DNA from: Cupriavidus necator N-1
GTDB lineage: Bacteria > Pseudomonadota > Gammaproteobacteria > Burkholderiales > Burkholderiaceae
NCBI RefSeq assembly: GCF_000219215.1
Contig: NC_015726.1
Span: 1,798,001-1,862,000 of the forward strand
Direction: 5' to 3'
Length of the DNA: 64,000 nt
The translations under genes and the position numbers were made by a program. Under the pieces are notes generated by a model. That model had not been told where the DNA came from. It was given only the letters and a program-made list of their open reading frames with translations, and made no database searches. Within the stretch, counting starts at the first letter, position 1. Each line of letters starts with the position of its first letter. Of the stretch, positions 1 to 64,000 are shown one piece after another.

Positions 1-1037
1 GCCGAACTCCACCATCAGCCAGGCATTGCCGGCCGGCAGCTCGGCAATGTCGTCTAGCTTCAGTCCGAGCTGCTTCAGTCCGCCGATGATGCCGGTGTCC
101 AGCCCTTCCATTGCGATCGGCCCGAGCGGCAGCAGCTCGGGCACGCAGTCGGCGGCATCGAAGATGGTCTGGAAGCCGAGCACGAGCAGTACGCGCTCGG
201 GCAGCCCTTCCACCAGTGTGGTGTCAGCATGCAGCACCGTCGCGCAGGTCCCTTCTGACCCTACTAGTGCGCGCGCAATGTGGAAGCCGTTTTCCGGCAG
301 CAACTGGTCCAGGTTGTAGCCCGACACGCGGCGCTTGAGCCGCGGAAAGCCGGCGCGGATATCGTCGGCATAGCGCCCGGCCAGTTCGCGCAGGGCCTTG
401 ACGATGCGCGCCTGTTCGCCGCCCGCCGCCAGGTGTTCGGCATAGCCGGCCTCATCGGTGGCGCCGACCCAGAAGCGTGCACCGGTGGCGGTGACAATCT
501 CCAGGCGCTCGATGTTCTCGACCGTCTTGCCGGCCATCACAGAATGGGCGCCGCATGAGTTGTTGCCGATCATGCCGCCCAGCGTGCAGCGGCTGTGGGT
601 GGCCGGATCGGGGCCGAAGGTGAGGCCGTGCGCGGCGGCGGCCTGCTTCAGCTGATCGCAGATGACGCCGGGCTGCACGCGGCCGATGCGTTGGACTGGA
701 TCGACCAGTGCGACCGCGTGCAGGTACTTCGAATGGTCGATGCAGACGGCGGCGTTGACCGATTGCCCGCTCATCGACGTGCCGGCACCGCGCGGCACCA
801 TGGCAACGCCCAGCTCGCCGCACAGGCGCACGGTGGTCTCCAGGTCTCCGACAGATTTTGGAACGACGACGCCAAGCGGGACCTGACGATAGTTCGAGGC
901 TTCCGATGCGTAGATGGCGCGGGTCACCGCGTCGAAGCGCACTTCCGCAGTGGTTTCGGCTTCCAGGCGCTTGCGCAATCTCAGCAGCGCATTAAGGTCC
1001 GCGAGGGCACTGGGCTGGCGTTGGGGCATTGCTGTCA
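1..1037 (-). CDS. FAD-linked oxidase, N-terminal part (cut by window edge)
   Basis: Reading leftwards from an ATG at 1037, the frame stays open to the window edge for about 345 codons. The product begins MTAMPQRQPSALADLNALLR. It carries an FAD-binding PCMH-type domain with VPRGAGTSMSGQS (about residues 80-95) and GGMIGNNSCGAHS (about residues 155-170). The start of the C-terminal oxidase domain follows (VSGYNLDQLLPENG, LVGSEGTCATVLHA). The NNSCGAHS pattern is typical of the large YdiJ/D-lactate dehydrogenase type, which often continues into a 4Fe-4S domain; that part would lie outside the window. It probably oxidises a 2-hydroxy acid with FAD. The substrate cannot be told from sequence. The first ATG is used; a second in-frame ATG lies three codons later. 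Confidence 0.85.
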
Positions 1038-1249
1038 TGGAGTTCGTTCGCGGTATGGTCGAAGCCTGCCGGGGTCATATCGCCAACGCTTGCGGGCAAT
1101 CAGCGGGACCAGTATAGGGACGAGGCGGATCGCGCTTTGACCGAATGCGAGGGCTCGATCAGCAGCGAATCCTGTTGTGGCGGGATGAACAGCAGTTCCT
1201 TCGACGGGGATGCATGGCAGGCTTTGCCAGCAAGGCCCGCCATTCAAAA

Positions 1250-1269
1250 CGGCCGGCTTGCGCCGGCCG
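1250..1269 (-). terminator. Rho-independent terminator of the aldehyde dehydrogenase gene
   Basis: A perfect 8-bp stem (CGGCCGGC / GCCGGCCG) with a TTGC loop lies just past the stop codon of the minus-strand gene ending at 1292. Read on the minus strand, it is followed by TTTTG. It would end transcription coming from the succinate-semialdehyde dehydrogenase and ABC-transporter direction. Confidence 0.7.
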
Positions 1270-1291
1270 CTCGAGAGGAAGCGGAGCGTTA

Positions 1292-2773
1292 TCAGTCCAG
1301 CAGCCCCTGGCAGACGTACTTGATATGCATGTACTCTTCGAGGCCATGGCGCGACCCCTCGCGTCCGTAGCCGGAGTCCTTCACGCCGCCGAAGGGGGCC
1401 GCTTCCGCTGCCAGCGCGCCCTCGTTGATACCGACAATGCCCGACTCAAGCGCATCGGCAAGGCGCCAGATCCGCCGCACGTCATTTGAGTAGAAGTACG
1501 CCGCCAGCCCGAACGGCGTGGCGTTGGCCGCCGCGACCACATCCGCCTCGGTATTGAAGCGCGTAACCGGCGCCACCGGCCCGAAGGTCTCCTCGCAGGA
1601 GCAGTCCATCGCCGCATCCACATCGACCAGCACCGTCGGCGCATAGTAGTTCGGCCCGGGGCACTGCTCGTTGCGGATTCGCTCGCCGCCGACGACCACG
1701 CGGGCACCACGGCTGACCGCGTCCTTCACATGGCGTTCGATCTTGTCGACCGCGCGCGCGTTGACCATCGGGCCGATCTGCGCGGCCGGGTTCGTGGCGG
1801 GGGCAACGACCAGCGCGCCGACGCGCGCGGCAAGCTTTTCGACAAAGGCGTCGTGCACCTTGTCCTGGACATAGATGCGGTTAGGGCACACGCAAGTCTG
1901 TCCACCGTTGCGGAACTTGGCGGCCATCAAGCCTTCGACGGCGGCATCGAGATCTGCATCGTCGAACACGATAAACGGGGCATTGCCGCCCAGTTCCAGC
2001 GACAGCTTCTTCAGCGTATCGGCGGAGCGGCGCGCCAGGTGTTTGCCCACCGGCGTCGAGCCGGTAAAGGTGATCTTGCGCACCCGGGCATCGTCCAGCC
2101 ATACATCGACGACTTCGGCCGCGCGCTCGCGCGAGGCGGTGACGATATTCAGCACGCCCCGCGGCACGCCCGCCTGTTCGGCGAGCCTGACCAGCGCCAG
2201 CGAAGTCAGCGGCGTATCCTCGGCGGGCTTGCACACCACTGTGCAGCCGGCGGCCAGCGCCGGTGCGATCTTGCGCGCGATCATCGCGGCGGGGAAGTTC
2301 CACGGTGTGATCGCGGCGATGACGCCAACCGGCTCGCGTAGTGCCAGCATGCGCCGGCCGGGGACCGGTGCGGCGATCACGTCGCCATCGGCGCGCGTGG
2401 CTTCTTCGGCAAACCATTCGACGTAGCTCGCGGCATACAGCACCTCGCCTTTGCCTTCCGCCAAGGGCTTGCCCTGCTCGCGCGAGATCAGGCGGCCAAG
2501 GTCTTCCACATGGCTGACGACCAGGTCGTTCCAGCGCTTGATGATCTGCGCGCGCTGCTTGGCAGGCGTTTTGCGCCAGCTTGGGAACGCTGCGTGCGCG
2601 ACATCGACGGCGCGGCGTGCGTCCGCCGCACCGCTATCCGGTACCGCCGCAAAGACTTCATCCGTCGCAGGGTCCGCCACTGACAGTGTGCGATCGTCGG
2701 CCGCGCCGCACCATTCGCCGCCGATATAGTTGCGGCCGGGAAGCAAGGCCTGGTTCTGTAGGGACAAAGGCAT
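1292..2773 (-). CDS. gabD: NAD(P)-dependent succinate-semialdehyde dehydrogenase family
   Basis: A 493-aa aldehyde dehydrogenase of normal length. The cofactor and substrate region ITPWNFPAAMIARKI is present. The general-base Glu lies in LELGGNAPFIVF and the nucleophilic Cys in FRNGGQTCVCPNR, both around the expected residues 260-300. The AEDTPL and GGVKDSGYGREG signatures place it with GabD-type succinate/glutarate-semialdehyde dehydrogenases. A TTG lies two codons upstream, but the ATG at 2773 sits nine bases after AAGGAG and is preferred. It follows the ABC-transporter ATPase by 26 bp on the same strand, so it is probably co-transcribed and may oxidise an aldehyde derived from the imported compound. 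Exact substrate is an inference. Confidence 0.85.
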   Translation of the reverse strand: MPLSLQNQALLPGRNYIGGEWCGAADDRTLSVADPATDEVFAAVPDSGAADARRAVDVAHAAFPSWRKTPAKQRAQIIKRWNDLVVSHVEDLGRLISREQGKPLAEGKGEVLYAASYVEWFAEEATRADGDVIAAPVPGRRMLALREPVGVIAAITPWNFPAAMIARKIAPALAAGCTVVCKPAEDTPLTSLALVRLAEQAGVPRGVLNIVTASRERAAEVVDVWLDDARVRKITFTGSTPVGKHLARRSADTLKKLSLELGGNAPFIVFDDADLDAAVEGLMAAKFRNGGQTCVCPNRIYVQDKVHDAFVEKLAARVGALVVAPATNPAAQIGPMVNARAVDKIERHVKDAVSRGARVVVGGERIRNEQCPGPNYYAPTVLVDVDAAMDCSCEETFGPVAPVTRFNTEADVVAAANATPFGLAAYFYSNDVRRIWRLADALESGIVGINEGALAAEAAPFGGVKDSGYGREGSRHGLEEYMHIKYVCQGLLD

Positions 2774-2799
2774 GAACAAACTCTCCTTGAGAATGGGAA

Positions 2800-4443
2800 T
2801 CAGGCGGTGGCAGCGGCGGCCACTGCCCCTTCGCTATGCAGATCGACTTCATCGATCCAGCCGCGGCGCAACTCGGGCACCGAGCGTGCCAGCAGCGCGT
2901 AGTAGGGGTGGTGCGGCCCGCGGTCGTAGTCGGCGTGCGCGACCTGGGTCAGCTTGCGGCCATGCTGCATCACCACGATCTCGTCGCAGATCGAGCGCAC
3001 GGTGTGCAGGTCGTGGCTGATGAAGAGGTAGGAGACGCCCAGTTCCTTGCGCAGCTCGGCCATCAGGTCGAGGATGGCAGCGCCGACCACCGTATCCAGC
3101 GCCGAGGTGATCTCGTCGCACAGGATCAGTTCCGGATCGGCGGCGAGCGCCCGGGCCAGGTTCACGCGCTGCTTCTGCCCGCCGGACAGGCCGCCAGGCG
3201 TGCGCTGCGCCACGCCGGGGGGCAGCCGCACCAGATCGAGCAGCTGGCGGATCCGTGCCCGTTTCGCTTCGCCGCGCAGGCCGTGGAAGAACTGCAGCGG
3301 CCGCGCCAGGATCTCCTCGACGGTGCGCGCGGGATTGAGTGCGGTATCGGCCATCTGGAACACGATCTGGATGCGCCGCAGCTCATCGTGGCTGCGCTGC
3401 GCCACTGTCGGTTTCAGCGGGCGGCCGTTGAAGGCGATGCTGCCGTGGCAGGGTGCCACCAGCCCGGCGATCGCGCGCGCCAGCGTGGTCTTGCCCGAAC
3501 CCGACTCGCCGATGACGCCAATCGCCTGGCCCCGGTACAGCTTCAGGTCGACGCCTTCCAGGATCTTCGCGGCCGGCTGGCCGTGCGCATCGAGCACACC
3601 GTAGCCGGCGGACAGATCGCGGACCTCCAGCAGCAGCGGGCTCTTGTCGGGGTCCACCGGCGCACCCGGACGCTCGGTCGGCCGCGCCGCGGCCAGCAGG
3701 CAGCGCGTGTAGTCGTCGGCGGGCTGGTACAGGATCTGGTCGGTCTCGCCCAGCTCGCGCATCTTGCCGTCGCGCAGCACCAGGATGTGGTCGGCCACCT
3801 GGGCCACCACGGCGAGGTCGTGGCTGACATAGACCGCGGTGGTGCGGCGTTCCTGCACCGCGCGGCGGAACACGCGCAGCACTTCGACCTGCGTGGTGAC
3901 GTCCAGCGCCGTGGTCGGCTCGTCGAGGATCACCAGGTCGGGATCGGTGATCAGGGCCATCGCCGCCATCAGGCGCTGCAGTTGCCCGCCGGAGACCTGG
4001 TGGGGGTAGCGCTCGCCGATGGAATCAGGGTCGGGCAGCGCCAGTTCGCGGAACAGCGCGACCGCCTTCTTCTCGGCGGCCTTGCGATCCATGAGCCGGT
4101 GGATCAGCGCCGGTTCGACCACCTGGTCCATGATGGTGCGCGACGGGTTGAACGAGGCCGCCGCGCTCTGCGCGATATAGGTGATCTCGCGCCCGCGCAG
4201 CCGGCGCTGGTCGCCGGGCGAGAGGTGCAATACGTCGGTGGTGCCGACCCGGATGCTGCCGGCGATCTCGCAGCCGTGGCGTGCAAAGCCCATCAGCGCC
4301 AGCGCGGTGGTGGTCTTGCCCGAGCCGGACTCGCCGATCAGTGCCAGCACCTTGCCGGGCTCGATCTCGAAGTCCACACCATCGACCAACGTCGCCTGGC
4401 CTGCGGTGATGCGCAGATTGCTGACCTTTACGGACGTGCCCAT
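2800..4443 (-). CDS. Peptide/opine-type ABC transporter, fused double ATPase
   Basis: A 547-aa protein made of two ABC ATPase domains in tandem, equivalent to DppD and DppF fused. Domain 1 has Walker A GESGSGKTTTAL (about residue 37), signature VSGGQLQRL and Walker B LVILDEPTTALD. Domain 2 has GESGSGKTTLARAIAG (about residue 315), LSGGQKQRVNLARAL and LILCDEITSALD. It would power uptake of a small peptide, opine or similar solute through the two permeases encoded directly upstream. The ATG follows immediately after the permease stop codon with no gap, which indicates translational coupling. The second Walker B has ITSALD where most have PTSALD; this variant is common in Burkholderiales versions. 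Confidence 0.9.
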   Translation of the reverse strand: MGTSVKVSNLRITAGQATLVDGVDFEIEPGKVLALIGESGSGKTTTALALMGFARHGCEIAGSIRVGTTDVLHLSPGDQRRLRGREITYIAQSAAASFNPSRTIMDQVVEPALIHRLMDRKAAEKKAVALFRELALPDPDSIGERYPHQVSGGQLQRLMAAMALITDPDLVILDEPTTALDVTTQVEVLRVFRRAVQERRTTAVYVSHDLAVVAQVADHILVLRDGKMRELGETDQILYQPADDYTRCLLAAARPTERPGAPVDPDKSPLLLEVRDLSAGYGVLDAHGQPAAKILEGVDLKLYRGQAIGVIGESGSGKTTLARAIAGLVAPCHGSIAFNGRPLKPTVAQRSHDELRRIQIVFQMADTALNPARTVEEILARPLQFFHGLRGEAKRARIRQLLDLVRLPPGVAQRTPGGLSGGQKQRVNLARALAADPELILCDEITSALDTVVGAAILDLMAELRKELGVSYLFISHDLHTVRSICDEIVVMQHGRKLTQVAHADYDRGPHHPYYALLARSVPELRRGWIDEVDLHSEGAVAAAATA

Positions 4444-5328
4444 TTATTTGACTCCGTTACGTGCCGAGCGACCCGGCAGATTGTCGATGACGAGGTTGAC
4501 GGCGAGGGTCAGGCTGGCGATGGCCAGCGCCGGCGCCACCACCGCCATGCTGCCTTCAGACAGCGCGCCGATGTTCTCGCGCACCAGCGAACCCCAGTCG
4601 GCATCGGGCGGCTGGATGCCCAGGCCCAGGAAGCTGAGGCTGGCGAGCAGCAGCACGACGTAGACGAAGCGCAGCCCCAGGTCGGCGAGCATGGGCCCGA
4701 GGATATTGGGCAGGATCTCCTGGCGCATGATGTAGGCGGTGCCTTCGCCGCGGGTGCGGGCAACCGTCACGTAATCCATCGCATTGATGTTGACCGCCAG
4801 CGAGCGCGCGATGCGATAGGCGCCCGGCACGTAGATGATCGCCGCCGTGACGGCGAGCATCCACACCGACGAGCCGAAGGCCGCGACCATGATCAGCGCG
4901 AACATCTTGCTGGGGATGGCCGTGAGCGTATCGACGCCGCGGCTCAGGCAGGCATCGATCCAGCGCCCGCTGACGGTGGCGAGCAAGGCCAGCGTGATGC
5001 CGATGCCGCTGGCGCACAGGGTCGAGACCAGCGCGACGCAGACGGTGTAGCGGGCGCCCAGGACGACGCGCGCCAGCATGTCGCGCCCGAGGTAGTCGGT
5101 GCCGAGCCAGTGCTGGGCGCTGATCGGGGCGAAGACCTGGATCTCTCCCGCGGGCGTGCCGTCAGCGTGGATCAGGATCGGGCCGAGGATGGCGGCGAAC
5201 AGCCAGCCGATGAGGATCAGGCAGCCGATCCAGCCGGTGAGACCCAGGCGGGGCAGGCGCGGACGGCGACAGCCTTGGTCGGGGGCGCTCACCGCGGTGG
5301 TGGCTTGCGTGTGGGAGGAAGTGGACAT
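4444..5328 (-). CDS. ABC transporter permease, DppC-like
   Basis: A 294-aa inner-membrane permease of the BPD_transp_1 family with an N-terminal OppC_N segment (LTGWIGCLILIGWLFAAIL). The coupling EAA-loop region is near VARTRGEGTAYIMRQEILPN, and the C-terminal part ends WGSLVRENI. An upstream in-frame ATG at 5346 overlaps its own ribosome-binding site. The ATG at 5328 (MSTSSHTQ) follows CAGGAG by nine bases and is chosen. It pairs with the DppB-like permease 27 bp upstream and the double ATPase directly downstream. The cognate binding-protein gene is reduced to a stub (6337-6462). Confidence 0.88.
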   Translation of the reverse strand: MSTSSHTQATTAVSAPDQGCRRPRLPRLGLTGWIGCLILIGWLFAAILGPILIHADGTPAGEIQVFAPISAQHWLGTDYLGRDMLARVVLGARYTVCVALVSTLCASGIGITLALLATVSGRWIDACLSRGVDTLTAIPSKMFALIMVAAFGSSVWMLAVTAAIIYVPGAYRIARSLAVNINAMDYVTVARTRGEGTAYIMRQEILPNILGPMLADLGLRFVYVVLLLASLSFLGLGIQPPDADWGSLVRENIGALSEGSMAVVAPALAIASLTLAVNLVIDNLPGRSARNGVK

Positions 5329-5355
5329 GAATTGCAGCTCCTGCATGGCGAGGCT

Positions 5356-6312
5356 TCAGCGATGGCGCAGACGCGGATTGGCGACGATGCCGCACACATC
5401 GGCAAGCGTGACGAGGGTCAGGTACGCACAACAGAAGATCATGGCGCACACCTGGACCACGGGCATGTCGCGCTGGGCGACGCTGTCGACCATCAGCTTG
5501 GCGATTCCCGGGTAGTTGAAGATGGTCTCGATGATGATGACGCCGCCAAGCAGGTAGGACAGGCTCAGCGCCACGGCATTGGCAATCGGGCCGATGGCGT
5601 TGGGCAGCGCGTGGAACAGCACCATGCGGGTCGCGGAAGCGCCCTTGAGCCGCACCATCTCGATGTAGGGCGCGTTGAGCTGGTCGATCACCGCGGCGCG
5701 GGTCATGCGCAGCATCTGCGCGACGATCACGCAGCACAGGCTCAGCACCGGCATGGCCAGCGAACGCAGGATCTTATCCCACGAATCGTCGGTGCCGATA
5801 TAGGCGAGCGCGGGCAGCCAGCGCAGTTGGACCGCGAACAACAATACGGCCAGCGTGGCGACCAGGAACTCCGGCACCGAGACCACCGCCACCGCGCCGA
5901 GGCTGACGCCGCGGTCAAACCAGGTACCACGGTAGACCGCCGCCAGGATGCCGAGGCCGAGCGCCACCGGCACCGAGATCAGTGCGGTCAGGCCGGCCAG
6001 CAACAGCGATTGGGGCAGGCGGCTGCCAATGGCCTCCGACACCGGCTGACGGGTGACCAGCGACTCGCCGGCATTGCCGGTCACCATGCCGCCCAGCCAG
6101 TGCACGTAGCGCACGGGCGCGGGGACATCGAGGCCCATCTGGGTACGCAGCGCGGCCAGGGCCTCGGGTGTGGCGTCCTGGCCGAGCTGTTCCTGCGCGG
6201 CATCGCCGGGCAATACCGCGGTGATGGCGAAGACGATGGCCGAGACGGCCAGCAGCGAGATCAGCGCCAGTCCGACGCGCCGCGCCAGCAGACGCAAGAT
6301 GAATGGGTTCAT
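5356..6312 (-). CDS. ABC transporter permease, DppB-like
   Basis: A 318-aa permease. It has a first membrane helix (VGLALISLLAVSAIVFAITAVLPGD) and the DppB-type periplasmic segment PVRYVHWLGGMVTGNAGESLVTRQPV. The cytoplasmic loop RAAVIDQLNAPYIEMVRLKGAS precedes the final helices. Length and order match nickel/dipeptide/oligopeptide permeases. The start has an upstream GGAGAG. It is the second cistron of the minus-strand operon, directly after the truncated substrate-binding gene. Confidence 0.9.
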   Translation of the reverse strand: MNPFILRLLARRVGLALISLLAVSAIVFAITAVLPGDAAQEQLGQDATPEALAALRTQMGLDVPAPVRYVHWLGGMVTGNAGESLVTRQPVSEAIGSRLPQSLLLAGLTALISVPVALGLGILAAVYRGTWFDRGVSLGAVAVVSVPEFLVATLAVLLFAVQLRWLPALAYIGTDDSWDKILRSLAMPVLSLCCVIVAQMLRMTRAAVIDQLNAPYIEMVRLKGASATRMVLFHALPNAIGPIANAVALSLSYLLGGVIIIETIFNYPGIAKLMVDSVAQRDMPVVQVCAMIFCCAYLTLVTLADVCGIVANPRLRHR

Positions 6313-6336
6313 GGTGTCTCTCCTTTCCAGTCCGGA

Positions 6337-6462
6337 TCAGGCGGCAAGCCAGATACGGAACCTCTGGATGTCGCGCCGGCTGGCGCCATGGCGCAGGGCG
6401 GCTATGACCCGAGTGGATTCGGCAGGGCCGATGAGGCCGTCGAGCGGCTTCTTGTCTGACAT
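6337..6462 (-). pseudogene. Stub of the ABC transporter substrate-binding protein gene
   Basis: A good ribosome-binding site (CAGGAG, seven bases before ATG) opens a frame of only 41 codons starting MSDKKPLDGLIGPAESTRV. As I recall the family, this opening resembles the N-terminus of ABC family-5 solute-binding proteins of Cupriavidus-type dipeptide operons. After RRDIQRF it runs at once into RIWLAA and a stop, 24 bp before the DppB-like gene. A complete binding protein is about 500 residues, so some 450 codons are missing. The likely cause is an internal deletion joining the first 30-odd codons to the last few. The operon's regulatory start is intact, but the transporter has no receptor encoded here. 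Homology is from memory, not a search. Confidence 0.6.
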
Positions 6463-6842
6463 GGCAATAGCTCCTGGGGGGCCGGAGTTCGGGGGATCGC
6501 GAAAGTGAAAGCGCACGACCATGCGGCGCGGGGCAAGCTCTTGCTTTGGCAGCACGGGCGCGCAATGTGTCATCCCCTGCCATTGAAGCATGTGGGACCG
6601 ATGGCTTTGTGGGGTATTGCAGGCCGTGGCAGTAAAACCTGCGGTTTCGCGAGGGCGGTTTGGCATTGCCTGCCATGCGCACTGTGTACGTGCATGTGCA
6701 CCGCAACAATCCTCGGGATTACCCTAGGCATGGCACTGCGTCGGTGCACCGTCCGACGCAGCAAATTTTTCCTATCCGGGCCTTGCCTGTTCATCGCATC
6801 ATCAGGGCTCTCTGGCTTCGTCCGGCGCTGACACTTACTGCA
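6463..6842. promoter_or_regulatory. Intergenic region with an inverted repeat and T-run
   Basis: This 380-bp gap separates the minus-strand ABC operon from the plus-strand GNAT gene, so it must hold the operon promoter. A perfect 8-bp inverted repeat, TGCGTCGG (6737-6744) and CCGACGCA (6753-6760), is followed by GCAAATTTTT, like a plus-strand terminator or attenuator. It lies about 80 bp before the GNAT start. I see no gene here. Confidence 0.4.
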
Positions 6843-7697
6843 ATGAACTCCGCGCAGCTTCCAGCCATCCGCGTGATGGCACAGTCCGATCTGCCCGTCG
6901 CGCTTTCGCTTTCCGAAGATGTACGCTGGCCGCATCGCCTCAGCGACTGGAAGCGGCTGTTCCAGATGGGCGAGGGCCGCGTCGCCGAAGTCGGCGGCGC
7001 GGTTGTCGGTGTCGGCATGCGCTGGCTATGGGACGAGCGCGGCGCATCGGTCGGACTGCTTATCGTCGCCCCGGCTTTCCGCGAGCGGGGCATTGGCAGC
7101 GTGTTGCTGGAGGCGCTGTGTGCCGGCCTGGAAGGCCGCACGGTGCTGCTTCACGCCCCCGGGAAGCTGCATCGCTTCTACGCGCGCATGGGGTTCGAGC
7201 GCATCGGCGAGGTGCATCAATACGAGGGTAAAGCGTTGCCGGCACCGTTGATGGCGCTGCCTGAAGGCTGCCGCCTGCGGCCTGGCGGGCGCAATGACCT
7301 GCAACTTCTGGTCGAGATGGAGCAGGGGGCCCGCGGTGTTGCACGGCCGTCCCTGATCCAGGCCTGGCTGCGCCAGTCGATCGGCACAGTGGTGATCGAT
7401 CACGCCGACGGGCCCCGCGGCTTCGCGATCCTGCGGCGCTTTGGCCGCGGCGCGATGGTCGGCCCCGTGGTCGCACCCTGCGCGATGTCGGCCAAGGCCA
7501 TGATCGCGCACCTGGCCGGCCTGGTGACCGGGCGCGTGCTGCGCCTGGACGTCTACGCCGATGGCGAACTCGAGGACTGGCTCGGCTGCCTGGGCCTGGC
7601 GCACGTCGCCGACGCGACGGTGCTGGCCCGCGGCACCCCGGCTTCGCCAACGGCACCATTTCTTCCCTTTGCGCTGGCCGACAAGGCCCTCGGATAA
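6843..7697 (+). CDS. GNAT family N-acetyltransferase with C-terminal second GNAT-like half
   Basis: A 284-aa protein. The N-terminal GNAT domain (about residues 8-135) has the acetyl-CoA-binding motif RERGIGSVLL after VGLLIVAPAF. A C-terminal half (about residues 140-275), containing LRLDVYADGELEDWLGCLGL, resembles the extra domain of YitH/Acetyltransf_18-type proteins. It probably transfers an acetyl group to a small-molecule amine; the substrate is unknown. The frame is open further upstream, but the ATG at 6843 begins the first recognisable GNAT sequence. The next gene starts 5 bp after its stop, so the two are likely one transcript. Confidence 0.8.
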   Translation: MNSAQLPAIRVMAQSDLPVALSLSEDVRWPHRLSDWKRLFQMGEGRVAEVGGAVVGVGMRWLWDERGASVGLLIVAPAFRERGIGSVLLEALCAGLEGRTVLLHAPGKLHRFYARMGFERIGEVHQYEGKALPAPLMALPEGCRLRPGGRNDLQLLVEMEQGARGVARPSLIQAWLRQSIGTVVIDHADGPRGFAILRRFGRGAMVGPVVAPCAMSAKAMIAHLAGLVTGRVLRLDVYADGELEDWLGCLGLAHVADATVLARGTPASPTAPFLPFALADKALG

Positions 7698-7702
7698 AAA
7701 CA

Positions 7703-8641
7703 ATGCATCAAGACACGACATTTCTGTACAAGGCTGATCCCGTGCGCGGCCGGGACTGGGCCAAGGTCTTTGCGCGCGAGGCGCCTGACATCGATTTCCG
7801 CATCTGGCCCGAAATCGGGGATCCCGACAAGGTCCGCTACCTGGCAGCGTGGGAGGCGCCAGACCGCATCGCAGAGCGGTTCCCGAACCTGCAGGTACTC
7901 TTTTCGACCGGAGCCGGCATCGACCAGTTCGACCTGAACGCGCTGCCTGCGCACGTACCGCTGGTGCGGATGATCGAGCCCGGCATCGTCGATGGGATGG
8001 TGGAGTACGTTGTGTTCTCGGTCCTTGCGCTGCATCGCGACATGCCGGCGTACCGGCGGCAGCAGGCGCAGGAAGCCTGGAGGCCCCTGCAGGTGCGCGC
8101 GGCACACGAGTGCCGCGTCGGCGTGCTTGGTCTGGGCTCGCTGGGCCAGGCCGTGCTGGAGCGGCTGCGGCTGTTCGGGTTCGACTGTGCCGGCTGGGCA
8201 AGGTCGCCGCACAGCCTGGAAGGGGTGCAGTGCTATGCCGGCCCGCAGACCCTGGACGCGTTCCTGGCCCGCACCGATATCCTGGTTTGCCTGCTGCCAT
8301 TGACGGATGAAACAAGTGGAGTATTGAGCGCTCGCGTGTTTGACGCCCTGCCACATGGGGCAGGGCTGGTGCATGTCGGGCGCGGGCAGCACCTGAACGA
8401 TGCCGACCTGCTGGGCGCGCTGGATGCGGGGCAGATCGGCGAGGCCATTCTCGACGTCACGCACCCCGAGCCGCTGCCTGCCGGCCACCCGTTGTGGCGC
8501 CACCCCAGGGTATGGCTCACGCCCCATATTGCCAGCATGACGCAGCCGGGCACCGCGGCGCGGGTCGTACTCGACAATTTGCACCGCCTGCAGCGCGGCG
8601 AGCCCCTAATCGGGCTGGTGGACCGTGCGAAAGGGTACTGA
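7703..8641 (+). CDS. ghrA: Glyoxylate/hydroxypyruvate reductase A-like D-2-hydroxyacid dehydrogenase
   Basis: A 312-aa NAD(P)-dependent dehydrogenase. FSTGAGIDQFD (about residue 70) is the GhrA-type substrate loop. The Rossmann motif is VGVLGLGSLGQAV (about residue 138). Catalytic residues are Arg in VHVGRGQHL, Glu in VTHPEPLP and His in LTPHIAS. It would reduce glyoxylate, hydroxypyruvate or a related 2-oxo acid in the cytoplasm. It starts 5 bp after the GNAT stop and is followed 97 bp later by an Lrp-type regulator on the same strand. Confidence 0.88.
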   Translation: MHQDTTFLYKADPVRGRDWAKVFAREAPDIDFRIWPEIGDPDKVRYLAAWEAPDRIAERFPNLQVLFSTGAGIDQFDLNALPAHVPLVRMIEPGIVDGMVEYVVFSVLALHRDMPAYRRQQAQEAWRPLQVRAAHECRVGVLGLGSLGQAVLERLRLFGFDCAGWARSPHSLEGVQCYAGPQTLDAFLARTDILVCLLPLTDETSGVLSARVFDALPHGAGLVHVGRGQHLNDADLLGALDAGQIGEAILDVTHPEPLPAGHPLWRHPRVWLTPHIASMTQPGTAARVVLDNLHRLQRGEPLIGLVDRAKGY

Positions 8642-8738
8642 AAGGCGATGCGAAACCTCACTTTCCGGGCGTGCCCCGATTGCCCCCGCTGAACCATGCG
8701 GGGACAATGTGATCCAGTCATTCCAGTCTTGAAAGCCC

Positions 8739-9233
8739 ATGTCCGCCCCCATCAAACTCGACCGACTCGACCTCCGCATCCTTGCCCAGCTGCAAAAGAA
8801 CGGCCGCATGACAAACGTGGACCTCGCCGATGCCGTGGGTCTTTCTGCAAGCCCGTGCCTGATTCGCGTCAAGCGGCTGGAGCAGGCCGGCTATATCGGC
8901 GGATACAGCGCCCAGATCCGGATGGACAAGCTGGGCGATATTCTCACGGTGTTCACCGAGATCACGCTGGAGGACCACCATCGCGAGGACTTTGCGCGCT
9001 TCGAGAAGGCAGTGTGCGCGGTGGACGAGATCGTCGAATGCCACCTTGTCAGCGGCGGCTATGACTACCTGCTCAAGTTCATCACCCGTGGGGTCAACCA
9101 CTACCAGGAACTGATGGAAAGCCTGCTGGAGCGCAATATCGGGATCGAGAAGTACTTCAGCTTCATCGTGATCAAGTCGCCTTTCATCAAGACGCACTAT
9201 CCGATCGAACGCCTGTTTCCATCGGCAACCTGA
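8739..9233 (+). CDS. Lrp/AsnC family transcriptional regulator
   Basis: A 164-aa regulator of standard length. An N-terminal winged helix-turn-helix (LDRLDLRILAQLQKNGRMTNVDLADAVGLSA, split about residues 8-40) precedes a RAM ligand-binding domain (VFTEITLEDHHREDF; CHLVSGGYDYLLKFI). Such proteins sense amino acids or related compounds and act as octamers. Its last 37 bp overlap, tail to tail, the AraC-type gene on the other strand. Targets are not evident; the neighbouring hydroxyacid dehydrogenase is one candidate. Confidence 0.9.
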   Translation: MSAPIKLDRLDLRILAQLQKNGRMTNVDLADAVGLSASPCLIRVKRLEQAGYIGGYSAQIRMDKLGDILTVFTEITLEDHHREDFARFEKAVCAVDEIVECHLVSGGYDYLLKFITRGVNHYQELMESLLERNIGIEKYFSFIVIKSPFIKTHYPIERLFPSAT

Positions 9234-9664
9234 GCCCTGGGCATTGGCGGGCTGCGGCCCATATCGGCGGGGAGCGGGGCACTTGCCGTCTGGAACTGCC
9301 GGGGCGTCATGCCGCAGACGCTCTTCAGGCAGCGCGTCAGGTGGCTCTGGTCATAGAAGCCGCACTCGTGCGCCGTCAGCGCCGGAGAGTGGCCGTGCCT
9401 GAGCAACCACTGTGCGTGCCGGACGCGCTTCAGGCTGATGTAGCGGTGCGGCGTCATTCCCACCGTCTGCCGGAACACGGTCACGAAGCGCCCGACGCTG
9501 AGCTGGACGAGCTCGGCAAGCAGCGGCAGCGGCAGCGGTTCGCTTAGGTGCTGGTGAATATAGGCGAGCGCGGCGCCCAAGCGGGGATGGGCGTGGCCGT
9601 CCGCCGCGGGGCCGGCGATCTGCGGTTGAGAGGATGCAACGGTCGTACTCATGCTATCGAGCAT
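9197..9664 (-). CDS. AraC family single-domain transcriptional regulator
   Basis: This product is essentially one AraC-type DNA-binding domain with two helix-turn-helix motifs (LPLLAELVQLSVGRFVTVFR and ALTAHECGFYDQSHLTRCLK). It ends in the usual GMTPRQFQ signature. The usual N-terminal cupin or effector domain of about 150 residues is absent. I place the start at 9664 (MLDSMSTT). The frame stays open to a GTG at 9793 with no clear ribosome-binding site for either, so the N-terminus is uncertain. The 3' end overlaps the convergent Lrp-type gene by 37 bp. Confidence 0.75.
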   Translation of the reverse strand: MLDSMSTTVASSQPQIAGPAADGHAHPRLGAALAYIHQHLSEPLPLPLLAELVQLSVGRFVTVFRQTVGMTPHRYISLKRVRHAQWLLRHGHSPALTAHECGFYDQSHLTRCLKSVCGMTPRQFQTASAPLPADMGRSPPMPRAQVADGNRRSIG

Positions 9665-9972
9665 AAGTGCAACGTTGCCGTGCATCACGCCGATCTTGCC
9701 GCTCCGGCCCACATCGAATTGCGAACTGCGCTGTCGAGAACGCAGAATCTGCGGTACGGGTGCAGCCGAGCTGATATGGACCATGGCGGGCACGGCCGTT
9801 CAAGTGTCGCATCGCGGACTTGACATGGCCCCCGGGAATGCCAGGAGGGGGCGTGCGAGAGCGTGCAAATGTTGGGAGGCCCCCAAGCGAGGGCCGCTCG
9901 GGGTGCCTGTGGACTACGCTGATGGAAGGCGGAAGCCCGGCCAGCGCGACTGAGAAGCGCTGGCTCAGCTCG

Positions 9973-10704
9973 TCAAGGGAGGTATGTGCCCTTGTCGAAA
10001 TTGCCCGCCAGCAGCCTGCCGAATCCTGTGGGGCGGTCCGCCAGGCCCAGCGTGCGCAAGCAGTGCCAAAGCAGGGCCTGATTGCTGGTGATGACGGGTG
10101 TGCCGGCACGCTCGATCTCTTCGATGACGTCGCTCACCTGTATGCCGGCGCAGCTGATCAATACTGCATCGGCGTTGTCGGTATCGAGTTGCCGCGCCAG
10201 GTCCGCCCAGTGCGAGGCAGGAAACGAGCCCTGCTGAATCGGCGTGGAACAAGGGGCCGCGATTTCGCAGACAACTTCGACGCCGTGTCGGGCGAGGAAC
10301 GCGATTTCCATCTCGACCACCTCGCGCGGATAGGGTGTCATCAGTGCGACACGGCCCGCGCCAACCGCATGCAAGGCGGCGAGAATGGCGTCGGTGGTGG
10401 TGACCGAGCGGATGCCCGTTGCGTCAAAGATGCGCTGGTTGATGACTTGCGCCCCCACTGCCATGCTTGCTGCCGTGCAATTCATGGCGATCAGGCTGAC
10501 CCCGGCAGTGGCCAGCAGCGCGGCGTGGGACTCCACATCGGCGACAACGGCCTTGTCGCTTTCCAGCGAGGTGCGCGCGAACGGCATGCGCGTAGTCACG
10601 AACTGCACGCCGGGTGGCGCCATCCTTTGCACTTCGAAGTCGCACAGGCCGCCGGACGGGTAAAGGTGGCCAATGCGTGCCAGATAGCCAAAGCCAAGAC
10701 TCAT
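9973..10704 (-). CDS. Asp/Glu racemase superfamily enzyme (maleate isomerase/arylmalonate decarboxylase-like)
   Basis: A 243-aa member of the Asp/Glu/hydantoin racemase fold. The two active-site cysteines lie in IAMNCTAASM (about residue 73) and LISCAGIQ (about residue 191). LARIGHLYPSG near the N-terminus resembles the maleate isomerase/arylmalonate decarboxylase branch. It may isomerise or decarboxylate a small dicarboxylate. The start is the ATG at 10704, preceded by CAGGA; a longer frame upstream would run into the MFS gene. It lies 71 bp downstream of the aromatic-acid transporter on the same strand, suggesting that transporter and enzyme share a substrate. Substrate is inferred. Confidence 0.8.
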   Translation of the reverse strand: MSLGFGYLARIGHLYPSGGLCDFEVQRMAPPGVQFVTTRMPFARTSLESDKAVVADVESHAALLATAGVSLIAMNCTAASMAVGAQVINQRIFDATGIRSVTTTDAILAALHAVGAGRVALMTPYPREVVEMEIAFLARHGVEVVCEIAAPCSTPIQQGSFPASHWADLARQLDTDNADAVLISCAGIQVSDVIEEIERAGTPVITSNQALLWHCLRTLGLADRPTGFGRLLAGNFDKGTYLP

Positions 10705-10775
10705 GCTGCATTCCTGTTGATAGAGGCGGCCGGCACCGTCGCGTGCGCAAGCGATGCCGGCCAGCTTCCGGGGCG

Positions 10776-12113
10776 TTACTTCGTTGCTCGGGCGTGCTTC
10801 ATATGCTCGGGTGTCGGCGCGATGTACACCGCCAGCGCCGCCAATACCGCGGCTGCCGAAAACATGACGAAGTTCCACACCGGATTCACGTTCAGCCCTG
10901 CCATATAGCCGCCCAGCACCGGACCTGTCATGGCACCGAAGCGGCCGACGCCAACCGCCCAGCCGGTCGCGGAAGCGCGGGCATGCGGTGCATAGTAGTT
11001 CGCGATATAGCCCAGCAGCACCAGCGCCACGGCAATGCTGCCGAAGCCGGCGAGCGCGACCAGTACATAGTTGACCAGCAACACATTCTTTTGCGAGAGC
11101 GCGAAGATCGACACGGCTCCGACCAGGAAGCTGACAGCGATGGTCTTGCGCGGTCCGAAGTAATCGGCGATCCGTCCGATCATCACGCCGCCGATTGCCG
11201 CGGCCACGTTGAAGACCGCGAAGAAGGACAGGCTGGAGCCAAGGTCATAGCCGCTTTTGCGCATGATCTGCGGCAGCCACGTGCCCAGGCCATAGACCAC
11301 CGTGATCGCCATGAATTGGGCGGCCCACAGGCAGATCGTCCCGAACGCGTTCTTGCGCGAGAAGACCTCGGTGAACACGTCTTTCAATGGCGTGCGCGGC
11401 GTGTCGTCATGCGCCGGCGTAGCGGTTGCGGAGGGCGCGGAGGGCGCCTGCACACCGAGACGCTCGGCGAGCGCCTGGGCCTCCCGATGCCGGCGCTTGC
11501 CGACGAGGAACTCCAGCGATTCCGGCAGCCATAGCATCAGGACCGGAATGAACAGCAGTGGCAGCGCGCCGATGGCCACGATGGCGCGCCATCCATATTG
11601 CTCCATGTACGCCATGCCGGCCAGTGCCGAGACCACCGCGCCGATCGGGTAGCCCGAATACATCAGCGCGAAATTCAGGTTGCGACGCCAGGGCGGTGAG
11701 TATTCCACCGTGAGTGCGGCGGCGACCGAGATGACACCGCCCAGGCCGAGCCCGCCGATGCCGCGGATCAGGGCAAAGATTGCCGGCGTCGGGGCCCAGA
11801 CCGCTGCCAGCATCGACAGCGAGAACAGCGCCACGCAAGCGATCAGGAGCTTTTTCCGGCCCGTGAGGTCGCTGAGCGGGCTGATGAGGTAGGCGCCGAA
11901 CAAGGTGCCAACCAGCGCGGCGCTGCTCATCTGGCCAAGTTCGAGGGGTGTCAGCTTCCACTGCGGATCGTTGATCAGTGCCGGGACGATGGTTCCCATC
12001 ACGCCGATGTCGTAGCCCTCGGAGAGGATGGCGCCCCAGCAGAGGAGCAGGACGAGATAGGTGGTCCGCTGGGGCACGGATCGGGTGGTTTCGGAAGTAC
12101 CAACTGCATGCAT
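10776..12113 (-). CDS. MFS transporter, aromatic acid:H+ symporter (AAHS) family
   Basis: A 445-aa twelve-helix MFS protein. The first helix, LVLLLCWGAILSEGYDIGVMGT, contains the AAHS-typical GYDIG acidic motif. The MFS loop-2/3 signature is SDLTGRKKLL, and PPWRRNLNFALMYSGYPIGA is also characteristic of this family (PcaK, BenK, MhpT-like). A hydrophilic central loop falls near residues 215-240. It should import an aromatic or small organic acid with protons. It is followed on the same strand by the racemase-family gene. The TetR gene upstream ends 459 bp away. Confidence 0.9.
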   Translation of the reverse strand: MHAVGTSETTRSVPQRTTYLVLLLCWGAILSEGYDIGVMGTIVPALINDPQWKLTPLELGQMSSAALVGTLFGAYLISPLSDLTGRKKLLIACVALFSLSMLAAVWAPTPAIFALIRGIGGLGLGGVISVAAALTVEYSPPWRRNLNFALMYSGYPIGAVVSALAGMAYMEQYGWRAIVAIGALPLLFIPVLMLWLPESLEFLVGKRRHREAQALAERLGVQAPSAPSATATPAHDDTPRTPLKDVFTEVFSRKNAFGTICLWAAQFMAITVVYGLGTWLPQIMRKSGYDLGSSLSFFAVFNVAAAIGGVMIGRIADYFGPRKTIAVSFLVGAVSIFALSQKNVLLVNYVLVALAGFGSIAVALVLLGYIANYYAPHARASATGWAVGVGRFGAMTGPVLGGYMAGLNVNPVWNFVMFSAAAVLAALAVYIAPTPEHMKHARATK

Positions 12114-12572
12114 GGCGAAGACTCCAGGGGGCGGCTTGGACGGGGCGATAGCTGCCGGCAGGCGATGCGGCAGGCCTTTATGAGTAGCAGGCGAATAAAT
12201 AGTAGTATTCGTTTATATGCGTGCGGCATCAGGACATACCCTAGGCGCAGGCAGAACCGCCCGTCATCACCACGTTGGACGTCACGCCCGGGGGTCGCCT
12301 GGGGCAGTTCTCCACGCACAGATCGCAAGAGCAATGCCGGCGCGTTGCCGACTTTGGCGTTGCTACCGGAAAATCGGCGGAGTTTCAGGTGTGACCGACG
12401 TCCTTCCATGCCGGCAGTTGTAAGCCGGCATGGGAGAAGGATAGTGCTGCGGGGAGAGAAAGAATCAGGGCGCGAATGGGAAGCGGAATGCGGGGCCGCG
12501 AGGTGCGGAGCGCGCTACCTGATGAGTATCATTTCTTATTCGAAGGGGCCATCGGCCGACCCCTTGGCGCGT
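12114..12572. promoter_or_regulatory. Gap upstream of the AAHS transporter with an operator-like palindrome
   Basis: No gene is evident in these 459 bp. A 6-bp inverted repeat, CGAATA (12192-12197) and TATTCG (12206-12211), lies about 80 bp before the transporter start in an AT-rich stretch suited to a promoter. A short sequence ending CTTATTCGA near 12535-12550 resembles part of the element upstream of the PyrK-like operon (32218-32243). The rest appears unremarkable. Confidence 0.35.
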
Positions 12573-13226
12573 TCAGGATGCCGCGGAGGTTGCCAGGTCC
12601 TTGCGCGAGCGCGTCGCGCGGCCCTTGCCGCGGGGCGCGGCTTCCCTGGTTTCCTCCGGCCCCAGCATCATGTCTGTCATCAGGGTGGCGATCGCCTCCA
12701 AGTCGCGCGTATCGCCGATACGGCTGTTGATGGCGAAGCCGTCGTAGGCCATCCACAGGATGTGGGCCAGCAGCCGGTCCGAGGCCAGGTAGGCACGCTC
12801 GGGCGGCAAGCTTTCCAGGACCAGGTCAGTGATCGCGACTTCGCACCGTTCCAGCAGGTTGTTGGGCTTGGGCGTGTCTTTGGGGGCACTGGCAAGCGCT
12901 TCGATCATCGCGTTGGCGAAGGAGTGATCGGCAGCGGGAATGTCGCCCCACAGGCCGACGAGGATGCGCCGCAGCCGCGTGCGGGGCGTCGGGAACTTCT
13001 GCACCGACTCGCGCAGGGTGTCCAGACGAGCGAGCAGCCATGGCGTATAGATCTCGTAGAAGATCAGCAGCTTGGAATCGAAGTACACGTACAGGTTGGC
13101 CACGGTCATGCCGGCCGCGCGCGCGATCTCCGACATCGTTGTCGCCGTATAGCCCTTGCGGCAGAACAGATCGAACGCCGCCGCGAGTATCGCCTCGCGC
13201 ATCCCTGGTTTCTTGACTTGTGGCAT
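12573..13226 (-). CDS. TetR family transcriptional regulator
   Basis: A 217-aa repressor-type regulator. The N-terminal TetR helix-turn-helix is at about residues 8-55 (ILAAAFDLFCRKGYTATTMS, then EIARAAGMTVANLYVYFDSK). An all-helical C-terminal effector and dimer domain ends in a basic tail (GKGRATRSRK). The ATG at 13226 has AAGGAAGG just upstream, and a longer frame to 13265 is less likely. It is divergent from the Rieske dioxygenase operon with a 236-bp shared control region. It is the obvious local regulator of that operon and perhaps of the PyrK-like operon, whose promoter is nearly the same. Confidence 0.88.
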   Translation of the reverse strand: MPQVKKPGMREAILAAAFDLFCRKGYTATTMSEIARAAGMTVANLYVYFDSKLLIFYEIYTPWLLARLDTLRESVQKFPTPRTRLRRILVGLWGDIPAADHSFANAMIEALASAPKDTPKPNNLLERCEVAITDLVLESLPPERAYLASDRLLAHILWMAYDGFAINSRIGDTRDLEAIATLMTDMMLGPEETREAAPRGKGRATRSRKDLATSAAS

Positions 13227-13374
13227 TGCCCTTCCTTCTTGCCCGCTCCCGGGCCGTCTTCCCATCTGGCGTGTGTAGCTGGTGCATTTGATGCCCCAAC
13301 GTGGTTCGGTATTGTACCAAGAGGGGGCGTGAGTGATGACGGCATCGCCTCACCGCACGCTTTTACGTTTTGTC

Positions 13375-13418
13375 TTGACTTTTCCGCACCTGAAAATAAA
13401 ATGCCATTCATTATTGGA
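13375..13418 (+). promoter_or_regulatory. Sigma70-type promoter and operator of the Rieske dioxygenase operon
   Basis: TTGACT (13375-13380) and TAAAAT (13397-13402) are spaced 16 bp, a strong sigma70 match. The palindromic core AATGCCATT (13400-13408) overlaps the -10 box and is followed by CATTATT. A 26-bp stretch here (13393-13418) matches 22 of 26 positions at 32218-32243 upstream of the PyrK-like gene, which also has a TTGACT box. A repressor bound here would block RNA polymerase. The first gene starts about 60 bp downstream. Confidence 0.6.
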
Positions 13419-13462
13419 CGGCGAGCCCATCGCCGATGTCCCCATCCAGGAGGAGATGCGCA

Positions 13463-14731
13463 ATGACATCGCAGCAGACGTTCTTCACTGACCGCTACCC
13501 GGAACTAGGCAAAGGGCCGGTCCCGGTCGAGCCTTATATCTCGCCCGAGTACTACGAGCGCGAAAAGGCCCAGATCTTCAAGAAGACTTGGCTGCAGGTC
13601 GGCCGCGTGGAAGAGATCCCCAATCCGGGCGACTACTTCGTCAAGGAACTGGCGGTCTGTGACACCGAGATTATCGTGGTGCGCAACAAGCAGGGTGAGA
13701 TCCGCGCCATGCATAACGTCTGCGCGCACCGGCTGAATCAGGTCGTTTATGAAAAATGCGGCAACACGCGCAAGTTCTTCTGCAAGTTCCACGGCTGGGC
13801 CTACGACCTCGACGGCCGCCTGACCGGCGTGCCGGAGGAGGGCTGCTTCTTTGACATGCAGCGTGAAGACTATGGTCTTTCGCAAGTCTCCTGCGACGTC
13901 TGGCAGGGCTTCATCTTCGTCAATATGCAAGCCCGGCCGGAACAGACGCTGGCCGAGTTCATGAAGCCGGTCTATGGCGATGTGGAGGGCTACCCGTTTG
14001 ACAAGCTGACGTGCGCGTTCCAGTGGACCAGCGTCGTCAACTGCAACTGGAAGCTCGCTCTCGATGCCTTCCAGGAGGCCTATCACGTTGCCTACGTCCA
14101 CGGCAATTCCATCGCGGACGCGATCGACAAGAGCGATGGCGGCAGCATGCGGCCACTGGACGTCGTCTGTGGGGACCTGCACCGGCGCCTGTCGCTGGCG
14201 GGGAACCAGAAGTCGGTCTACGGCAACCCGAAGGCGGTGACCAGTGGCGGCGCCGCGGCGGCGGAAGCCCTGGCGGAATCCGCCGCATCGCGCCCGATCG
14301 CAGCCGCGGCCTTGCGTGCCGGCATGGGCAGCGCGAAGCACGAGTTTCCGCTCGAAGCTTTGCCGAAGGGCGTCAACTGGACGCAGAGCAAGAACTGGCT
14401 GTTCGACATCAACGTCATCTTCCCCGACTTCTACGTCTCATTGCGGCCCAACTACTACCAGGCCTACACCTTCCGCCCGATCGCGCACAACAAGATGTTA
14501 TTCGAGGGGCGTGTGTATTACCCGGAGATGACCACTGCCGGTGGCCGCTTCTTCCTCGAATACATGAAGGTCGCCCTGCGCGACGTGCTGCTGGAAGACA
14601 TGAGCACGCTGGAGCGCACACAGGCAGCGGCGGAAACCGGCGCCAAGACACACATGATCCTGCAGGACAGCGAAATCCTGGTCCGCCACGGCGCCCACGT
14701 GGTCGACCGCCTGGTCGGCGCAGATCAGTAA
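13463..14731 (+). CDS. Rieske aromatic ring-hydroxylating dioxygenase, large subunit
   Basis: A 422-aa oxygenase alpha subunit. The Rieske 2Fe-2S ligands are Cys87, His89, Cys107 and His110 (NVCAHR, FCKFHGWAYD). The mononuclear iron site is in DAFQEAYHVAYVH (Glu205, His208, His213). It would dihydroxylate an aromatic ring using O2 and electrons from the ferredoxin and reductase encoded downstream. The ATG at 13463 follows AGGAGGAG and is preferred over an earlier in-frame start. It is the first gene of an operon through the intradiol dioxygenase at 20147. The ring substrate is not identifiable; ortho-cleavage of a catechol is the logical next step. Confidence 0.9.
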   Translation: MTSQQTFFTDRYPELGKGPVPVEPYISPEYYEREKAQIFKKTWLQVGRVEEIPNPGDYFVKELAVCDTEIIVVRNKQGEIRAMHNVCAHRLNQVVYEKCGNTRKFFCKFHGWAYDLDGRLTGVPEEGCFFDMQREDYGLSQVSCDVWQGFIFVNMQARPEQTLAEFMKPVYGDVEGYPFDKLTCAFQWTSVVNCNWKLALDAFQEAYHVAYVHGNSIADAIDKSDGGSMRPLDVVCGDLHRRLSLAGNQKSVYGNPKAVTSGGAAAAEALAESAASRPIAAAALRAGMGSAKHEFPLEALPKGVNWTQSKNWLFDINVIFPDFYVSLRPNYYQAYTFRPIAHNKMLFEGRVYYPEMTTAGGRFFLEYMKVALRDVLLEDMSTLERTQAAAETGAKTHMILQDSEILVRHGAHVVDRLVGADQ

Positions 14732-14749
14732 GACATTCGGAGCCAAGTC

Positions 14750-15136
14750 ATGGAAGAAAAGATCATCAATATCGGCGGCCTGCAGACGCAACGCGCGGCG
14801 GCCTTGCCCGAGCGCTTTGCACATCTGAACCCGATCGCGCACTGGAGCCTGCCGACCGAAACCGCGCGCAATATCCAGCGCCACCGCGCCTCGATGGAAG
14901 AGATCCGCGCCTTTGCAGCGACCATGCTGGGTGAAATCGACGCGATTTCCGCATACCTGGACACCTTCGAACCCGGCACGATGCCGGCGGAGGCCCAGGC
15001 GCTGATGAACCTGCTGCTGTCGCTGGCGGAGGTGGCGCCGGCCATCGAGTTCTACCGGCAACAGGCGGTGATCGATGGTTTCGATCCACGCCGCTTCGTG
15101 GCCGACGAGGCCTTCAAGTTGTCCCCGGCGCTTTGA
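14750..15136 (+). CDS. Uncharacterised 128-aa protein in the Rieske operon
   Basis: A 128-aa protein beginning MEEKIINIGGLQTQR. I recognise no domain. It is predicted soluble and largely helical, with no signal peptide, cysteine cluster or membrane segment. It contains LPTETARNIQRHRASMEEIR and a leucine-rich stretch (ALMNLLLSLAEVAPAIEF). It lies 18 bp after the oxygenase large subunit and before two cupins, with the same base composition, so it is a real operon member. It could be a maturation factor or small structural partner of the oxygenase; that is speculation. Confidence 0.75.
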   Translation: MEEKIINIGGLQTQRAAALPERFAHLNPIAHWSLPTETARNIQRHRASMEEIRAFAATMLGEIDAISAYLDTFEPGTMPAEAQALMNLLLSLAEVAPAIEFYRQQAVIDGFDPRRFVADEAFKLSPAL

Positions 15137-15161
15137 TCGCGCGGCCGCAGAGGAGTCCATC

Positions 15162-15587
15162 ATGCCGAAATGCCGAGTGTTCGCCATCGACAACAACCTG
15201 AAGGAAGTGGTCGCCGATGGCCTGTACATGAAACACATGTTTGGCGAAACGGTCAGCGTTGCCGTCGTCAAGTTCGTCGAGACCGCCGGCAGGGACCTGC
15301 CAGCGAAATCCCACCAGCATGGCGAGGAAGCGTCGCTCCAGTTCTCGGGAGCCTGCTCCGTATTCGAAGGGCTGGGTGAAGACGGCGACCTCGAGACCGT
15401 CATGGAGCAGGGCGATGCGCTGCTGATCCCGGCCGGCCTGATGCACTACGGCAGTAATCGCTTCGAGCCCGCCGGCGTCAGCATGCGGCTGAACGTGGTG
15501 ACACCCGCCCGCAAGGAGTACGGCGCCGAGGATACGGTTCCTTACTACCCGCTGGCCGACCGGGGAGAACAGGGGGAGCGGGCATGA
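15162..15587 (+). CDS. Cupin domain protein
   Basis: A 141-aa single-domain cupin. Metal-ligand motif 1 is SHQHGEEASLQFSG (about residues 50-63) and motif 2 is GDALLIPAGLMHYG (about residues 88-101). The ATG at 15162 follows AGAGGAG. Its stop overlaps the ATG of the next cupin gene (ATGA), implying coupled translation. Cupins of this size can bind aromatic ligands, act as small isomerases or dioxygenases, or stabilise partners. Its place between oxygenase and reductase suggests it handles an unstable intermediate. No specific reaction can be assigned. Confidence 0.8.
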   Translation: MPKCRVFAIDNNLKEVVADGLYMKHMFGETVSVAVVKFVETAGRDLPAKSHQHGEEASLQFSGACSVFEGLGEDGDLETVMEQGDALLIPAGLMHYGSNRFEPAGVSMRLNVVTPARKEYGAEDTVPYYPLADRGEQGERA

Positions 15588-15964
15588 ACGCGCAAGGACA
15601 TCCGGACGTGGACGCACGCGCCAGCCAGCCGCTTTGCCGTCGCGTGGCGGCCGGGCAATCGACTTCAACCGGACCGGCGCGACATGAAACCAGCGGCGAC
15701 GCCTTCGACATCGCCGTCCATGTGCTCAGTCAGGGCCAAACACTGAGCGCCGCGGCCGGCCAGGCGGGCGAGGAGGTGGCAGCGGTGCTGGAAGGCACAT
15801 TCACGATCGAAGCCGCCGGCGAGACTTATCGCCTGTCGAAGGGGGAGGGGATCATCATTCCCAGTGCCGAGCCCCGCCTCTGGACCTGCGACACCGAGGG
15901 CGGGCGCCTGTATCGCGTCATCAACCGCACCTCGCTGGGCGCGCAAGCTGGAGCCGCGGCATGA
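15584..15964 (+). CDS. Second cupin domain protein
   Basis: A 126-aa cupin starting inside the stop codon of the preceding cupin (ATGA overlap). It has the beta-barrel pattern GEEVAAVLEGTFTIEAAGE and LSKGEGIIIPSAEPRLWTC. The usual histidine pair of motif 1 is missing (AAAGQAGEEVAAVLEG), so metal binding may be lost or altered. It overlaps the reductase start by four bases. Two adjacent, dissimilar cupins may form a heteromer; this is inference. Confidence 0.75.
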   Translation: MNAQGHPDVDARASQPLCRRVAAGQSTSTGPARHETSGDAFDIAVHVLSQGQTLSAAAGQAGEEVAAVLEGTFTIEAAGETYRLSKGEGIIIPSAEPRLWTCDTEGGRLYRVINRTSLGAQAGAAA

Positions 15965-17196
15965 ACACGCCCGAACACATCGTCATCGTGGGCGCCGGCC
16001 ATGCCGGTGGCCGCGTCGCACAGCACTTGCGCGCGCTCGGCTACGACCGGCGCCTTACCCTCGTGGGAGAGGAGCCGCATGCACCGTACGAGCGGCCGGC
16101 ATTGTCGAAAGAGCTGCTCAAGGGCGAGCGCTCCGCGGCGGAGCTCGTGCTGGGTCCTTCCGACTTCTGGATGGATGGCAGCGCGGTCGAGCATGTGCGC
16201 GGACGCGCTAGCGCGCTCGACGCCGGGGCGAAGCTGCTGACCCTGGACGACGGCAGCACGATCGGCTTCGACCGGCTGGTCGTTGCGACCGGCGCGCGCG
16301 CGCGTACGCTCAACATACCGGGGGCTGACCTGCCCGGCGTCGTCACCTTGCGCACCATCGACGACAGCCTTGCGTTGCGCGAGACGCTTGCGCCCGGCCG
16401 GCGCGTGGCGATCGTCGGGGCCGGCGTGATCGGCATGGAAGTGGCCGCCAGCGCCAGGGCGCTCGGGGCGGACGTGACCGTGCTCGAGGCAGGGCAGCGC
16501 ATTCTCGCGCGTTGCCTGCCGCCCGCGGCCTCGGAATGGCTGCATGCCTTGCACACGGCCGACGGCACCCGCATCGAGACCGGCGTACAGGTCAGCCGCA
16601 TCGAGCGCGACGGCACCGTACTGCGTGTCCATGTCGCGCGCGATGGCGAAACCTGGACCCTGGCAGCGGATATCGTGCTGGCGGCAGTGGGCATCGACAG
16701 CGGCGTGGATTTCCTCCAGGGCACCGGGATCGCCAACGAGCATGGCGTTGCGGTAGGTGCCGATTGCCGCAGCCCCGTTGCGCCGTGGTGCTTTGCCGCG
16801 GGCGATGTGGCTCTGACCTACAGCCCGCTGTACCAGCGTGCCGTGCGGCAGGAAACCTGGCGCAATGCCGAGAACCAGGCACAAGCGGTGGCCGGGTTCA
16901 TCCTGGGCCGTACCGAGCCGTACGTCGAAGTCCCGTGGATGTGGACCGACCAGCTCGGGCACAACATCCAGGTGGTCGGGCATCCGGGCGACGCCGACGA
17001 GATCATGGTGCGCCACGGCGTGTCCGGCGATCCCGCCACCATGCTGCTGCTGCGCGGCGAGCAAGTCGTTGGCGGTGTCCTGATCAATAACGGGCGCGAC
17101 CGCAAGCACCTGGAAGCGCTGGTGCGCCAGGGCACGCGGGTCGAACGCAGCCGTCTCGCCGACACCGCCGTCCCGCTCAAGGCGCTGGCGTCATGA
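15961..17196 (+). CDS. FAD/NAD(P)H ferredoxin reductase of the Rieske system
   Basis: A 411-aa reductase of the putidaredoxin/BphA4 type. The FAD Rossmann motif VIVGAGHAGGRVAQHLR is at the N-terminus, and PYERPALSKELL is typical of the class. The NAD-binding Rossmann motif is RVAIVGAGVIGMEVA (about residue 150). The second FAD contact is CFAAGDVALTY. It takes electrons from NAD(P)H and reduces the Rieske ferredoxin encoded at 17781. It overlaps the cupin before it and the NTF2-fold gene after it by four bases each. Confidence 0.92.
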   Translation: MNTPEHIVIVGAGHAGGRVAQHLRALGYDRRLTLVGEEPHAPYERPALSKELLKGERSAAELVLGPSDFWMDGSAVEHVRGRASALDAGAKLLTLDDGSTIGFDRLVVATGARARTLNIPGADLPGVVTLRTIDDSLALRETLAPGRRVAIVGAGVIGMEVAASARALGADVTVLEAGQRILARCLPPAASEWLHALHTADGTRIETGVQVSRIERDGTVLRVHVARDGETWTLAADIVLAAVGIDSGVDFLQGTGIANEHGVAVGADCRSPVAPWCFAAGDVALTYSPLYQRAVRQETWRNAENQAQAVAGFILGRTEPYVEVPWMWTDQLGHNIQVVGHPGDADEIMVRHGVSGDPATMLLLRGEQVVGGVLINNGRDRKHLEALVRQGTRVERSRLADTAVPLKALAS

Positions 17197-17759
17197 GCGC
17201 GTCCACCACCGAAGAGCGGCTGGCGCGGCTGGAGGCGGCCGAGGCGATCCGGGCCCTGAAGGCCCGCTATGCCTCCCTGGCCGATGCCAAATACCGGCCC
17301 GACTACACACGCCTGGCGGATGACGCCATGCGTGAGGTGGCGTGGGAGCAGGCGCTGTGCTTCACCGAGGACGCCATATGGGTAGGCGGGCAGGGATTCG
17401 GCGATTCGCTGGTGGGCCGGTCACAGCTGCACGACTGGTTCCAGCGTTCGCCCTGGTGCTTCGCCGTGCACTACTACGGCAGCCCGCAACTCGATATCGA
17501 CGGGGATCGCGCGCACGGCGTCTGGCGCCTCTGGCAGCTGGCCTTGCGTGAAGACAACTGCGATGCCGTCCTGCTGGCCGCTACCACGCACGAGGACTAC
17601 CGGCGCGACACCGATGGCGACTGGCGCTGCTGCCGCATGCGCTTTGCCGGGATCCACATGACATCGCTGGGGCAGGGCCCCATGCCGCTGATGGCGACGC
17701 TGGCGGCGCTGGATGCCAGGATGGCAGACCGGGCGCGGCATGCTGAGCCATACGCCTGA
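17193..17759 (+). CDS. SnoaL/NTF2-like protein, probable dioxygenase small (beta) subunit or dehydratase
   Basis: A 188-aa protein with an NTF2/SnoaL-like fold pattern. A helical start (EERLARLEAAEAIRALKARY) is followed by FTEDAIWVGG and WFQRSPWCFAVHYYGSPQLD. The family includes Rieske dioxygenase beta subunits, scytalone-dehydratase-like enzymes and BaiE-type dehydratases. Its position between reductase and ferredoxin in a tight operon supports a structural small-subunit role. It is only distantly like classical BphA2/NdoC subunits, so a separate isomerase or dehydratase role is also open. It overlaps the reductase gene by four bases. Confidence 0.75.
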   Translation: MSASTTEERLARLEAAEAIRALKARYASLADAKYRPDYTRLADDAMREVAWEQALCFTEDAIWVGGQGFGDSLVGRSQLHDWFQRSPWCFAVHYYGSPQLDIDGDRAHGVWRLWQLALREDNCDAVLLAATTHEDYRRDTDGDWRCCRMRFAGIHMTSLGQGPMPLMATLAALDARMADRARHAEPYA

Positions 17760-17780
17760 ATACATTTGGGAGGAAGCACC

Positions 17781-18155
17781 ATGATTGCCGAGGAAGCAAA
17801 TCCGGTCCGCGAGCCACAGGCACGCGAAGACGTCATCCGCTGGTATCGCGCTGGCGAACTCGGTACCTTGTTTGCCGCCGGCGATTGCCATGGCCTGGAT
17901 GTCGACGGCCAACGCATCGGGCTGTTCAAGGTCGATGAAGCGGTCTATGCGCTGGATGACATCTGCACACACGGCAACGCGCTGCTGTCGGACGGCGAAA
18001 TGGACGGGCATGGCATCGAATGCCCGCTGCACGCCGGGCTGTTCGATGTACGTAACGGGCGAGCCATGTGTGCGCCGCTGACCCGCGATGCCCGTTGCCA
18101 TGCGGTGAAGGTCGAAGCCGGCGTGGTCTATGTTGCCGCGCCGGAGAAGTCATGA
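17781..18155 (+). CDS. Rieske-type 2Fe-2S ferredoxin
   Basis: A 124-aa ferredoxin with Rieske ligands Cys62 and His64 (ICTHGNALLS), Cys81 and His84 (ECPLHAGLFDV). It should carry electrons from the FAD reductase to the oxygenase. The ATG at 17781 follows GGGAGGAAGCACC; a TTG further up is in frame but poorly placed. The roughly 20-residue extension before the usual ferredoxin start (EEANPVREPQAREDV) is slightly long for BphA3 types. Its stop overlaps the asparaginase-like start by four bases. Confidence 0.92.
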   Translation: MIAEEANPVREPQAREDVIRWYRAGELGTLFAAGDCHGLDVDGQRIGLFKVDEAVYALDDICTHGNALLSDGEMDGHGIECPLHAGLFDVRNGRAMCAPLTRDARCHAVKVEAGVVYVAAPEKS

Positions 18156-19201
18156 ACGCTGTCGCTGACACGATTGCCATGTCCGCAGGCAACACCGCCC
18201 AGCCTCGCATCGCCGTGATCGGCACCGGCGGTACCTTTGCCATGCACGCCCGGCACCGCTTCGACTGGGTGGAATACGGCGAGAGTGGCGTGGTCCATCC
18301 CATTGAGAAGTTGCTGGATGATCTCGGCAGCCTTGGAGATGTGGCAGATGCGGTCGAACTGGTGCCGGTACCGTTCCGCGCCCTGGGCAGTACCGGCATC
18401 ACGCAGGCGGACTGGCTGGCGCTGGCGCGCCTGATCGAGGACTCCGCGCGGCGCGATCCGGGCCTGGCCGGCTTTGTGATCACGCACGGCACCGCTACGC
18501 TGGAAGAGACCGCATGGTTCCTCGACCTGGCGCTCACGCTCGACCAGCCCATCGTGATCACGGGGGCGCAGCGTCCGGCGAATACCGCTGGCAGCGATGT
18601 GCCGGCCAACCTGCGGGCGGCGCTCGCGGTGGCGCAGTCCGGCGCGGCCCGCGGCGCCGGCGTGCTGGTCGTGATGGACGGGCATATCTTCGCCGCCCGG
18701 GACGTTACCAAGGCCGCCAGCTTCGATCTCAATGCCTTCGAGGCGCCGCCGTTCGGCCCGCTCGGCCGCGTCGAGGCCAGCGGCGCGGTGACCATGCGGC
18801 GGCTGCCGGTGCGGCGCCGGGGCATGCCCGCGCCCAGCCTCGCGAACCTTGAAGCATTGCCGCGCGTGGACATCGTCATGTCGTACGCCGGCGCCGACCG
18901 CACCGCGATCGATGCGCTGGTGGCTGCCGGCTGCGCGGGCCTTGTCAGCGCGGGACTGCCGCCTGGCCGGCCGGCGAATGCCGAGGCGCAGGGCCTGGCC
19001 GACGCCGTGCGCGCCGGTACCACCGTGGTCCAGTCCACCCGCGCGTCGCGCGGCATGGTGCCGCCGCAGGCGTTCCTGCGCGCCGCCGGCGTGCTGGCGG
19101 GTGGCGACCTGTCGCCGCAGAAGCTGCGCATCTTGCTGATGCTGGCGCTGACGCAGACCCGCGATCCTGGGTTGCTGCAGCAGTGGCTGCTTGAGAACTG
19201 A
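18152..19201 (+). CDS. Type II asparaginase-fold amidohydrolase with a replaced catalytic Asp
   Basis: A 349-aa protein of the L-asparaginase/glutaminase family. The first-threonine motif is VIGTGGTF (Thr28) and the second is THGTATLEETAWF (Thr114). The lysine is present in ARDVTK (Lys187), and GAQRPANTAGSDVPANL is family-typical. The canonical HGTDT has become HGTAT: the Asp beside the second Thr is Ala115. In EcAII this Asp (Asp90) binds the substrate amino group, so ordinary asparaginase activity seems unlikely and an amide without an alpha-amino group is plausible. It overlaps the ferredoxin stop by four bases, so it belongs to the aromatic operon. Confidence 0.85.
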   Translation: MNAVADTIAMSAGNTAQPRIAVIGTGGTFAMHARHRFDWVEYGESGVVHPIEKLLDDLGSLGDVADAVELVPVPFRALGSTGITQADWLALARLIEDSARRDPGLAGFVITHGTATLEETAWFLDLALTLDQPIVITGAQRPANTAGSDVPANLRAALAVAQSGAARGAGVLVVMDGHIFAARDVTKAASFDLNAFEAPPFGPLGRVEASGAVTMRRLPVRRRGMPAPSLANLEALPRVDIVMSYAGADRTAIDALVAAGCAGLVSAGLPPGRPANAEAQGLADAVRAGTTVVQSTRASRGMVPPQAFLRAAGVLAGGDLSPQKLRILLMLALTQTRDPGLLQQWLLEN

Positions 19202-19232
19202 GTTGCCCCACAACACACATAAGGAGACAGCG

Positions 19233-20147
19233 ATGTCCGAACTCGATATTCATCAACTGCTCGACCTGGTGAACACCCGTCAGGTGGAAACCGGCGACGC
19301 ACGCGTGCGCGCCATTACCGCGCGTATTGTCAGCGACCTGTTCCACACCATCGACGAATTCGACGTCAAGCCGGACGAATTCTGGGCCGCAACGAAGTGG
19401 CTGACCCGGCTGGGCAAGGCCGACATGGTCGGCCTCATTACCGCCGGCCTGGGCTTCGACCGGCTGCTCGATATTCGCGAGGACGAGGCTGACCGCGCGG
19501 CCCAGCGCGCGCTGGGCACGCCGCGCGCGATCGAAGGCCCGCTCTATATTGCCGGCGCGCCGCTGCACCAGCACGAGGTGAAGCTCGATGAAGGCAACGA
19601 AGGCAAGGGCCAACCACTGGTGATGGAAGGCCGCGTCCTCGACGTGCAGGGCAATCCTGTCCCGAACGCGGTGGTCGATGTCTGGCATTGCAACGAACTG
19701 GGCCGCTATTCCCATTTCGACCCGGATCAGCCGGACTATAACCTGCGCCGACGCATCCAGGCCGACGGCGAGGGCGCCTACCGTTTCCGCAGCTTCCTCC
19801 CGCCGGGATACGCCATTCCGCCGAACAGCCCGGTCTCCGAACTCTTTGCACTGCTTGGCCGCCACGGGAACCGCCCGGCCCATATCCATTTCCTCGTCTC
19901 GGGCGGCGCAAAGCGTGCCCTGACCACGCAGATCAATATTCCGGGCGACACTTTCCTGGACGACGATTTTGCGTTCGCCACCCGCGACGGGCTGGTCGTT
20001 GAGCTGGAAACGGTGCAGAGCGCGGCAGGCTATGAATCCCTCGGTTTGCAGGCGCCATTCACCCGCGTTCGCTTCGATTTCCGCTTGCAGGACGTGCTCA
20101 ACGAGGACGAAGCCACCCCCGCCAGCCGCTACGCCAGGGCCGCGTGA
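19233..20147 (+). CDS. catA: Intradiol ring-cleavage dioxygenase, catechol 1,2-dioxygenase type
   Basis: A 304-aa enzyme with the N-terminal dioxygenase helical domain and the C-terminal intradiol catalytic domain. The Fe(III) ligands are all visible: Tyr159 (GRYSHFDP), Tyr193 (PPGYAIPP), His217 and His219 (NRPAHIHFLV). LLGRHGNRPAHIHF is closer to CatA than to hydroxyquinol or chlorocatechol enzymes. It would open catechol to cis,cis-muconate (ortho cleavage). AAGGAGACAGCG precedes the ATG at 19233. It ends the Rieske operon; no muconate cycloisomerase follows, so the lower pathway must be encoded elsewhere. Confidence 0.9.
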   Translation: MSELDIHQLLDLVNTRQVETGDARVRAITARIVSDLFHTIDEFDVKPDEFWAATKWLTRLGKADMVGLITAGLGFDRLLDIREDEADRAAQRALGTPRAIEGPLYIAGAPLHQHEVKLDEGNEGKGQPLVMEGRVLDVQGNPVPNAVVDVWHCNELGRYSHFDPDQPDYNLRRRIQADGEGAYRFRSFLPPGYAIPPNSPVSELFALLGRHGNRPAHIHFLVSGGAKRALTTQINIPGDTFLDDDFAFATRDGLVVELETVQSAAGYESLGLQAPFTRVRFDFRLQDVLNEDEATPASRYARAA

Positions 20148-20184
20148 TTCATGCCATTCAGATAACGCTTTAACCGCTACCGTC

Positions 20185-20265
20185 ATTCCCGCTAAAGCCT
20201 TTTCAGAGCACGTAAGCGGGAATCCAGTGTCTCCAGGAGCCAAGGGTCCCCGCTTTCGCGGGGAC
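20185..20265. repeat. Intergenic palindromic repeat pair / terminator
   Basis: Two hairpins in tandem follow the intradiol gene. ATTCCCGCT (20185-20193) pairs with AGCGGGAAT (20215-20223). GTCCCCGC (20246-20253) pairs with GCGGGGAC (20258-20265) around TTTC. The wording (CATTCCCGC, GCGGGAATCCAGTGTC) is that of a dispersed beta-proteobacterial intergenic repeat. Position after a long operon suggests it also ends transcription. I saw no second copy in this window. Confidence 0.65.
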
Positions 20266-20328
20266 AACGGTGGGTCGTCCTCTTCAGCAAAGCATCGACC
20301 ACAGCACTGAGAAACAGGGAAACGCAAA

Positions 20329-21423
20329 TTGACTAACTACGGGCGAACGTTACTTGCTGTTCTTTCGGCGGCCCCTCTGATGGCCGCCGCGCAATCGGTC
20401 ACGATCTACGGTGTGGTCGATACCGGCGTGGAGTACGTGAACAATATCGGCGCACGCAAGAGTAGCGTGGTCCGCATGCCAAGCCTGACAGGGATGGTGC
20501 CGTCACGGTGGGGAATGCGGGGGAGCGAAGACCTCGGCGGGGGGCTGAAAAGCATATTTGTGCTGGAGTCCGGCTTCGCTCCGGATTCCGGCGTGTCCAA
20601 CCAGGGTGGCCGCCTGTTTGGCCGGCAAGCGCTGGTAGGCCTGTCGGGCAACTGGGGTCAGGTTGCGTTCGGCCGGCAGTACACCATGCTGTTCTGGGCC
20701 ATGCTCGATCCGGACATCCTTGGACCGAACGTCTACGGGTCCGCTTCGCTGGATAGCTATATCCCCAATACGCGCGCCGACAATGCCATCTCCTACAAGG
20801 GCACGTTTGGCGGGCTGACCTTGGGCGCGACTTATAGCTTCGGTCGCGACACGGTCAACGCCGGACCGAGTCCCTCCGGGGCCAATTGCGCTGGCGAGAA
20901 CGCGGCCGATCCGCGGGCATGCCGGGAATGGTCTGCCCTGCTGCAGTACAGCACCGGCTGGTGGGGCGTTGCCGCGGCCTACGATTCGCTGCGCGGTGGT
21001 CCCGGCGCGTTTGGCGGCCTGACCAAAAGCAGCTTCACGGACGATCGCCTGTCGCTCAATGGCTACATGATTCTCGCGAAGACCAAGCTGGGCCTGGGCT
21101 GGCTGCGTCGCGACAACGATAGCAGCCCGACACCGCGTAGCGATCTGTGGTATGCCGGCGCTGCCTATGACATCACGCCGGCGTTCACACTCGCCGGCCA
21201 GGTCTATTACCAGCGATACCACCACAGCGACAACAAGGCCATGCTGTACGCATTGCGCGGCAGCTACGCTTTCTCCAAACGCACCTCGGTGTACGCCACT
21301 GCCGGCTTCATCGACAACGGCGGTCAGCTTGCCGCGTCGGTCAGCGGCGGGCAGACCGGCTCAAATCCCGTACCCGGCGGCAATCAGTTCGGCACCATGA
21401 TCGGCATCAAGCACGTCTTCTAG
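20329..21423 (+). CDS. Gram-negative porin (Burkholderiales OmpC-type)
   Basis: A 364-aa outer-membrane porin. The signal peptide TLLAVLSAAPLMAAAQS is followed by the mature start VTIYGVVDTGVEY. There are repeated amphipathic beta-strands, GLSGNWGQVAFGRQYTMLF and a C-terminal Phe (IGIKHVF). The only plausible start is a TTG at 20329 after CAGGGA. It lies 181 bp past the catechol dioxygenase gene, behind the hairpin pair, so it is likely a separate or read-through unit. It may admit the aromatic substrate of the Rieske operon. Confidence 0.88.
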   Translation: MTNYGRTLLAVLSAAPLMAAAQSVTIYGVVDTGVEYVNNIGARKSSVVRMPSLTGMVPSRWGMRGSEDLGGGLKSIFVLESGFAPDSGVSNQGGRLFGRQALVGLSGNWGQVAFGRQYTMLFWAMLDPDILGPNVYGSASLDSYIPNTRADNAISYKGTFGGLTLGATYSFGRDTVNAGPSPSGANCAGENAADPRACREWSALLQYSTGWWGVAAAYDSLRGGPGAFGGLTKSSFTDDRLSLNGYMILAKTKLGLGWLRRDNDSSPTPRSDLWYAGAAYDITPAFTLAGQVYYQRYHHSDNKAMLYALRGSYAFSKRTSVYATAGFIDNGGQLAASVSGGQTGSNPVPGGNQFGTMIGIKHVF

Positions 21424-21488
21424 ACGCTGCGACTTCGCCGCCCCGCGGAACGCATGGAAGCCTCACTGAAGACGGAGCTGCGAAATTA

Positions 21489-22094
21489 ATGAAGCTATGC
21501 TCATTCCGAAACAGCTCGGCAAGCCGACGCGTGCGGATCGCGACTGCGCTGAAGGGCGCTAGTCTTGATATTGTAGAAATCGACCTACCTGCCGGTGAGC
21601 AGTTCGGTCATGAGTACCTTTCCGTTAATCCGCAAGGCTTGGTGCCGGCGTTGATCACGGATGACGGGCTTGTGGTTACGCAATCGCTTGCCATCCTGAC
21701 TTGGTTGGATGCCAAATTTCCAGAGCCGGTATTGCTTGGCCTGACCCAGGCATGCCGCGTGAAAATTCTGGAGTTCCTTAGTGTCGTTGGCTGCGATGTT
21801 CATCCGCTTCAGGGGCTAAGGCTTTCGCGATGGCTTGACGAAGCCGGATCGCCGCCGGAAGCCTTTTCGGTCATTGCCAGACGCGCTATATCCGATGGAT
21901 TGGCGACTTGCGAGCAACTCGTGCATGGCGGAACCCAAAGGTTTTGCTTCTCCAATGAACCTTCGGCTGCAGATATCTGGCTGATTCCGCAGCTGAATAA
22001 TGCAAGGCGGTTCGGAGTTGACATTACCTCCTACCCGAGGCTAGTCGGCATCGAACAGAGTTGCCTTGCATTGCCTGCGTTTCGCGACGCTTGA
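21489..22094 (+). CDS. Glutathione S-transferase, zeta/maleylacetoacetate-isomerase-like
   Basis: A 201-aa protein with a thioredoxin-like N-terminal domain (MKLCSFRNSSASRRVRI; VPALITDDGLVVTQSLAI binds glutathione) and a helical C-terminal domain ending PRLVGIEQSCLALPAF. Pattern and length match maleylacetoacetate isomerase (zeta GST). The zeta active-site SSC appears as SSA in NSSASRRV, so the cysteine is missing. The gene is noticeably less GC-rich and less biased in codon use than its neighbours and is flanked by a broken dioxygenase tail, suggesting insertion by recombination. It may act on a cleavage product, but its activity is uncertain. Confidence 0.8.
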   Translation: MKLCSFRNSSASRRVRIATALKGASLDIVEIDLPAGEQFGHEYLSVNPQGLVPALITDDGLVVTQSLAILTWLDAKFPEPVLLGLTQACRVKILEFLSVVGCDVHPLQGLRLSRWLDEAGSPPEAFSVIARRAISDGLATCEQLVHGGTQRFCFSNEPSAADIWLIPQLNNARRFGVDITSYPRLVGIEQSCLALPAFRDA

Positions 22095-22160
22095 CGACCT
22101 CCGCACATGCGAACGTGCTGCTTGTCGGAGCCACGGCGCTCCAGGCAAAAGCGACCTGCA

Positions 22161-22256
22161 GCGGTGGATTGCTGCAACTTCTATTTCCGTCTGCAGGATG
22201 CGCTGAGCGAGGACGAGGTAACGCCAGCCAGTCGCTATGTCATGTCGGGGGCGTGA
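22161..22256 (+). pseudogene. 3' remnant of a second intradiol dioxygenase gene
   Basis: In one frame these bases read FYFRLQDALSEDEVTPAS, then RYVMSGA and a stop at 22256. The intact dioxygenase ends FDFRLQDVLNEDEATPAS, then RYARAA. About 16 of 23 aligned residues agree, so this is the tail of a paralogous or homologous intradiol gene. No start, iron ligands or upstream domain remain, and homology fades before about 22170. It lies 67 bp after the GST stop codon. Confidence 0.75.
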
Positions 22257-22710
22257 TCCCCTAAAAGCGGCCGTCATAAGCGAGGGACACACGTGTCCGG
22301 ACGCTGCCTGACGGCTGCCGTCGTATCTTCGTTGTGGTCGCCGCATGCCAGTTCTGGCCCCCTTGCGGCCCTGCGGCCATCCCCCTTCTGGCCACGCCTT
22401 CCCCCGGCAGTGCACCGATTACCCTTCGTCCGCTGATTGCGCGGCGAAGCATCGGTGTGCGCCTGCGGTCGCTCCCGTGAAGGTTCAAATTGACCCCTCC
22501 GGAGGCCCATTGGCCTTGTCGGCGGGGCGCACCTCAGGACGGTGACGACAAAAGTCTGCGTGGAGAACAAGGTCGGACGAGCGCTTTTGGTGTTGCTGTT
22601 CACTGTTGGTTGCCACCCTGTATGACGTCGACGTCAGCCGGTCAATCGCTATGCTGGCGTACACTTTTGGTTGCCGTGATCCCCGCCCCACATCAGACCG
22701 TTACCCCATC
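22257..22710. other. Intergenic region with no gene; possible old insertion scar
   Basis: About 450 bp between the dioxygenase remnant and the LysR gene. I see no convincing coding frame. GTTCACTGTTGGTTGCC (near 22599) recurs with one change near 31969, and TTTTGGTTGCC occurs again near 22665. Such short repeats could be end-repeats of a lost insertion sequence; the evidence is weak. The LysR promoter should lie in the last 100 bp. Confidence 0.3.
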
Positions 22711-23682
22711 ATGAAGCTGCATCAGTTTCGCGCACTGGTTGCGATTGCCGATAGCGGCAGCATTCGGAATGCCGCCCGGAATACGGACTACTCCCCAGCC
22801 GCAATCACCAAAGCAGTGCGTGAGCTGGAAGAGGAGGTGGGGGTTACCTTGATCGTTCGCGAGACCACGGGCATCACGCTGACGCCAGCGGGACAGGTCC
22901 TGCTCGAGCATGCGCGTTTCACAATGGGGGCGATCGCACGCGCTCGCGAGGAAATGGAGGCCTTCGCCAGTCAGCGTAAAAGGACGCTCAAAGTCGCGGT
23001 GCCGTCATGGCTTGGCATGACTTTGCTGGGCGAGATCATTGACCGCTTTCAGATCCTGATGCCGGAGACCCAGCTCGAGTTATTCGAGAGCTTTCCGTCC
23101 CTGACATTGCCAAAACTTCGTGACGGTACCCTGGACCTGTCGATCGGGCGGTCTTATTCACCAACGCCTGCCGAGCTCAATCAGCTGTCGCTGTTCTCGA
23201 CGGGATACGCCGTCGTGGCACGCGCAGGGCATCCATTGGCGTCGTGCCGTTCGCTCCAGGAGCTTGCCGGTGCCAGCTGGATCCTCAGCCGCAACTACAA
23301 GAGTGAGGACGGCGCATTCCAGGCTGCGTTCCAGGAGTATTGCGACCGCTACGCTCCCCGGATCCACATATCGCATTCGAGTGCCGTCGCAAATAGCCTG
23401 GTCGCCAGGACGGACCTGCTCAGCCTGATGCCGTGGCCAATGGCAGAGCTGCTTGTCGCAAAGGATGGGCTGTGTGTGCTTCCGATTCGGGATGCGCTAG
23501 CGGATGCGGAAATCACGATTACCTACCGGCGCGGCGTTCCGCTCAGCGCGCCGGCAAAGTGCTTTATCGAGGCGACGATAGCGGTAATCCGCGAGTCAGA
23601 GCATTCCACCGACCCGGATAAACGCCGGTTCTTCCATACCGTGGAGTGCCTGCTGAAGGACAAGGACAACATTCCGGCTTAA
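22711..23682 (+). CDS. LysR family transcriptional regulator
   Basis: A 323-aa LysR protein. An N-terminal winged helix (LHQFRALVAIADSGSIRNAA, then SPAAITKAVRELEEEVG) is followed by a type-2 periplasmic-binding-like effector domain (LKVAVPSWLGMTLLGEII; DLSIGRSYSP). The ATG at 22711 opens the first recognisable residues. It precedes, on the same strand and 328 bp away, an MFS transporter and two amidohydrolases, and is the likely activator of that operon. LysR targets normally have a T-N11-A site upstream; I could not pick one out with confidence. Confidence 0.9.
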   Translation: MKLHQFRALVAIADSGSIRNAARNTDYSPAAITKAVRELEEEVGVTLIVRETTGITLTPAGQVLLEHARFTMGAIARAREEMEAFASQRKRTLKVAVPSWLGMTLLGEIIDRFQILMPETQLELFESFPSLTLPKLRDGTLDLSIGRSYSPTPAELNQLSLFSTGYAVVARAGHPLASCRSLQELAGASWILSRNYKSEDGAFQAAFQEYCDRYAPRIHISHSSAVANSLVARTDLLSLMPWPMAELLVAKDGLCVLPIRDALADAEITITYRRGVPLSAPAKCFIEATIAVIRESEHSTDPDKRRFFHTVECLLKDKDNIPA

Positions 23683-24010
23683 GGGTAGGAGGGGGTAGGT
23701 CTTATTCCCCGAGTTCCCCATCCTCCCATTCGCGAGCATTGATGCTGATCCCTAGTCAGGTGCAGGCCAATAGGCGAACTCGCACCAGGCATGTGCCTGG
23801 GCCAGCGATGCTCGCCGGGACCCGTGAAGCACATCATCTCCCTTTGACGGGACATGCACATTCCATCGCGTTTGGCAAGCCAGTGGGCAGCGTGCCAAGG
23901 CAAGCGTCCGAGCTTCAGGGAAGCCACCACATTGACGTACTCAAAAACGAGGGCCACTATTTATTGCGTTGTGACGACAGTGTCATCACCAGTTCAATAC
24001 GGAGACAGAT
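23683..24010. promoter_or_regulatory. Leader region of the MHS transporter/amidohydrolase operon
   Basis: A 328-bp gap between the LysR gene and the MFS gene with no coding frame I can support. It should hold the operon promoter and LysR site. The downstream edge carries GGAGACAGAT as the ribosome-binding site for the GTG start at 24011. Confidence 0.4.
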
Positions 24011-25351
24011 GTGCCCCAGGACTCAATCGCAGCCGATAAGGCGATCCGCAACAAAGCGAAGAGCTCATCCCATGGAAGCATCATTGCGGTTGTGGCCGGC
24101 AATGCGCTTGAGTTCTACGACTTCACCGTTTACGCCTTCTTCGCCGTATTTATCGGGAAGGCATTCTTCCCATCCTTCTCGCCGGCGAGTCAACTGATTG
24201 CCTCGGTCGCCGTGTTTGGCGCCGGATTCGTTGCGCGGCCGCTCGGCGGGATCCTCATCGGCGCCTATGCGGACCGGGCGGGGCGCAAGGCAGCGCTGAC
24301 GCTCACGATCGGCCTGATGGCCCTGGGTACGGCCATTATCGCGTTCACGCCGACGCATCAGTCGATCGGTCTTGCTGCCCCTGTCCTGGTGGTCATTGGC
24401 CGTCTGTTGCAGGGGTTCTCCGCAGGCGGCGAAACCGGACCCGCCACGACCTACCTGCTTGAGATGGCATCGGAGGGTCGCCGGGGTTTCTATACGAGCT
24501 GGCAGATTGCCACCCAAGGCATTGCCGCATTGCTTGGCGGCCTGGTTGGCTACATCGTGTCGTCGGTGATGTCGGAAAGCGCGCTCGCGGACTGGGGATG
24601 GCGTATTCCGTTTGTCTTCGGCCTGCTGATTGCCCCGGTCGGCCTGTATATCCGAAACCGGCTGCATGAGACGCTGGATGCCGAGAGTGCCGTCAAGAAC
24701 ACCGGCGAACTGATCTCGACCATCGTCCGTGGTCATTTGCCGGATCTGCTGATCGCATGCTGCGTGCTGATCGGCCCGACCGTGACCGTCTACATCGTCG
24801 GTCATTACATGACCTCGTATGGCATTCGCGTGCTGCACCTTCCCACGTCGACTTCCATGCTGGTGGGACTGACTACCGGAGCGGTCGGTCTCGTCACCTC
24901 GCTGTTCGCGGGTCTCCTCTACGACCGTTTCCCACGGTCCAGGCTGATCGTGCTGCCGCAGTTCATTTCTGTGACCGCGATCCTGCCCGTCTTCTCCTGG
25001 GTGATCGAGCGTGGCACCGGCAGTGTGTTCCTGACCATGATTGCCGTGCTGACCTTCTTCCGCGTGCTGATGGCCCCGTTCCATCTCTGCTTCATACCGG
25101 AGATCTTCCCGAAGGCGGTTCGCAGCACTTGCGTGTCGATCTGCTACAGCGTTCCCACCACGATCTTTGGCGGCAGTGCGCAACTGGTCGTCGCCTGGAT
25201 GGCCAGCGTGTTCCCAAATCCCATGAGCCCCGCCTGGTACCTGGTCGCTACCAATGTCGTATCCCTCGGTGCGGTGTTCTGGCTGTACCTCCGTCGGAAC
25301 CGGAAGGCCCAGGGGCGCTCCAGCACGCTGGACAGCGCTATCCAGGTCTGA
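24011..25351 (+). CDS. MFS transporter, metabolite:H+ symporter (MHS) family
   Basis: A 446-aa transporter. The MHS signature GNALEFYDFTVYAFFAVFIGKAFFPS is helix 1 (shown only as family landmark residues GN, E and D). DRAGRKAAL is the loop-2/3 motif and GRLLQGFSAGGETGPATTYL is helix 4. Relatives import carboxylates, betaines and aromatic acids (ProP, ShiA, PcaT). GTG is the start, six bases after GGAGAC. The amidohydrolase genes follow 28 bp later, so it probably imports the amide or its product. Confidence 0.88.
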   Translation: MPQDSIAADKAIRNKAKSSSHGSIIAVVAGNALEFYDFTVYAFFAVFIGKAFFPSFSPASQLIASVAVFGAGFVARPLGGILIGAYADRAGRKAALTLTIGLMALGTAIIAFTPTHQSIGLAAPVLVVIGRLLQGFSAGGETGPATTYLLEMASEGRRGFYTSWQIATQGIAALLGGLVGYIVSSVMSESALADWGWRIPFVFGLLIAPVGLYIRNRLHETLDAESAVKNTGELISTIVRGHLPDLLIACCVLIGPTVTVYIVGHYMTSYGIRVLHLPTSTSMLVGLTTGAVGLVTSLFAGLLYDRFPRSRLIVLPQFISVTAILPVFSWVIERGTGSVFLTMIAVLTFFRVLMAPFHLCFIPEIFPKAVRSTCVSICYSVPTTIFGGSAQLVVAWMASVFPNPMSPAWYLVATNVVSLGAVFWLYLRRNRKAQGRSSTLDSAIQV

Positions 25352-25378
25352 ACAGATATCAACCAAGAGGTCCAAGGG

Positions 25379-26875
25379 ATGGAGCCTTCAGAGAACATGC
25401 ATGAGATCGACCAGGAAATCGCCGAGCGAATCGAGGCTTATCGTCCGCTTTGCTCGCATCTGAGTGATCGTCTTTGGGATTTCGCGGAAACGGCGTACGA
25501 CGAGCATGAGTCGGTCGAACTCCAGGTCCGCGAACTCGAAACGAACGGCTTTCGCGTGACGAGAGACGTGGCGGGGATCCCTACCGCGTTTATCGCGGAA
25601 GCGGGCAGCGAGGGGCCGGTCATCGGTTTCCTTGGCGAGTACGACGCATTGCCCCAACTGAGCCAGGAAGCGGACGCCACGGCGCGGGCGCCACGCGTCG
25701 CCGCGGGAAACGGGCACGGTTGCGGGCACAACCTGCTGGGTGGCGCAACGCTTCTTGCCGCCCTCGCGGTGAAGGACTGGCTGCAGAGCACCGGGCGCCC
25801 CGGGCGGGTGCGGTACTACGGTTGCCCGGCGGAAGAGGGTGGCGCCGGCAAGGTCTTCATGACGCGGGCGGGTGCCTTCGACGGACTCGACGCGGCGCTG
25901 ACATGGCATCCGGCCAGCATCCTTGCCATCGACGCGATGGCTACGCTTGCGACCATCCATGTCCGCTTCACGTTCACGGGTGTCGCCGCGCATGCCGCGG
26001 CCGCGCCGCACCTCGGGCGCAGCGCCCTGGACGCGGTGACGCTGATGAACGTGGCGGCCAACTACCTCAGGGAACATATCCCGAGCGATGCACGGCTGCA
26101 CTACGCCATCCACGATACCGGAGGCATTGCACCGAATGTGGTGCAGGCGAGGGCGGAGGTGGTTTACCAGCTTCGCTCCCCGGAGCTTGCCGTGGTGCAG
26201 TCGATCATGGAGCGCCTGCGCAAGATCGCGCAAGGCGCGGCCATGATGACCGGTACCTCGATGGCGTATCGCATTGAGCGGGCAATGTCCAATATGCGCC
26301 CCAACAATGTCCTGTCCGAGCTGATGTATGCGCGCATGCAGGCGCTTGGGCCCACGCCCTTCGATGAGGCCGATCGCGCCTTTGCGGCCCGGATGCAGGC
26401 AGCCATTTCGGCGGAGGAAGCGAAGGCGAGCCTGCAGATATTCGGCGCCCAGCGGCTGTCAGGCGTGCTGCATGAGGGCGTGCTGCCGGCAGTGGTCATG
26501 CCGGCGGTCCTCAGCGCCTCGACAGATGTCGGCGACGTGAGCTGGGTCGTACCGACGGCACGGTGCCTCGGCGCGTGCTTTGCGCTCGGCACTCCCTTCC
26601 ATTCCTGGCAGCTCGTCGCACAGGGCAAGGCGTCCGTGGCCCACAAGGGCATGACCCATACGGCAAAGATCATGGCGGCAACCGCTGCCGCACTGTTTGC
26701 CGATCGGGAAGCCCTCGCGCAGGCAAAGGAGGAGTTCCGGCAGGCAGCGGCAGAGCATCCGTACAAATGCCCGATTCCGGATGACGTCCGGCCACCCGTG
26801 GTCAAGCCTGCGGCCCGGCTACGCGGCACGATGCGTGGCGCATTCCCGAATCAATATGCAGGAGTCAGCGCGTGA
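25379..26875 (+). CDS. M20 family amidohydrolase, AbgB-like (first of three)
   Basis: A 498-aa metallohydrolase of the AbgB/M20D group. Markers are GFLGEYDALPQLSQ (about residue 85), metal-binding GNGHGCGHNLLGGATL (about residue 110), YGCPAEEGGAGKVFM (about residue 145) and the lid-domain HAAAAPHLGRSALDAV. The late motif is STDVGDVSWVVPT. The family hydrolyses amides of aromatic amines or amino acids, such as p-aminobenzoyl-glutamate. The start is the ATG at 25379; another ATG lies six codons on. Its stop overlaps the GTG of the second paralogue. No AbgA-type partner is present. Confidence 0.88.
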   Translation: MEPSENMHEIDQEIAERIEAYRPLCSHLSDRLWDFAETAYDEHESVELQVRELETNGFRVTRDVAGIPTAFIAEAGSEGPVIGFLGEYDALPQLSQEADATARAPRVAAGNGHGCGHNLLGGATLLAALAVKDWLQSTGRPGRVRYYGCPAEEGGAGKVFMTRAGAFDGLDAALTWHPASILAIDAMATLATIHVRFTFTGVAAHAAAAPHLGRSALDAVTLMNVAANYLREHIPSDARLHYAIHDTGGIAPNVVQARAEVVYQLRSPELAVVQSIMERLRKIAQGAAMMTGTSMAYRIERAMSNMRPNNVLSELMYARMQALGPTPFDEADRAFAARMQAAISAEEAKASLQIFGAQRLSGVLHEGVLPAVVMPAVLSASTDVGDVSWVVPTARCLGACFALGTPFHSWQLVAQGKASVAHKGMTHTAKIMAATAAALFADREALAQAKEEFRQAAAEHPYKCPIPDDVRPPVVKPAARLRGTMRGAFPNQYAGVSA

Positions 26876-28302
26876 GAGCAGAAGGACAAAAATATACGGA
26901 CCTCGTCGGCAACGTGATCGAGGCCAGGCGGGACGCCTATATCGCGCTGGCGGACCGTATCTGGGACCTTGCGGAGACGCGCTGGCAGGAATTTCAATCG
27001 GTCGAGGCCCAGATTGAATTGCTTGAGCGCGAGGGCTTCCGCATCACGCGCAATCTCGGGGGGCTGCCCACCGCGTTCATGGCTGAAGCCGGCGAGAGCG
27101 GTCCCATCGCGGGATTCCTGGGGGAGTACGACGCATTGTCGAACATGAGCCAGAAGCCGGGGGCCATCGAAGCACGCCATCTCTGTAACGGGGCCAGCGG
27201 ACATGGCTGCGGTCATCACTTGCTCGGGGTGGGCGCGATGCTCGCTGCCGTCGCCGCCCGGGATGGCAACGCCAGGCATGGCCGGGCGGGCATCGTTCGA
27301 TACTATGGCTGCCCGGCGGAGGAGGGCGGCGCTGGGAAAGCCTTCATGGCCCGCGAAGGCGTTTTCGACGATCTGGATTTTGCGTTGACCTGGCATCCGG
27401 GGCCTTTCTCCGGAATCTTCAGGTACAAGGCGCTCGCTGTCATCCAGGCCGCATTCCGTTTCTCGGGCATTGCGTCACATGCCGCGGCATCGCCGCACCT
27501 GGGCCGGAGCGCGCTCGATGCTGTCGAGCTGATGAACGTCGGGGTGAATTTCCTGCGCGAGCACATGCCCCAGGAGGCCAGGGTGCATTACGCGATCACC
27601 GACGCAGGCGGCAAGGCGCCCAATGTCGTGCAGGAGAAGGCAGAGGTGCTCTATGTCGTGCGCGCGCCGGATATCGTGGGGGCGCGTGAGCTGTTCGAGC
27701 GCGTCCGGCAGATCGCTGAGGCTGCGGCGTTAATGACCGAGACATCTGTCACGATGGAGTTTGACCGGGCCTGTTCGGATGTCATTCGCAACGGAGTCAT
27801 CGAGAACCTGATGATGCGCAATCTCGAGGCGCTGGGCAGTCCGCCTTTCGACGAGTCGGACGACGCCTTTGCCGCGCGGCTGGAAGCAAGTTTCAGCGCC
27901 GAGGATCTGCGTGAATGCATGGCTTCCTATAACGGCCCGGCGAACGCCCGCGGGCTGTGGCAGGCGCCGCTTGCCCTGGCAGGCGAGCCTGGCACCTTGA
28001 CGGGCTCCAGCGATGTGGGCGACGTGAGCTGGATTGTGCCGACGACCCAGTACCTCGGCGCTTGCTACGCCGTGGGAACCCTTATGCATACCTGGCAACT
28101 GGTTGCCCAGGGCAAGCTGCCGGCTGCCCATAAGGGAATGCTGCACGCTGCCAAGGTCATGGCGGCGACCGCCCTGGATATGCTCAGTCATCCGGAGTGG
28201 ATTGCCGAGGCAAAGGCTGAGCACCGGTGGCGCACTGGTGGGCGCAGCTACATCAGCCCGATTCCGCCGGACGTTATTGCGGCGCCACTACGAGGCCGCT
28301 GA
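26872..28302 (+). CDS. M20 family amidohydrolase, AbgB-like (second of three)
   Basis: A 476-aa paralogue of the preceding enzyme with the same landmarks: GFLGEYDALSNMSQ, GASGHGCGHHLLGVGA, YGCPAEEGGAGKAFM, WHPGPFSGIF and SSDVGDVSWIVPTTQYLG. The start is a GTG overlapping the previous stop (GTGA). Both proteins keep the histidine- and glutamate-rich metal motifs, so both should be active. They may form a hetero-oligomer, as AbgA and AbgB do, or handle related amides. An EthD-like gene follows 35 bp later. Confidence 0.88.
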   Translation: MRAEGQKYTDLVGNVIEARRDAYIALADRIWDLAETRWQEFQSVEAQIELLEREGFRITRNLGGLPTAFMAEAGESGPIAGFLGEYDALSNMSQKPGAIEARHLCNGASGHGCGHHLLGVGAMLAAVAARDGNARHGRAGIVRYYGCPAEEGGAGKAFMAREGVFDDLDFALTWHPGPFSGIFRYKALAVIQAAFRFSGIASHAAASPHLGRSALDAVELMNVGVNFLREHMPQEARVHYAITDAGGKAPNVVQEKAEVLYVVRAPDIVGARELFERVRQIAEAAALMTETSVTMEFDRACSDVIRNGVIENLMMRNLEALGSPPFDESDDAFAARLEASFSAEDLRECMASYNGPANARGLWQAPLALAGEPGTLTGSSDVGDVSWIVPTTQYLGACYAVGTLMHTWQLVAQGKLPAAHKGMLHAAKVMAATALDMLSHPEWIAEAKAEHRWRTGGRSYISPIPPDVIAAPLRGR

Positions 28303-28337
28303 GTTGGTCTGGTTCTCTGATTTTCATTCTTCGTGTC

Positions 28338-29030
28338 ATGACATTCTCCTACTTCCTCACCGCCGCCAAGCCATCCGATCCCACGCTACGTCTTGATTCC
28401 GGGCAAAAATCGCAACTGGCCAATGCAGTTCGCATGACGCCGGGGCTGGTACGCGCGGAGCTATATACGCCTGCCGAAGTGCAGACCTACCACCGCGACG
28501 GATCCGGACCCATGCTTGGCTTGCGGCTGGAATTCGCCACCCTGCCGGAACTTGAATCCCAGGTTTGTCGGGGCGGGTATCTGTACCGCGAATTTGGCGC
28601 ATCGAGCTTCTTCGCTCAGGCAGGCATGCGTGTCGATCACCAGGCGATGCTGACGCGCAATCTTCTCCGGTTGAATTCCGAAGGGCTGGAAACCGAACTC
28701 TGCAGCTATCTGGTCCATTACCCCGGGGCTGCGGAAAACCTGAATGACTGGCTCGGATACTACCTGAGGCACCATCCGCAAATCATGCGGGAATATCCTT
28801 CCGTGCGTCAGATCAACGTTTTCACGCGCGTTGACTGGTACGACGACATGCCGTGGGAGCGGGTGGACTACATGCAGAGAAATATGTTGTCCTTCCCCTC
28901 TGCCGAGGCGTTGCTGGCGGCGCTCGGCTCACCGGTGAGAGACAAGATGCGGGCGGACTCCGCATCATTTCCGGCATTTAGTGGTGGTGCGATGCATTAC
29001 CCGATGCTCACCCGGATCATCACGCCGTAA
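28338..29030 (+). CDS. EthD-like dimeric alpha-beta barrel protein (paralogue A)
   Basis: A 230-aa protein with two EthD/ferredoxin-like halves. The first begins MTFSYFLTAAKPSDPTLRL. The second contains LVHYPGAAENLNDWLGYYLR, HHPQIMREYP and WYDDMPWERVDYMQRN. It shares this layout and many residues with the protein at 34228-34923. EthD-like proteins assist ring-modifying or ether-cleaving systems, and some are small lyases or isomerases. The ATG at 28338 lacks a strong ribosome-binding site, but the frame is coding from here. It is the last gene of the amidohydrolase operon. Function is not assignable. Confidence 0.75.
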   Translation: MTFSYFLTAAKPSDPTLRLDSGQKSQLANAVRMTPGLVRAELYTPAEVQTYHRDGSGPMLGLRLEFATLPELESQVCRGGYLYREFGASSFFAQAGMRVDHQAMLTRNLLRLNSEGLETELCSYLVHYPGAAENLNDWLGYYLRHHPQIMREYPSVRQINVFTRVDWYDDMPWERVDYMQRNMLSFPSAEALLAALGSPVRDKMRADSASFPAFSGGAMHYPMLTRIITP

Positions 29031-29204
29031 TTAACCGGTCGCCCGCCATCGGGCGGCAGTATTCCCCCCCTCAATTCACATGGGCCGGCCTTGCCTTGCA
29101 AGGCCGCAGAGGGCTTCGTCCGTTGAAAACAATAACTTGTCTGCACAGCCTTTGCTGGTAGCGGACGGGATTCCCTCATCCCAAATAAAGTAGTCGGAGA
29201 AATC

Positions 29205-30326
29205 ATGTTATCCCTGCAGCAGGTCGCACGTTTTTTCGTTGGCTCTTCATTTGCCGTGGGCTGTTCCATGGCTTATGCGGAGGAGCCCTTCCAGATACTG
29301 GTGCCGGATAACCTGGCAGGAAAGAGCGGCCTCATCCTTTATGGTGTAGCGGATGCGGGGATCCAGTATTCCCGAGCGGGCAGCAACCGGCTACTCCAGG
29401 AGGAGAGCGGCGCTGGCGCTACCTCGCGCATCGGCTTTCTGGGCGTCGAGCAGCTAGGAAATGGCTTGTCCGTTCGTTTCAATCTGGAGAGTGCGCTCAA
29501 GCTGAAGAACGGCACCGCCGGTGGCACCACCATGCAGGGGGATTCGAGCCTGTTCAACCGGGAATCGAACGTGTCCCTGGTGTCCACTCAATGGGGGCGC
29601 ATCCGGCTCGGACGGCAGTATCCGACAGAGCTCTCAACCAATATTGATCCCTTCTATGGCGTCGGTGCATTCTCGCCGCTCGCATCGTTGGTGGCGCTGA
29701 GCTCCGATCTTGGCAAGGGAGCGACCATTGGCGACTCCCGGATCAGCGACGCTGTCTCCTACACTACGCCGATCATCGGCGGGCTCCAGGTGGAGTACTT
29801 GTATGCGCCGCGAGGCGTCACGACGCAGGGGTTTCCCAAGGCGAGCTTCCAGGGCGCGCAGGTCGAATATACGAACGGACCGCTTTACCTTGGTGCCTTC
29901 TACGATGTGATCAAGACCGACCCCACGGCAGGCCTGAGCTCTGTCAAGAACCGGTGGCTGGGTGCAGGCGGGATGTACACGTTCAAGGGCGGCGTGAACC
30001 TGACATACGAGTACAACATGACCAACCCGGACAAGGAGGGCTACCTGGTCGCCAACAGCCACATGATCGGGCTCAGTGTGCCGAATGGTCGTGACTGGAT
30101 CAAGTTTTCGGCGGTCTACCGCACCGTTGCCGGGCAAGCGGACCGTGATTCCCTCGCCATCGGGCTTGGCTACGACTACAACATGTCGAAGACGTCGGCC
30201 TTGTATGCTCGGCTGGGTTATGTGCTGAACCAGAAGAAGGCTATCGGTTCACTGGCGAATGTGGTGCTCAGCCAGCCCGGTGACGATGTCAGCGTCGTTG
30301 CCTTGGGTATTCGGATGCGCTTTTGA
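29205..30326 (+). CDS. Gram-negative porin (second)
   Basis: A 373-aa outer-membrane porin with an N-terminal signal peptide (FVGSSFAVGCSMAYA). A 25-residue segment unusual for these porins (EEPFQILVPDNLAGKSG) precedes the first strand LILYGVADAGIQY. Beta-strand repeats, VSTQWGRIRLGRQYP and a C-terminal Phe (LGIRMRF) complete it. A 174-bp gap separates it from the EthD-like gene. It is followed by a strong terminator, so it is probably the end of the transporter/amidohydrolase unit or its own transcript. Confidence 0.87.
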   Translation: MLSLQQVARFFVGSSFAVGCSMAYAEEPFQILVPDNLAGKSGLILYGVADAGIQYSRAGSNRLLQEESGAGATSRIGFLGVEQLGNGLSVRFNLESALKLKNGTAGGTTMQGDSSLFNRESNVSLVSTQWGRIRLGRQYPTELSTNIDPFYGVGAFSPLASLVALSSDLGKGATIGDSRISDAVSYTTPIIGGLQVEYLYAPRGVTTQGFPKASFQGAQVEYTNGPLYLGAFYDVIKTDPTAGLSSVKNRWLGAGGMYTFKGGVNLTYEYNMTNPDKEGYLVANSHMIGLSVPNGRDWIKFSAVYRTVAGQADRDSLAIGLGYDYNMSKTSALYARLGYVLNQKKAIGSLANVVLSQPGDDVSVVALGIRMRF

Positions 30327-30341
30327 CGGGCATCGAAATGC

Positions 30342-30377
30342 GAGCGGCGCCGCGCACGTAAATGCGCGGCGCCGCTC
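30342..30377. terminator. Bidirectional terminator hairpin between convergent genes
   Basis: A perfect 15-bp stem, GAGCGGCGCCGCGCA (30342-30356) and its complement (30363-30377), with loop CGTAAA. It sits between the plus-strand porin and the minus-strand amidohydrolase, which converge here. There is no strong T-run, so it may work with Rho, but stem length and position are convincing. Confidence 0.75.
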
Positions 30378-30463
30378 GGTGTGGATGGATTTGAAGGTGA
30401 GAAAGTGGGGATGAGTATCCCGGGGTAGCGCCTGGCAGCGCCCCCGGAAATTACGCTTCCTGG

Positions 30464-31888
30464 CTATGAGCGTGCAGGCGGCGGAAGGACATCTGGCGGG
30501 ATCGGACATGCATACGGACGCCGACCCCGCTTTCGCAGGAGTTCTTCCTTGGCTTGCAGTAGCGTCTCCGGCTTTCCGGCAAGATCGATTGCGGTGGCGG
30601 CGAGCGTCTTGGCTGCGAGCAACATGCCCTTGTGCGCCAGCGAGAGCTTCCCTTGCGACACCATCTGCCAGGAATGGAAACCGGTGCCAAATGCGTAACA
30701 TGCGGTCAGGCATTGGGTGGTAGGCACGACCCAGCTCACGTCACCGACATCGGTCGATCCCGTGACGGGACGTACGACGTCGGGGGAATAAGGGAGAATC
30801 TCAGGGACGATCGGCCGCGGGTCGCGCAAGGCGGCGGCAAAGTGGCGGGAGGAGTTGGCAAGATCCTCTTCGGCGATCGTGGACTGGATCGCGGTAGCAA
30901 AGCGGGTCTCGTCGGTGCTGACGTCAAAGCCGCCGATCGCGCGCATATTGCGATCCAGGACGTGATCCAGGGTGTCATTGTGCAGGACATTCGAGACCGC
31001 CTTGTCGAAGACAATCTCCAGGCGGGTTCCGGTCATGAGCGCCGCGCCCTCGGCAATATCCTTGACCCGTTTGAAAAGGTCCATGGCCTCCTCGCTCCGA
31101 GGGGACCGGATCGTGTAGAGGACTTCCGCAAGCACGGGAATCACATTGGTCGAGATGCCCCCGGAATTGATGTACGCAAAATGTACCCGGGCCTGATCTG
31201 GCATGTGCTCACGGAGGTAATTGACGCCGATATTCATCAGCTCGGCCGCATCCAGCGCACTGCGTCCCAGGTGGGGCGCCAAGGCGGCATGCGATGCCTT
31301 TCCATGAAAGCGGAAATACGCCTGGACATTTGCCAGGGTTGCGTTCATGAACACGGAGTTGGCGACCGAAGGGTGCCAGCTCAGCGCGACATCCAGGTCG
31401 TCAAACAGGCCATCGCGCGCCATGAATGTCTTACCCGCGGCAGCCTCTTCGGCCGGGCATCCGTAGAAGCGGACGGTCGCCCCGATATTGTTGGCGGCAA
31501 AGTAGTCTCGCGCCACCACCGCGGCCAGATGCGCTGCGGTGCCAAGCAGATGGTGGCCGCAGCCGTGCCCGTTGCCATTTTCAGCCCCGGCCGCCGGCAT
31601 GCAGCTGAGCGCGCCGCTTTCCTGGCTCAGGCCTGCGAGTGCGTCGTACTCGCCAAGGAAACCGATGACCGGCCCACCGGAGCCGGCCTCGGCAACAAAG
31701 GCAGTTGGCATGCCAGCCACACCACGCCTGACCTTGAAGCCGCTCTGTTCAATCTGCGCGGCATGCAGCTCCGCCGAGCGGAACTCTGCGTAACGCATCT
31801 CGGCGAACGACCAGATATTGTTGGCCAGGGAGATGTACTGGTGCCGCTTCGTCTCGATGAGGTCGACGACGCTTTCTATGTGTTTCAC
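30464..31888 (-). CDS. M20 family amidohydrolase, AbgB-like (third of three)
   Basis: A 474-aa paralogue of the two plus-strand amidohydrolases. Shared landmarks are GFLGEYDALAGLSQ, ENGNGHGCGHHLLGTAAHL, YGCPAEEAAAGKTFM, APHLGRSALDAAELM and STDVGDVSWVVPTTQCL. The start is GTG at 31888 after CGGAGTTCCA. It is transcribed towards the others and divergently from the PyrK-like operon, with a 499-bp region between. Three such enzymes within 7 kb suggests a set of closely related amide substrates or a mixed oligomer. Confidence 0.88.
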   Translation of the reverse strand: MKHIESVVDLIETKRHQYISLANNIWSFAEMRYAEFRSAELHAAQIEQSGFKVRRGVAGMPTAFVAEAGSGGPVIGFLGEYDALAGLSQESGALSCMPAAGAENGNGHGCGHHLLGTAAHLAAVVARDYFAANNIGATVRFYGCPAEEAAAGKTFMARDGLFDDLDVALSWHPSVANSVFMNATLANVQAYFRFHGKASHAALAPHLGRSALDAAELMNIGVNYLREHMPDQARVHFAYINSGGISTNVIPVLAEVLYTIRSPRSEEAMDLFKRVKDIAEGAALMTGTRLEIVFDKAVSNVLHNDTLDHVLDRNMRAIGGFDVSTDETRFATAIQSTIAEEDLANSSRHFAAALRDPRPIVPEILPYSPDVVRPVTGSTDVGDVSWVVPTTQCLTACYAFGTGFHSWQMVSQGKLSLAHKGMLLAAKTLAATAIDLAGKPETLLQAKEELLRKRGRRPYACPIPPDVLPPPARS

Positions 31889-32198
31889 TGGAACTCCGGG
31901 GGATGGTCACATGGCCTGACAGGCTAGTCCTCCCACCGGGCTTGCGGAAGGCTGGCGCACGTGCCGGCGTTCACTGCTGGTTGCCCCCTTGAAGCGAGGT
32001 TTCACCAGCGTGCGGAAGGCCCCGCGGCGTCACGACGGCGTGGCGTTGCCGACCGGTTTCGGCATCTGGCTGGAGCAGGGACCGCGTAAATAGGTATCCC
32101 TGATAGGCAAACATAATTCGCTAATGGGAAGATTGCCCCCCAATGGCGCACACGGCTGGCAATAGACCGGCGAACGCTGCACACGCAAGTAACCTTCC
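31889..32198. other. Divergent intergenic region, outer part
   Basis: The space between the minus-strand amidohydrolase and the PyrK-like operon has no coding frame I can support. It must contain the amidohydrolase promoter. GTTCACTGCTGGTTGCC near 31969 is nearly the same as a sequence near 22599. The plus-strand promoter begins at 32199. Confidence 0.35.
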
Positions 32199-32243
32199 TT
32201 GACTTTCGCCTAGTCCAAAAATAGAATGACATTCGTTATTCGA
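32199..32243 (+). promoter_or_regulatory. Sigma70-type promoter and operator of the PyrK/PyrD-like operon
   Basis: TTGACT (32199-32204) and TAGAAT (32222-32227) are 17 bp apart. The perfect palindrome GAATGACATTC (32224-32234) overlaps the -10 box and is followed by GTTATTCGA. Positions 32218-32243 match 22 of 26 at 13393-13418 in front of the Rieske operon, and both have TTGACTTT at the -35 box. The transcript would have a leader of about 150 bases before the ATG at 32388. Confidence 0.6.
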
Positions 32244-32387
32244 TTGCGGTGACGCCATCGATATCGGCAGAGGTAGTTCGCAGTCGCCGAGACGCGCATG
32301 CCTCACGGACTGGTACCCGTAACCCGGTGGACATGGAGGAGGCGCCACCCGCCGAGGACATAGCAACCCCTATATGGAGGAAGTCGG

Positions 32388-33269
32388 ATGTTAGAGCTAG
32401 AGGACGCAGTGGAAGCACCGCCGTGCTGCCATTCATCGCAGGGTTGCGGGCCAGAGCCGCAATTCGCGGTGGCCGAGAATCTTTGCCGGGTGGTCAGCAA
32501 CCAGTGGGTGAACGACGAATACAAGCATCTCATCGTCAATGCGCCCGAAGTCGCGTTACGCGCACAGCCTGGGCAGTTCTTCCATCTGGCCTGCCCGCCG
32601 GACCAGAACGGTGCCGCCTTGTTGCGCCGGCCCATGAGCTTGTACAGGGTGTCGTCGCACGAGGGGACGATTGAGTTTCTGTACAAGGTCCAGGGCCTGG
32701 GCACGCGAGGCCTGGCCGGGCTGCGCGCCGGGGATACGTTGGATGCGCTGGGACCGGTGGGCCGCGGCTTCGCCGTGCCTGCCAGCGCCGCGCACATCCT
32801 GCTGCTGGCCCGCGGAGTGGGGCTGGCGACCCTGACGCCCCTGGCAGACTGGGCGCGCAGCAAGGGGGTGTCGGTCACCGCTGTGCTGAGCGCAAGGTCC
32901 GAGGGTCTGGTGATGTCCGCGGACTACCTCAGGGAGGCCGGCGCCAACGTGCTCATCGTCACGGACGAAGACGGCACCAGCCAGGTGGACCACGTCGAGG
33001 CCCTGATCCGCAGCACGCACGCCGCGCGCAGGCTGGACTACGTCGCCACCTGCGGTTCGAACCGGCTGCTGCAGTTGCTGCAGCGGATTACCGCCGACCT
33101 CGACGTCCCGGGACAGATTGCACTTGAGCAGCATATGGGCTGCGCACTGGGCGCCTGTTTTGCCTGCGTCCGGCCGTTCCGCAGGCAGGCGGACACGCAG
33201 GATCTCACCTATCGCAGGGTCTGCTGGGAAGGCCCCGTGTTCGACCTCCAGGAGACCGTATCGTGGTAG
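32388..33269 (+). CDS. PyrK-like FAD/2Fe-2S electron-transfer subunit
   Basis: A 293-aa flavoprotein resembling the dihydroorotate dehydrogenase electron-transfer subunit. The FAD-binding barrel has LLRRPMSLYRVS (about residue 80) and GLGTRGLAGLRAGD. The NAD-binding part has LLLARGVGLATLTPL, with GVG where GGIG is usual. The C-terminal 2Fe-2S cysteines are in MGCALGACFACVRPFRR and RRVCWEGPVFD. GGAGGAAGTCGG precedes the ATG. It overlaps the PyrD-like gene by seven bases. An N-terminal extension of about 25 residues with paired cysteines (PPCCHSSQGCG) is unusual. No pyrimidine-biosynthesis gene is near, so a catabolic partner role is inferred. Confidence 0.85.
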   Translation: MLELEDAVEAPPCCHSSQGCGPEPQFAVAENLCRVVSNQWVNDEYKHLIVNAPEVALRAQPGQFFHLACPPDQNGAALLRRPMSLYRVSSHEGTIEFLYKVQGLGTRGLAGLRAGDTLDALGPVGRGFAVPASAAHILLLARGVGLATLTPLADWARSKGVSVTAVLSARSEGLVMSADYLREAGANVLIVTDEDGTSQVDHVEALIRSTHAARRLDYVATCGSNRLLQLLQRITADLDVPGQIALEQHMGCALGACFACVRPFRRQADTQDLTYRRVCWEGPVFDLQETVSW

Positions 33270-34201
33270 ATCTCAGTGTGGAAATTGGCTCGCTCAGGTT
33301 GCAGAATCCGGTCATGCCGGCGTCCGGCACCTTTGCCGAAGGCCTGGCCGATGTGTTCGACCTGAACCGGCTTGGCGCCATCGTGACCAAGACGATCACC
33401 GACGACTTGCGGGAAGGCAATCCGCCGCCTCGCGTGGCGGAATTCAAGGACGCGACGTTATTCTCGATCGGTATCCCGAGCAAGGGCGGGGACTACTATC
33501 TGAAGGAGACGGTGCCTTTCTATCGGGCATACCAGCCGCCGCTGATCGCCAGTATCTCGGCAAACACGGTGGAAGAGTTTGGCAGGCTGGCGCGCAAGCT
33601 GTCCGTACCGGGGGTGGCGGCGATCGAGGCCAATGTGTCCTGTCCGAACCTCAAGAAGGACGGGCAGGCCTTCGGCATGGACCCAGATGCGACCTTTCAG
33701 GTGGTTCGCGCCATGAAGGCCGCCTCTGACCTGCCAGTCTGGCCCAAGATGACACCCAATGCGGGCAATGTCGTGGAAGTTGCACTGGCGGCCCAGGCCG
33801 CTGGTGCGGACGCGCTTGTCGTCAGCAATGCCATCCTGGCCATGGCGATCGATGTGGAGACGCGCCGTCCCCGGGTTGCCAACCTAATGGGCGGCCTGAC
33901 GGGGCCGGCCACCAAGCCAATCATGCTGCGTATCGCCTATCAGTGCGCGCAGGCGGTGACGATTCCGGTGATCGGATGCGGCGGCATCACGACAGCGGAG
34001 GACGCCATCGAGTTCCTGCTCGCTGGCGCGACAGCCGTGCAGGTGGGCACGGCCAGCTTCCTCTCTCCGCAAACGATGCCCAACGTCATCGATGGCATCA
34101 TGGCGTACTGCGAGCGCAAGGGGGTCGCCCGGGTGCGTGACCTCATCGGCGCCATGGAGTTGTTCGATGCGCCCGCCATTGCGGCGGGGGCAGGGCACTG
34201 A
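33263..34201 (+). CDS. Class 1B dihydroorotate dehydrogenase-like flavoprotein
   Basis: A 312-aa FMN TIM-barrel protein. Markers are NPVMPASGTFAEG, TKTIT, the catalytic-cysteine motif NVSCPNLKKDG (about residue 128), WPKMTPNAGNV, GLTGPATKPIMLR, GCGGI and GATAVQVGTA. In class 1B enzymes a PyrK partner passes electrons between FMN and NAD. GTG is the start. Here the pair sits with EthD-like and amidohydrolase genes, so it more likely reduces or oxidises a C=C bond next to a ring carbonyl in an N-heterocycle. That is an inference from chemistry and context; an ordinary dihydroorotate role cannot be excluded. Confidence 0.82.
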   Translation: MVDLSVEIGSLRLQNPVMPASGTFAEGLADVFDLNRLGAIVTKTITDDLREGNPPPRVAEFKDATLFSIGIPSKGGDYYLKETVPFYRAYQPPLIASISANTVEEFGRLARKLSVPGVAAIEANVSCPNLKKDGQAFGMDPDATFQVVRAMKAASDLPVWPKMTPNAGNVVEVALAAQAAGADALVVSNAILAMAIDVETRRPRVANLMGGLTGPATKPIMLRIAYQCAQAVTIPVIGCGGITTAEDAIEFLLAGATAVQVGTASFLSPQTMPNVIDGIMAYCERKGVARVRDLIGAMELFDAPAIAAGAGH

Positions 34202-34227
34202 CGGACACAGGACTCGGGAGACACATC

Positions 34228-34923
34228 GTGCAATTTTCCTATCTTGTCACCTTCGAGAGCGCGGATCCGGCTATCCGTATTGGCGCCGAGGACTTCCAGC
34301 GGGTTGCCGACATCGTCAGGGGCACGCCACAGCTGCGTCGCGCGCGGCTCTATACGCCCGAAAGCGCGAAGGACTACTACACGGATGACGGTCCTTCTCC
34401 GCCATTTGCGATGCAGCTGGATTTCGACACCCTCGCGGCGCTGGAAGCGGCAATCGCGGCGGACGGTCACCTTCAGGCCGTGGCGCGGCTGGCGCTGCCA
34501 AGCTTGCAAGGGTGCACAGTCACGCAACAGGTCATGGCCCGGCGTCCGTTTCCCGTCGACGATCCTGTCGGCCGGACGCCCGCCGACAGCGTGCCATGCA
34601 GCTTCCTGGTTCACTATCCCGGATACGCCGACGATTTCGATGCGTGGCTGAACTACTACCTGTCCCACCATCCGCAAATCATGCGCTTCTTTCCGGGGGT
34701 ACGCGAAATCGAGATCTTCACGCAGGTGGACTGGGTGGATGCGATGCCGTGGAAGCGGGTTCATTACATGCAGCGGAACAAGCTGGTCTTCGATAACGCA
34801 GCGGCAATCACCGCGGCGATGAATTCTTCCGTCCGGCATGACATGCGCGCGGATTTCGAGAAGTTCCCACGATTCCACGGCAGCAATGTCCACTTCCCGA
34901 TGGCGACGTACACCTGGCCGTAG
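34228..34923 (+). CDS. EthD-like dimeric alpha-beta barrel protein (paralogue B)
   Basis: A 231-aa paralogue of the protein at 28338-29030. It starts at a GTG (MQFSYLVTFESADPA) after GGGAGACACATC. Shared features are RARLYTPESAKDYYTDDG, LVHYPGYADDFDAWLNYYLS, HHPQIMRFFPGVREIEIFTQ and VDWVDAMPWKRVHYMQRN. The second half is more conserved than the first, pointing to the active or binding region. It is the third gene of the PyrK/PyrD-like operon, 26 bp after PyrD. Function unknown. Confidence 0.77.
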   Translation: MQFSYLVTFESADPAIRIGAEDFQRVADIVRGTPQLRRARLYTPESAKDYYTDDGPSPPFAMQLDFDTLAALEAAIAADGHLQAVARLALPSLQGCTVTQQVMARRPFPVDDPVGRTPADSVPCSFLVHYPGYADDFDAWLNYYLSHHPQIMRFFPGVREIEIFTQVDWVDAMPWKRVHYMQRNKLVFDNAAAITAAMNSSVRHDMRADFEKFPRFHGSNVHFPMATYTWP

Positions 34924-34978
34924 TGCAGGCCTTCTGGCAACGCGATCAACTGGATTGACGCAGCTGGCTATATCTTAG

Positions 34979-35363
34979 CGAGATCAAAGGAGAGGGATAT
35001 TCATTTCCGCGCAGCTTGCGCCTCGAGATGGCAGGCAACTTGCCCGTCTATCGAATGATCGATGGAAAGGGCCGGCCGCATACGGTGTCCGCAACTGACG
35101 GCCGCGTGATCGATCACGTCGATGCGGGCATCGCGCGCGCCACGGCGCAGCAGGTCACCGGCAAGCCGGCTCGCCGGATGGAGACAATTGAGCGCGACCA
35201 GTGGACCGTGCCGAACGGTCTGAATGCATGGCGTCCGCTGCATCGGATCGCGGTCGATGACGGGCGGGGCACCGAGCTCTATGTTTCGGCGAAGATCGGC
35301 GAGATCATGCGCCACACGCATCGCGCCGAGCGTTTCTGGAACTGGCTCGGATCGGTGCAATGA
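34979..35363 (+). pseudogene. Internal fragment of a PepSY-associated membrane protein gene
   Basis: The open frame through 35363 reads LRLEMAGNLPVYRMIDGKGR, then ATDGRVIDHVDAG, ERDQWTVPNGLN, ELYVSAKIGEIMRHT and ERFWNWLGSV before a stop. From memory, these are internal segments of PepSY-TM iron-uptake-type proteins of about 400-500 residues, which continue into PHWLY and membrane helices. Both ends are missing, there is no membrane segment, and no ribosome-binding site fits the TTG or ATG. It is a remnant between the EthD-like and MarR genes. Confidence 0.6.
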
Positions 35364-35496
35364 AGGGCGGTCGGCACAATCCGCTGTCCGGCAACCTGTC
35401 TGCTTCCAAGTACGCCTCAGCGTTGTGGGATAATCCAGTCTCGCTCTTCTGCCGCCTCCGCCAGGTGGCTCTGAAATCAATAGGCGCAGTCAACTC

Positions 35497-36042
35497 ATGG
35501 AACCGAAATTTCAACGCGGGTGGCATCTGGCAAAAACCGACCTGGAGCAGAAGGCCACCGAGTTCGAGTGGGCCTTGATCCGGTTCCATGAATCGTTTTC
35601 CAGGTTCGTGTTGTCCACCGGGATGGTGACGATTGCCGCCGACGTGGATATGAAGTACGAAGAGCACGTCATTCTCCACGTCATCAGGATGCAGGACCGG
35701 CCAAAGAATAGTGCCACCATTGCGCGCCTGATGAACCGCGACGATATCCCGAATATTCAGTACAGCTTGCGCAAGCTGGAAGCGGCCGGTCTGATCGAAA
35801 AGCAGCGAGAAAAGAACAGCAAGACCTTTGCGTACACCGTCAGTGAACTGGGAGTCCGGCTGACGGACGAGTATTACAAGGTCAGGGCCGAGATCCTGGT
35901 GAAGCGGCTGGAGGAAATCAGCGAGGTGTCTGAGAAATTTGAAAGGACATCGCGCTTCCTTTCGCTGCTGACCGGCATCTATGAGGAAGCCGCGCGCGAT
36001 TCGGCGACGATCACACCGTTGCGGGAAGACGGGCAGGAGTGA
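35497..36042 (+). CDS. MarR-type winged-helix transcriptional regulator
   Basis: A 181-aa regulator. The winged helix is at about residues 55-115 (DMKYEEHVILHVIRMQDRPK; NSATIARLMNRDDIPNIQYS; LRKLEAAGLIEKQREKN), flanked by dimerisation helices at both ends. It resembles winged-helix regulators found beside Burkholderiales aromatic-degradation genes. It converges with the amidase operon, whose last gene ends 31 bp away. It may bind the AATCGAAGTT palindrome at 41384-41409 and the related element near 42651. The binding is a hypothesis. Confidence 0.82.
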   Translation: MEPKFQRGWHLAKTDLEQKATEFEWALIRFHESFSRFVLSTGMVTIAADVDMKYEEHVILHVIRMQDRPKNSATIARLMNRDDIPNIQYSLRKLEAAGLIEKQREKNSKTFAYTVSELGVRLTDEYYKVRAEILVKRLEEISEVSEKFERTSRFLSLLTGIYEEAARDSATITPLREDGQE

Positions 36043-36073
36043 GATCAGGCCAGCATTGCCCAGCCTGATCTCA

Positions 36074-37495
36074 TCATGCAGCGTCAGCGCGCCTGACGCC
36101 AATCTCCGGGTGATAGCGGTGCCAGTCGGTGGCCTGCTGGAATGCCATGCCGGCACGGCACAGCAGAGCTTCGTCACCATGACGCGCCACCAGCTGGAAT
36201 GCGATTGGCATGCCGTCCGCCGTGAATCCACATGGCAGCGTGATCGCGGGATGCCCGGTGGAGTTGAACGGCGCCGTGAACTGGATCAGCCGGCTGTTCA
36301 GTTCCGGATCTTGCGCCAGCGCACCCAGCTGTTCATGCGTCGGTGCGGCGAAAGGCTGTACCGGGACGACCAGCAGATCGATGTCCTGCATCAGCTTGTT
36401 GACCTTGCCACGGAAGGCAGCACGGTTCAGCAAGGCTTGCTGATAGCGCATGCCGTTGGTAGTGCGACCAATCTCGATCAGCCGGGTCAGCGCTGGCCCA
36501 TATTCCGCCGACAGGCGCGGGAACGTCCCCGCATGCGCCACGGCGACTTCGACGCCGCAGTTGATTTCCCATTCGTCGACCACGGTGCGTACTGCGGGAA
36601 AGCGAACCTCCCGGACCTGCCCGTCAAGCGCCTTGAGCACGTCGATGGCCCGGTCCACGGCCTGGCTGATGACGTCATCCGTCCCATCGCTGTTCCATTG
36701 CACATCGACACCGATGCGCAGACCGCGCAGGTCGCTCCCCTCGGCAGGTAAATCGAGGTGCGAGGGTGGCAGCGAAGTCGGATCCAGCGGGTCGTGGCCG
36801 GCAATGGTCCCTAGCATCAGCGCGGCATCGGCTGCGCTGCGTGCGATCGGACCCACATGATCAAGGCTCGCACCGAGCTCGAATACCCCGTGGCGGCTGA
36901 CCCGGCCCCACGTCGGCTTGATGCCGGTCAGGCCGTTGGCTGCCGCCGGGAAGCGGATCGAGCCGCCGGTGTCCGTGCCGATCGATGCGTAGCAAAGCCC
37001 GGCGGCCGTGGCGACACCGGAGCCGCTGGAAGAGGCGCCGGCCCAGTGGTTGGGGTGCCAGGGATTGACCGGCTCCGGTATGCTCGGGTGATGGGTGGCG
37101 AAGGCGCCTTCGGTCAGCTGCAGCTTGCCCAGCACGATGGCGCCGGCATCCCGCAGCTTGCGCACGACGGTGGCATCTTCCGTCGGGATAAAGTTCTTGT
37201 GAATCGTGGTGCCGGCGGCGGTTGGCGATCCGGCCAGCCAGCAGAGGTCCTTGACCGCCACCGGCACGCCGTGCAGTGCGCCGAGCGGGCCGCCGTGCAT
37301 CAGCGCCCGTTCGGCGTCGCGTGCCTGTTCCAGCGCCTGTTCAGGCAGGACCAGGGCGTAGCTGTGCAGCGCCGGATCGAGGTCGGAGATTCGTTCAAGG
37401 ATGGCTTCGGTAGCTTCTACAGGCGAGATGTCGCGCGCGCGGATCTTGCGTGCAAGCTCCGCGGCTTCCCAGTAGTGGAGGTCTGCGTTCGGCAT
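36074..37495 (-). CDS. Amidase (amidase signature family)
   Basis: A 473-aa amidase-signature enzyme with the complete Ser-cisSer-Lys triad. Lys lies in GVPVAVKDLCW, cis-Ser in GASSSGSGVATAAG and nucleophile Ser in GTDTGGSIRFPAA. The start is taken at the ATG at 37495 (MPNADLHYWEAAELARK); the longer frame overlaps the gene upstream. It is the fourth gene of the minus-strand operon led by the Rieske monooxygenase. It is a natural candidate for hydrolysing a lactam or amide formed from the hydroxylated heterocycle. Such a role is inferred from operon membership; the family is broad. Confidence 0.87.
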   Translation of the reverse strand: MPNADLHYWEAAELARKIRARDISPVEATEAILERISDLDPALHSYALVLPEQALEQARDAERALMHGGPLGALHGVPVAVKDLCWLAGSPTAAGTTIHKNFIPTEDATVVRKLRDAGAIVLGKLQLTEGAFATHHPSIPEPVNPWHPNHWAGASSSGSGVATAAGLCYASIGTDTGGSIRFPAAANGLTGIKPTWGRVSRHGVFELGASLDHVGPIARSAADAALMLGTIAGHDPLDPTSLPPSHLDLPAEGSDLRGLRIGVDVQWNSDGTDDVISQAVDRAIDVLKALDGQVREVRFPAVRTVVDEWEINCGVEVAVAHAGTFPRLSAEYGPALTRLIEIGRTTNGMRYQQALLNRAAFRGKVNKLMQDIDLLVVPVQPFAAPTHEQLGALAQDPELNSRLIQFTAPFNSTGHPAITLPCGFTADGMPIAFQLVARHGDEALLCRAGMAFQQATDWHRYHPEIGVRRADAA

Positions 37496-37527
37496 AAGCA
37501 ATGGGTCGGGAAGTTTGTCGGGAGTCC

Positions 37528-38856
37528 TCAGCGCAAGCCGAGTTCTGCGCGTCTGCGCGTCAGCGTATCGATCACGGCGTACATGATCTTGCGCGCGCAA
37601 GGCAGCAGGTCCGGGACATAGGTGGCACCCATGCCGCCCAGGCCTTCGGCCACGCTTTCGGGCGAACCCTGCGCCGGCCATGGCCAGCCGATGCGTGCGG
37701 TTGGAATGCCGAAGCGGCGCAGCGCTGCGCCGTCGGTCTGTCCGCCCAGCAGCTCGGGAATGCCATGCGGGCGCGCTTCGATATGCTCCCATCCGCGCCT
37801 GGCCGACTGGACGATCCAGTTGGACGGCGCGGTGGTGCCGCCCGGAACGGAGCCATACATCTCCCAGTCCAGATCGAGTTCCGGGTGCCGTGCGCGCAGT
37901 TCCGCGACGAACTGCGCGAACTGGGCCTTGACGTCGGCCGGGCTGGTGCGCGGATTGATGCGGACATCAAAGAAGATCTCTGTGACCGCCGAAGGAAACG
38001 CCGGCCGCTCCGGCCAGCCGGCGCGCACGCCGGCGATCCAGCCGTGCGGCTTGACGACGCCGGAGGTATTGCGGTCCGCATAGTCGACCAGCCACTGCTC
38101 CAGTTCCAGGATGAACTGCGCGGCTGGTACCACCGAGCTGCGAAAGCCGGGGGTGCCGCGCGGAACGCCCGCATAGCCCAGCGTGCCGTTCACCCGCAGT
38201 TTGAACCAGCCCATGCCCGGCTCTTCGTGATAGACCCAGTTCCACGGCTTCATGATGATGGCGAAGTCCGGCGCCACACCGCGGGACAGCAAGTGTGTGA
38301 CGCCCCCTGACATGCCGGCATGGTCCCGTTCGGCGATATCGACGGGCATGCCGCCGTCGGCCGTCGCCAGGATCAGGTCGCCAACCAGCGGAACGCCGGC
38401 CTCGATCAGCGCCGTCGCGACCTCCGTCAGCGTCGCCACCATGGCCTTCGGGTTGGACGAGCCGAGGCCATAGACCCAGTCTCCCACCGTTCTTGCGGCA
38501 GGCTGCAGGTCGACATGGTCGGTGGTGCCTGTCCATGGATGGTCACTGGCATCGCCTTCCAGATGTGTGTCGATCGGTGCGTACAGCATCAGCGCGGCGC
38601 CGCCGCCGCTGCCCCGCTTTTCCCCGACGGCATTGCCCGTACGGGCATTCATCGGGCGGTATGCCGAGCTAAGGCCCACGCTGGACATATAGCCGGCCAT
38701 GAACTGGTTGATGTCGCGCACAGCGCCGGTCGGGCTATGGATGTCCGTCAGGTTGGACAGAAGTTGCTGCAGGCGCCTGGCATCGATCCGGGCGCATGCC
38801 TTTTCGTACCAGTCTTGCTGCTCTGGCGAAAAGGGAAGGGCAATGGTGGGCTCCAC
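37528..38856 (-). CDS. M20/ArgE-like hydrolase-fold protein with altered metal ligands
   Basis: A 442-aa protein of the M20/ArgE/DapE fold whose usual metal-ligand motifs are changed. The GHxD motif appears as YAPIDTH (Pro94, Asp96). The bridging-Asp motif GxGxxDxKG appears as GLGSSNPKA (Asn135). The Glu-Glu pair appears as ATADGGM. The lid-domain histidine is Tyr in LGYAGVPRG. Length and fold features (WFKLRVNGT; EIFFDVRINP; GGQTDGAALRRFGIP) are intact, so it is not simply decayed. It may bind a different metal, act on a ring amide or serve as a non-catalytic partner. It lies 32 bp upstream of the amidase start and 34 bp after the reductase. Confidence 0.82.
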   Translation of the reverse strand: MEPTIALPFSPEQQDWYEKACARIDARRLQQLLSNLTDIHSPTGAVRDINQFMAGYMSSVGLSSAYRPMNARTGNAVGEKRGSGGGAALMLYAPIDTHLEGDASDHPWTGTTDHVDLQPAARTVGDWVYGLGSSNPKAMVATLTEVATALIEAGVPLVGDLILATADGGMPVDIAERDHAGMSGGVTHLLSRGVAPDFAIIMKPWNWVYHEEPGMGWFKLRVNGTLGYAGVPRGTPGFRSSVVPAAQFILELEQWLVDYADRNTSGVVKPHGWIAGVRAGWPERPAFPSAVTEIFFDVRINPRTSPADVKAQFAQFVAELRARHPELDLDWEMYGSVPGGTTAPSNWIVQSARRGWEHIEARPHGIPELLGGQTDGAALRRFGIPTARIGWPWPAQGSPESVAEGLGGMGATYVPDLLPCARKIMYAVIDTLTRRRAELGLR

Positions 38857-38890
38857 GATGGCTGTCTCCCGTGATTCCTGTGGTGATCCG

Positions 38891-39913
38891 CTAGTTCGAC
38901 GGTGCGAACTGCTCGGCGTAAATGTTCTCCGGGCGAACCCCGATCTGGGCGAGACGGTGCGTGGCCGCCTCGATCATCGCGGGAGGGCCGCACAGATAGG
39001 CGACGGTGTCGGCGTGCATGGCATCGTCTTCCCGGATGGCATCGACCGGGTTGCCGCTCAGCAACTCTCCCGTCGCGCCCCGGTCCACCGATATTCGCGC
39101 CGACAGGCCGGGCAGCCATTGCTCGCGCAGCGCGATGTCATCCAGGCAGAACAGCGTATCGGGCGTGGCGCAGCCAAAGCTGAGCATCACGGGCGGCTTG
39201 CGGCCCGACGTGTTGCGGATCGTATCGATCATGGACAGGATCGGCGCCAGGCCGGTCCCGCCCGCCACCATGATGTGCGGCGCCCGCACCTTCTCCCGCA
39301 GGAAGAAGCTGCCATAAGGACCCTCAAGCTCCAGCACGTCGTCGCGCGCGGCGCGATGTTCCAGATAGCCGGACATGACGCCGTCATGCAGCAGGCGGAT
39401 CAGCAGCTCGATCTTCGGCAGCTCGGCAGCGGTGCTGGCAGGCGAATAGCTGCGCACGATGTCGGTGCCGGGAACGCGGACCTGGATGAACTGGCCCGGC
39501 TTGAAGTCGAAGGACTCGCCTTCGGCCAGCTCCAGCGTGAGACGCACGACATTGGGCGCCAGCTTTTCGACGCTGTCGACAAAGGCGTTGACCTTCACAG
39601 CACGCCCGGCGCCGGCATCGCTCTCGTAGTTCAGGTCGAAGGTACAGTCGGTTTCGGGCTCGGTCAGGCACAGCAGGCGCTCGCCCGCCTCGTATTCGCT
39701 GCGCAGCAGCGTCGAGCTGGCGCCGGCGCGCATGCCCGCCTGGCCTTCGGCCAGCCGCGCCGTGCAGCTCGAACAGCTGCCGGAGCGGCACTGGTGGATC
39801 AGCGGCACGCCGGCGGCGAGAGCGGCGTCAAGCACGCTCTCGCCGTGCGGCACGGCAACCGATCGGGTGGTTCCGTCGCGAAAACGCAGTGCGACGTTCT
39901 TGACAGTAGACAT
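38891..39913 (-). CDS. Rieske oxygenase reductase (2Fe-2S, FAD, NAD), OxoR-like
   Basis: A 340-aa single-chain reductase. The N-terminal plant-type 2Fe-2S domain has CRSGSCSSC and a fourth Cys in LLCLTEP. The FAD domain has RSYSPASTA. The NAD domain has MVAGGTGLAPILSM and ends CGPPAMIEAA. Domain order and length resemble the reductase of 2-oxo-1,2-dihydroquinoline 8-monooxygenase and benzoate-dioxygenase-type reductases. It would pass electrons from NADH directly to the Rieske oxygenase, 25 bp upstream in the operon, with no separate ferredoxin. Confidence 0.87.
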   Translation of the reverse strand: MSTVKNVALRFRDGTTRSVAVPHGESVLDAALAAGVPLIHQCRSGSCSSCTARLAEGQAGMRAGASSTLLRSEYEAGERLLCLTEPETDCTFDLNYESDAGAGRAVKVNAFVDSVEKLAPNVVRLTLELAEGESFDFKPGQFIQVRVPGTDIVRSYSPASTAAELPKIELLIRLLHDGVMSGYLEHRAARDDVLELEGPYGSFFLREKVRAPHIMVAGGTGLAPILSMIDTIRNTSGRKPPVMLSFGCATPDTLFCLDDIALREQWLPGLSARISVDRGATGELLSGNPVDAIREDDAMHADTVAYLCGPPAMIEAATHRLAQIGVRPENIYAEQFAPSN

Positions 39914-39938
39914 ACAGATACCTCGGTTGCCGCCTGGA

Positions 39939-41288
39939 TTACTCGTCTTCTTCGATCTTGGTGACGAAGTACGCCGTGGCCTGCTTGCCTTCCGACGCCT
40001 TCTTCAGCCGCATGGCCGACGCCTTGACGGCGCCATCCACGCCACGCCCCGGCTTGGCAATGCCACGGTTCCAGCGCGATGCCAGCTTGCGCCAGGTGAT
40101 CGGGGAAATATCCGTTGCCATCAGCTGCTCGTTATCCCAGCCGGTGCCATCCGCGTAGAAGTCCTGCATCGCTTCGCGCGCATAGAGGTCGCAATCATTG
40201 AAACCGTGCAGGCACAGGGGCTTGTACAGATAGTCGAAGCGGTACTGGTAGTCCTTGCGCTCCTGCTCCGTGTTGCAGACCTTGACCAGGACTTCCCAGT
40301 ATTCATAGGTGTCGTCGGTGATGGGTACATACCACTCGTACTGGACGACATGCTCTTCCGGCCAGTTCTCCACCATCAGGACGCCCGGCAGGACCACGGA
40401 GGTGCGATACGGACGCGCGTTCAGGTTCTCCACCTTGAGGCCGACCTTCTCGTTTTCGAGGATGGGCTTCCACTTGTCGGTGAACAGCCACTGCACCAGC
40501 CCCTTGGGGCCGTTGTCGTCTTCGACTACCGCAATGCAGTCGTCGGCGGTCGGCACGATGCCCAGCGGCAGCACCCAGTCCTTGGCATGGATGATGGCGT
40601 TGTCCTTGTGGACCAGGATGTGCGCATTGTCGAAGCCGTTCTCGCAGGCGATGCGCCAGTTGGCATAGCCGGTACGGTGCATGCCGTGGGCGACGACGTT
40701 TTCATCGAGCAGGCTCGGCGCGGACGGCCACAGCGGGTGCGGGAATTTCTCGCTGTTCTCGGGGAAGCGGAACGGCAGGTCATGCGACAGCGGAGGCACG
40801 TCTTCGTCCGGGTAATCGTCCTCGCGCACGAAGACAAAGATCATGCCGGCGACTTCCCGCACCGGGTAGGTGGTGAGGCCGGTGGTGCCGATCAGCTTGT
40901 CATCGGGGTTGCCGGCGATGGTCGCCAGGTTGCCGCTCTCCAGGTCGAAGGTAAAGCCGTGGTACCAGCAGCTGATGGTGTCCTTGGTAAGGCACATCGG
41001 CTTGGCCGAGAGACGGACGCCGCGGTGAACGCACTGGTCCTTCAGGGCAAAGATCTTGCCGTCCACGCGGCGCAGCACGATCGGAATGCCGCAGATCTGG
41101 ATGCCCTCCACACCGTCCTCCGGGAGTTCCTTGCTGAACAGGGCCGGGTACCAGTGGTTGATAAACCCCCAGGCGGCGTCCTTGTAGGGCTGGTACTGGC
41201 TCTGCACCTTGGCGTCGTTGACGCGTGCGCTGCTGATCTCGTTTTTTGTCTCGCTGCTGCGCCGGCGGATGACGGGCTTGTCGCTCAT
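39939..41288 (-). CDS. Rieske oxygenase resembling 2-oxo-1,2-dihydroquinoline 8-monooxygenase
   Basis: A 449-aa oxygenase. Rieske ligands are Cys86/His88 (QCVHRGVRLS) and Cys107/His110 (SCWYHGFTFDLE). The iron-site histidines are His223 and His227 (GFDNAHILVHKDN), with the three-residue spacing of carbazole dioxygenase CarAa. GFINHWYP, YEWYVPITDDTY, AREAMQDFYADGTGW and WRKLASRWNRGI also match the CarAa/OMO group. Length fits OMO (about 446) better than CarAa (384). It should hydroxylate an N-heteroaromatic lactam. GAGGAGAACCTGAAG precedes the ATG. It heads the operon with reductase, M20-like protein and amidase. Homology is from recalled sequences. Confidence 0.85.
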   Translation of the reverse strand: MSDKPVIRRRSSETKNEISSARVNDAKVQSQYQPYKDAAWGFINHWYPALFSKELPEDGVEGIQICGIPIVLRRVDGKIFALKDQCVHRGVRLSAKPMCLTKDTISCWYHGFTFDLESGNLATIAGNPDDKLIGTTGLTTYPVREVAGMIFVFVREDDYPDEDVPPLSHDLPFRFPENSEKFPHPLWPSAPSLLDENVVAHGMHRTGYANWRIACENGFDNAHILVHKDNAIIHAKDWVLPLGIVPTADDCIAVVEDDNGPKGLVQWLFTDKWKPILENEKVGLKVENLNARPYRTSVVLPGVLMVENWPEEHVVQYEWYVPITDDTYEYWEVLVKVCNTEQERKDYQYRFDYLYKPLCLHGFNDCDLYAREAMQDFYADGTGWDNEQLMATDISPITWRKLASRWNRGIAKPGRGVDGAVKASAMRLKKASEGKQATAYFVTKIEEDE

Positions 41289-41383
41289 CTTCAGGTTCTC
41301 CTCGATATGGGCTTTGTGGGCTGCAACCCTGGTCGTGTGCCAAGGGCGCGATCGAAGATTACCGAAATCTATAATTGACTGTC

Positions 41384-41409
41384 AATCGAAGTTCAATCAA
41401 ACTTCGATT
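41384..41409. promoter_or_regulatory. Operator-like palindrome in the divergent control region
   Basis: AATCGAAGTT (41384-41393) and AACTTCGATT (41400-41409) form a perfect 10-bp inverted repeat around CAATCA. It lies in the 254-bp region between the oxygenase operon (minus) and the porin/mhp operon (plus), in AT-rich sequence, with CAATTGATCGATAAATG directly after. The symmetry fits a dimeric winged-helix regulator such as the MarR-type protein at 35497. Confidence 0.6.
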
Positions 41410-41542
41410 CACAATTGATCGATAAATGATTGATTGTGTAGAGTTAGACGCTCAAAAGCGGTGGATTGGCGCACGCCAAGGGTTAACCCTGATCAAATAC
41501 GCCAGACACCGCCTTCGAAATCAAGAAACGGGGAGACATCCA

Positions 41543-42616
41543 ATGAGGAGACTGAAGGCGATTGCCGCCTGCAGCGTTGGCCTGGCGGGCGCGGCGCATG
41601 CAGAGGGCAGCGTGCAGGCATACGGCATCGTCAATACCGGTGTGATGTATGTGTCCAACCAGGGCGGGAGCAGCAACCTGGTTGCGGATCCGGGAACCCA
41701 GGCGCCAACGCTGTTCGGCTTCAGGGGCACGGAAGAGCTTGGCGGCGGCCTGCAGGCCGTGTTCAAACTGCAGGGCCAGTTTTCCATGAAGAACGGCCAG
41801 TCCATCGGGAACCTGTTCGGGCACGAAAGCTATGTCGGCTTGCGTGACGACAAGCTCGGGACGCTCACGCTCGGGAATCAGATCGACTTCATGTTCTATT
41901 CGCTGGCGCTCGATCACTGGGGCTCGGCGTTTCCGTTCATCAGCTGCATCAGCCTTCGCCAGGGGCCATTCTCGGGGCTGGGCGTGCCCAACACGCCGGG
42001 CGGCTCCTTCGACTTTGACCGGGTTGCGGGCCTTGCCATGCCGAACTCGGTCAAATACCAGAGCCCGGACTTCGGCGGCCTGTCGGTCGGTGCGCAATAC
42101 AGTCTTGGCGGGCAGCCCGGTTCGTTCGGGAACAGCAGTGGCCAGAGTGCCGGCGTGAATTACCACGTCGGCAACCTGCGGCTGAACGGTGCATACACCT
42201 ACGTCAAATATCCGCAGCTGAATGCCGGCAACGATGGCATCAGGAACTTCGGGTTTGGCGGGTCTTATGCAATTGGGCCCGCAGTAGCCGCGCTGATGTA
42301 CACGAATACCGAGAACACCGCGACCGGCGCACGGGTTGCGGTCTACGAGGGCGATGTGACCTGGGCTTTTTCCCCCGCCTGGCACCTGAATGCCGCCTAC
42401 CAGTACATGCGAGGCAATGACACGCTGGACCGGCAGAGCGCCATGCAGGGGACACTGACCCTGCTTTATTCGTTCTCGAAGCGCACCAGCGTCTACGCCG
42501 ATCTTGTCTATCAGAAAGCATCGGGGGCGGGGAAAGCCTGGATCAGCCTGGCGCCGGGGCCTTCGTCCGGCGCCACGCAGGTGGCGGCCAATATTGGCGT
42601 GCTGCATGCGTTCTGA
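41543..42616 (+). CDS. Gram-negative porin (third)
   Basis: A 357-aa outer-membrane porin. The signal peptide is LKAIAACSVGLAGAAHA, the first strand SVQAYGIVNTGVMYV, then GLRDDKLGTLTLGNQ and a C-terminal Phe (NIGVLHAF). GGGGAGACATCCA precedes the ATG at 41543. It is divergent from the oxygenase operon and followed after 87 bp by the MDR reductase gene. It probably admits the heteroaromatic substrate through the outer membrane. Three porins of the same family in 22 kb is typical of large beta-proteobacterial catabolic regions. Confidence 0.88.
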   Translation: MRRLKAIAACSVGLAGAAHAEGSVQAYGIVNTGVMYVSNQGGSSNLVADPGTQAPTLFGFRGTEELGGGLQAVFKLQGQFSMKNGQSIGNLFGHESYVGLRDDKLGTLTLGNQIDFMFYSLALDHWGSAFPFISCISLRQGPFSGLGVPNTPGGSFDFDRVAGLAMPNSVKYQSPDFGGLSVGAQYSLGGQPGSFGNSSGQSAGVNYHVGNLRLNGAYTYVKYPQLNAGNDGIRNFGFGGSYAIGPAVAALMYTNTENTATGARVAVYEGDVTWAFSPAWHLNAAYQYMRGNDTLDRQSAMQGTLTLLYSFSKRTSVYADLVYQKASGAGKAWISLAPGPSSGATQVAANIGVLHAF

Positions 42617-42650
42617 CCCGGCCAAATTTTTTTGACCACATCAGTCGACA

Positions 42651-42680
42651 ATCAATTGATATTCAACTGATAAACATTGG
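42651..42680. promoter_or_regulatory. Second operator-like element before the MDR/mhp genes
   Basis: The palindrome ATCAATTGAT (42651-42660) is followed by ATTCAACTGATAAACATTGG. The elements CAATTGAT and GATAAA also occur in this order at 41412-41425 next to the longer palindrome. Its position 44 bp before the MDR gene suggests a second control point inside the plus-strand operon. Confidence 0.5.
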
Positions 42681-42703
42681 ATAACGTTGGAGGAGATGAA
42701 CGA

Positions 42704-43825
42704 ATGAAGGACCCTCATCAGACCACCATCCAGGCCGCGCGTGTCCATGAACCGGGTGGCCGGTTCCGCCTCGACACGATTGCGCGCCCAGCCTTGCTGC
42801 GCCCCACCGATGTGCTGATCGACGTGAAGGCGGCGGGCGTGGTGCCCAACCTGCGCAACGTGATGAGCAACTACGGCGAACGCGCCTACCTGACCGTACC
42901 GGACCTGCCCGCGATCTACGGCCTGGATACCGCCGGCGTCGTGGCGGAAGTGGGCAGCCAGGTAACCGGCGTGGTCCCCGGCGACCGCGTCTATATCAAC
43001 CCGGGGCGCTCGTGCGGTTCCTGCCATGCGTGCCGGACCGGCGAGCCGATCAATTGCACGGCTTACACCTTCCAGGGCTATTTCGGCTTCGGGCCGGAGT
43101 CGAAGCGGATGTACCAGCAGTATCCATATGGCGGCTTCAGTGAATTCGCCACCGCGCCTGCGGATGGCTTGGTCAAGCTGCCCGACGCGATCACCTTCGA
43201 ACAGGCCGCGCGTTTCGGCTACCTGGGTACGGCGTACTCCGGCCTGCGCAAGGCCGGCGTTGCAGCAGGCCGCACGGTATTGATCAGCGGCGCTACAGGC
43301 ACGCTCGGGCTCGGCGCCGTGCAGATCGCGCGGGCCATGGGCGCTACCCGGATCCTGTGCATGGCGCGCAATGTCGACTTGCTGGAACGCGTCCGCGCGT
43401 TGGACCCGCAGCGTATTCGCATCCTTTCCTATGGCACGCAACCTCTCGCCGACTGGGTTCGCGCCGAGACGGACGGCATTGGCGCCGATGCCTTTGTCGA
43501 TGCCATCGGCCCCGGCGCCTCGCACCAGATCACGCTGGACGGTATCGCGGGCCTCCGGCGTGGCGGCCGCATGGTGGAAATCGGGGCGATGTCGGACCCG
43601 TTGCCCGTCAACCTGCACCAACTGATGTGCGCGCAGGTCAGCCTGGTCGGATCACTCTGGTTCTCGGTGGCCGAAGGCCAGGAACTTGCCGCCATGGCTG
43701 CGGCAGGCACGCTCGACCTCACGGTCTTCGAGCACCAGCGGTTCGGCCTGCACCAGGTCAATGAAGCCCTCGCCACCGCCGAGAAGCGCGCTGGCGGATT
43801 TGTCAACGTGGTTGTCGTGCAATGA
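42704..43825 (+). CDS. MDR-superfamily zinc-type quinone/enone oxidoreductase
   Basis: A 373-aa medium-chain dehydrogenase/reductase. The structural-zinc cysteines are in RSCGSCHACRTGEPINC (about residues 105-120) and the NAD(P)-binding glycine motif is ISGATGTLGLGAVQIAR (about residue 195). The first catalytic-zinc cysteine is not evident (KAAGVVPNLRNV), so it is unlike an alcohol dehydrogenase. It may reduce a C=C bond next to a carbonyl. In a coumarin-type pathway this fits an 8-hydroxycoumarin reductase, which is inference. GGAGGAGATGAACGA precedes the ATG. Confidence 0.83.
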   Translation: MKDPHQTTIQAARVHEPGGRFRLDTIARPALLRPTDVLIDVKAAGVVPNLRNVMSNYGERAYLTVPDLPAIYGLDTAGVVAEVGSQVTGVVPGDRVYINPGRSCGSCHACRTGEPINCTAYTFQGYFGFGPESKRMYQQYPYGGFSEFATAPADGLVKLPDAITFEQAARFGYLGTAYSGLRKAGVAAGRTVLISGATGTLGLGAVQIARAMGATRILCMARNVDLLERVRALDPQRIRILSYGTQPLADWVRAETDGIGADAFVDAIGPGASHQITLDGIAGLRRGGRMVEIGAMSDPLPVNLHQLMCAQVSLVGSLWFSVAEGQELAAMAAAGTLDLTVFEHQRFGLHQVNEALATAEKRAGGFVNVVVVQ

Positions 43826-43862
43826 ACCGGCAACCAATCTTCAACGGATTCAGGAGCAAGCA

Positions 43863-44393
43863 ATGGTAAGACGCATCGTCACCGGCGAGCGCGACGGCCG
43901 TTCCGTGGTTGTCTCGGACGGCCCCGTGTCCACCACCCACGACTATGCCGCGGTCCCCGGCTTCCAGACCACGCTGGCGTGGGCCACGCAGGCTGTACCG
44001 TCGCTGCCGCAGGACGGCACCGATCCGGTCGTGACGGTCAGGTCGGTCACGCCCGACCCGCACGGAACGCGCCTGATCGTCGTGCAGTTCCCGCCCGACA
44101 GCGTGATGGCATCGCCGCAGTTCGATCCCGTGGCGGCAGGCGAGGAATATGCGCGCCACCTGCCCGGGCTGGCTGAAGCCTTCGAGCCGGATGGCTCCGG
44201 CATGCACAAGACCCGGTCGGTCGACTACGACATCATCGTTTCGGGTGAGCTCTGGCTGGAAGTGGATGGCGGGGAAACCCGTCACCTCAAGGCGGGCGAT
44301 ATCGTCATCCAGAACGGCACGCGGCACGCCTGGCGCAACCGCAGCGAGCAGCCAGCCGTCATGGTGGCGGTGCTGATTGGGGCCGACAGGTAA
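43863..44393 (+). CDS. Cupin domain protein in the mhp operon
   Basis: A 176-aa cupin. A variable N-terminal half precedes a barrel with HKTRSVDYDIIVSGELWLEV (about residues 116-135) and LKAGDIVIQNGTRHAWRN. The motif-2 histidine is present in GTRHAW. Motif 1 is altered, with His116 and Asp rather than a paired HxH. AGGAGCAAGCA precedes the ATG at 43863. It may stabilise or isomerise a ring-cleavage intermediate; no reaction is evident. It is followed by a hairpin and then the hemerythrin gene. Confidence 0.8.
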   Translation: MVRRIVTGERDGRSVVVSDGPVSTTHDYAAVPGFQTTLAWATQAVPSLPQDGTDPVVTVRSVTPDPHGTRLIVVQFPPDSVMASPQFDPVAAGEEYARHLPGLAEAFEPDGSGMHKTRSVDYDIIVSGELWLEVDGGETRHLKAGDIVIQNGTRHAWRNRSEQPAVMVAVLIGADR

Positions 44394-44421
44394 AGGGGTA
44401 AAGGCTGAAGCAGCTCACGTT

Positions 44422-44451
44422 GGGATCGGTGGCGCCAGTGCCACCGATCCC
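44422..44451 (+). terminator. Intra-operon hairpin between cupin and hemerythrin genes
   Basis: A perfect 12-bp stem, GGGATCGGTGGC (44422-44433) and GCCACCGATCCC (44440-44451), with loop GCCAGT. There is no T-run. In the middle of the operon it could attenuate transcription or protect the upstream mRNA, giving less hemerythrin/mhp product than porin/MDR/cupin. Confidence 0.6.
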
Positions 44452-44500
44452 AGGCCGCGGCATATTGGTGCCGCTGGCGAGCTTGCCGGGAGGGTTTGCA

Positions 44501-45010
44501 ATGAAAGATACATCGGATATCGGCACGCCGCCGCCCACCGCGGACGAGTGCCTGGAACTCGCATGGACGGATGCCATGCTGGTGGGCCATGGGCCGATCG
44601 ACGCGGAGCACCAGGAGTTCGTTGAGGTGGTGAACGCACTGGCCCACTGCTCGGCGGACACGGCGGCAGCGTGCCTGCAGGACCTGGAGGCGCATGTGCA
44701 TTCGCATTTCGCCGTCGAGAAGGCGTGGATGGAGAAGACGGATTTCCCAGCCGCCGATTGCCATATCGACGAGCACGAGCGTGTCATCGACGCCGTGCAG
44801 AAAGTCAACGCCAGGCTGCTGCTCGGCGAACTCGGGCTGCAGGACCTCAGGCGGCTCGCCAAGGCGCTGGCGGACTGGTTTCCCGCGCACGCAGCCTATA
44901 TGGATTCGGCGTTGTCCGCCTGGATCAACAAGAAGACCTACGGTGGTGCACCGGTCGTGCTCCGGCGCGATCTCCACGTAGACCAGCGTCACGCCGAGGC
45001 GGGAGCATAA
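44501..45010 (+). CDS. Bacteriohemerythrin-like O2-binding protein
   Basis: A 169-aa hemerythrin-domain protein. The di-iron ligand pattern is visible: VGHGPIDAEHQEFVEVVN, HVHSHFAVEKAWMEK and CHIDEHERVIDAVQ, with the last ligands near WFPAHAAYMDSAL. CGGGAGGGTTTGCA precedes the ATG at 44501. The next gene, mhpB, starts 2 bp after its stop. Hemerythrins store or sense O2. Placement directly before an O2-using extradiol dioxygenase suggests oxygen delivery or sensing for the pathway. This is inference. Confidence 0.82.
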   Translation: MKDTSDIGTPPPTADECLELAWTDAMLVGHGPIDAEHQEFVEVVNALAHCSADTAAACLQDLEAHVHSHFAVEKAWMEKTDFPAADCHIDEHERVIDAVQKVNARLLLGELGLQDLRRLAKALADWFPAHAAYMDSALSAWINKKTYGGAPVVLRRDLHVDQRHAEAGA

Positions 45011-45012
45011 GC

Positions 45013-45954
45013 ATGCCACTTCACCTTGAATGCCTCTCGCACACCCCGCTGCACGGCTATTTCGACCCGGCGCCGGAGATCCTTGCTGAAGTCGAGCGTG
45101 TGCAGGCCGCCGCCCGTGCCCGCGTCGAAGCCTTCGATCCCGAGCTGGTGATTGCCTTCGTGCCGGACCATTACAACGGCTTCTTCTACGACCTCATGCC
45201 GCAGTTCTGTGTCGGCGTGGCCGCCAGCGCGGTAGGCGACTTCAAGAGCCTGGCTGGCCCGCTGTCGGTCCCGTCCGATACGGCGCTGGCACTGGCGCAG
45301 GCGGCGCTGGATGCTGATGTGGACGTGGCGGTCTCGTACCGCATGCAGGTCGACCATGGCTGCGCGCAGGCGTTGGAAGTACTGACCGGCAGCCTCGATC
45401 GCTATCCGGTGGTTCCGGTATTCATCAACTCGGTGGCTCCGCCGATGGCGAGCTGCCGGCGCGCCCGGTTGCTGGGCGATGCCATCGGCCGCTTTGCCGG
45501 GCGTCTCGGCAAGCGCGTACTGGTGGTGGGATCGGGCGGCATTTCGCATGAGCCGCCCGTGCCGGAAATTGCCACGGCCACGCCGGAGAACGTCGAGCGG
45601 CTGATTGCCGGACGCCATCCCAGCCCGGAATCGCGTGCCGCGCGGCAGGCCCGCACGTTTGCCGCCGCGCAGGCGTTTGCCGCTGGCGAGAGCCACCTGC
45701 ACGCGCTCAATCCCGAATGGGACCGCGCTTTCCTCGACACGCTGGAGAGCGGGAACCTCACGGCCGTGGATGGCATGACCAACCACGCGATCACCCGCGA
45801 TGGCGGCAAGTCCGGCCACGAGATCCGGACCTGGATCGCCGCCTTTGCCGCGCTGGCGGCACACGGATCGTACCGGGCCGAACGCGACTACTACCGGGCC
45901 ATTCCCGAATGGATTGCCGGCTTTGCCGTCATGCACGCACGGCCGGCCGCCTGA
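45013..45954 (+). CDS. mhpB: 2,3-dihydroxyphenylpropionate 1,2-dioxygenase (class III extradiol)
   Basis: A 313-aa class III (LigB-type) extradiol dioxygenase of MhpB length. Histidine-rich sites include [13 protein letters not shown] at the start, [19 protein letters not shown] (about residue 50) and [16 protein letters not shown] (about residue 105). [14 protein letters not shown] is also typical. It cleaves the catechol ring of 2,3-dihydroxyphenylpropionate next to the hydroxyls (meta cleavage). The genes mhpD, F, E and C follow, which supports the substrate. The start is ATG at 45013, two bases after the hemerythrin stop. Confidence 0.9.
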
Positions 45955-45983
45955 GGCCAAACCTGATTAGCAAGGACACTGAC

Positions 45984-46775
45984 ATGACCATCCCACAAAC
46001 CGTGCTCGCGCTCGCCGAACGCCTGCGCCGGGCCGAAGAGAGCCGCACTCCGGTCGCACCGCTGCGCGCGGAGATTGCCGCTGACGACGTCGCCACGGCT
46101 TATGCCGTGCAAAGCGCCAACGTCGAGGCCTGGCGCGCGCAGGGCCGCCGCGTGGTCGGCCGCAAGATCGGGCTGACCTCGCTCGCGGTCCAGCGCCAGC
46201 TCGGCGTGGACCAGCCTGACTTTGGCACCTTGTTCGCCGACATGGTCTACGGCGACGACGAACCCATCCCCACTGCGCGCACGCTGCAGCCCAAGGTCGA
46301 GGCTGAAGTGGCGCTGGTGCTCAAGCGCGACATCACCGCTCACGATGCCACTGTGGTGGACCTGATCAATGCGGTCGACTACGTGCTGCCGGCCATCGAA
46401 GTGGTGGGCAGCCGTATCGAAAATTGGAACATCTCCTTTGTCGACACGGTCGCTGACAACGCTTCCAGCGGCCTCGTGGTGCTGGGCGCGGTGCCGGTGC
46501 CGCTGTCCGGCCTGGATCTGAAAGGCGTGCAGATGGAGATGTTCCGGGGCGAGCAGCGCGTCTCGGCCGGCAAGGGCGCCGATTGCCTGGGGCATCCCCT
46601 GAATGCCGCGGTGTGGCTGGCCCGCACGCTGGCATCGCTGGGCGATCCGCTGCGCGCCGGCGATCTCGTCCTGACTGGTGCGCTCGGGCCGATGGTGGCC
46701 GTTGAACCCGGCCAGTGCTACGAAGCGCGTATCAGTGGTATAGGCAGCGTCCGTGCGACGTTCGCCGCAGAATGA
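45984..46775 (+). CDS. mhpD: 2-keto-4-pentenoate hydratase
   Basis: A 263-aa hydratase of the fumarylacetoacetate-hydrolase fold. Landmarks are [30 protein letters not shown], the metal-binding [13 protein letters not shown] and [13 protein letters not shown]. It adds water to 2-hydroxypenta-2,4-dienoate to give 4-hydroxy-2-oxovalerate. It lies 29 bp after mhpB and before mhpF. Gene order here is B-D-F-E-C rather than the B-C-D-F-E of E. coli. Confidence 0.92.
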
Positions 46776-46788
46776 AAGAGAGAACGAC

Positions 46789-47757
46789 ATGACTTCCAGG
46801 AAACTCAAGGCAGCGATCATTGGCTCGGGCAATATCGGAACCGACCTGATGATCAAGATCCTGCGCCACGGCAGGCATCTGGAGATAGCGGCAATGGTCG
46901 GCATCGATCCGGCCTCCGACGGACTGGCCCGCGCCGCGCGCCTGGGCGTCGCTACCACGCACGAAGGCGCCGAAGGGCTGATCCGCCTGCCGGTCTTCGA
47001 TGATATCGACTTTGTGTTCGATGCCACCTCCGCCGGCGCGCATGTGAAGAACGATGCGCTGCTGCGCGAGCGCAAGCCTGGCCTGCGCATGATCGATCTG
47101 ACGCCCGCCGCGATCGGGCCGTATTGCGTGCCGGTGGTCAACCTCGATGCGCATCTGGAGGCGTCCAACGTCAACATGGTCACCTGCGGCGGCCAGGCCA
47201 CGATCCCCATCGTGGCCGCGGTCTCGCGCGTGGCGAAGGTCCACTACGCGGAGATCGTCGCGTCGATCAGCAGCAAGTCCGCCGGCCCGGGCACACGCGC
47301 AAACATCGATGAGTTCACCGAGACTACCTCCAAAGCGATCGAAACCGTTGGCGGTGCCGCCCGGGGCAAGGCCATCATCGTGCTGAATCCCGCCGAGCCG
47401 CCGCTGATGATGCGGGACACGGTGTACACGCTGTCGGAACTCGCCGACCGCGACAAGATTGAGGCATCCATCGAAGAGATGGTGCGCGCGGTCCATGCCT
47501 ATGTGCCCGGCTACCGTCTCAAGCAGACCGTGCAGTTCGACGAGATTCCGGCCAGCGCACCGCTGAACATTGCTGGCCTGGGCCGTTTCAGCGGCCTGAA
47601 GACTTCGGCCTTTATCGAAGTGGAAGGCGCCGCCCATTACCTGCCTGCCTACGCCGGCAACCTCGACATCATGACTTCCGCCGCCCTGGCGACCGCCGAA
47701 CGGATGGCGCAATCGCTGCTGAGCGCCAAAGAGACCACCGCAGGAGCCCTCGCATGA
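46789..47757 (+). CDS. mhpF: Acetaldehyde dehydrogenase (acylating)
   Basis: A 322-aa enzyme. The NAD-binding motif [16 protein letters not shown] is near the N-terminus, the catalytic cysteine in [12 protein letters not shown] (about residue 128), and [12 protein letters not shown] and [16 protein letters not shown] further on. It converts acetaldehyde released by MhpE to acetyl-CoA and normally forms a channelling complex with it. The mhpE ATG overlaps its stop codon (ATGA), consistent with a stoichiometric complex. Confidence 0.94.
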
Positions 47758-48788
47758 GCACCCCGAGCAAGAAACTCTATATCTCCGACGTAACGCTGCG
47801 CGATGGCAGTCATGCGGTCCGCCACCAGTATTCGATCCAGAACGTCCAGGACATCGCGCGCGCGCTGGACCGCGCCAGGGTCGACAGCATCGAAGTCGCG
47901 CATGGAGATGGCCTGCAAGGGTCTAGCTTCAACTACGGCTTCGGTGCGCACAGCGATCTCGAATGGATCGCCGCCGTCGCCGAGGTGGTGGAGCACGCGA
48001 AGATTGCCACGCTCCTGCTGCCCGGTATCGGTACCATGCACGACCTGAGGGCCGCCTACGATGCCGGCGCGCGCGTGGTCCGCGTCGCCACGCACTGCAC
48101 CGAGGCCGACATCTCGAAGCAGCACATCGAGTATGCGCGCGAACTCGGCATGGACACGGTCGGCTTCCTGATGATGAGCCACATGACCACGCCGGAGAAT
48201 CTCGCCGTCGAGGCGAAGAGAATGGAAAGCTACGGCGCGACCTGCATCTACGTGGTCGACTCCGGCGGCGCGCTGACGATGAACGATGTGCGCGCGCGCT
48301 TCCGTGCGCTCAAGGACGTGCTGAACGCGGACACGCAGACCGGGATGCATGCGCACCACAACCTGTCGCTCGGCGTCGCCAACTCGATCGTAGCCGTCGA
48401 GGAGGGCTGCGATCGCATCGACGCATCGCTGGCCGGCATGGGGGCCGGGGCGGGCAATGCGCCGCTGGAGGTATTCATCGCCGCGGCAGAACGCCTCGGC
48501 TGGAACCATGGCACCGACCTGTACGCGCTGATGGACGCGGCCGACGACATCGTGCGCCCGCTCCAGGACCGCCCGGTGCGCGTGGACCGCGAAACACTCG
48601 CGCTTGGCTATGCCGGTGTCTATTCGAGCTTCCTGCGTCACTCTGAAGTGGCGGCGAAGAAGTATGGCCTGAAGACGGTCGACATCCTTGTCGAGCTGGG
48701 CCGGCGCCGCATGGTTGGCGGCCAGGAGGACATGATCGTCGATGTTGCGCTGGACCTCAGCAAGCGCGCGTCCGAAGCGCGGCAGTGA
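47754..48788 (+). CDS. mhpE: 4-hydroxy-2-oxovalerate aldolase
   Basis: A 344-aa class II aldolase of the HMGL-like TIM-barrel family. Landmarks are [15 protein letters not shown] (metal and catalytic residues), the GDGLQGSS loop, [14 protein letters not shown] with metal-binding histidines, and the C-terminal communication domain ([16 protein letters not shown]). It splits 4-hydroxy-2-oxovalerate into pyruvate and acetaldehyde. It overlaps mhpF by four bases. Confidence 0.94.
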
Positions 48789-48804
48789 CAAGAAGGAACA
48801 CCAC

Positions 48805-49674
48805 ATGAATGCGACAGCACAGGCTATCACGGAAGCCTCGACGAGCCGGTTCGTCTCCGTGCAGGACGGAGAGACCACTTTCCGGATTCACTACAACGAT
48901 GCCGGGTCGGGGACCGAGACCGTCGTCATGCTGCATGGCTCGGGGCCAGGTGCAAGTGGCTGGGCCAACTTCAGCCGCAATGTCGAGCCACTGGTGGCGG
49001 CAGGCTACCGCGTGCTGCTGGTGGATTGTCCGGGGTGGAGCAAGAGCGATCCCGTGATCAGCACCGGTTCGCGCTCGGAGCTCAACGGCAGGGTGCTCAA
49101 GGCCGTGCTGGATGCCCTGGCGATCGAGCGGGTGCATATCATCGGCAATTCAATGGGCGGCCATAGCGCCGTTGCCTTTGCGCTGGCCAATCCGCGGCGC
49201 ATCGGCAAGCTCGTCCTGATGGGCGGAGGCACCGGCGGCCCGAGCCAGTTCGTGCCGATGCCGACTGAGGGCATCAAGTTGCTGAACGGCCTCTATCGTG
49301 AGCCGACCATCGAAAACTTGAGGCGGATGATGAGCGTCTTCGTCTATGACGCGAGCGCACTCACGGAAGAACTGATGCAGGCCCGCCTGGACAATATGCT
49401 GGCGCGGTGCGATCACCTTGAGAACTTCGTCAAGAGCCTGGCGGCGAATCCCAGGCAGTTCACGGACTACGGTTCGCGTCTGGGCGAGATTGCCGCGCCA
49501 ACACTTGTCGTCTGGGGCCGGGACGACCGCTTCGTGCCGATGGATGTGGGTCTGCGCCTGCTCGCTGGTATTCCGGATGCGCGGATGCATATCTTCAACC
49601 GGTGCGGGCATTGGGCGCAATGGGAGCATGCCGAGGCATTCAACCGGATGGTGGTTGATTTCCTCGCCCATTGA
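48805..49674 (+). CDS. mhpC: Alpha/beta hydrolase, MhpC-type C-C bond hydrolase
   Basis: A 289-aa hydrolase with oxyanion-loop [17 protein letters not shown], nucleophile Ser in [12 protein letters not shown], Asp in [11 protein letters not shown] and His in [13 protein letters not shown]. These are the hallmarks of meta-cleavage-product hydrolases (MhpC, BphD). It would cut the MhpB product, 2-hydroxy-6-oxonona-2,4-dienedioate, into 2-hydroxypentadienoate and succinate. It follows mhpE after 16 bp and ends the main run of mhp genes. Confidence 0.92.
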
Positions 49675-49833
49675 ATCTTCCTGCGGCGTGGGGAGGGCGC
49701 AAGCTTGCGTTCGCCCCGAAGACTCGGACAAGGCCGTCGACTGTGACCATTGATGAAGCCGCCGGCCTGGTCCTTGCCATATGTGTGAGTCCATTCAGAC
49801 TGGCAGCAGTTTGATTGTCAACAGGAGGCGAAC

Positions 49834-50577
49834 ATGCTGATGAAGGGAAAGGTCGGCCTGGTGACCGGCGGTGGCTCAGGCATGGGGCGGGCGGCTGCGC
49901 TGGCGCTGGCGCGTGAAGGCGCGCATGTCGTGCTGGCGGGCCGCTCCGAGGAAAGGCTCGCCGCCGTACGCGACGAGATCCTCAGGAACGCGGGACAGGC
50001 TGAAATCAGGATCACCGACGCATCGCGTCGCGAAGACAATGAACAGCTCGTAGCGTTTATCGAATCCCGCTTCGGGCGATTGGACTTCGCCTTCAACAAC
50101 GCCGGTGGCCATGCCGATTTCAAGCCCATCGACCAGACTTCGGTAGATGAATCGGAGTGGGTGATTGACCTGAACTTCAAGGGCGTTTATTACGGCGTCA
50201 AGTACCAGGTCGAAGCAATGCTACGCCACGGCGGTGGCGCCATCGTCAACAACGCTTCGATTTTTGGGCTACGCGGGATGAACGGAATCGCCCATTACGT
50301 GGCGAGCAAGCACGCGGTTGTCGGTCTCACAAAGGCCGTCGCAAAGGAGTATGCCGGCCAGGGTATCCGCATCAACGCGGTGTGCCCAGGTGCGACGCAG
50401 ACGCCAAACTACATGCGCTCGACCAATGGCGATGTGCATCTGCTTGACGACATGATTCCGATGAAGCGGATCGGTCAGCCGGAGGAAGTTGCCGAAGCCG
50501 TTTTGTGGCTGCTCTCGGACAAGGCAGCCTATGTCACGGGTGCAACATTGTCGGTGGATGGCGGCATGACTAGCTGA
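49834..50577 (+). CDS. Short-chain dehydrogenase/reductase
   Basis: A 247-aa classical SDR. The cofactor motif GLVTGGGSGMGRAAAL is at the N-terminus, with NNAGG, catalytic Ser in VNNASIFGLRG, Tyr/Lys in YVASK, and a C-terminal GATLSVDGGMTS. The Arg after the first strand (LAGRSEERL) allows NADP. It lies 159 bp after mhpC and may be read with the operon or separately (GGAGGCGAAC precedes the start). It could oxidise a dihydrodiol or reduce a ketone in the same pathway; the substrate is unknown. Confidence 0.87.
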   Translation: MLMKGKVGLVTGGGSGMGRAAALALAREGAHVVLAGRSEERLAAVRDEILRNAGQAEIRITDASRREDNEQLVAFIESRFGRLDFAFNNAGGHADFKPIDQTSVDESEWVIDLNFKGVYYGVKYQVEAMLRHGGGAIVNNASIFGLRGMNGIAHYVASKHAVVGLTKAVAKEYAGQGIRINAVCPGATQTPNYMRSTNGDVHLLDDMIPMKRIGQPEEVAEAVLWLLSDKAAYVTGATLSVDGGMTS

Positions 50578-50653
50578 GCTTGTCGCCCTACGAGTCTCGG
50601 ACCGTTACCAGCGGCACACGGTCGACGACTGGCGCCTGCCAGCCGTAAATGCC

Positions 50654-52312
50654 TCACGCGGCGTCCGGCGCCCCCATCAGCGCCATTAGCGGCGCCATGC
50701 ATGGGCTGGCTGCCGCCAGCGCGCGCTGTTCGTCGAGGATGTCCTGCAGGATGGCATGCGTCGTATCCGGGTTGGCCAGCACTACGCGGAAAACGGCAAT
50801 CGGGCGGCCACCCCACTGTGTCGACATCAACTGCGTGCGCGATACGAACGAGCGGCCGGAATCGCGCTGCATTTCCTGAATGCTGATGGTCAGCGCATCC
50901 AGCGCTTCCAGGATCTTCTCGCGCCGGTCGGCCGAAGCCGTTGCCAGCGCGGCACGCACGGTCCCGGGCACATGGCGATAGGTCAGGATGCAAAGCTGCG
51001 GGTGGCTATCGAGCTCGAAATCCGGCTGCTGCGCAATCAGGGATGCAAAGTATTGAGCGTTATCGATGCTTCGATCGATCAACTGCGCCAACCCCTTGCG
51101 ACCGAGCAGATGAAGGTTCGCATAGAGCATGACTGCCGCCGCGCCGCGCGATCCTTCGAGCGTATGGCGCCCCAGGTCCACCGAGCCCTTGCGCACGATG
51201 TAGTTCGCATGCTGGATGATTTCCTGCGTCCACGCCGGGCTCCGGAACAGCACCATGCCGGCACCCATCGGCACGTAGAACTGTTTGTGCGCATCGATGA
51301 CGACGGAATCGGCACGCTCGATGCCCGCGAAGCGCCAGCGCTCGCGCTCCGACAGCAGTGTTGCGCCGCCCCATGCGGCATCCACGTGGAAATGACAGCC
51401 GGCCTCATGAGCAACATCCGCAATCGCGTCGAGTGGATCGACCGCGCCCGTCTCCGTCGTCCCCGCTATGCCGACGATCGCCATCGGCCGGATGTTGCGC
51501 TGCTGCAGGTCACGCAGGGTGTCGCGCAGCAGGTCGACGCGCATGCGACCGTCTGCATCGACCCCGACCGGCACGAGATTGTCGCGCCCGATGCCAAGGA
51601 CGTCGGCTGCCTTTCGCAACGAGTAGTGCCCGCGCTCCGAGACGACGATCGCAAGCCCGTCATGGCCGTAATGGCGCAGCGCAGCCACCAGTCCGGCGCG
51701 ATGGATGCCGGCGAAGCCATCACGCGCGCCCAGCAACTTGTTGCGGCTCGCCCATAGCGCGGTGAGGTTGGCGACCGTGCCGCCAGAACAGATCGCGCCG
51801 AGCGCGTGGTCGGCATCGTGCAGCCATCTCGCATAGAACGCGCTGTCCTGCGCAAATACCAGCTTGTGCAGCATGCCGACGACCTGGCGCTCGAGTCCTG
51901 TCAGCGCGCCCGACGTCTCGAGCTTCACAACGTTCTGGTTCAGCGCTGCCACCACCTTGGCCAGCGAGGGCATGAACGACGGCAGCGACGACGTCATGTG
52001 TCCGACGAAAGTAGGCGATGCCACGGGCATCACGTGCCGAAACACGTCGTTGAGCAGATGATCGGCGTGCGCTTGCGGCGATGTCGGAGTCTCGGGCAGC
52101 TCAACCGACGCGAACACCGCCTCGCGTGTGGCGCACGCGCCAACCGGATCAAAACGCTCGCCCGCAAAGAAATCCGCCGGATGCTCGGCGATCAATCGCT
52201 CGAGCGATTCGAATGCACCCAGATCCGCGTCGAACCAGCGCAAGGGGCAGTCGTCGCCCCCGTCCGTGCTTTGTGAGGTCTCTTCGCGAGAGATGTCCGG
52301 CTTCATTTTCAT
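50654..52312 (-). CDS. Pyridoxal-phosphate decarboxylase, PanP/glutamate-decarboxylase-like
   Basis: A 552-aa group II PLP decarboxylase. PLP-binding landmarks are GAICSGGTVANLTALWASR, HFHVDAAWGGATLL and the Schiff-base lysine in VIDAHKQFYVPMGAG. Length and C-terminus (QLMSTQWGGRPIAVFRVVL) resemble the putative aspartate 1-decarboxylase PanP and diaminobutyrate decarboxylases. The ATG at 52312 is preferred over a TTG four codons earlier. It converges on the SDR gene and has no close partner, so its substrate (aspartate, glutamate or diaminobutyrate) is open. Confidence 0.85.
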   Translation of the reverse strand: MKMKPDISREETSQSTDGGDDCPLRWFDADLGAFESLERLIAEHPADFFAGERFDPVGACATREAVFASVELPETPTSPQAHADHLLNDVFRHVMPVASPTFVGHMTSSLPSFMPSLAKVVAALNQNVVKLETSGALTGLERQVVGMLHKLVFAQDSAFYARWLHDADHALGAICSGGTVANLTALWASRNKLLGARDGFAGIHRAGLVAALRHYGHDGLAIVVSERGHYSLRKAADVLGIGRDNLVPVGVDADGRMRVDLLRDTLRDLQQRNIRPMAIVGIAGTTETGAVDPLDAIADVAHEAGCHFHVDAAWGGATLLSERERWRFAGIERADSVVIDAHKQFYVPMGAGMVLFRSPAWTQEIIQHANYIVRKGSVDLGRHTLEGSRGAAAVMLYANLHLLGRKGLAQLIDRSIDNAQYFASLIAQQPDFELDSHPQLCILTYRHVPGTVRAALATASADRREKILEALDALTISIQEMQRDSGRSFVSRTQLMSTQWGGRPIAVFRVVLANPDTTHAILQDILDEQRALAAASPCMAPLMALMGAPDAA

Positions 52313-52892
52313 TACCCAGTTCAATCCAGTAGCGCCATGGTGCGCCGGGCATTATGCCGGATCGGACGGATGCGGATTGGCCGAGGGCCCCGACCGGCAC
52401 CTTTGACGACGTCGCCGCCGCCCGATGACGGCCATCAATCGCCTTCTTTATTGGGCGCCCTGCGGAGCGGTCAGCACCAGCACCAAACACCAGGTCTGTG
52501 GAGATGATCGCATGCCTCAAAGGGGCGAGTATCCGTTGGTGGATGCCGAGCGCGCCTCGCTGTCACTCCGATTGCTCCAGCAACCGGGACAGTACGGCTA
52601 GCTGCGCCAAGCGCGCTCGAGCAACTGGCAGTGGCGCGCATAAAAGCCCCGCTCTTTATTACTTATGGAAATATGTGTCATTTCGGGGCTTTCTCCCGGC
52701 GCGCCCCGTTGCAGCGCCGCTTACAGGATCAGTCGATCCACCACACGGCGGCAGGCCGACAGCGTTGCCGCACTGTCTGCATAGTGCGCAAGTCCCGCAG
52801 TGAGGGGCAGGTCGTCCGCCACGACAATGCGGATGCCAGACGCAGCGGAGCGTTTGTTGCGTGTGCGGCCGGGCGGCGGCTTGCAGGGGAAA
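52313..52892. other. Intergenic region with a long-loop inverted repeat and a possible coding scrap
   Basis: No complete gene is visible in 580 bp. AAAGCCCCG (52643-52651) pairs with CGGGGCTTT (52684-52692) across a 32-base AT-rich spacer, which could be an operator or weak terminator. On the minus strand, up to about 52850 and ending with a stop at 52721, a frame reads GIRIVVADDLPLTAGLAHY and ends RRVVDRLIL. It looks like the tail of a lost gene I cannot name. The decarboxylase promoter should lie near 52320-52420. Confidence 0.3.
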
Positions 52893-53153
52893 TCACCGCA
52901 AGAATATGCTTAGCCTATCCAGCCAGTTGTGCAGTTCGGCTGCGCGGAAGGACTGGAACTTGCCGCAAAGTGCCAGAAGGAGATCCGATTGCGAGGTCTC
53001 AAGCAGGGTGGCGGCTTCCGACAACCTCAGCCCACTGACCTGAATGCGGTGGGTGATGTCTTTCACGATGTTTGCCTTCAGCGGGATCTCTTCGGCGTCG
53101 GCGAAGCCAAGCTGCGCATAGACATTGCTGGTTCCATACTCGAAGCAAAACAT
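52893..53153 (-). CDS. Small XRE/antitoxin-like DNA-binding protein
   Basis: An 86-aa protein. The N-terminal TSNVYAQLGFADAEEIPLKA is the recognisable opening of XRE-type antitoxin/HigA-like proteins. A helix-turn-helix follows (IQVSGLRLSEAATLLETSQS, DLLLALCGKFQ). AAAGGAGATCAC precedes the ATG at 53153. Such proteins usually sit beside a RelE/HigB or BrnT-type toxin, but none is visible on either side. It may be an orphan antitoxin or free-standing regulator. Confidence 0.7.
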   Translation of the reverse strand: MFCFEYGTSNVYAQLGFADAEEIPLKANIVKDITHRIQVSGLRLSEAATLLETSQSDLLLALCGKFQSFRAAELHNWLDRLSIFLR

Positions 53154-53305
53154 GTGATCTCCTTTCATTCACTAGACAACAACCCCTTTCTGCATGTGCG
53201 TGATGGTGGCTGAGGGCGCGATTATTCAGCGAAGACAATGTCAACACAATCTCGGGGAAATACTGAGGCCAGGGCTGCATGGCTCCCGGCCGGGAGCCAT
53301 CCCCG

Positions 53306-53550
53306 GCCTTCTGGGCCCTTCCTCCCAAGCTGGTCACCGGCGCCGGTGCGGCTGCGGGTATTGCGCTGATCAATACGCTCGGCCAGATGGGGGGCATCGT
53401 GAGTCCGGTCGTGGTCGGCCGGATCAAGGATCTCACCGGCAGCACGACTCCGGCATGATCGGCGGTCTGGGGCTTGTCGCGGCCGCAATCCTGTCGTTCT
53501 GCATGCCGGCACGGCTGTGCGTCAAGGAAGGAAACGATCCGCCGCGCTAG
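53306..53550 (+). pseudogene. 3' remnant of an ACS-family MFS transporter, frameshifted
   Basis: From about 53306 the frame reads FWALPPKLVTGAGAAAGIAL, INTLGQMGGIVSPVVVG and RIKDLTGSTTPA, then a stop. Moving to another frame, MIGGLGLVAAAILSFCMPAR continues to a stop at 53550. Together these form the last two helices of an anion:cation symporter (phthalate/tartrate-type) MFS protein with a small deletion near 53455. The first ten helices are missing. The hairpin GGCTCCCGGCCGGGAGCC lies just upstream, near the break. Confidence 0.7.
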
Positions 53551-53580
53551 TCGCGCTCGAAGTCTTCATCGCGGCGACGT

Positions 53581-54312
53581 CTACCTGGTCGCGAGTTTGG
53601 CAAGGCGTCGCACCGTCTCCTCTGAGCGCAGCGAGGCTTCATAGGCCGACCTGCCGATGCTTTCGTTCCATGCACCGCCGGCGATCGCGTCGATGTGCCG
53701 CTTCATGGAGCGAACAGCGCCAGCGTCGCAACGCCCGATGCTTTCTGCATACTTGTCGATGGCAGCGGGGAGGTCCTCACGGCGAACAAGGTCAGTGAGA
53801 AAGCCGATCCGGAGCAATTCCTCGCTTTCGAGCGTCATGGAGGTCAGGAAGATTTTCTTGGTTGCGGTAGGGCCCAGGCGCGAAACGAAGCGCCGCAGCC
53901 CCCCTGGATAGTAGTGCAGCCCAAACTTCGCGGCGGGCATGAACAGCTTGCAACCGTGAACGCCAATTCGAAAATCGCAGGCCAACGCGAGGTCCGTGCC
54001 ACCACCGTAGGCGCTACCGTTCATCGCGCATAAAGTCGGAAGCTCGAGGGTTTCCAGGGCGTCGATCATGTCTTCGAGCGATCGGTCCAGACGGGTGCCG
54101 ATCTGGCTCAGTGTATAGCCTGAACAGAAGGTCTTCTCGCCTTCGCCCGTCAGCACGAGCAGCCGCAAGGTTGGGTCCCGCCTCACTTGTTCCACGAGCC
54201 GCAGCAGGACCCCGATATCGTCAGGGTCAAGCCGGTTGTGCTCGGCAGGGCGTCGCAGTGTGATCGTCGCTGTCGCGCCGGCGATTTGAAGGGCAGGCTG
54301 TGTGGATGTCAT
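53581..54312 (-). CDS. Enoyl-CoA hydratase/isomerase (crotonase) superfamily protein
   Basis: A 243-aa crotonase-fold protein. CoA-binding and oxyanion motifs are GEKTFCSGYTLSQIG and MNGSAYGGGTDLALACDFRIG. The two hydratase glutamates are not evident (MPAAKFGLHYYPGGL), so it is probably not a simple enoyl-CoA hydratase. Isomerase, lyase or dehalogenase activity is possible. Its ATG overlaps the stop of the CoA-transferase gene upstream, so the CoA-ester made there is its likely substrate. Confidence 0.85.
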   Translation of the reverse strand: MTSTQPALQIAGATATITLRRPAEHNRLDPDDIGVLLRLVEQVRRDPTLRLLVLTGEGEKTFCSGYTLSQIGTRLDRSLEDMIDALETLELPTLCAMNGSAYGGGTDLALACDFRIGVHGCKLFMPAAKFGLHYYPGGLRRFVSRLGPTATKKIFLTSMTLESEELLRIGFLTDLVRREDLPAAIDKYAESIGRCDAGAVRSMKRHIDAIAGGAWNESIGRSAYEASLRSEETVRRLAKLATR

Positions 54313-55541
54313 GGCTTGATTTCATCGCTTGCGTGGCCATGCTGCAGGATGACGCCTTCGCGCGCCAGGGCTTCCAGGTCAGACGTGATGAACCCATGCT
54401 CCCGCAGGACGTCGAACGTGTGCTCGCCGAGCAAGGGCGGCGCGCGGCGAATGGATTCCCCGTGGCGGCCGTCGAAGGCGATCGGGCTGCCGACCTGCCG
54501 GATGGAACCCAGCTCTGGATGCTGGACTTGCTCCACAAGTCGGGAGTGAATGACCTGTTCGTCAGCGAAGACATCCGCGACGTTGTAGATCGGGCCAGCC
54601 GGAATATCCGCCTCTAGCAGTCGTTGCGTCCACTCGTTGCGGCTGTGCGCCTTCAGCCTGGCCTCGATGATCTCCTTGAGTTCGGCACGCCGCTCGATCC
54701 GCGCTGCATTCGTCGCGTAGCGCGGATCATCGACCAGGTCCTGGAGCCCAACCACTTCGCAGAGGCGCTTCCACATCTCGGCTGTCGCCGGCGCGATGTT
54801 CAATGGCCCATCCGCGGTCTGGAACACGCCGTATGGCGCAATCACAGGGTGCGTATTCCCGGCAAGACTGGGAATCTCCCCCAGACTCAGGTAACGCTGG
54901 GCCTGGACGCTCATGAGTCCGACCAGTCCTGCCAGCAGTGATGTCTCCACCCGGCGACCGCGCCCGGTTGCATGGCGCTGCGCTATGGCAGCCAGGATGC
55001 CGATGGCACACCACATGCCGGCAGTCTGGTCGCCGATCGCCACACCCACCCTGACCGGTCCCGTTTCCGGCATGCCCGTCACGCTCATGAGTCCGGAGTA
55101 TCCCTGGGCAATCTGGTCGAACCCGGGACGTTGACTCGCAGGTCCCGTACGGCCGAAGCCGGTGACACTCGCATAGATAAGCCGGGGGTTCGCTTCGGCA
55201 AGCGCTTCGTAGCCAAGACCCATGGATTCCATGGCGCCGGCTCGAAAGTTTTCCACGATCACGTCGTACTGGCCGGCGAGTTCGCGCAGCAGGCCAAGCG
55301 CGCGAGGATCGCGGAAGTTGACGGCGATGCCGCGCTTGTTGCGGTTGCCGCTCAGGTAGTAAGCGCTGGTGCCGCGGTCGAAAGGCCCCCAGTGGCGGAT
55401 CATGTCCCCGCCCGCGGGCTCGACCTTGATCACGTCGGCGCCCAGGTCGCCCAGGACCATCGTGCAGAACGGGCCCGCAAGCGCCCTGGTGAGATCCAGG
55501 ACACGAATCCCCGAAAGCGGCAAGGAAGTTGGGTCGGTCAT
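54309..55541 (-). CDS. Class III CoA-transferase (CaiB/BaiF family)
   Basis: A 410-aa CoA-transferase. Landmarks are DLTRALAGPFCTMVLGDLGA, NRNKRGIAVNFRDPRAL, VENFRAGAMESMGLGYEAL and the catalytic Asp in RPGFDQIAQGYSGLMSVTG. It moves CoA between carboxylic acids such as succinyl-CoA and an incoming acid. It forms a two-gene minus-strand operon with the crotonase-fold gene (four-base overlap). It is divergent from the sulfatase operon, with 82 bp shared between starts. Confidence 0.9.
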   Translation of the reverse strand: MTDPTSLPLSGIRVLDLTRALAGPFCTMVLGDLGADVIKVEPAGGDMIRHWGPFDRGTSAYYLSGNRNKRGIAVNFRDPRALGLLRELAGQYDVIVENFRAGAMESMGLGYEALAEANPRLIYASVTGFGRTGPASQRPGFDQIAQGYSGLMSVTGMPETGPVRVGVAIGDQTAGMWCAIGILAAIAQRHATGRGRRVETSLLAGLVGLMSVQAQRYLSLGEIPSLAGNTHPVIAPYGVFQTADGPLNIAPATAEMWKRLCEVVGLQDLVDDPRYATNAARIERRAELKEIIEARLKAHSRNEWTQRLLEADIPAGPIYNVADVFADEQVIHSRLVEQVQHPELGSIRQVGSPIAFDGRHGESIRRAPPLLGEHTFDVLREHGFITSDLEALAREGVILQHGHASDEIKP

Positions 55542-55579
55542 GCTTTCTCCCCTTGTAAGATCGCATGCCTCACTCTATA

Positions 55580-55600
55580 TTGCATACAACAGAAATGCAA
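55580..55600. promoter_or_regulatory. Inverted repeat in the CoA-transferase/sulfatase divergent promoter
   Basis: TTGCAT (55580-55585) and ATGCAA (55595-55600) face each other across nine bases in the short region between the two divergent starts. It could be the operator of the GntR-type regulator encoded at 61351. Sequence CTGTATACTGGATGTATG near that gene's own start is only loosely similar. Confidence 0.4.
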
Positions 55601-55623
55601 CCGTTATCCAAAAGAGGAGACAC

Positions 55624-57147
55624 ATGCGCAAGCCCAACATTCTTTTCGTCATGGCCGATCAACTCTCCGCACCGGTGTTGCCATTCCACGGCAACACCGT
55701 CGTGAAGGCGCCGCACCTCGAGGCGCTCGCCGCACGCTCGGCGGTTTTTGACAACGCCTACTGCAACTTCCCCTTGTGCGCACCCGCCAGGTTCTCGCTG
55801 CTTGCCGGCCAGTTCGCCACGCGCATCGGCGCGTTCGACAACGCGTGTGAGTTCCAGGCCGCCACGCCCACGCTGCCTTATTACCTCGCGCAGCAGGGCT
55901 ACAAGACCATCCTCGGCGGGAAGATGCACTTCGTGGGGCCTGACCAGAAGCATGGCTTCCAGGAGCGCCTTACTACCGACATCTACCCGGCGGACTTCGG
56001 CTGGGCGGCGGACTGGGCGGAGGGCGAGTTCAGCTTCTATTCACCCGGGCACAACCTGAGCACTGTGGATGAGAGCGGCTCTTGCTTCCGCAGCCTGCAA
56101 CTCGATTACGACGAGGAGGTCGAGGCGAAGGCGATCCAGCGCCTGTACGACCTTGCGAGGGAAGACGAGCAACCGTTTTTCATGTGCGTTTCCTATACGC
56201 ACCCCCATCCGCCGTATCACATACTTCCCGAGTACCTGGATCGTTACTCGCCGGAGGAGATCAACCTGCCTCTCGTCGGTGACATGCCGATGGAGGCGCG
56301 CGACAAGCTCAGCCAGTGGGTGCAGTATTCCCACGGGTTGGACAAGCAGGGGGCGACCGACGAACAAGTGCGGCGTGCGCGCCACGCCTACTATGCGATG
56401 GTGAGCTACGTCGACGACAAAGTGGGCCGCCTGCTGGAGACGCTTAAGCGCGCGGGCTTCGAGGACAACACCATCGTCGTGTTCACCTCCGATCACGGTG
56501 ACATGCTGGGCGAACGCGGCATGTGGTTCAAGCGGGTGTTCTTCGACTGGTCGGCCAAGGTTCCGCTGCTCGTCTATGACCCGCGCAAGCGCAACCCCCG
56601 GCGCATCGCGGAGCCGGTTTCTCACGTGGACCTGCTGCCCACATTGCTGGATCTTGCGATGGATGGCAGCACACCGGCCTGGGTCGAGCCGATCGACGGA
56701 CGCAGCCTCGCGCCGCTGGTCGCAACGGGCGATGACAACGGCGAGGCGGAAGCGTTCGTCGAGTACACCGCCGAGGGCGTCACCGGTCCATGCTGCATGC
56801 TGCGACGTGGCCGATACAAGTACGTGTACACCCATGGTCATCCAGACCTGCTTTTCGACATGGAGGCCGATCCGAGCGAGCTGGTGAACATCGCGCAAGA
56901 GCAGCCGCAGGTGCTTGCCGAGCTCAAGGCACGCGTGCTCTCCCGGTGGGATCCCGCTGCCATCACGCAGCAGGTGCTTGCCAGCCAGGCGCGCCGCAAG
57001 TTCATCAACTCGCTGCCCGAGGGCATCCAGCCCACCTGGGACTTTCAGGCGGGCACGGACGACACGCGCCGGTTTGTACGCCGGGGCAGCGCTCGTGTGA
57101 TCAAGGTTAAAAAGCGCTGGCCGGCTGTGGCACCTGTCGCCAAGTGA
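55624..57147 (+). CDS. betC: Choline-sulfatase-like sulfatase
   Basis: A 507-aa type I sulfatase. NILFVMADQLSAP carries the first metal ligands. The formylglycine site is NFPLCAPARFSLLAGQ, so it is C-A-P-A-R (CxPxR) with Ala where Ser is common. Further markers are GGKMHFVGPDQKHGF and the second metal site TSDHGDMLGERGMWFK. The C-terminal extension (RRKFINSLPEGIQPTWDF) is shared with BetC. It should release sulfate from choline sulfate or a similar small sulfate ester. The ATG follows AGAGGAGACAC. No betA, betB or betI gene is beside it. Confidence 0.85.
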   Translation: MRKPNILFVMADQLSAPVLPFHGNTVVKAPHLEALAARSAVFDNAYCNFPLCAPARFSLLAGQFATRIGAFDNACEFQAATPTLPYYLAQQGYKTILGGKMHFVGPDQKHGFQERLTTDIYPADFGWAADWAEGEFSFYSPGHNLSTVDESGSCFRSLQLDYDEEVEAKAIQRLYDLAREDEQPFFMCVSYTHPHPPYHILPEYLDRYSPEEINLPLVGDMPMEARDKLSQWVQYSHGLDKQGATDEQVRRARHAYYAMVSYVDDKVGRLLETLKRAGFEDNTIVVFTSDHGDMLGERGMWFKRVFFDWSAKVPLLVYDPRKRNPRRIAEPVSHVDLLPTLLDLAMDGSTPAWVEPIDGRSLAPLVATGDDNGEAEAFVEYTAEGVTGPCCMLRRGRYKYVYTHGHPDLLFDMEADPSELVNIAQEQPQVLAELKARVLSRWDPAAITQQVLASQARRKFINSLPEGIQPTWDFQAGTDDTRRFVRRGSARVIKVKKRWPAVAPVAK

Positions 57148-57157
57148 AAGGAGCCCG

Positions 57158-58660
57158 ATGATGACTCAGAACAAGCTCACGGCGGACGTCGATCCGCACC
57201 GTCTGGCTCGCGCGATAAGCGGCTACAACCTGATTGACGGCGAGCTGGTGGAGGCCCGTTCGGGCAACAGGTTCCCGGTAACCAACCCTGCAACCGGACG
57301 CGAGATCGGGCACGCGGCGCAAAGCGACGCAAGCGACATCGATCGCGCAGCAAGTGCAGCGGTCCGGGCGCAGCCCGCTTGGGCTGCGATGTCCGCTCGC
57401 AAGCGTGGCACCCTGCTGGCCGACTGCTCGCGCCTGATTGCCGAGCACGTGGAGGAGCTGGGGCGGCTGGTGGCGCTCGAGACCGGCAAGGCACTGCGCA
57501 CCGAGAGCCGGGTCGAAGCCTCCGTCGTTGCCGACGCCTTGCAGTTTTACGGCGGCCTGGCTTCCGAACTCAAGGGCGAAACCGTGCCGTTCAGCCCGGA
57601 CATGCTGACACTCACGCAGCGCGAACCAATTGGGGTGGTGGGCGTCATCATTCCCTGGAATGCCCCCATGATGCTCATGGCGCTGAAGATCGCCCCGGCG
57701 CTGGTGGCCGGCAACACGGTCGTGGTGAAATCGGCGGAAGAGGCGCCACTGGCGGTCCTGAGGCTGTGCCAGATCCTCAACCAGGCGCTGCCAGCCGGGG
57801 TGCTGAACATCGTCTCAGGCTTCGGCCCCGAATGCGGGGCGCCCCTGGTCGCGCATCCCGCCGTCGGCAAGGTGACGTTCACCGGCTCCGTCGAGACCGG
57901 GAGAATCGTGGCGCGCACGGCCGGGGAGAAGCTCATCCCCGTCACGCTGGAACTTGGCGGCAAGAGTCCGATGATCGTGATGGACGACGCCGACATCGCG
58001 AAGGCCGTCGCCGGCGCGGTGAGCGGCATGCGCTTCACTCGCCAGGGACAGAGCTGCACGGCCGCCAGCCGTATTTTCGTGCACGACAAGGTGCACGATG
58101 AGTTCGTCGCATTGCTCAAGGCGCGCGTTGACGCGTTGAAGATGGGGGATCCGTTAGACGAAGCGACGGATATCGGCACGGTGATCTCGCGCACCCAGCT
58201 CGACAAGGTTCTCGGCTATATCGAAAGCGGTCGGACCGAGCCGCATTCCCGCGCGCTCGAATGCTCCCAATTGCCCGCAGACGAGTCCCTTCGGCAAGGT
58301 CTGTTCGTCCGGCCGGTCATCTTTACCGGTCTGGACAACGCATCGCGGCTGGCGCGCGAAGAAATCTTCGGACCCGTGACGTGCGTGATCCGCTTCTCGA
58401 CTTACGAAGAAGCCGTGGCGCAGGCCAACGACAGCGACTTTGGACTGGCTGCAACCATCTGGACGCAGAACCTGAAGACCGCGCTGGATGCCACCCGGCG
58501 CCTGCAGGCAGGCTTCGTGCAGGTGAATCAGAACATCGTGGTCCAGCCTGGACTGTCCTACGGGGGCGTGAAGCAATCCGGCCTTGGCCGCGAGGCGTCG
58601 CTGGAGGCAATGCTGGACCACTTCACGCACAAGAAGACCGTGATCTTCAATATGAACTAA
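57158..58660 (+). CDS. Aldehyde dehydrogenase family protein
   Basis: A 500-aa NAD(P)-dependent aldehyde dehydrogenase. Markers are IPWNAPMMLMALKIAPAL, catalytic Glu in VTLELGGKSPMIVMDD and nucleophilic Cys in RQGQSCTAASRIF. The C-terminal LSYGGVKQSGLGREASLEAM is also typical. It starts ten bases after the sulfatase stop (AAAGGAGCCCG; ATG ATG, either codon possible), so the operon likely oxidises an aldehyde derived from the desulfated product. It is closer to the betaine-aldehyde/vanillin group than to methylmalonate-semialdehyde enzymes. Substrate unproven. Confidence 0.87.
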   Translation: MMTQNKLTADVDPHRLARAISGYNLIDGELVEARSGNRFPVTNPATGREIGHAAQSDASDIDRAASAAVRAQPAWAAMSARKRGTLLADCSRLIAEHVEELGRLVALETGKALRTESRVEASVVADALQFYGGLASELKGETVPFSPDMLTLTQREPIGVVGVIIPWNAPMMLMALKIAPALVAGNTVVVKSAEEAPLAVLRLCQILNQALPAGVLNIVSGFGPECGAPLVAHPAVGKVTFTGSVETGRIVARTAGEKLIPVTLELGGKSPMIVMDDADIAKAVAGAVSGMRFTRQGQSCTAASRIFVHDKVHDEFVALLKARVDALKMGDPLDEATDIGTVISRTQLDKVLGYIESGRTEPHSRALECSQLPADESLRQGLFVRPVIFTGLDNASRLAREEIFGPVTCVIRFSTYEEAVAQANDSDFGLAATIWTQNLKTALDATRRLQAGFVQVNQNIVVQPGLSYGGVKQSGLGREASLEAMLDHFTHKKTVIFNMN

Positions 58661-58686
58661 GTGACGCTCGTTACGAGGAGACAAAA

Positions 58687-59562
58687 ATGGCTGTGATCGG
58701 TTTCATCGGGTTGGGCAATATGGGATTTCCCATGGCGTGCCGACTGAAGGAGGCAGGGCATGAGGTTCGCTGCTTCGATCTCAACGCAGGCTCGATGGCC
58801 CGCGCCCTGGATGCGGGCCTCCGGCCGCGGGCTTCGGTCGAGGAAACGGTATCCGGGGCGGAGGTCGTCATCACCATGCTGCCCAGCGGCAGGCACGTGC
58901 TGGACGTGCTCACTGCGGACACCCTGCCGCTCGCGCCTGGAGCGCTTGTGATCGATTGCTCGACGATCGATGTCGCGTCCTGCGCCGCTTTCCACGAAAC
59001 GCTGCAGAAGAAGGGGCTGGTCACGCTTGACGCTCCGGTTTCCGGCGGCGTAAGCGGCGCGGCGGCGGGGACGCTCACGTTCATGGTTGGCGGTACAGAA
59101 TCAGCCTTCGCGCGTGCGCTCGAACTGCTGCGCGCGATGGGCAAGAATATCTTCCATGCGGGCGCGGCGGGCGCAGGCCAGGCGGCGAAGATCTGCAACA
59201 ACATGCTGGCAGGCATTTCCATGGTGGCCGTCTCCGAGGCCCTGCATCTGGCCAAGCGGCTGGGGCTGGATCCAAAGAGGTTCCACGAAATTGCCTCGAC
59301 GTCGTCGGGCCAATGCTGGGCGCTCACGAGCTATGCGCCTGAGCCCGGCCTGGTGGCGTCCGCGCCGGCCAATCGCGGGTACGAAGGCGGATTCGCTTCC
59401 GAGCTGATGCTGAAGGACTTGCGCCTGGCGGAGCAGGCTGCAGTTGCCAGCCAGTCGCCGGCATTGCTAGGCGCGGCGGCCGCCTCGGTCTACGCCATGC
59501 ATTGTGCCGCAGGGCGTGGCCGGCTCGACTTTTCCTCCATCATCAAGATGCTCGGCGCATAA
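58687..59562 (+). CDS. 3-hydroxyisobutyrate dehydrogenase family (NAD-binding beta-hydroxyacid dehydrogenase)
   Basis: A 291-aa beta-hydroxyacid dehydrogenase. The Rossmann motif IGFIGLGNMGFPMACRL is at the start. The substrate-binding DAPVSGGVSGAAAGTLTFMV is at about residues 118-135. The catalytic lysine is in AGAGQAAKICNNML, and the domain-2 motif LMLKDLRLA follows. It would oxidise a 3-hydroxy acid such as 3-hydroxyisobutyrate or tartronate semialdehyde. The ATG at 58687 follows GAGGAGACAAAA. It sits with the sulfatase and aldehyde dehydrogenase, so it may act two steps later. Confidence 0.9.
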   Translation: MAVIGFIGLGNMGFPMACRLKEAGHEVRCFDLNAGSMARALDAGLRPRASVEETVSGAEVVITMLPSGRHVLDVLTADTLPLAPGALVIDCSTIDVASCAAFHETLQKKGLVTLDAPVSGGVSGAAAGTLTFMVGGTESAFARALELLRAMGKNIFHAGAAGAGQAAKICNNMLAGISMVAVSEALHLAKRLGLDPKRFHEIASTSSGQCWALTSYAPEPGLVASAPANRGYEGGFASELMLKDLRLAEQAAVASQSPALLGAAAASVYAMHCAAGRGRLDFSSIIKMLGA

Positions 59563-59600
59563 GCTGCCAGCAGCTAAATCGAGAAGCAAGGAGACCAACC

Positions 59601-60572
59601 ATGGCAATCGTCCGACGCGTCTTTCAGCTGGCTGTTGTTGCGGCGCTGTTCGCCAGCGGCGCAGCCTTCGCGCAGAAGGAAACGGGTAAGTTGATCGTGG
59701 GTTATCCCTCGGGCCAGTCTGTCGACGTGGTCGCCCGGATCCTGGCCCACCGCCTCGGTCCGGCGATCGGGCGGTTGCTGATCGTCGAGAATATGCCGGG
59801 GCAGTCCGGCAGCCTGGCTCTGGCAGCGGTTGCGCGGATGCCCGCCGACGGCAGCGTGATGACGCTGTCGGCCTCGGCGGCTCTGGCTGGCAATCCTTTC
59901 CTGTATCGGAACCTGCGTTATGACACGGCCAAAGATTTCGAGCCGATCGGCCTGGTCTACGATGCGCCGCTGCTGCTGATGGTCAATAGCGCGCTTCCCA
60001 TTCACTCTCTCAAGGAGCTGATTGCCTACGTGAAGGCGAATGCGGGAAAGGTCAACTATTCTTCCCCCGGAAACGGCTCGGTGTCCCATCTTGCGATGTC
60101 GGAACTCCTGCGGCGAACCGGCATGGAAATGATGCATGTCCCCTATGCCGGTTCCGCCAAGTCGCTGACCGACCTTGCCGCAGGTGAGGTGCAGGTTGCG
60201 TTCGATGCCGTTGCAGGCGCGCAGCCCTATCTCGCCAGCGGCAAGGTGCGTGCGATTGCGGTGAGTTCCCGGGAGCGCCTGACGACACTGCCGTCCGTAC
60301 CGACAGTCGCTGAGAGTGGAGTGGGCATGGACGACTTCGACATGGTCCCGTGGGTGGGTCTGCTCGCGCCCGCCGGCACCCCAAAACCTGTCGTGGACAA
60401 GGTGAGCGCGGAGCTCGCCAGGATCGTCCAGTCTCCCGAACTGTCCCAACGGATCGCCGCCCTGGGTGGCCGCCCCCGCAGCAGCACCGCGGCGGAATTC
60501 AGGACCTTCCTGCGCGGCGAAATGGGGCGGTGGGCGGCCGTCGTCAAGGCGTCCGGCGCCCGCGTGGAGTGA
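59601..60572 (+). CDS. Bug/TctC family periplasmic substrate-binding protein (first)
   Basis: A 323-aa periplasmic protein. The signal peptide FQLAVVAALFASGAAFA is followed by the Bug-family fold: KLIVGYPSGQSVDVVARILA, VENMPGQSGSLALAAVARMP, VNYSSPGNGSVSHLAMSEL and VPYAGSAKSLTDLAAGEVQV. Bug proteins bind small carboxylates and either feed TctAB transporters or act in signalling. AAGGAGACCAACC precedes the ATG. No TctA or TctB gene is nearby, which is usual for Burkholderiales. It probably senses or collects the operon's substrate. Confidence 0.92.
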   Translation: MAIVRRVFQLAVVAALFASGAAFAQKETGKLIVGYPSGQSVDVVARILAHRLGPAIGRLLIVENMPGQSGSLALAAVARMPADGSVMTLSASAALAGNPFLYRNLRYDTAKDFEPIGLVYDAPLLLMVNSALPIHSLKELIAYVKANAGKVNYSSPGNGSVSHLAMSELLRRTGMEMMHVPYAGSAKSLTDLAAGEVQVAFDAVAGAQPYLASGKVRAIAVSSRERLTTLPSVPTVAESGVGMDDFDMVPWVGLLAPAGTPKPVVDKVSAELARIVQSPELSQRIAALGGRPRSSTAAEFRTFLRGEMGRWAAVVKASGARVE

Positions 60573-60576
60573 TGTC

Positions 60577-61320
60577 ATGATTGCTGTCGGCTCTGCCACG
60601 CTCGCTCGTGACACGCGGCACCATCGGGTCCTGGAGAACGGATTCAGCTTCCATCGCAGTGAGTGGATACAGGCCGGGTCCGACCCGCAGCTGTCTCCCA
60701 CCGTCTTTCTGGTGGAGCAGCCTGCGCATTCGGTGCTGCCTGCACACTTTCATACGCAGAATCAATTCCAGGTCTTCAAGCAGGGGGCGGGATCCCTGGG
60801 ATCTCGTGCGGTCGGGCCCGGCTCTGTCCACTACGCCGGCGCGTTCACAGGGTATGGGCCGTTGGTGGCCGGGCCGCAGGGGCTGAGTTACTTCACTATC
60901 CGTGCGGTGTTCGAAACGGGCGCGAACTTTCTTCCCGTGGCGCGGGACAAGCTGCGCCGCGGACCGAAGCGGCACGCGCACGGGGTAACGCATGAACCCC
61001 GAACGCTCGAACAGCTCCGTGCCCTGAAGGCCCCCGTGCGTGCGGTACTGATTGAAGCCGATGCAGGCGGCCCGGAAGCCTTTGCATTGCAGCTGCCCCC
61101 GTTCTCGGAATTGAGGGGCCCGGCTGCCCGCGGCTCGGGGCAATTCCAGCTCGTCCTTGCCGGTGAACTGAACACCCCGGAACGCCGGTTGCAGCAGTGG
61201 GAGAGTCGGTTCCTGTCAACTGGTGAGCATGGCGGCGCCTGCAGCGCCGGTCCGCAGGGCCTTCATCTCCTCGTGCTGCAGGTGCCGGTCATGGCTGCTG
61301 AGTACTTGCCCGTCCGTTGA
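60577..61320 (+). CDS. Cupin-like protein of unknown function
   Basis: A 247-aa protein. LPAHFHTQNQFQVFKQGAGS (about residues 54-73) has the HxH of a cupin motif 1, followed by VGPGSVHYAGAFTGYGPLVA. Two barrel halves are likely. No signal peptide. The start is ATG at 60577, four bases after the Bug gene's stop, so it belongs to the same operon. I do not recognise a named family; a metal-dependent isomerase or small dioxygenase is possible. Confidence 0.7.
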   Translation: MIAVGSATLARDTRHHRVLENGFSFHRSEWIQAGSDPQLSPTVFLVEQPAHSVLPAHFHTQNQFQVFKQGAGSLGSRAVGPGSVHYAGAFTGYGPLVAGPQGLSYFTIRAVFETGANFLPVARDKLRRGPKRHAHGVTHEPRTLEQLRALKAPVRAVLIEADAGGPEAFALQLPPFSELRGPAARGSGQFQLVLAGELNTPERRLQQWESRFLSTGEHGGACSAGPQGLHLLVLQVPVMAAEYLPVR

Positions 61321-61350
61321 AGCGCGTCGCATCTTCTGTATACTGGATGT

Positions 61351-62037
61351 ATGACCACAGCAAAATCGAGCGCATTGCGAAAACGGGATCCACAGCCGCT
61401 GTCCGTGGAGCAGGTCTGCGAGCGGATTCGCTCCGCCATCCTGCGCGGGGACTTGCGGCCAGGCGCAAAACTGACTGAGCAGGATCTCGCCGCGGAATTC
61501 GAAGTGAGCCGCACGCCCATCCGGGAGGCGATCCGCCAACTCGAAACCGAACGGCTAGTCACCCGGACGCCTTTCGTCGGTGTCACGGTGAGGCAGCTGA
61601 CCCCGGAAGATGTGCTTGAGCTCCTGGACATCCGCGAGGTGCTCGAGGGTCTGGTAGCACGTCAGGCGACGCGGCATATGGATTCCGCGCACCTGCAGAA
61701 GCTGAAGAAACTGCTCCAGCAACTGACTGCCTGCGCGAAGAAGGAAGATGTCGCCGGCTATCTTGACCACGCGCTGGCGTTTCGCCGTGTGCTCGTTGAA
61801 TGCTGCCGCAGCGACACGCTGGCCGAGTACGTCCTCGCCATCGAGAATCAGTTGCGCCTGATGGGCAATCGAACCGCTGTGCTGCCCGGCCGGATGGAAG
61901 CCGCGATCGAGGAACACGAGAAGTTGCTGGATGCCATCAGTCGCGGCGATGGCGCTGCTGCGGAGCAGCTGAACCGGGAGCGCATCCAGCACATCCGTGA
62001 CGCGGTTGCGAAGACGATTACCTTCTCGATCTTCTAG
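61351..62037 (+). CDS. GntR family (FCD domain) transcriptional regulator
   Basis: A 228-aa FadR/FCD-type regulator. The winged helix has LRPGAKLTEQDLAAEFEVSR and TPIREAIRQLETERLV. The all-helical FCD effector domain has DVLELLDIREVLEGLVARQA and the metal-binding-type histidine in EEHEKLLDAI. CTGTATACTGGATGTATG overlaps its start and may combine a -10 box and operator. It is likely to govern the sulfatase operon upstream and the convergent aldolase/Bug operon. The effector is probably a small hydroxy acid. Confidence 0.9.
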   Translation: MTTAKSSALRKRDPQPLSVEQVCERIRSAILRGDLRPGAKLTEQDLAAEFEVSRTPIREAIRQLETERLVTRTPFVGVTVRQLTPEDVLELLDIREVLEGLVARQATRHMDSAHLQKLKKLLQQLTACAKKEDVAGYLDHALAFRRVLVECCRSDTLAEYVLAIENQLRLMGNRTAVLPGRMEAAIEEHEKLLDAISRGDGAAAEQLNRERIQHIRDAVAKTITFSIF

Positions 62038-62067
62038 ACCGCAGGCTGCAGCCGCCAGGGCAGGCTC

Positions 62068-62865
62068 TCAAGTGCGGTACGAGGTGCCGCGCTCCCGCTC
62101 GAGCTTGCGCAACAGGCCGGGCCATTCCACCTTGCCAACCTCCAGGAAGCCGCCAGGACCAAGCATCTTGCGCCCTTGGGCGCGGGTATGCCGGATGGTG
62201 TCCTCGGACAATTCATGAAGCGGTACGCCACCAGCCTGGCCATCGATCTGGTACTGACAGGCCGTCTCCAGGCGCAGCATCCAGCAGAACGCCTCTCCCA
62301 CACTGCGGCCAACTGTTAGCGCACCGTGGTTGCGCAGGATCAGCACGCGCCCCTCGGGGCCGAGGTCGCGCACCAGTCGCTGCCGTTCGTCCTCATCGAG
62401 CGCCGCGCCTTCATAGTCGTGGTAGCCGAGAAAGTCCAGCATGACGCAGGCCTTCTGGCTGAGAGGCCGCAGCCCCATGGCCTGCATCGCGATCGCGTTG
62501 ATGGCGCGCGTGTGGCTGTGCATGACGCATTGCAGATCAGACTGCGACATGTGAATGGCGCTGTGGATGATGAAGCCGGCGGGGTTGAGCAGCGACGGAT
62601 CGCCCGCCAGGACGCGGCCGGCCAGGTCCACCTTGAGCAAGGACGAAGCCGTCATCTCGTCGAAAAGCGTGCCCAGTGGGTTGACCAGGAAATGATGTTC
62701 GGGGCCGGGCAGCAGGACCGAGATGTGCGTCGACGCGAGGTCGGACATGCCATAAAGGTCGGTGAGCTGATAGCACGCGGCAAGGTCGCAGCGCAGCCGC
62801 CACTCGACCGGATCCCTGCCGTCTGGCATTGTGGGGGAAGAAAGCTGCTCGGTATCGCTTCTCAT
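62068..62865 (-). CDS. Class II aldolase/adducin family protein
   Basis: A 265-aa class II aldolase-fold protein. The zinc histidines are in CVMHSHTRAINAIAM and LILRNHGALTVGRSVGEAF. LTDLYGMSDLASTHISVLLP and FLVNPLGTLFDEMTASSL are also family-typical. Members cleave or decarboxylate small hydroxy or keto acids. The start is the GTG/ATG region at 62865 within MRSDTEQLSSP. It lies 47 bp downstream of the second Bug gene on the same strand, a common pairing for sugar-acid or hydroxy-acid use. Confidence 0.88.
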   Translation of the reverse strand: MRSDTEQLSSPTMPDGRDPVEWRLRCDLAACYQLTDLYGMSDLASTHISVLLPGPEHHFLVNPLGTLFDEMTASSLLKVDLAGRVLAGDPSLLNPAGFIIHSAIHMSQSDLQCVMHSHTRAINAIAMQAMGLRPLSQKACVMLDFLGYHDYEGAALDEDERQRLVRDLGPEGRVLILRNHGALTVGRSVGEAFCWMLRLETACQYQIDGQAGGVPLHELSEDTIRHTRAQGRKMLGPGGFLEVGKVEWPGLLRKLERERGTSYRT

Positions 62866-62912
62866 GGCTTTGTCTCCTTGTAATCTCTGTTGGTGGTCTG
62901 CGCGACGCCTGC

Positions 62913-63908
62913 TCAGTCCTCGTTGCGGAACCTCGATGCCTGGACGAGCGGACGCCAGAACTCGCGCTCGGCGTGCAGCGTGCGGGTCACGGTCGCGCCA
63001 GGCAGACCAGTCGCTTCCAGACCGACACGCGACATCAAGACTTTCATCTGCGGTTTCTGCATGGCGGCAACGAACGCCCGTTCCAACCGTTGCACCACCT
63101 CCGGCGGAGTCCCCGCGGGCACAAAGGCGCTGTAAGATGCATTCGCGTTATCGAAGGCGTCGATGCCTGCCTCGCGCACGGTCGGCACGTCGGGGAGGGC
63201 CGGGTTGCGATGGGTGCCAGACACGGCCAGGATCCGAATCTTTCCTGCGCGATACAACTCCAGCTGGCTGGCCAGGGCGTCGGTGGCCAAGGGGACGTGC
63301 CCGCCTACGAGGTCCGTCACGAGCGGCGCGCCGCCTTTGTATGCGACCGGTCTCAGCGGTACGCCTACGGCCCGCCCCATGCCGAGGACGGCGAAATGCA
63401 GTGTCCCGCCCAGCGAGGTGAGGCCGATACTGCCCTGCGAAGGGTTAGCACGGACCCAGCTCACGTACTCCTGCAGCGTCTTGTAGGGGCGATCTGCGCC
63501 CGCCGATATCACCGTGGGGACTTCTGCAAGCTGCGCTACGGCAATGAAGTCGCGATCGACGTCGTAATCAAGCCGCCGGTAGGTCATCGGGAAGATCACC
63601 ATCGGCGCATTCGATGAAAGAAGCACAGTCCTGCCGTCGGGCTGCGACCGCTTGACGGAGTCGATGGAGATGCGCGTCGATGCGCCCGGCCTGTTTTCCA
63701 CGATCACCGAGCCCATGCCAGCCAGGCGAAGTTGATCGGCCAGCGCGCGCGCGAGGGTGTCCAGTGCGCCCCCGGGCGGGAAGCCGACAACAAGCCGCAA
63801 GGGCGTTGCGTTCGTTGCAGGGGTTTGCGCGCTAGCCGGGTTCGCTGCCAGGGCGGCCATTGTGGCCAGCGAGGCAACCGCAAGCAAATGGCGTATCGAT
63901 TTCATCAT
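62913..63908 (-). CDS. Bug/TctC family periplasmic substrate-binding protein (second)
   Basis: A 331-aa periplasmic protein. The signal peptide HLLAVASLATMAALAANPASA is present. Family motifs are LRLVVGFPPGGALDTLARAL, VENRPGASTRISIDSVKRSQ, GSIGLTSLGGTLHFAVLGMG and YKGGAPLVTDLVGGHVPLA. It is only moderately like the first Bug protein, so the ligand is probably different. Its first ATG overlaps the stop of a gene entering from the right edge (ATGA). Two start codons (ATG ATG) are adjacent. Confidence 0.92.
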   Translation of the reverse strand: MMKSIRHLLAVASLATMAALAANPASAQTPATNATPLRLVVGFPPGGALDTLARALADQLRLAGMGSVIVENRPGASTRISIDSVKRSQPDGRTVLLSSNAPMVIFPMTYRRLDYDVDRDFIAVAQLAEVPTVISAGADRPYKTLQEYVSWVRANPSQGSIGLTSLGGTLHFAVLGMGRAVGVPLRPVAYKGGAPLVTDLVGGHVPLATDALASQLELYRAGKIRILAVSGTHRNPALPDVPTVREAGIDAFDNANASYSAFVPAGTPPEVVQRLERAFVAAMQKPQMKVLMSRVGLEATGLPGATVTRTLHAEREFWRPLVQASRFRNED

Positions 63909-64000
63909 GACACCTCCACATCTGGCCAGCGTGACAAGAGATTCTGCGAAGCCTCGAGCAGCGCAGCCGCGCCGAGAAGCTCGGACTCCCCGCGCAGACG
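63905..64000 (-). CDS. C-terminal end of a gene cut by the window edge
   Basis: The minus-strand frame from the right edge reads LRGESELLGAAALLEASQ and ends SRWPDVEVS with a TGA at 63905-63907. That stop overlaps the ATG of the Bug gene by four bases, so translation is coupled. Only about 30 codons are visible and the family cannot be named. By context it should be an enzyme or regulator of the Bug/class II aldolase operon. Confidence 0.55.
   Translation of the reverse strand, partial: RLRGESELLGAAALLEASQNLLSRWPDVEVS

Follow-up and report, generated by a model that had tools for sequence, protein, structure and literature searches.

A probable 2-quinolone degradation locus in Cupriavidus necator N-1 with two candidate genes for removal of the ring nitrogen

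For the breakdown of quinoline by the 8-hydroxycoumarin route, the intermediates were already known decades ago. Which genes remove the ring nitrogen in this route is the question raised by a locus of Cupriavidus necator N-1. No gene shown to do so was found in the literature available to us, parts of papers with most subscription journals outside its scope; a paper from 2025 gives the credit to a '2,8-dihydroxyquinoline dioxygenase' (PMC11945285). The locus lies in a stretch of 64,000 nt, hereafter the window, to whose positions all coordinates refer. It probably encodes growth on 2-quinolone by the 8-hydroxycoumarin route, an interpretation already put forward in an initial annotation of this DNA and supported here by comparison, namely by the identity of its oxygenase, by gene association, and by the loss of metal-site residues in an associated protein. 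From the sequences we infer the substrate, the reaction order, the reductase step, the division of labour between two hydrolases, and the regulation.

ORF, Pfam, and NCBIfam checks recovered in place every gene that had been named before. A regulator gene adjoining the amidase gene and an SDR gene after mhpC were missing from the initial annotation. Scanning the window for Rfam families and tRNAs returned nothing of use. The features are as follows.

35497..36042, + strand, winged-helix (MarR-like) regulator, 181 aa (HTH_27)
36074..37495, - strand, amidase-signature hydrolase (PF01425, 369 bits for the longer ORF)
37528..38856, - strand, M20-like protein, 442 aa (M20 fold, nearest NaaA)
38891..39913, - strand, 2Fe-2S/FAD/NAD reductase, OxoR-like, 340 aa (Fer2, FAD_binding_6, NAD_binding_1)
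39939..41288, - strand, OxoO, predicted oxygenase component of 2-oxo-1,2-dihydroquinoline 8-monooxygenase, 449 aa (Rieske PF00355, PF11723)
41373..41387, no strand, palindromic element, candidate operator (AATTGAC[A/T]GTCAATT)
41380..41413, no strand, 14-nt inverted repeat in the divergent promoter region (93% complementary, 6-nt loop)
41543..42616, + strand, porin, uptake (PF13609)
42704..43825, + strand, MDR-family reductase (Pfam)
43863..44393, + strand, cupin protein (PF07883)
44501..45010, + strand, hemerythrin-like protein, accessory (TIGR02481, over cut-off)
45013..45954, + strand, MhpB, 2,3-dihydroxyphenylpropionate 1,2-dioxygenase (NF009908)
45984..46775, + strand, MhpD, 2-keto-4-pentenoate hydratase (NF008461)
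46789..47757, + strand, MhpF, acetaldehyde dehydrogenase (PF09290)
47754..48788, + strand, MhpE, 4-hydroxy-2-oxovalerate aldolase (PF00682, PF07836)
48742..49674, + strand, MhpC-like C-C hydrolase, alpha/beta hydrolase (PF00561), whose true start is probably further in
49834..50577, + strand, SDR oxidoreductase, after mhpC (PF13561)

The oxygenase is most likely an OMO-type OxoO, predicted to hydroxylate 2-quinolone at C8. It shares 77.9% identity with OMO of Pseudomonas putida 86 across 448 columns, the two proteins being of nearly equal length, and its best solved match is OMO itself (867 bits, residues 1-448 against 1-445), the next scoring 309 bits. The Rieske ligands C86/H88 and C107/H110 and the HxxxH pair H223/H227 are at least 99% conserved among 84 sequences and the window protein, as is Asp367, a candidate third ligand. 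OxoO proteins of Pseudomonas are approximately 90% identical to OMO, and the loci of three such proteins (L062, L022, and L037) each contain the reductase, amidase, and M20 genes.

The genes for OxoO, the reductase, the M20-like protein, and the amidase are found together repeatedly in alpha-, beta-, and gammaproteobacteria, as named in record titles, and this clustering is not due to chance. Among the best 80 of 133 OxoO relatives (loci L001-L080), the closer ones to which the association applies, 78 are accompanied by an M20-like orthologue, in 68 cases within the fetched stretch (four as cut fragments) and in 10 elsewhere in the genome; both loci without one belong to MAGs. The amidase and the M20-like protein are thus near-constant partners of OxoO. 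In 18 of the 69 loci having an amidase, the enzyme is only 28-40% identical; sphingomonad amidases were called by similarity to the window's amidase rather than by Pfam, and the single-linkage families are rough. The reductase gene lies directly upstream of the M20 gene in 52 of the 68 loci that have both, and likewise in 13/13 M20 loci with both genes from the genome search, most of them without OxoO in the stretch. Across a sample of 349 genomes, OxoO (at least 76% identity) and M20 (at least 67%) occur in the identical 12 genomes (Fisher 1.8e-22, kinship ignored). The initial annotation had also linked the locus to MhpB, implying 2,3-dihydroxyphenylpropionate as product, and this link holds genome-wide: MhpB is present in 12/12 OxoO genomes versus 69/337 others (Fisher 1.3e-8, kinship ignored). 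Of 44 additional OxoO genomes, from groups that have no baseline, 35 carry it as well; the nine without it are five sphingomonads, three other MAGs, and one Oceanobacter isolate. The searches of the 349 genomes for OxoO, M20, and MhpB scored only four to six candidates per genome. In a class-level sample of 274 genomes, both genes occur at high identity only in the genome of the window, and one other genome carries, on different contigs, an oxygenase of 46% and an M20 protein of 29% identity. Mirror-tree correlations (Spearman 0.65-0.85) ignore shared phylogeny and are given no weight. A plasmid collection yielded one match, a Cupriavidus necator megaplasmid without annotation beneath the match.

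The M20-like protein gave no match in a Pfam search at E 1e-3, and its six NCBIfam M20-type matches all fall far under the cut-off. Its nearest solved relative, both by sequence and by fold, is NaaA (5k8m-5k8p); the fold-search lists consist mostly of M20 proteins, so that the absence of other folds from them is uninformative. The His, Glu, Glu, and His expected in the metal site of an NaaA-type M20 enzyme, at positions that we take to be the metal ligands from DapE and CPG2, are all four replaced. P94, G169, and K203 occur in 211/211 alignment rows (198 distinct sequences), and position 413, where occupied, is Y or F in 209/209 rows. The window's two other M20 genes aligned poorly and were left out of the comparison. 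Across the 211 rows, numerous polar and Trp positions show little or no variation. The initial annotation had missed the metal-site loss, which argues against a canonical metal hydrolase, and the simple view of the protein as a hydrolase with the usual zinc or manganese was dropped. Catalysis of the NaaA type is therefore not simply transferable to the M20-like protein, which probably uses acid-base catalysis or a re-sited metal. Invariant loss of a metal site in so strictly associated a protein is surprising and bears on how aromatic C-N bonds are hydrolysed.

The amidase belongs to the amidase signature family (PF01425, 369 bits), with K83, S156/S157, and S180 conserved in 62 rows of at least 45% identity (numbering of ORF 36074-37498). 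These residues presumably form the Ser-cisSer-Lys triad of the family. The enzyme is proposed as a candidate for cleaving the lactam or a derived primary amide.

Assembled from these parts, the pathway would begin with C8 hydroxylation of 2-quinolone (2-oxo-1,2-dihydroquinoline) by OxoO and its reductase. The amidase and the M20-like protein would then convert 8-hydroxy-2-quinolone to 2,3-dihydroxycinnamate/8-hydroxycoumarin and ammonia. In the preferred order, the M20-like protein would first exchange the ring nitrogen at C8a for water, a step modelled on the replacement of an aryl amine by NaaA, and the amidase would hydrolyse the resulting 2,3-dihydroxycinnamamide. We tentatively suggest, with confidence a little short of even, that the M20-like protein descends from an NaaA-like metal aminohydrolase and, working without metal or with a re-sited one, hydrolyses the aromatic C-N bond in 8-hydroxy-2-quinolone or in the opened form of that compound. 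Together with the amidase it would then account for nitrogen removal in the coumarin route, and this would be novel catalysis on the M20 fold. The MDR enzyme is proposed to reduce the C3-C4 bond of 8-hydroxycoumarin or dihydroxycinnamate, and MhpB, C, D, E, and F would degrade the 2,3-dihydroxyphenylpropionate so formed. MhpB exceeds its NCBIfam equivalog cut-off (NF009908, 564.5 bits versus 467) and is the sole match in the genome by genome search; MhpD also exceeds its own (NF008461). An MDR homologue is present in 43/80 OxoO loci and a cupin homologue in 42/80, every one of which also has the MDR gene.

The two hydrolytic steps may also proceed in reverse, the amidase opening the lactam of 8-hydroxy-2-quinolone to 2-amino-3-hydroxycinnamate and the M20-like protein then hydrolysing the aryl amine. 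This order is quite possible, if doubtful: the substrate of NaaA is a free aryl amine bearing an ortho-carboxylate, and the solved relatives of the amidase include an aryl acylamidase, but on chemical reasoning the high stability of an aromatic lactam and the re-closing of cis-2-aminocinnamates mean that the opening must be pulled by the following step. The M20-like protein could, further, be non-catalytic, acting instead in binding or as a partner of the amidase or reductase and leaving nitrogen removal to the amidase with spontaneous chemistry or to another enzyme. Replacement of all four metal-site positions and the placement of its gene after that of the reductase in most loci are compatible with such a role. 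We nevertheless consider it unlikely, given the near-invariant polar and Trp residues; metal-site loss is no proof of lost catalysis, and we know of no hydrolytic aryl deamination by amidase-signature enzymes.

A different substrate handled by the same logic, such as a substituted 2-quinolone, a natural quinolone, or a related bicyclic lactam, would fit the spread of OxoO genes over many genera, the varying downstream gene sets of OxoO loci, and the lack of a recognised close QorL. The presence of a VOC extradiol dioxygenase in many loci indicates that other downstream routes exist. For the window's locus a different substrate is rather improbable in view of the full-length identity to OMO, and MhpB in 12/12 genomes fits the unsubstituted 2,3-dihydroxyphenylpropionate product. 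The oxygenase had been described as of OMO/CarAa type, of which the OMO part stands and the CarAa part does not. Despite a shared Pfam family (PF11723), carbazole oxygenases score at most 309 bits against 867 for OMO. The initial annotation had named greater similarity to an oxygenase for a different ring class as grounds for refutation, and this comparison did not refute it. In the 349-genome sample the nine genomes with only a 38-39% OxoO relative lack the M20 gene. A carbazole-like pathway with a CarAa-type dioxygenase is thus very improbable, and that reading of the oxygenase was dropped.

The preferred reading, 2-quinolone growth by the 8-hydroxycoumarin route, concerns the pathway from 2-quinolone onward. 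The locus had been called complete, which holds from that compound on; no gene could be assigned confidently to the conversion of quinoline that would precede it. Of 14 MoCoBD_1 matches in the genome, three were set against solved structures, and no close QorL orthologue was recognised among these three. The best (L085) has quinoline 2-oxidoreductase as its top match (1t3q_B, 474 bits).

Regulation may centre on the divergent promoter region. The regulator matches HTH_27 (PF13463, 51.7 bits, cut-off 22.2) and falls below the MarR gathering score (PF01047, 21.3 bits versus 24.6); a homologue adjoins the amidase gene in all of L001-L013. The palindrome AATTGAC[A/T]GTCAATT overlaps the -35 box of the oxoO promoter, with a -10 TAATCT 18 nt further on in the window and at 17 nt in four relatives (five of 14 regions measured). 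Its best match has 0-3 mismatches in 14/14 upstream regions (the window and L001-L013, the loci from which the pattern was derived), and the window holds a single site at up to three mismatches. This palindrome is a candidate operator, at which the regulator probably acts.

Because the amidase and the M20-like protein follow OxoO through the proteobacteria, they become two candidate genes for ring-nitrogen removal, and singling them out by this association makes the question testable. Compared with the OMO system of P. putida 86 (oxoO/oxoR), the locus has a 77.9% identical oxygenase with the flavin/2Fe-2S reductase in the same operon; it differs in the winged-helix regulator beside the amidase, whereas Pseudomonas-type loci have an AraC-type gene before oxoO. 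NaaA (5-nitroanthranilate aminohydrolase) shares the M20 fold as closest solved relative, but the His of its HxD motif is replaced by Pro94, the Glu of GEI by Gly169, and the Glu of AEATN by Lys203. The hydroxycoumarin C3-C4 reduction proposed for the MDR enzyme is known from XenA of P. putida 86 and HcdE of P. mandelii 7HK4. XenA, the 8-hydroxycoumarin reductase of strain 86, is an OYE rather than an MDR enzyme and in this differs from the locus protein; HcdE is described as MDR-type. The reduction of 8-hydroxycoumarin during quinoline degradation is published (PMC5519977), and HcdE is an MDR-type coumarin reductase that does not use quinolin-2(1H)-one (PMC7913881). With the Mhp pathway, finally, the locus shares five enzymes (mhpB-C-D-E-F) on one strand, MhpB and MhpD above NCBIfam cut-offs; it differs in their position beside the oxo genes and, as the initial annotation had observed, in having no mhpA in the divergent operon.

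The genes named in the initial annotation lie where it placed them, in the order described on both strands, within a genome of 8.48 Mb in four contigs (window, G000:C3:1798001-1862000):

36074-41288, minus strand: oxygenase OxoO (39939-41288), reductase, M20-like protein (37528-38856) and amidase (36074-37495), in that order
Divergent to the oxygenase operon: porin, MDR-family reductase (42704-43825), cupin, hemerythrin and mhpB-D-F-E-C

The pathway proposed there, from 2-quinolone via 8-hydroxycoumarin to 2,3-dihydroxyphenylpropionate and into the Mhp pathway, is supported, and its case is strengthened by the linkage of OxoO, M20-like and amidase genes, by the MhpB result and by the M20-like protein's loss of its metal site. 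Compared with enzymes of other ring classes, the oxygenase is nearest to 2-oxo-1,2-dihydroquinoline 8-monooxygenase (OMO; 1z01) of Pseudomonas putida 86, scoring 867 bits along its entire length and sharing 77.9% identity over 448 columns, against at most 309 bits for carbazole oxygenases. Its Rieske ligands and HxxxH iron motif are conserved, and its closest named relatives are from Cupriavidus strains (L001-L003; 95-99% identity). OMO itself is about 90% identical to the OxoO of five Pseudomonas loci, all of which carry the amidase; three (L062, L022, L037) also have the reductase and M20 within the fetched stretch, and in the others (L035, L036) M20 is elsewhere in the genome. Thus, the enzyme of known function falls inside the partner-carrying clade.

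Among the best 80 of 133 OxoO relatives found in genome contigs, the fetched stretches contain the reductase in 72, the M20-like gene in 68 (four as cut fragments) and an amidase in 69 (51 at ≥49% identity, 18 at 28-40%). Where about 10 kb was available on both sides (n = 50), the counts are 48, 47 and 49, respectively. A search of 17 genomes, including those of the 12 M20-less stretches, located M20 elsewhere for ten and gave no match in the MAGs of the other two, whose loci are on short contigs. In 52 of the 68 loci with both, M20 immediately follows the reductase; the same holds for 13/13 such M20 loci from the 17-genome search, 11 of which lack OxoO in the stretch. Sphingomonad-type loci differ in order (oxygenase, reductase, VOC dioxygenase, amidase-like gene, M20). 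Many loci in L016-L080 carry genes absent beside the window operon, encoding a VOC extradiol dioxygenase, an Asp/Glu racemase-family protein, a second amidase-like protein and MMPL/DUF1302/DUF1329 transport-type proteins; seven OxoO loci (L014, L015, L030, L032, L034, L038, L050) also encode a flavoprotein of styrene-monooxygenase type and an outer membrane protein of FadL/TodX type.

Across 349 genomes of the window's family, OxoO (≥76% identity) and M20 (≥67%) occur in exactly the same 12, spread over four genera (Fisher 1.8e-22, inflated by kinship); no M20 was found in nine further genomes of this sample with a 38-39% oxygenase. MhpB (E ≤ 1e-60) is present in 81 of the 349, including all 12 (Fisher 1.3e-8, likewise inflated), within about 12 kb of OxoO on the same contig in eight (G000, G237, G278, G303, G051, G065, G160, G271) and on a different contig in four. 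An MhpB relative (E ≤ 1e-40, identity down to 47%) was found in 35 of 44 further OxoO genomes, groups that have no baseline, and not in five sphingomonads, three other MAGs and an Oceanobacter isolate. In eight of these nine, OxoO has a gene for a VOC extradiol dioxygenase nearby, as in many other OxoO loci. The usual product is thus supported to be 2,3-dihydroxyphenylpropionate, and the downstream part of the pathway is seen to vary.

Conversion of 2,8-dihydroxyquinoline to 8-hydroxycoumarin releases ammonium, according to one source (PMC9029321), and nitrogen removal is credited to a dioxygenase in another (PMC11945285); the literature surveyed, available in part, contained no gene shown to remove the ring nitrogen. 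The amidase and M20-like protein, two hydrolases found nearly always with OxoO, are the natural candidates. The M20-like protein would direct water attack at C8a, yielding a primary amide as substrate for the amidase. On chemical reasoning we prefer this order, since an amide nitrogen leaves more readily and opening the lactam of an aromatic 2-quinolone is disfavoured. Two loci (L120, L121) hold NaaA-like M20 genes, about 28-31% identical and with metal-site residues intact, each adjoining a gene for a product judged by eye to be fumarylacetoacetate-hydrolase-like; they may encode further aryl aminohydrolases.

Three of the genome's 14 MoCoBD_1 matches were compared with solved structures. One is CO-dehydrogenase-like, one xanthine-dehydrogenase-like, and the third matches quinoline 2-oxidoreductase best, at 474 bits, too low for a clear orthologue; this lack among the three suggests that the growth substrate may be 2-quinolone itself. 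A palindrome, AATTGAC[A/T]GTCAATT, overlaps the oxoO -35 box in 14/14 upstream regions examined, with the -10 hexamer 17-18 nt further on in the five measured. A winged-helix, MarR-like regulator gene adjoins the amidase in the same loci, and its product is inferred to bind this candidate operator.

Elsewhere, the window encodes another Rieske oxygenase alpha subunit (13436-14731, plus) near a ferredoxin-reductase-type flavoprotein (15961-17196, plus). The stretch 25379-34201, with two Pfam-recognised M20 genes (25379-26875, plus; 30464-31888, minus), a porin and a DHODB-type/dihydroorotate-dehydrogenase-type pair (32388-34201), is probably a separate catabolic cluster. Beside the locus are a PLP-dependent decarboxylase (50654-52324, minus), a sulfatase (55369-57147, plus) and an aldehyde dehydrogenase (57158-58660, plus).

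MDR homologues occur in 43 of the best 80 OxoO loci and cupin homologues in 42, always with MDR. One source describes reduction of 8-hydroxycoumarin by XenA (PMC5519977), an OYE, a family (PF00724) with 20 matches in the genome, 18 above 170 bits. The MDR-type HcdE reduces several coumarins and not quinolin-2(1H)-one (PMC7913881), and offers a precedent for an MDR reductase that would act after, not before, nitrogen removal.
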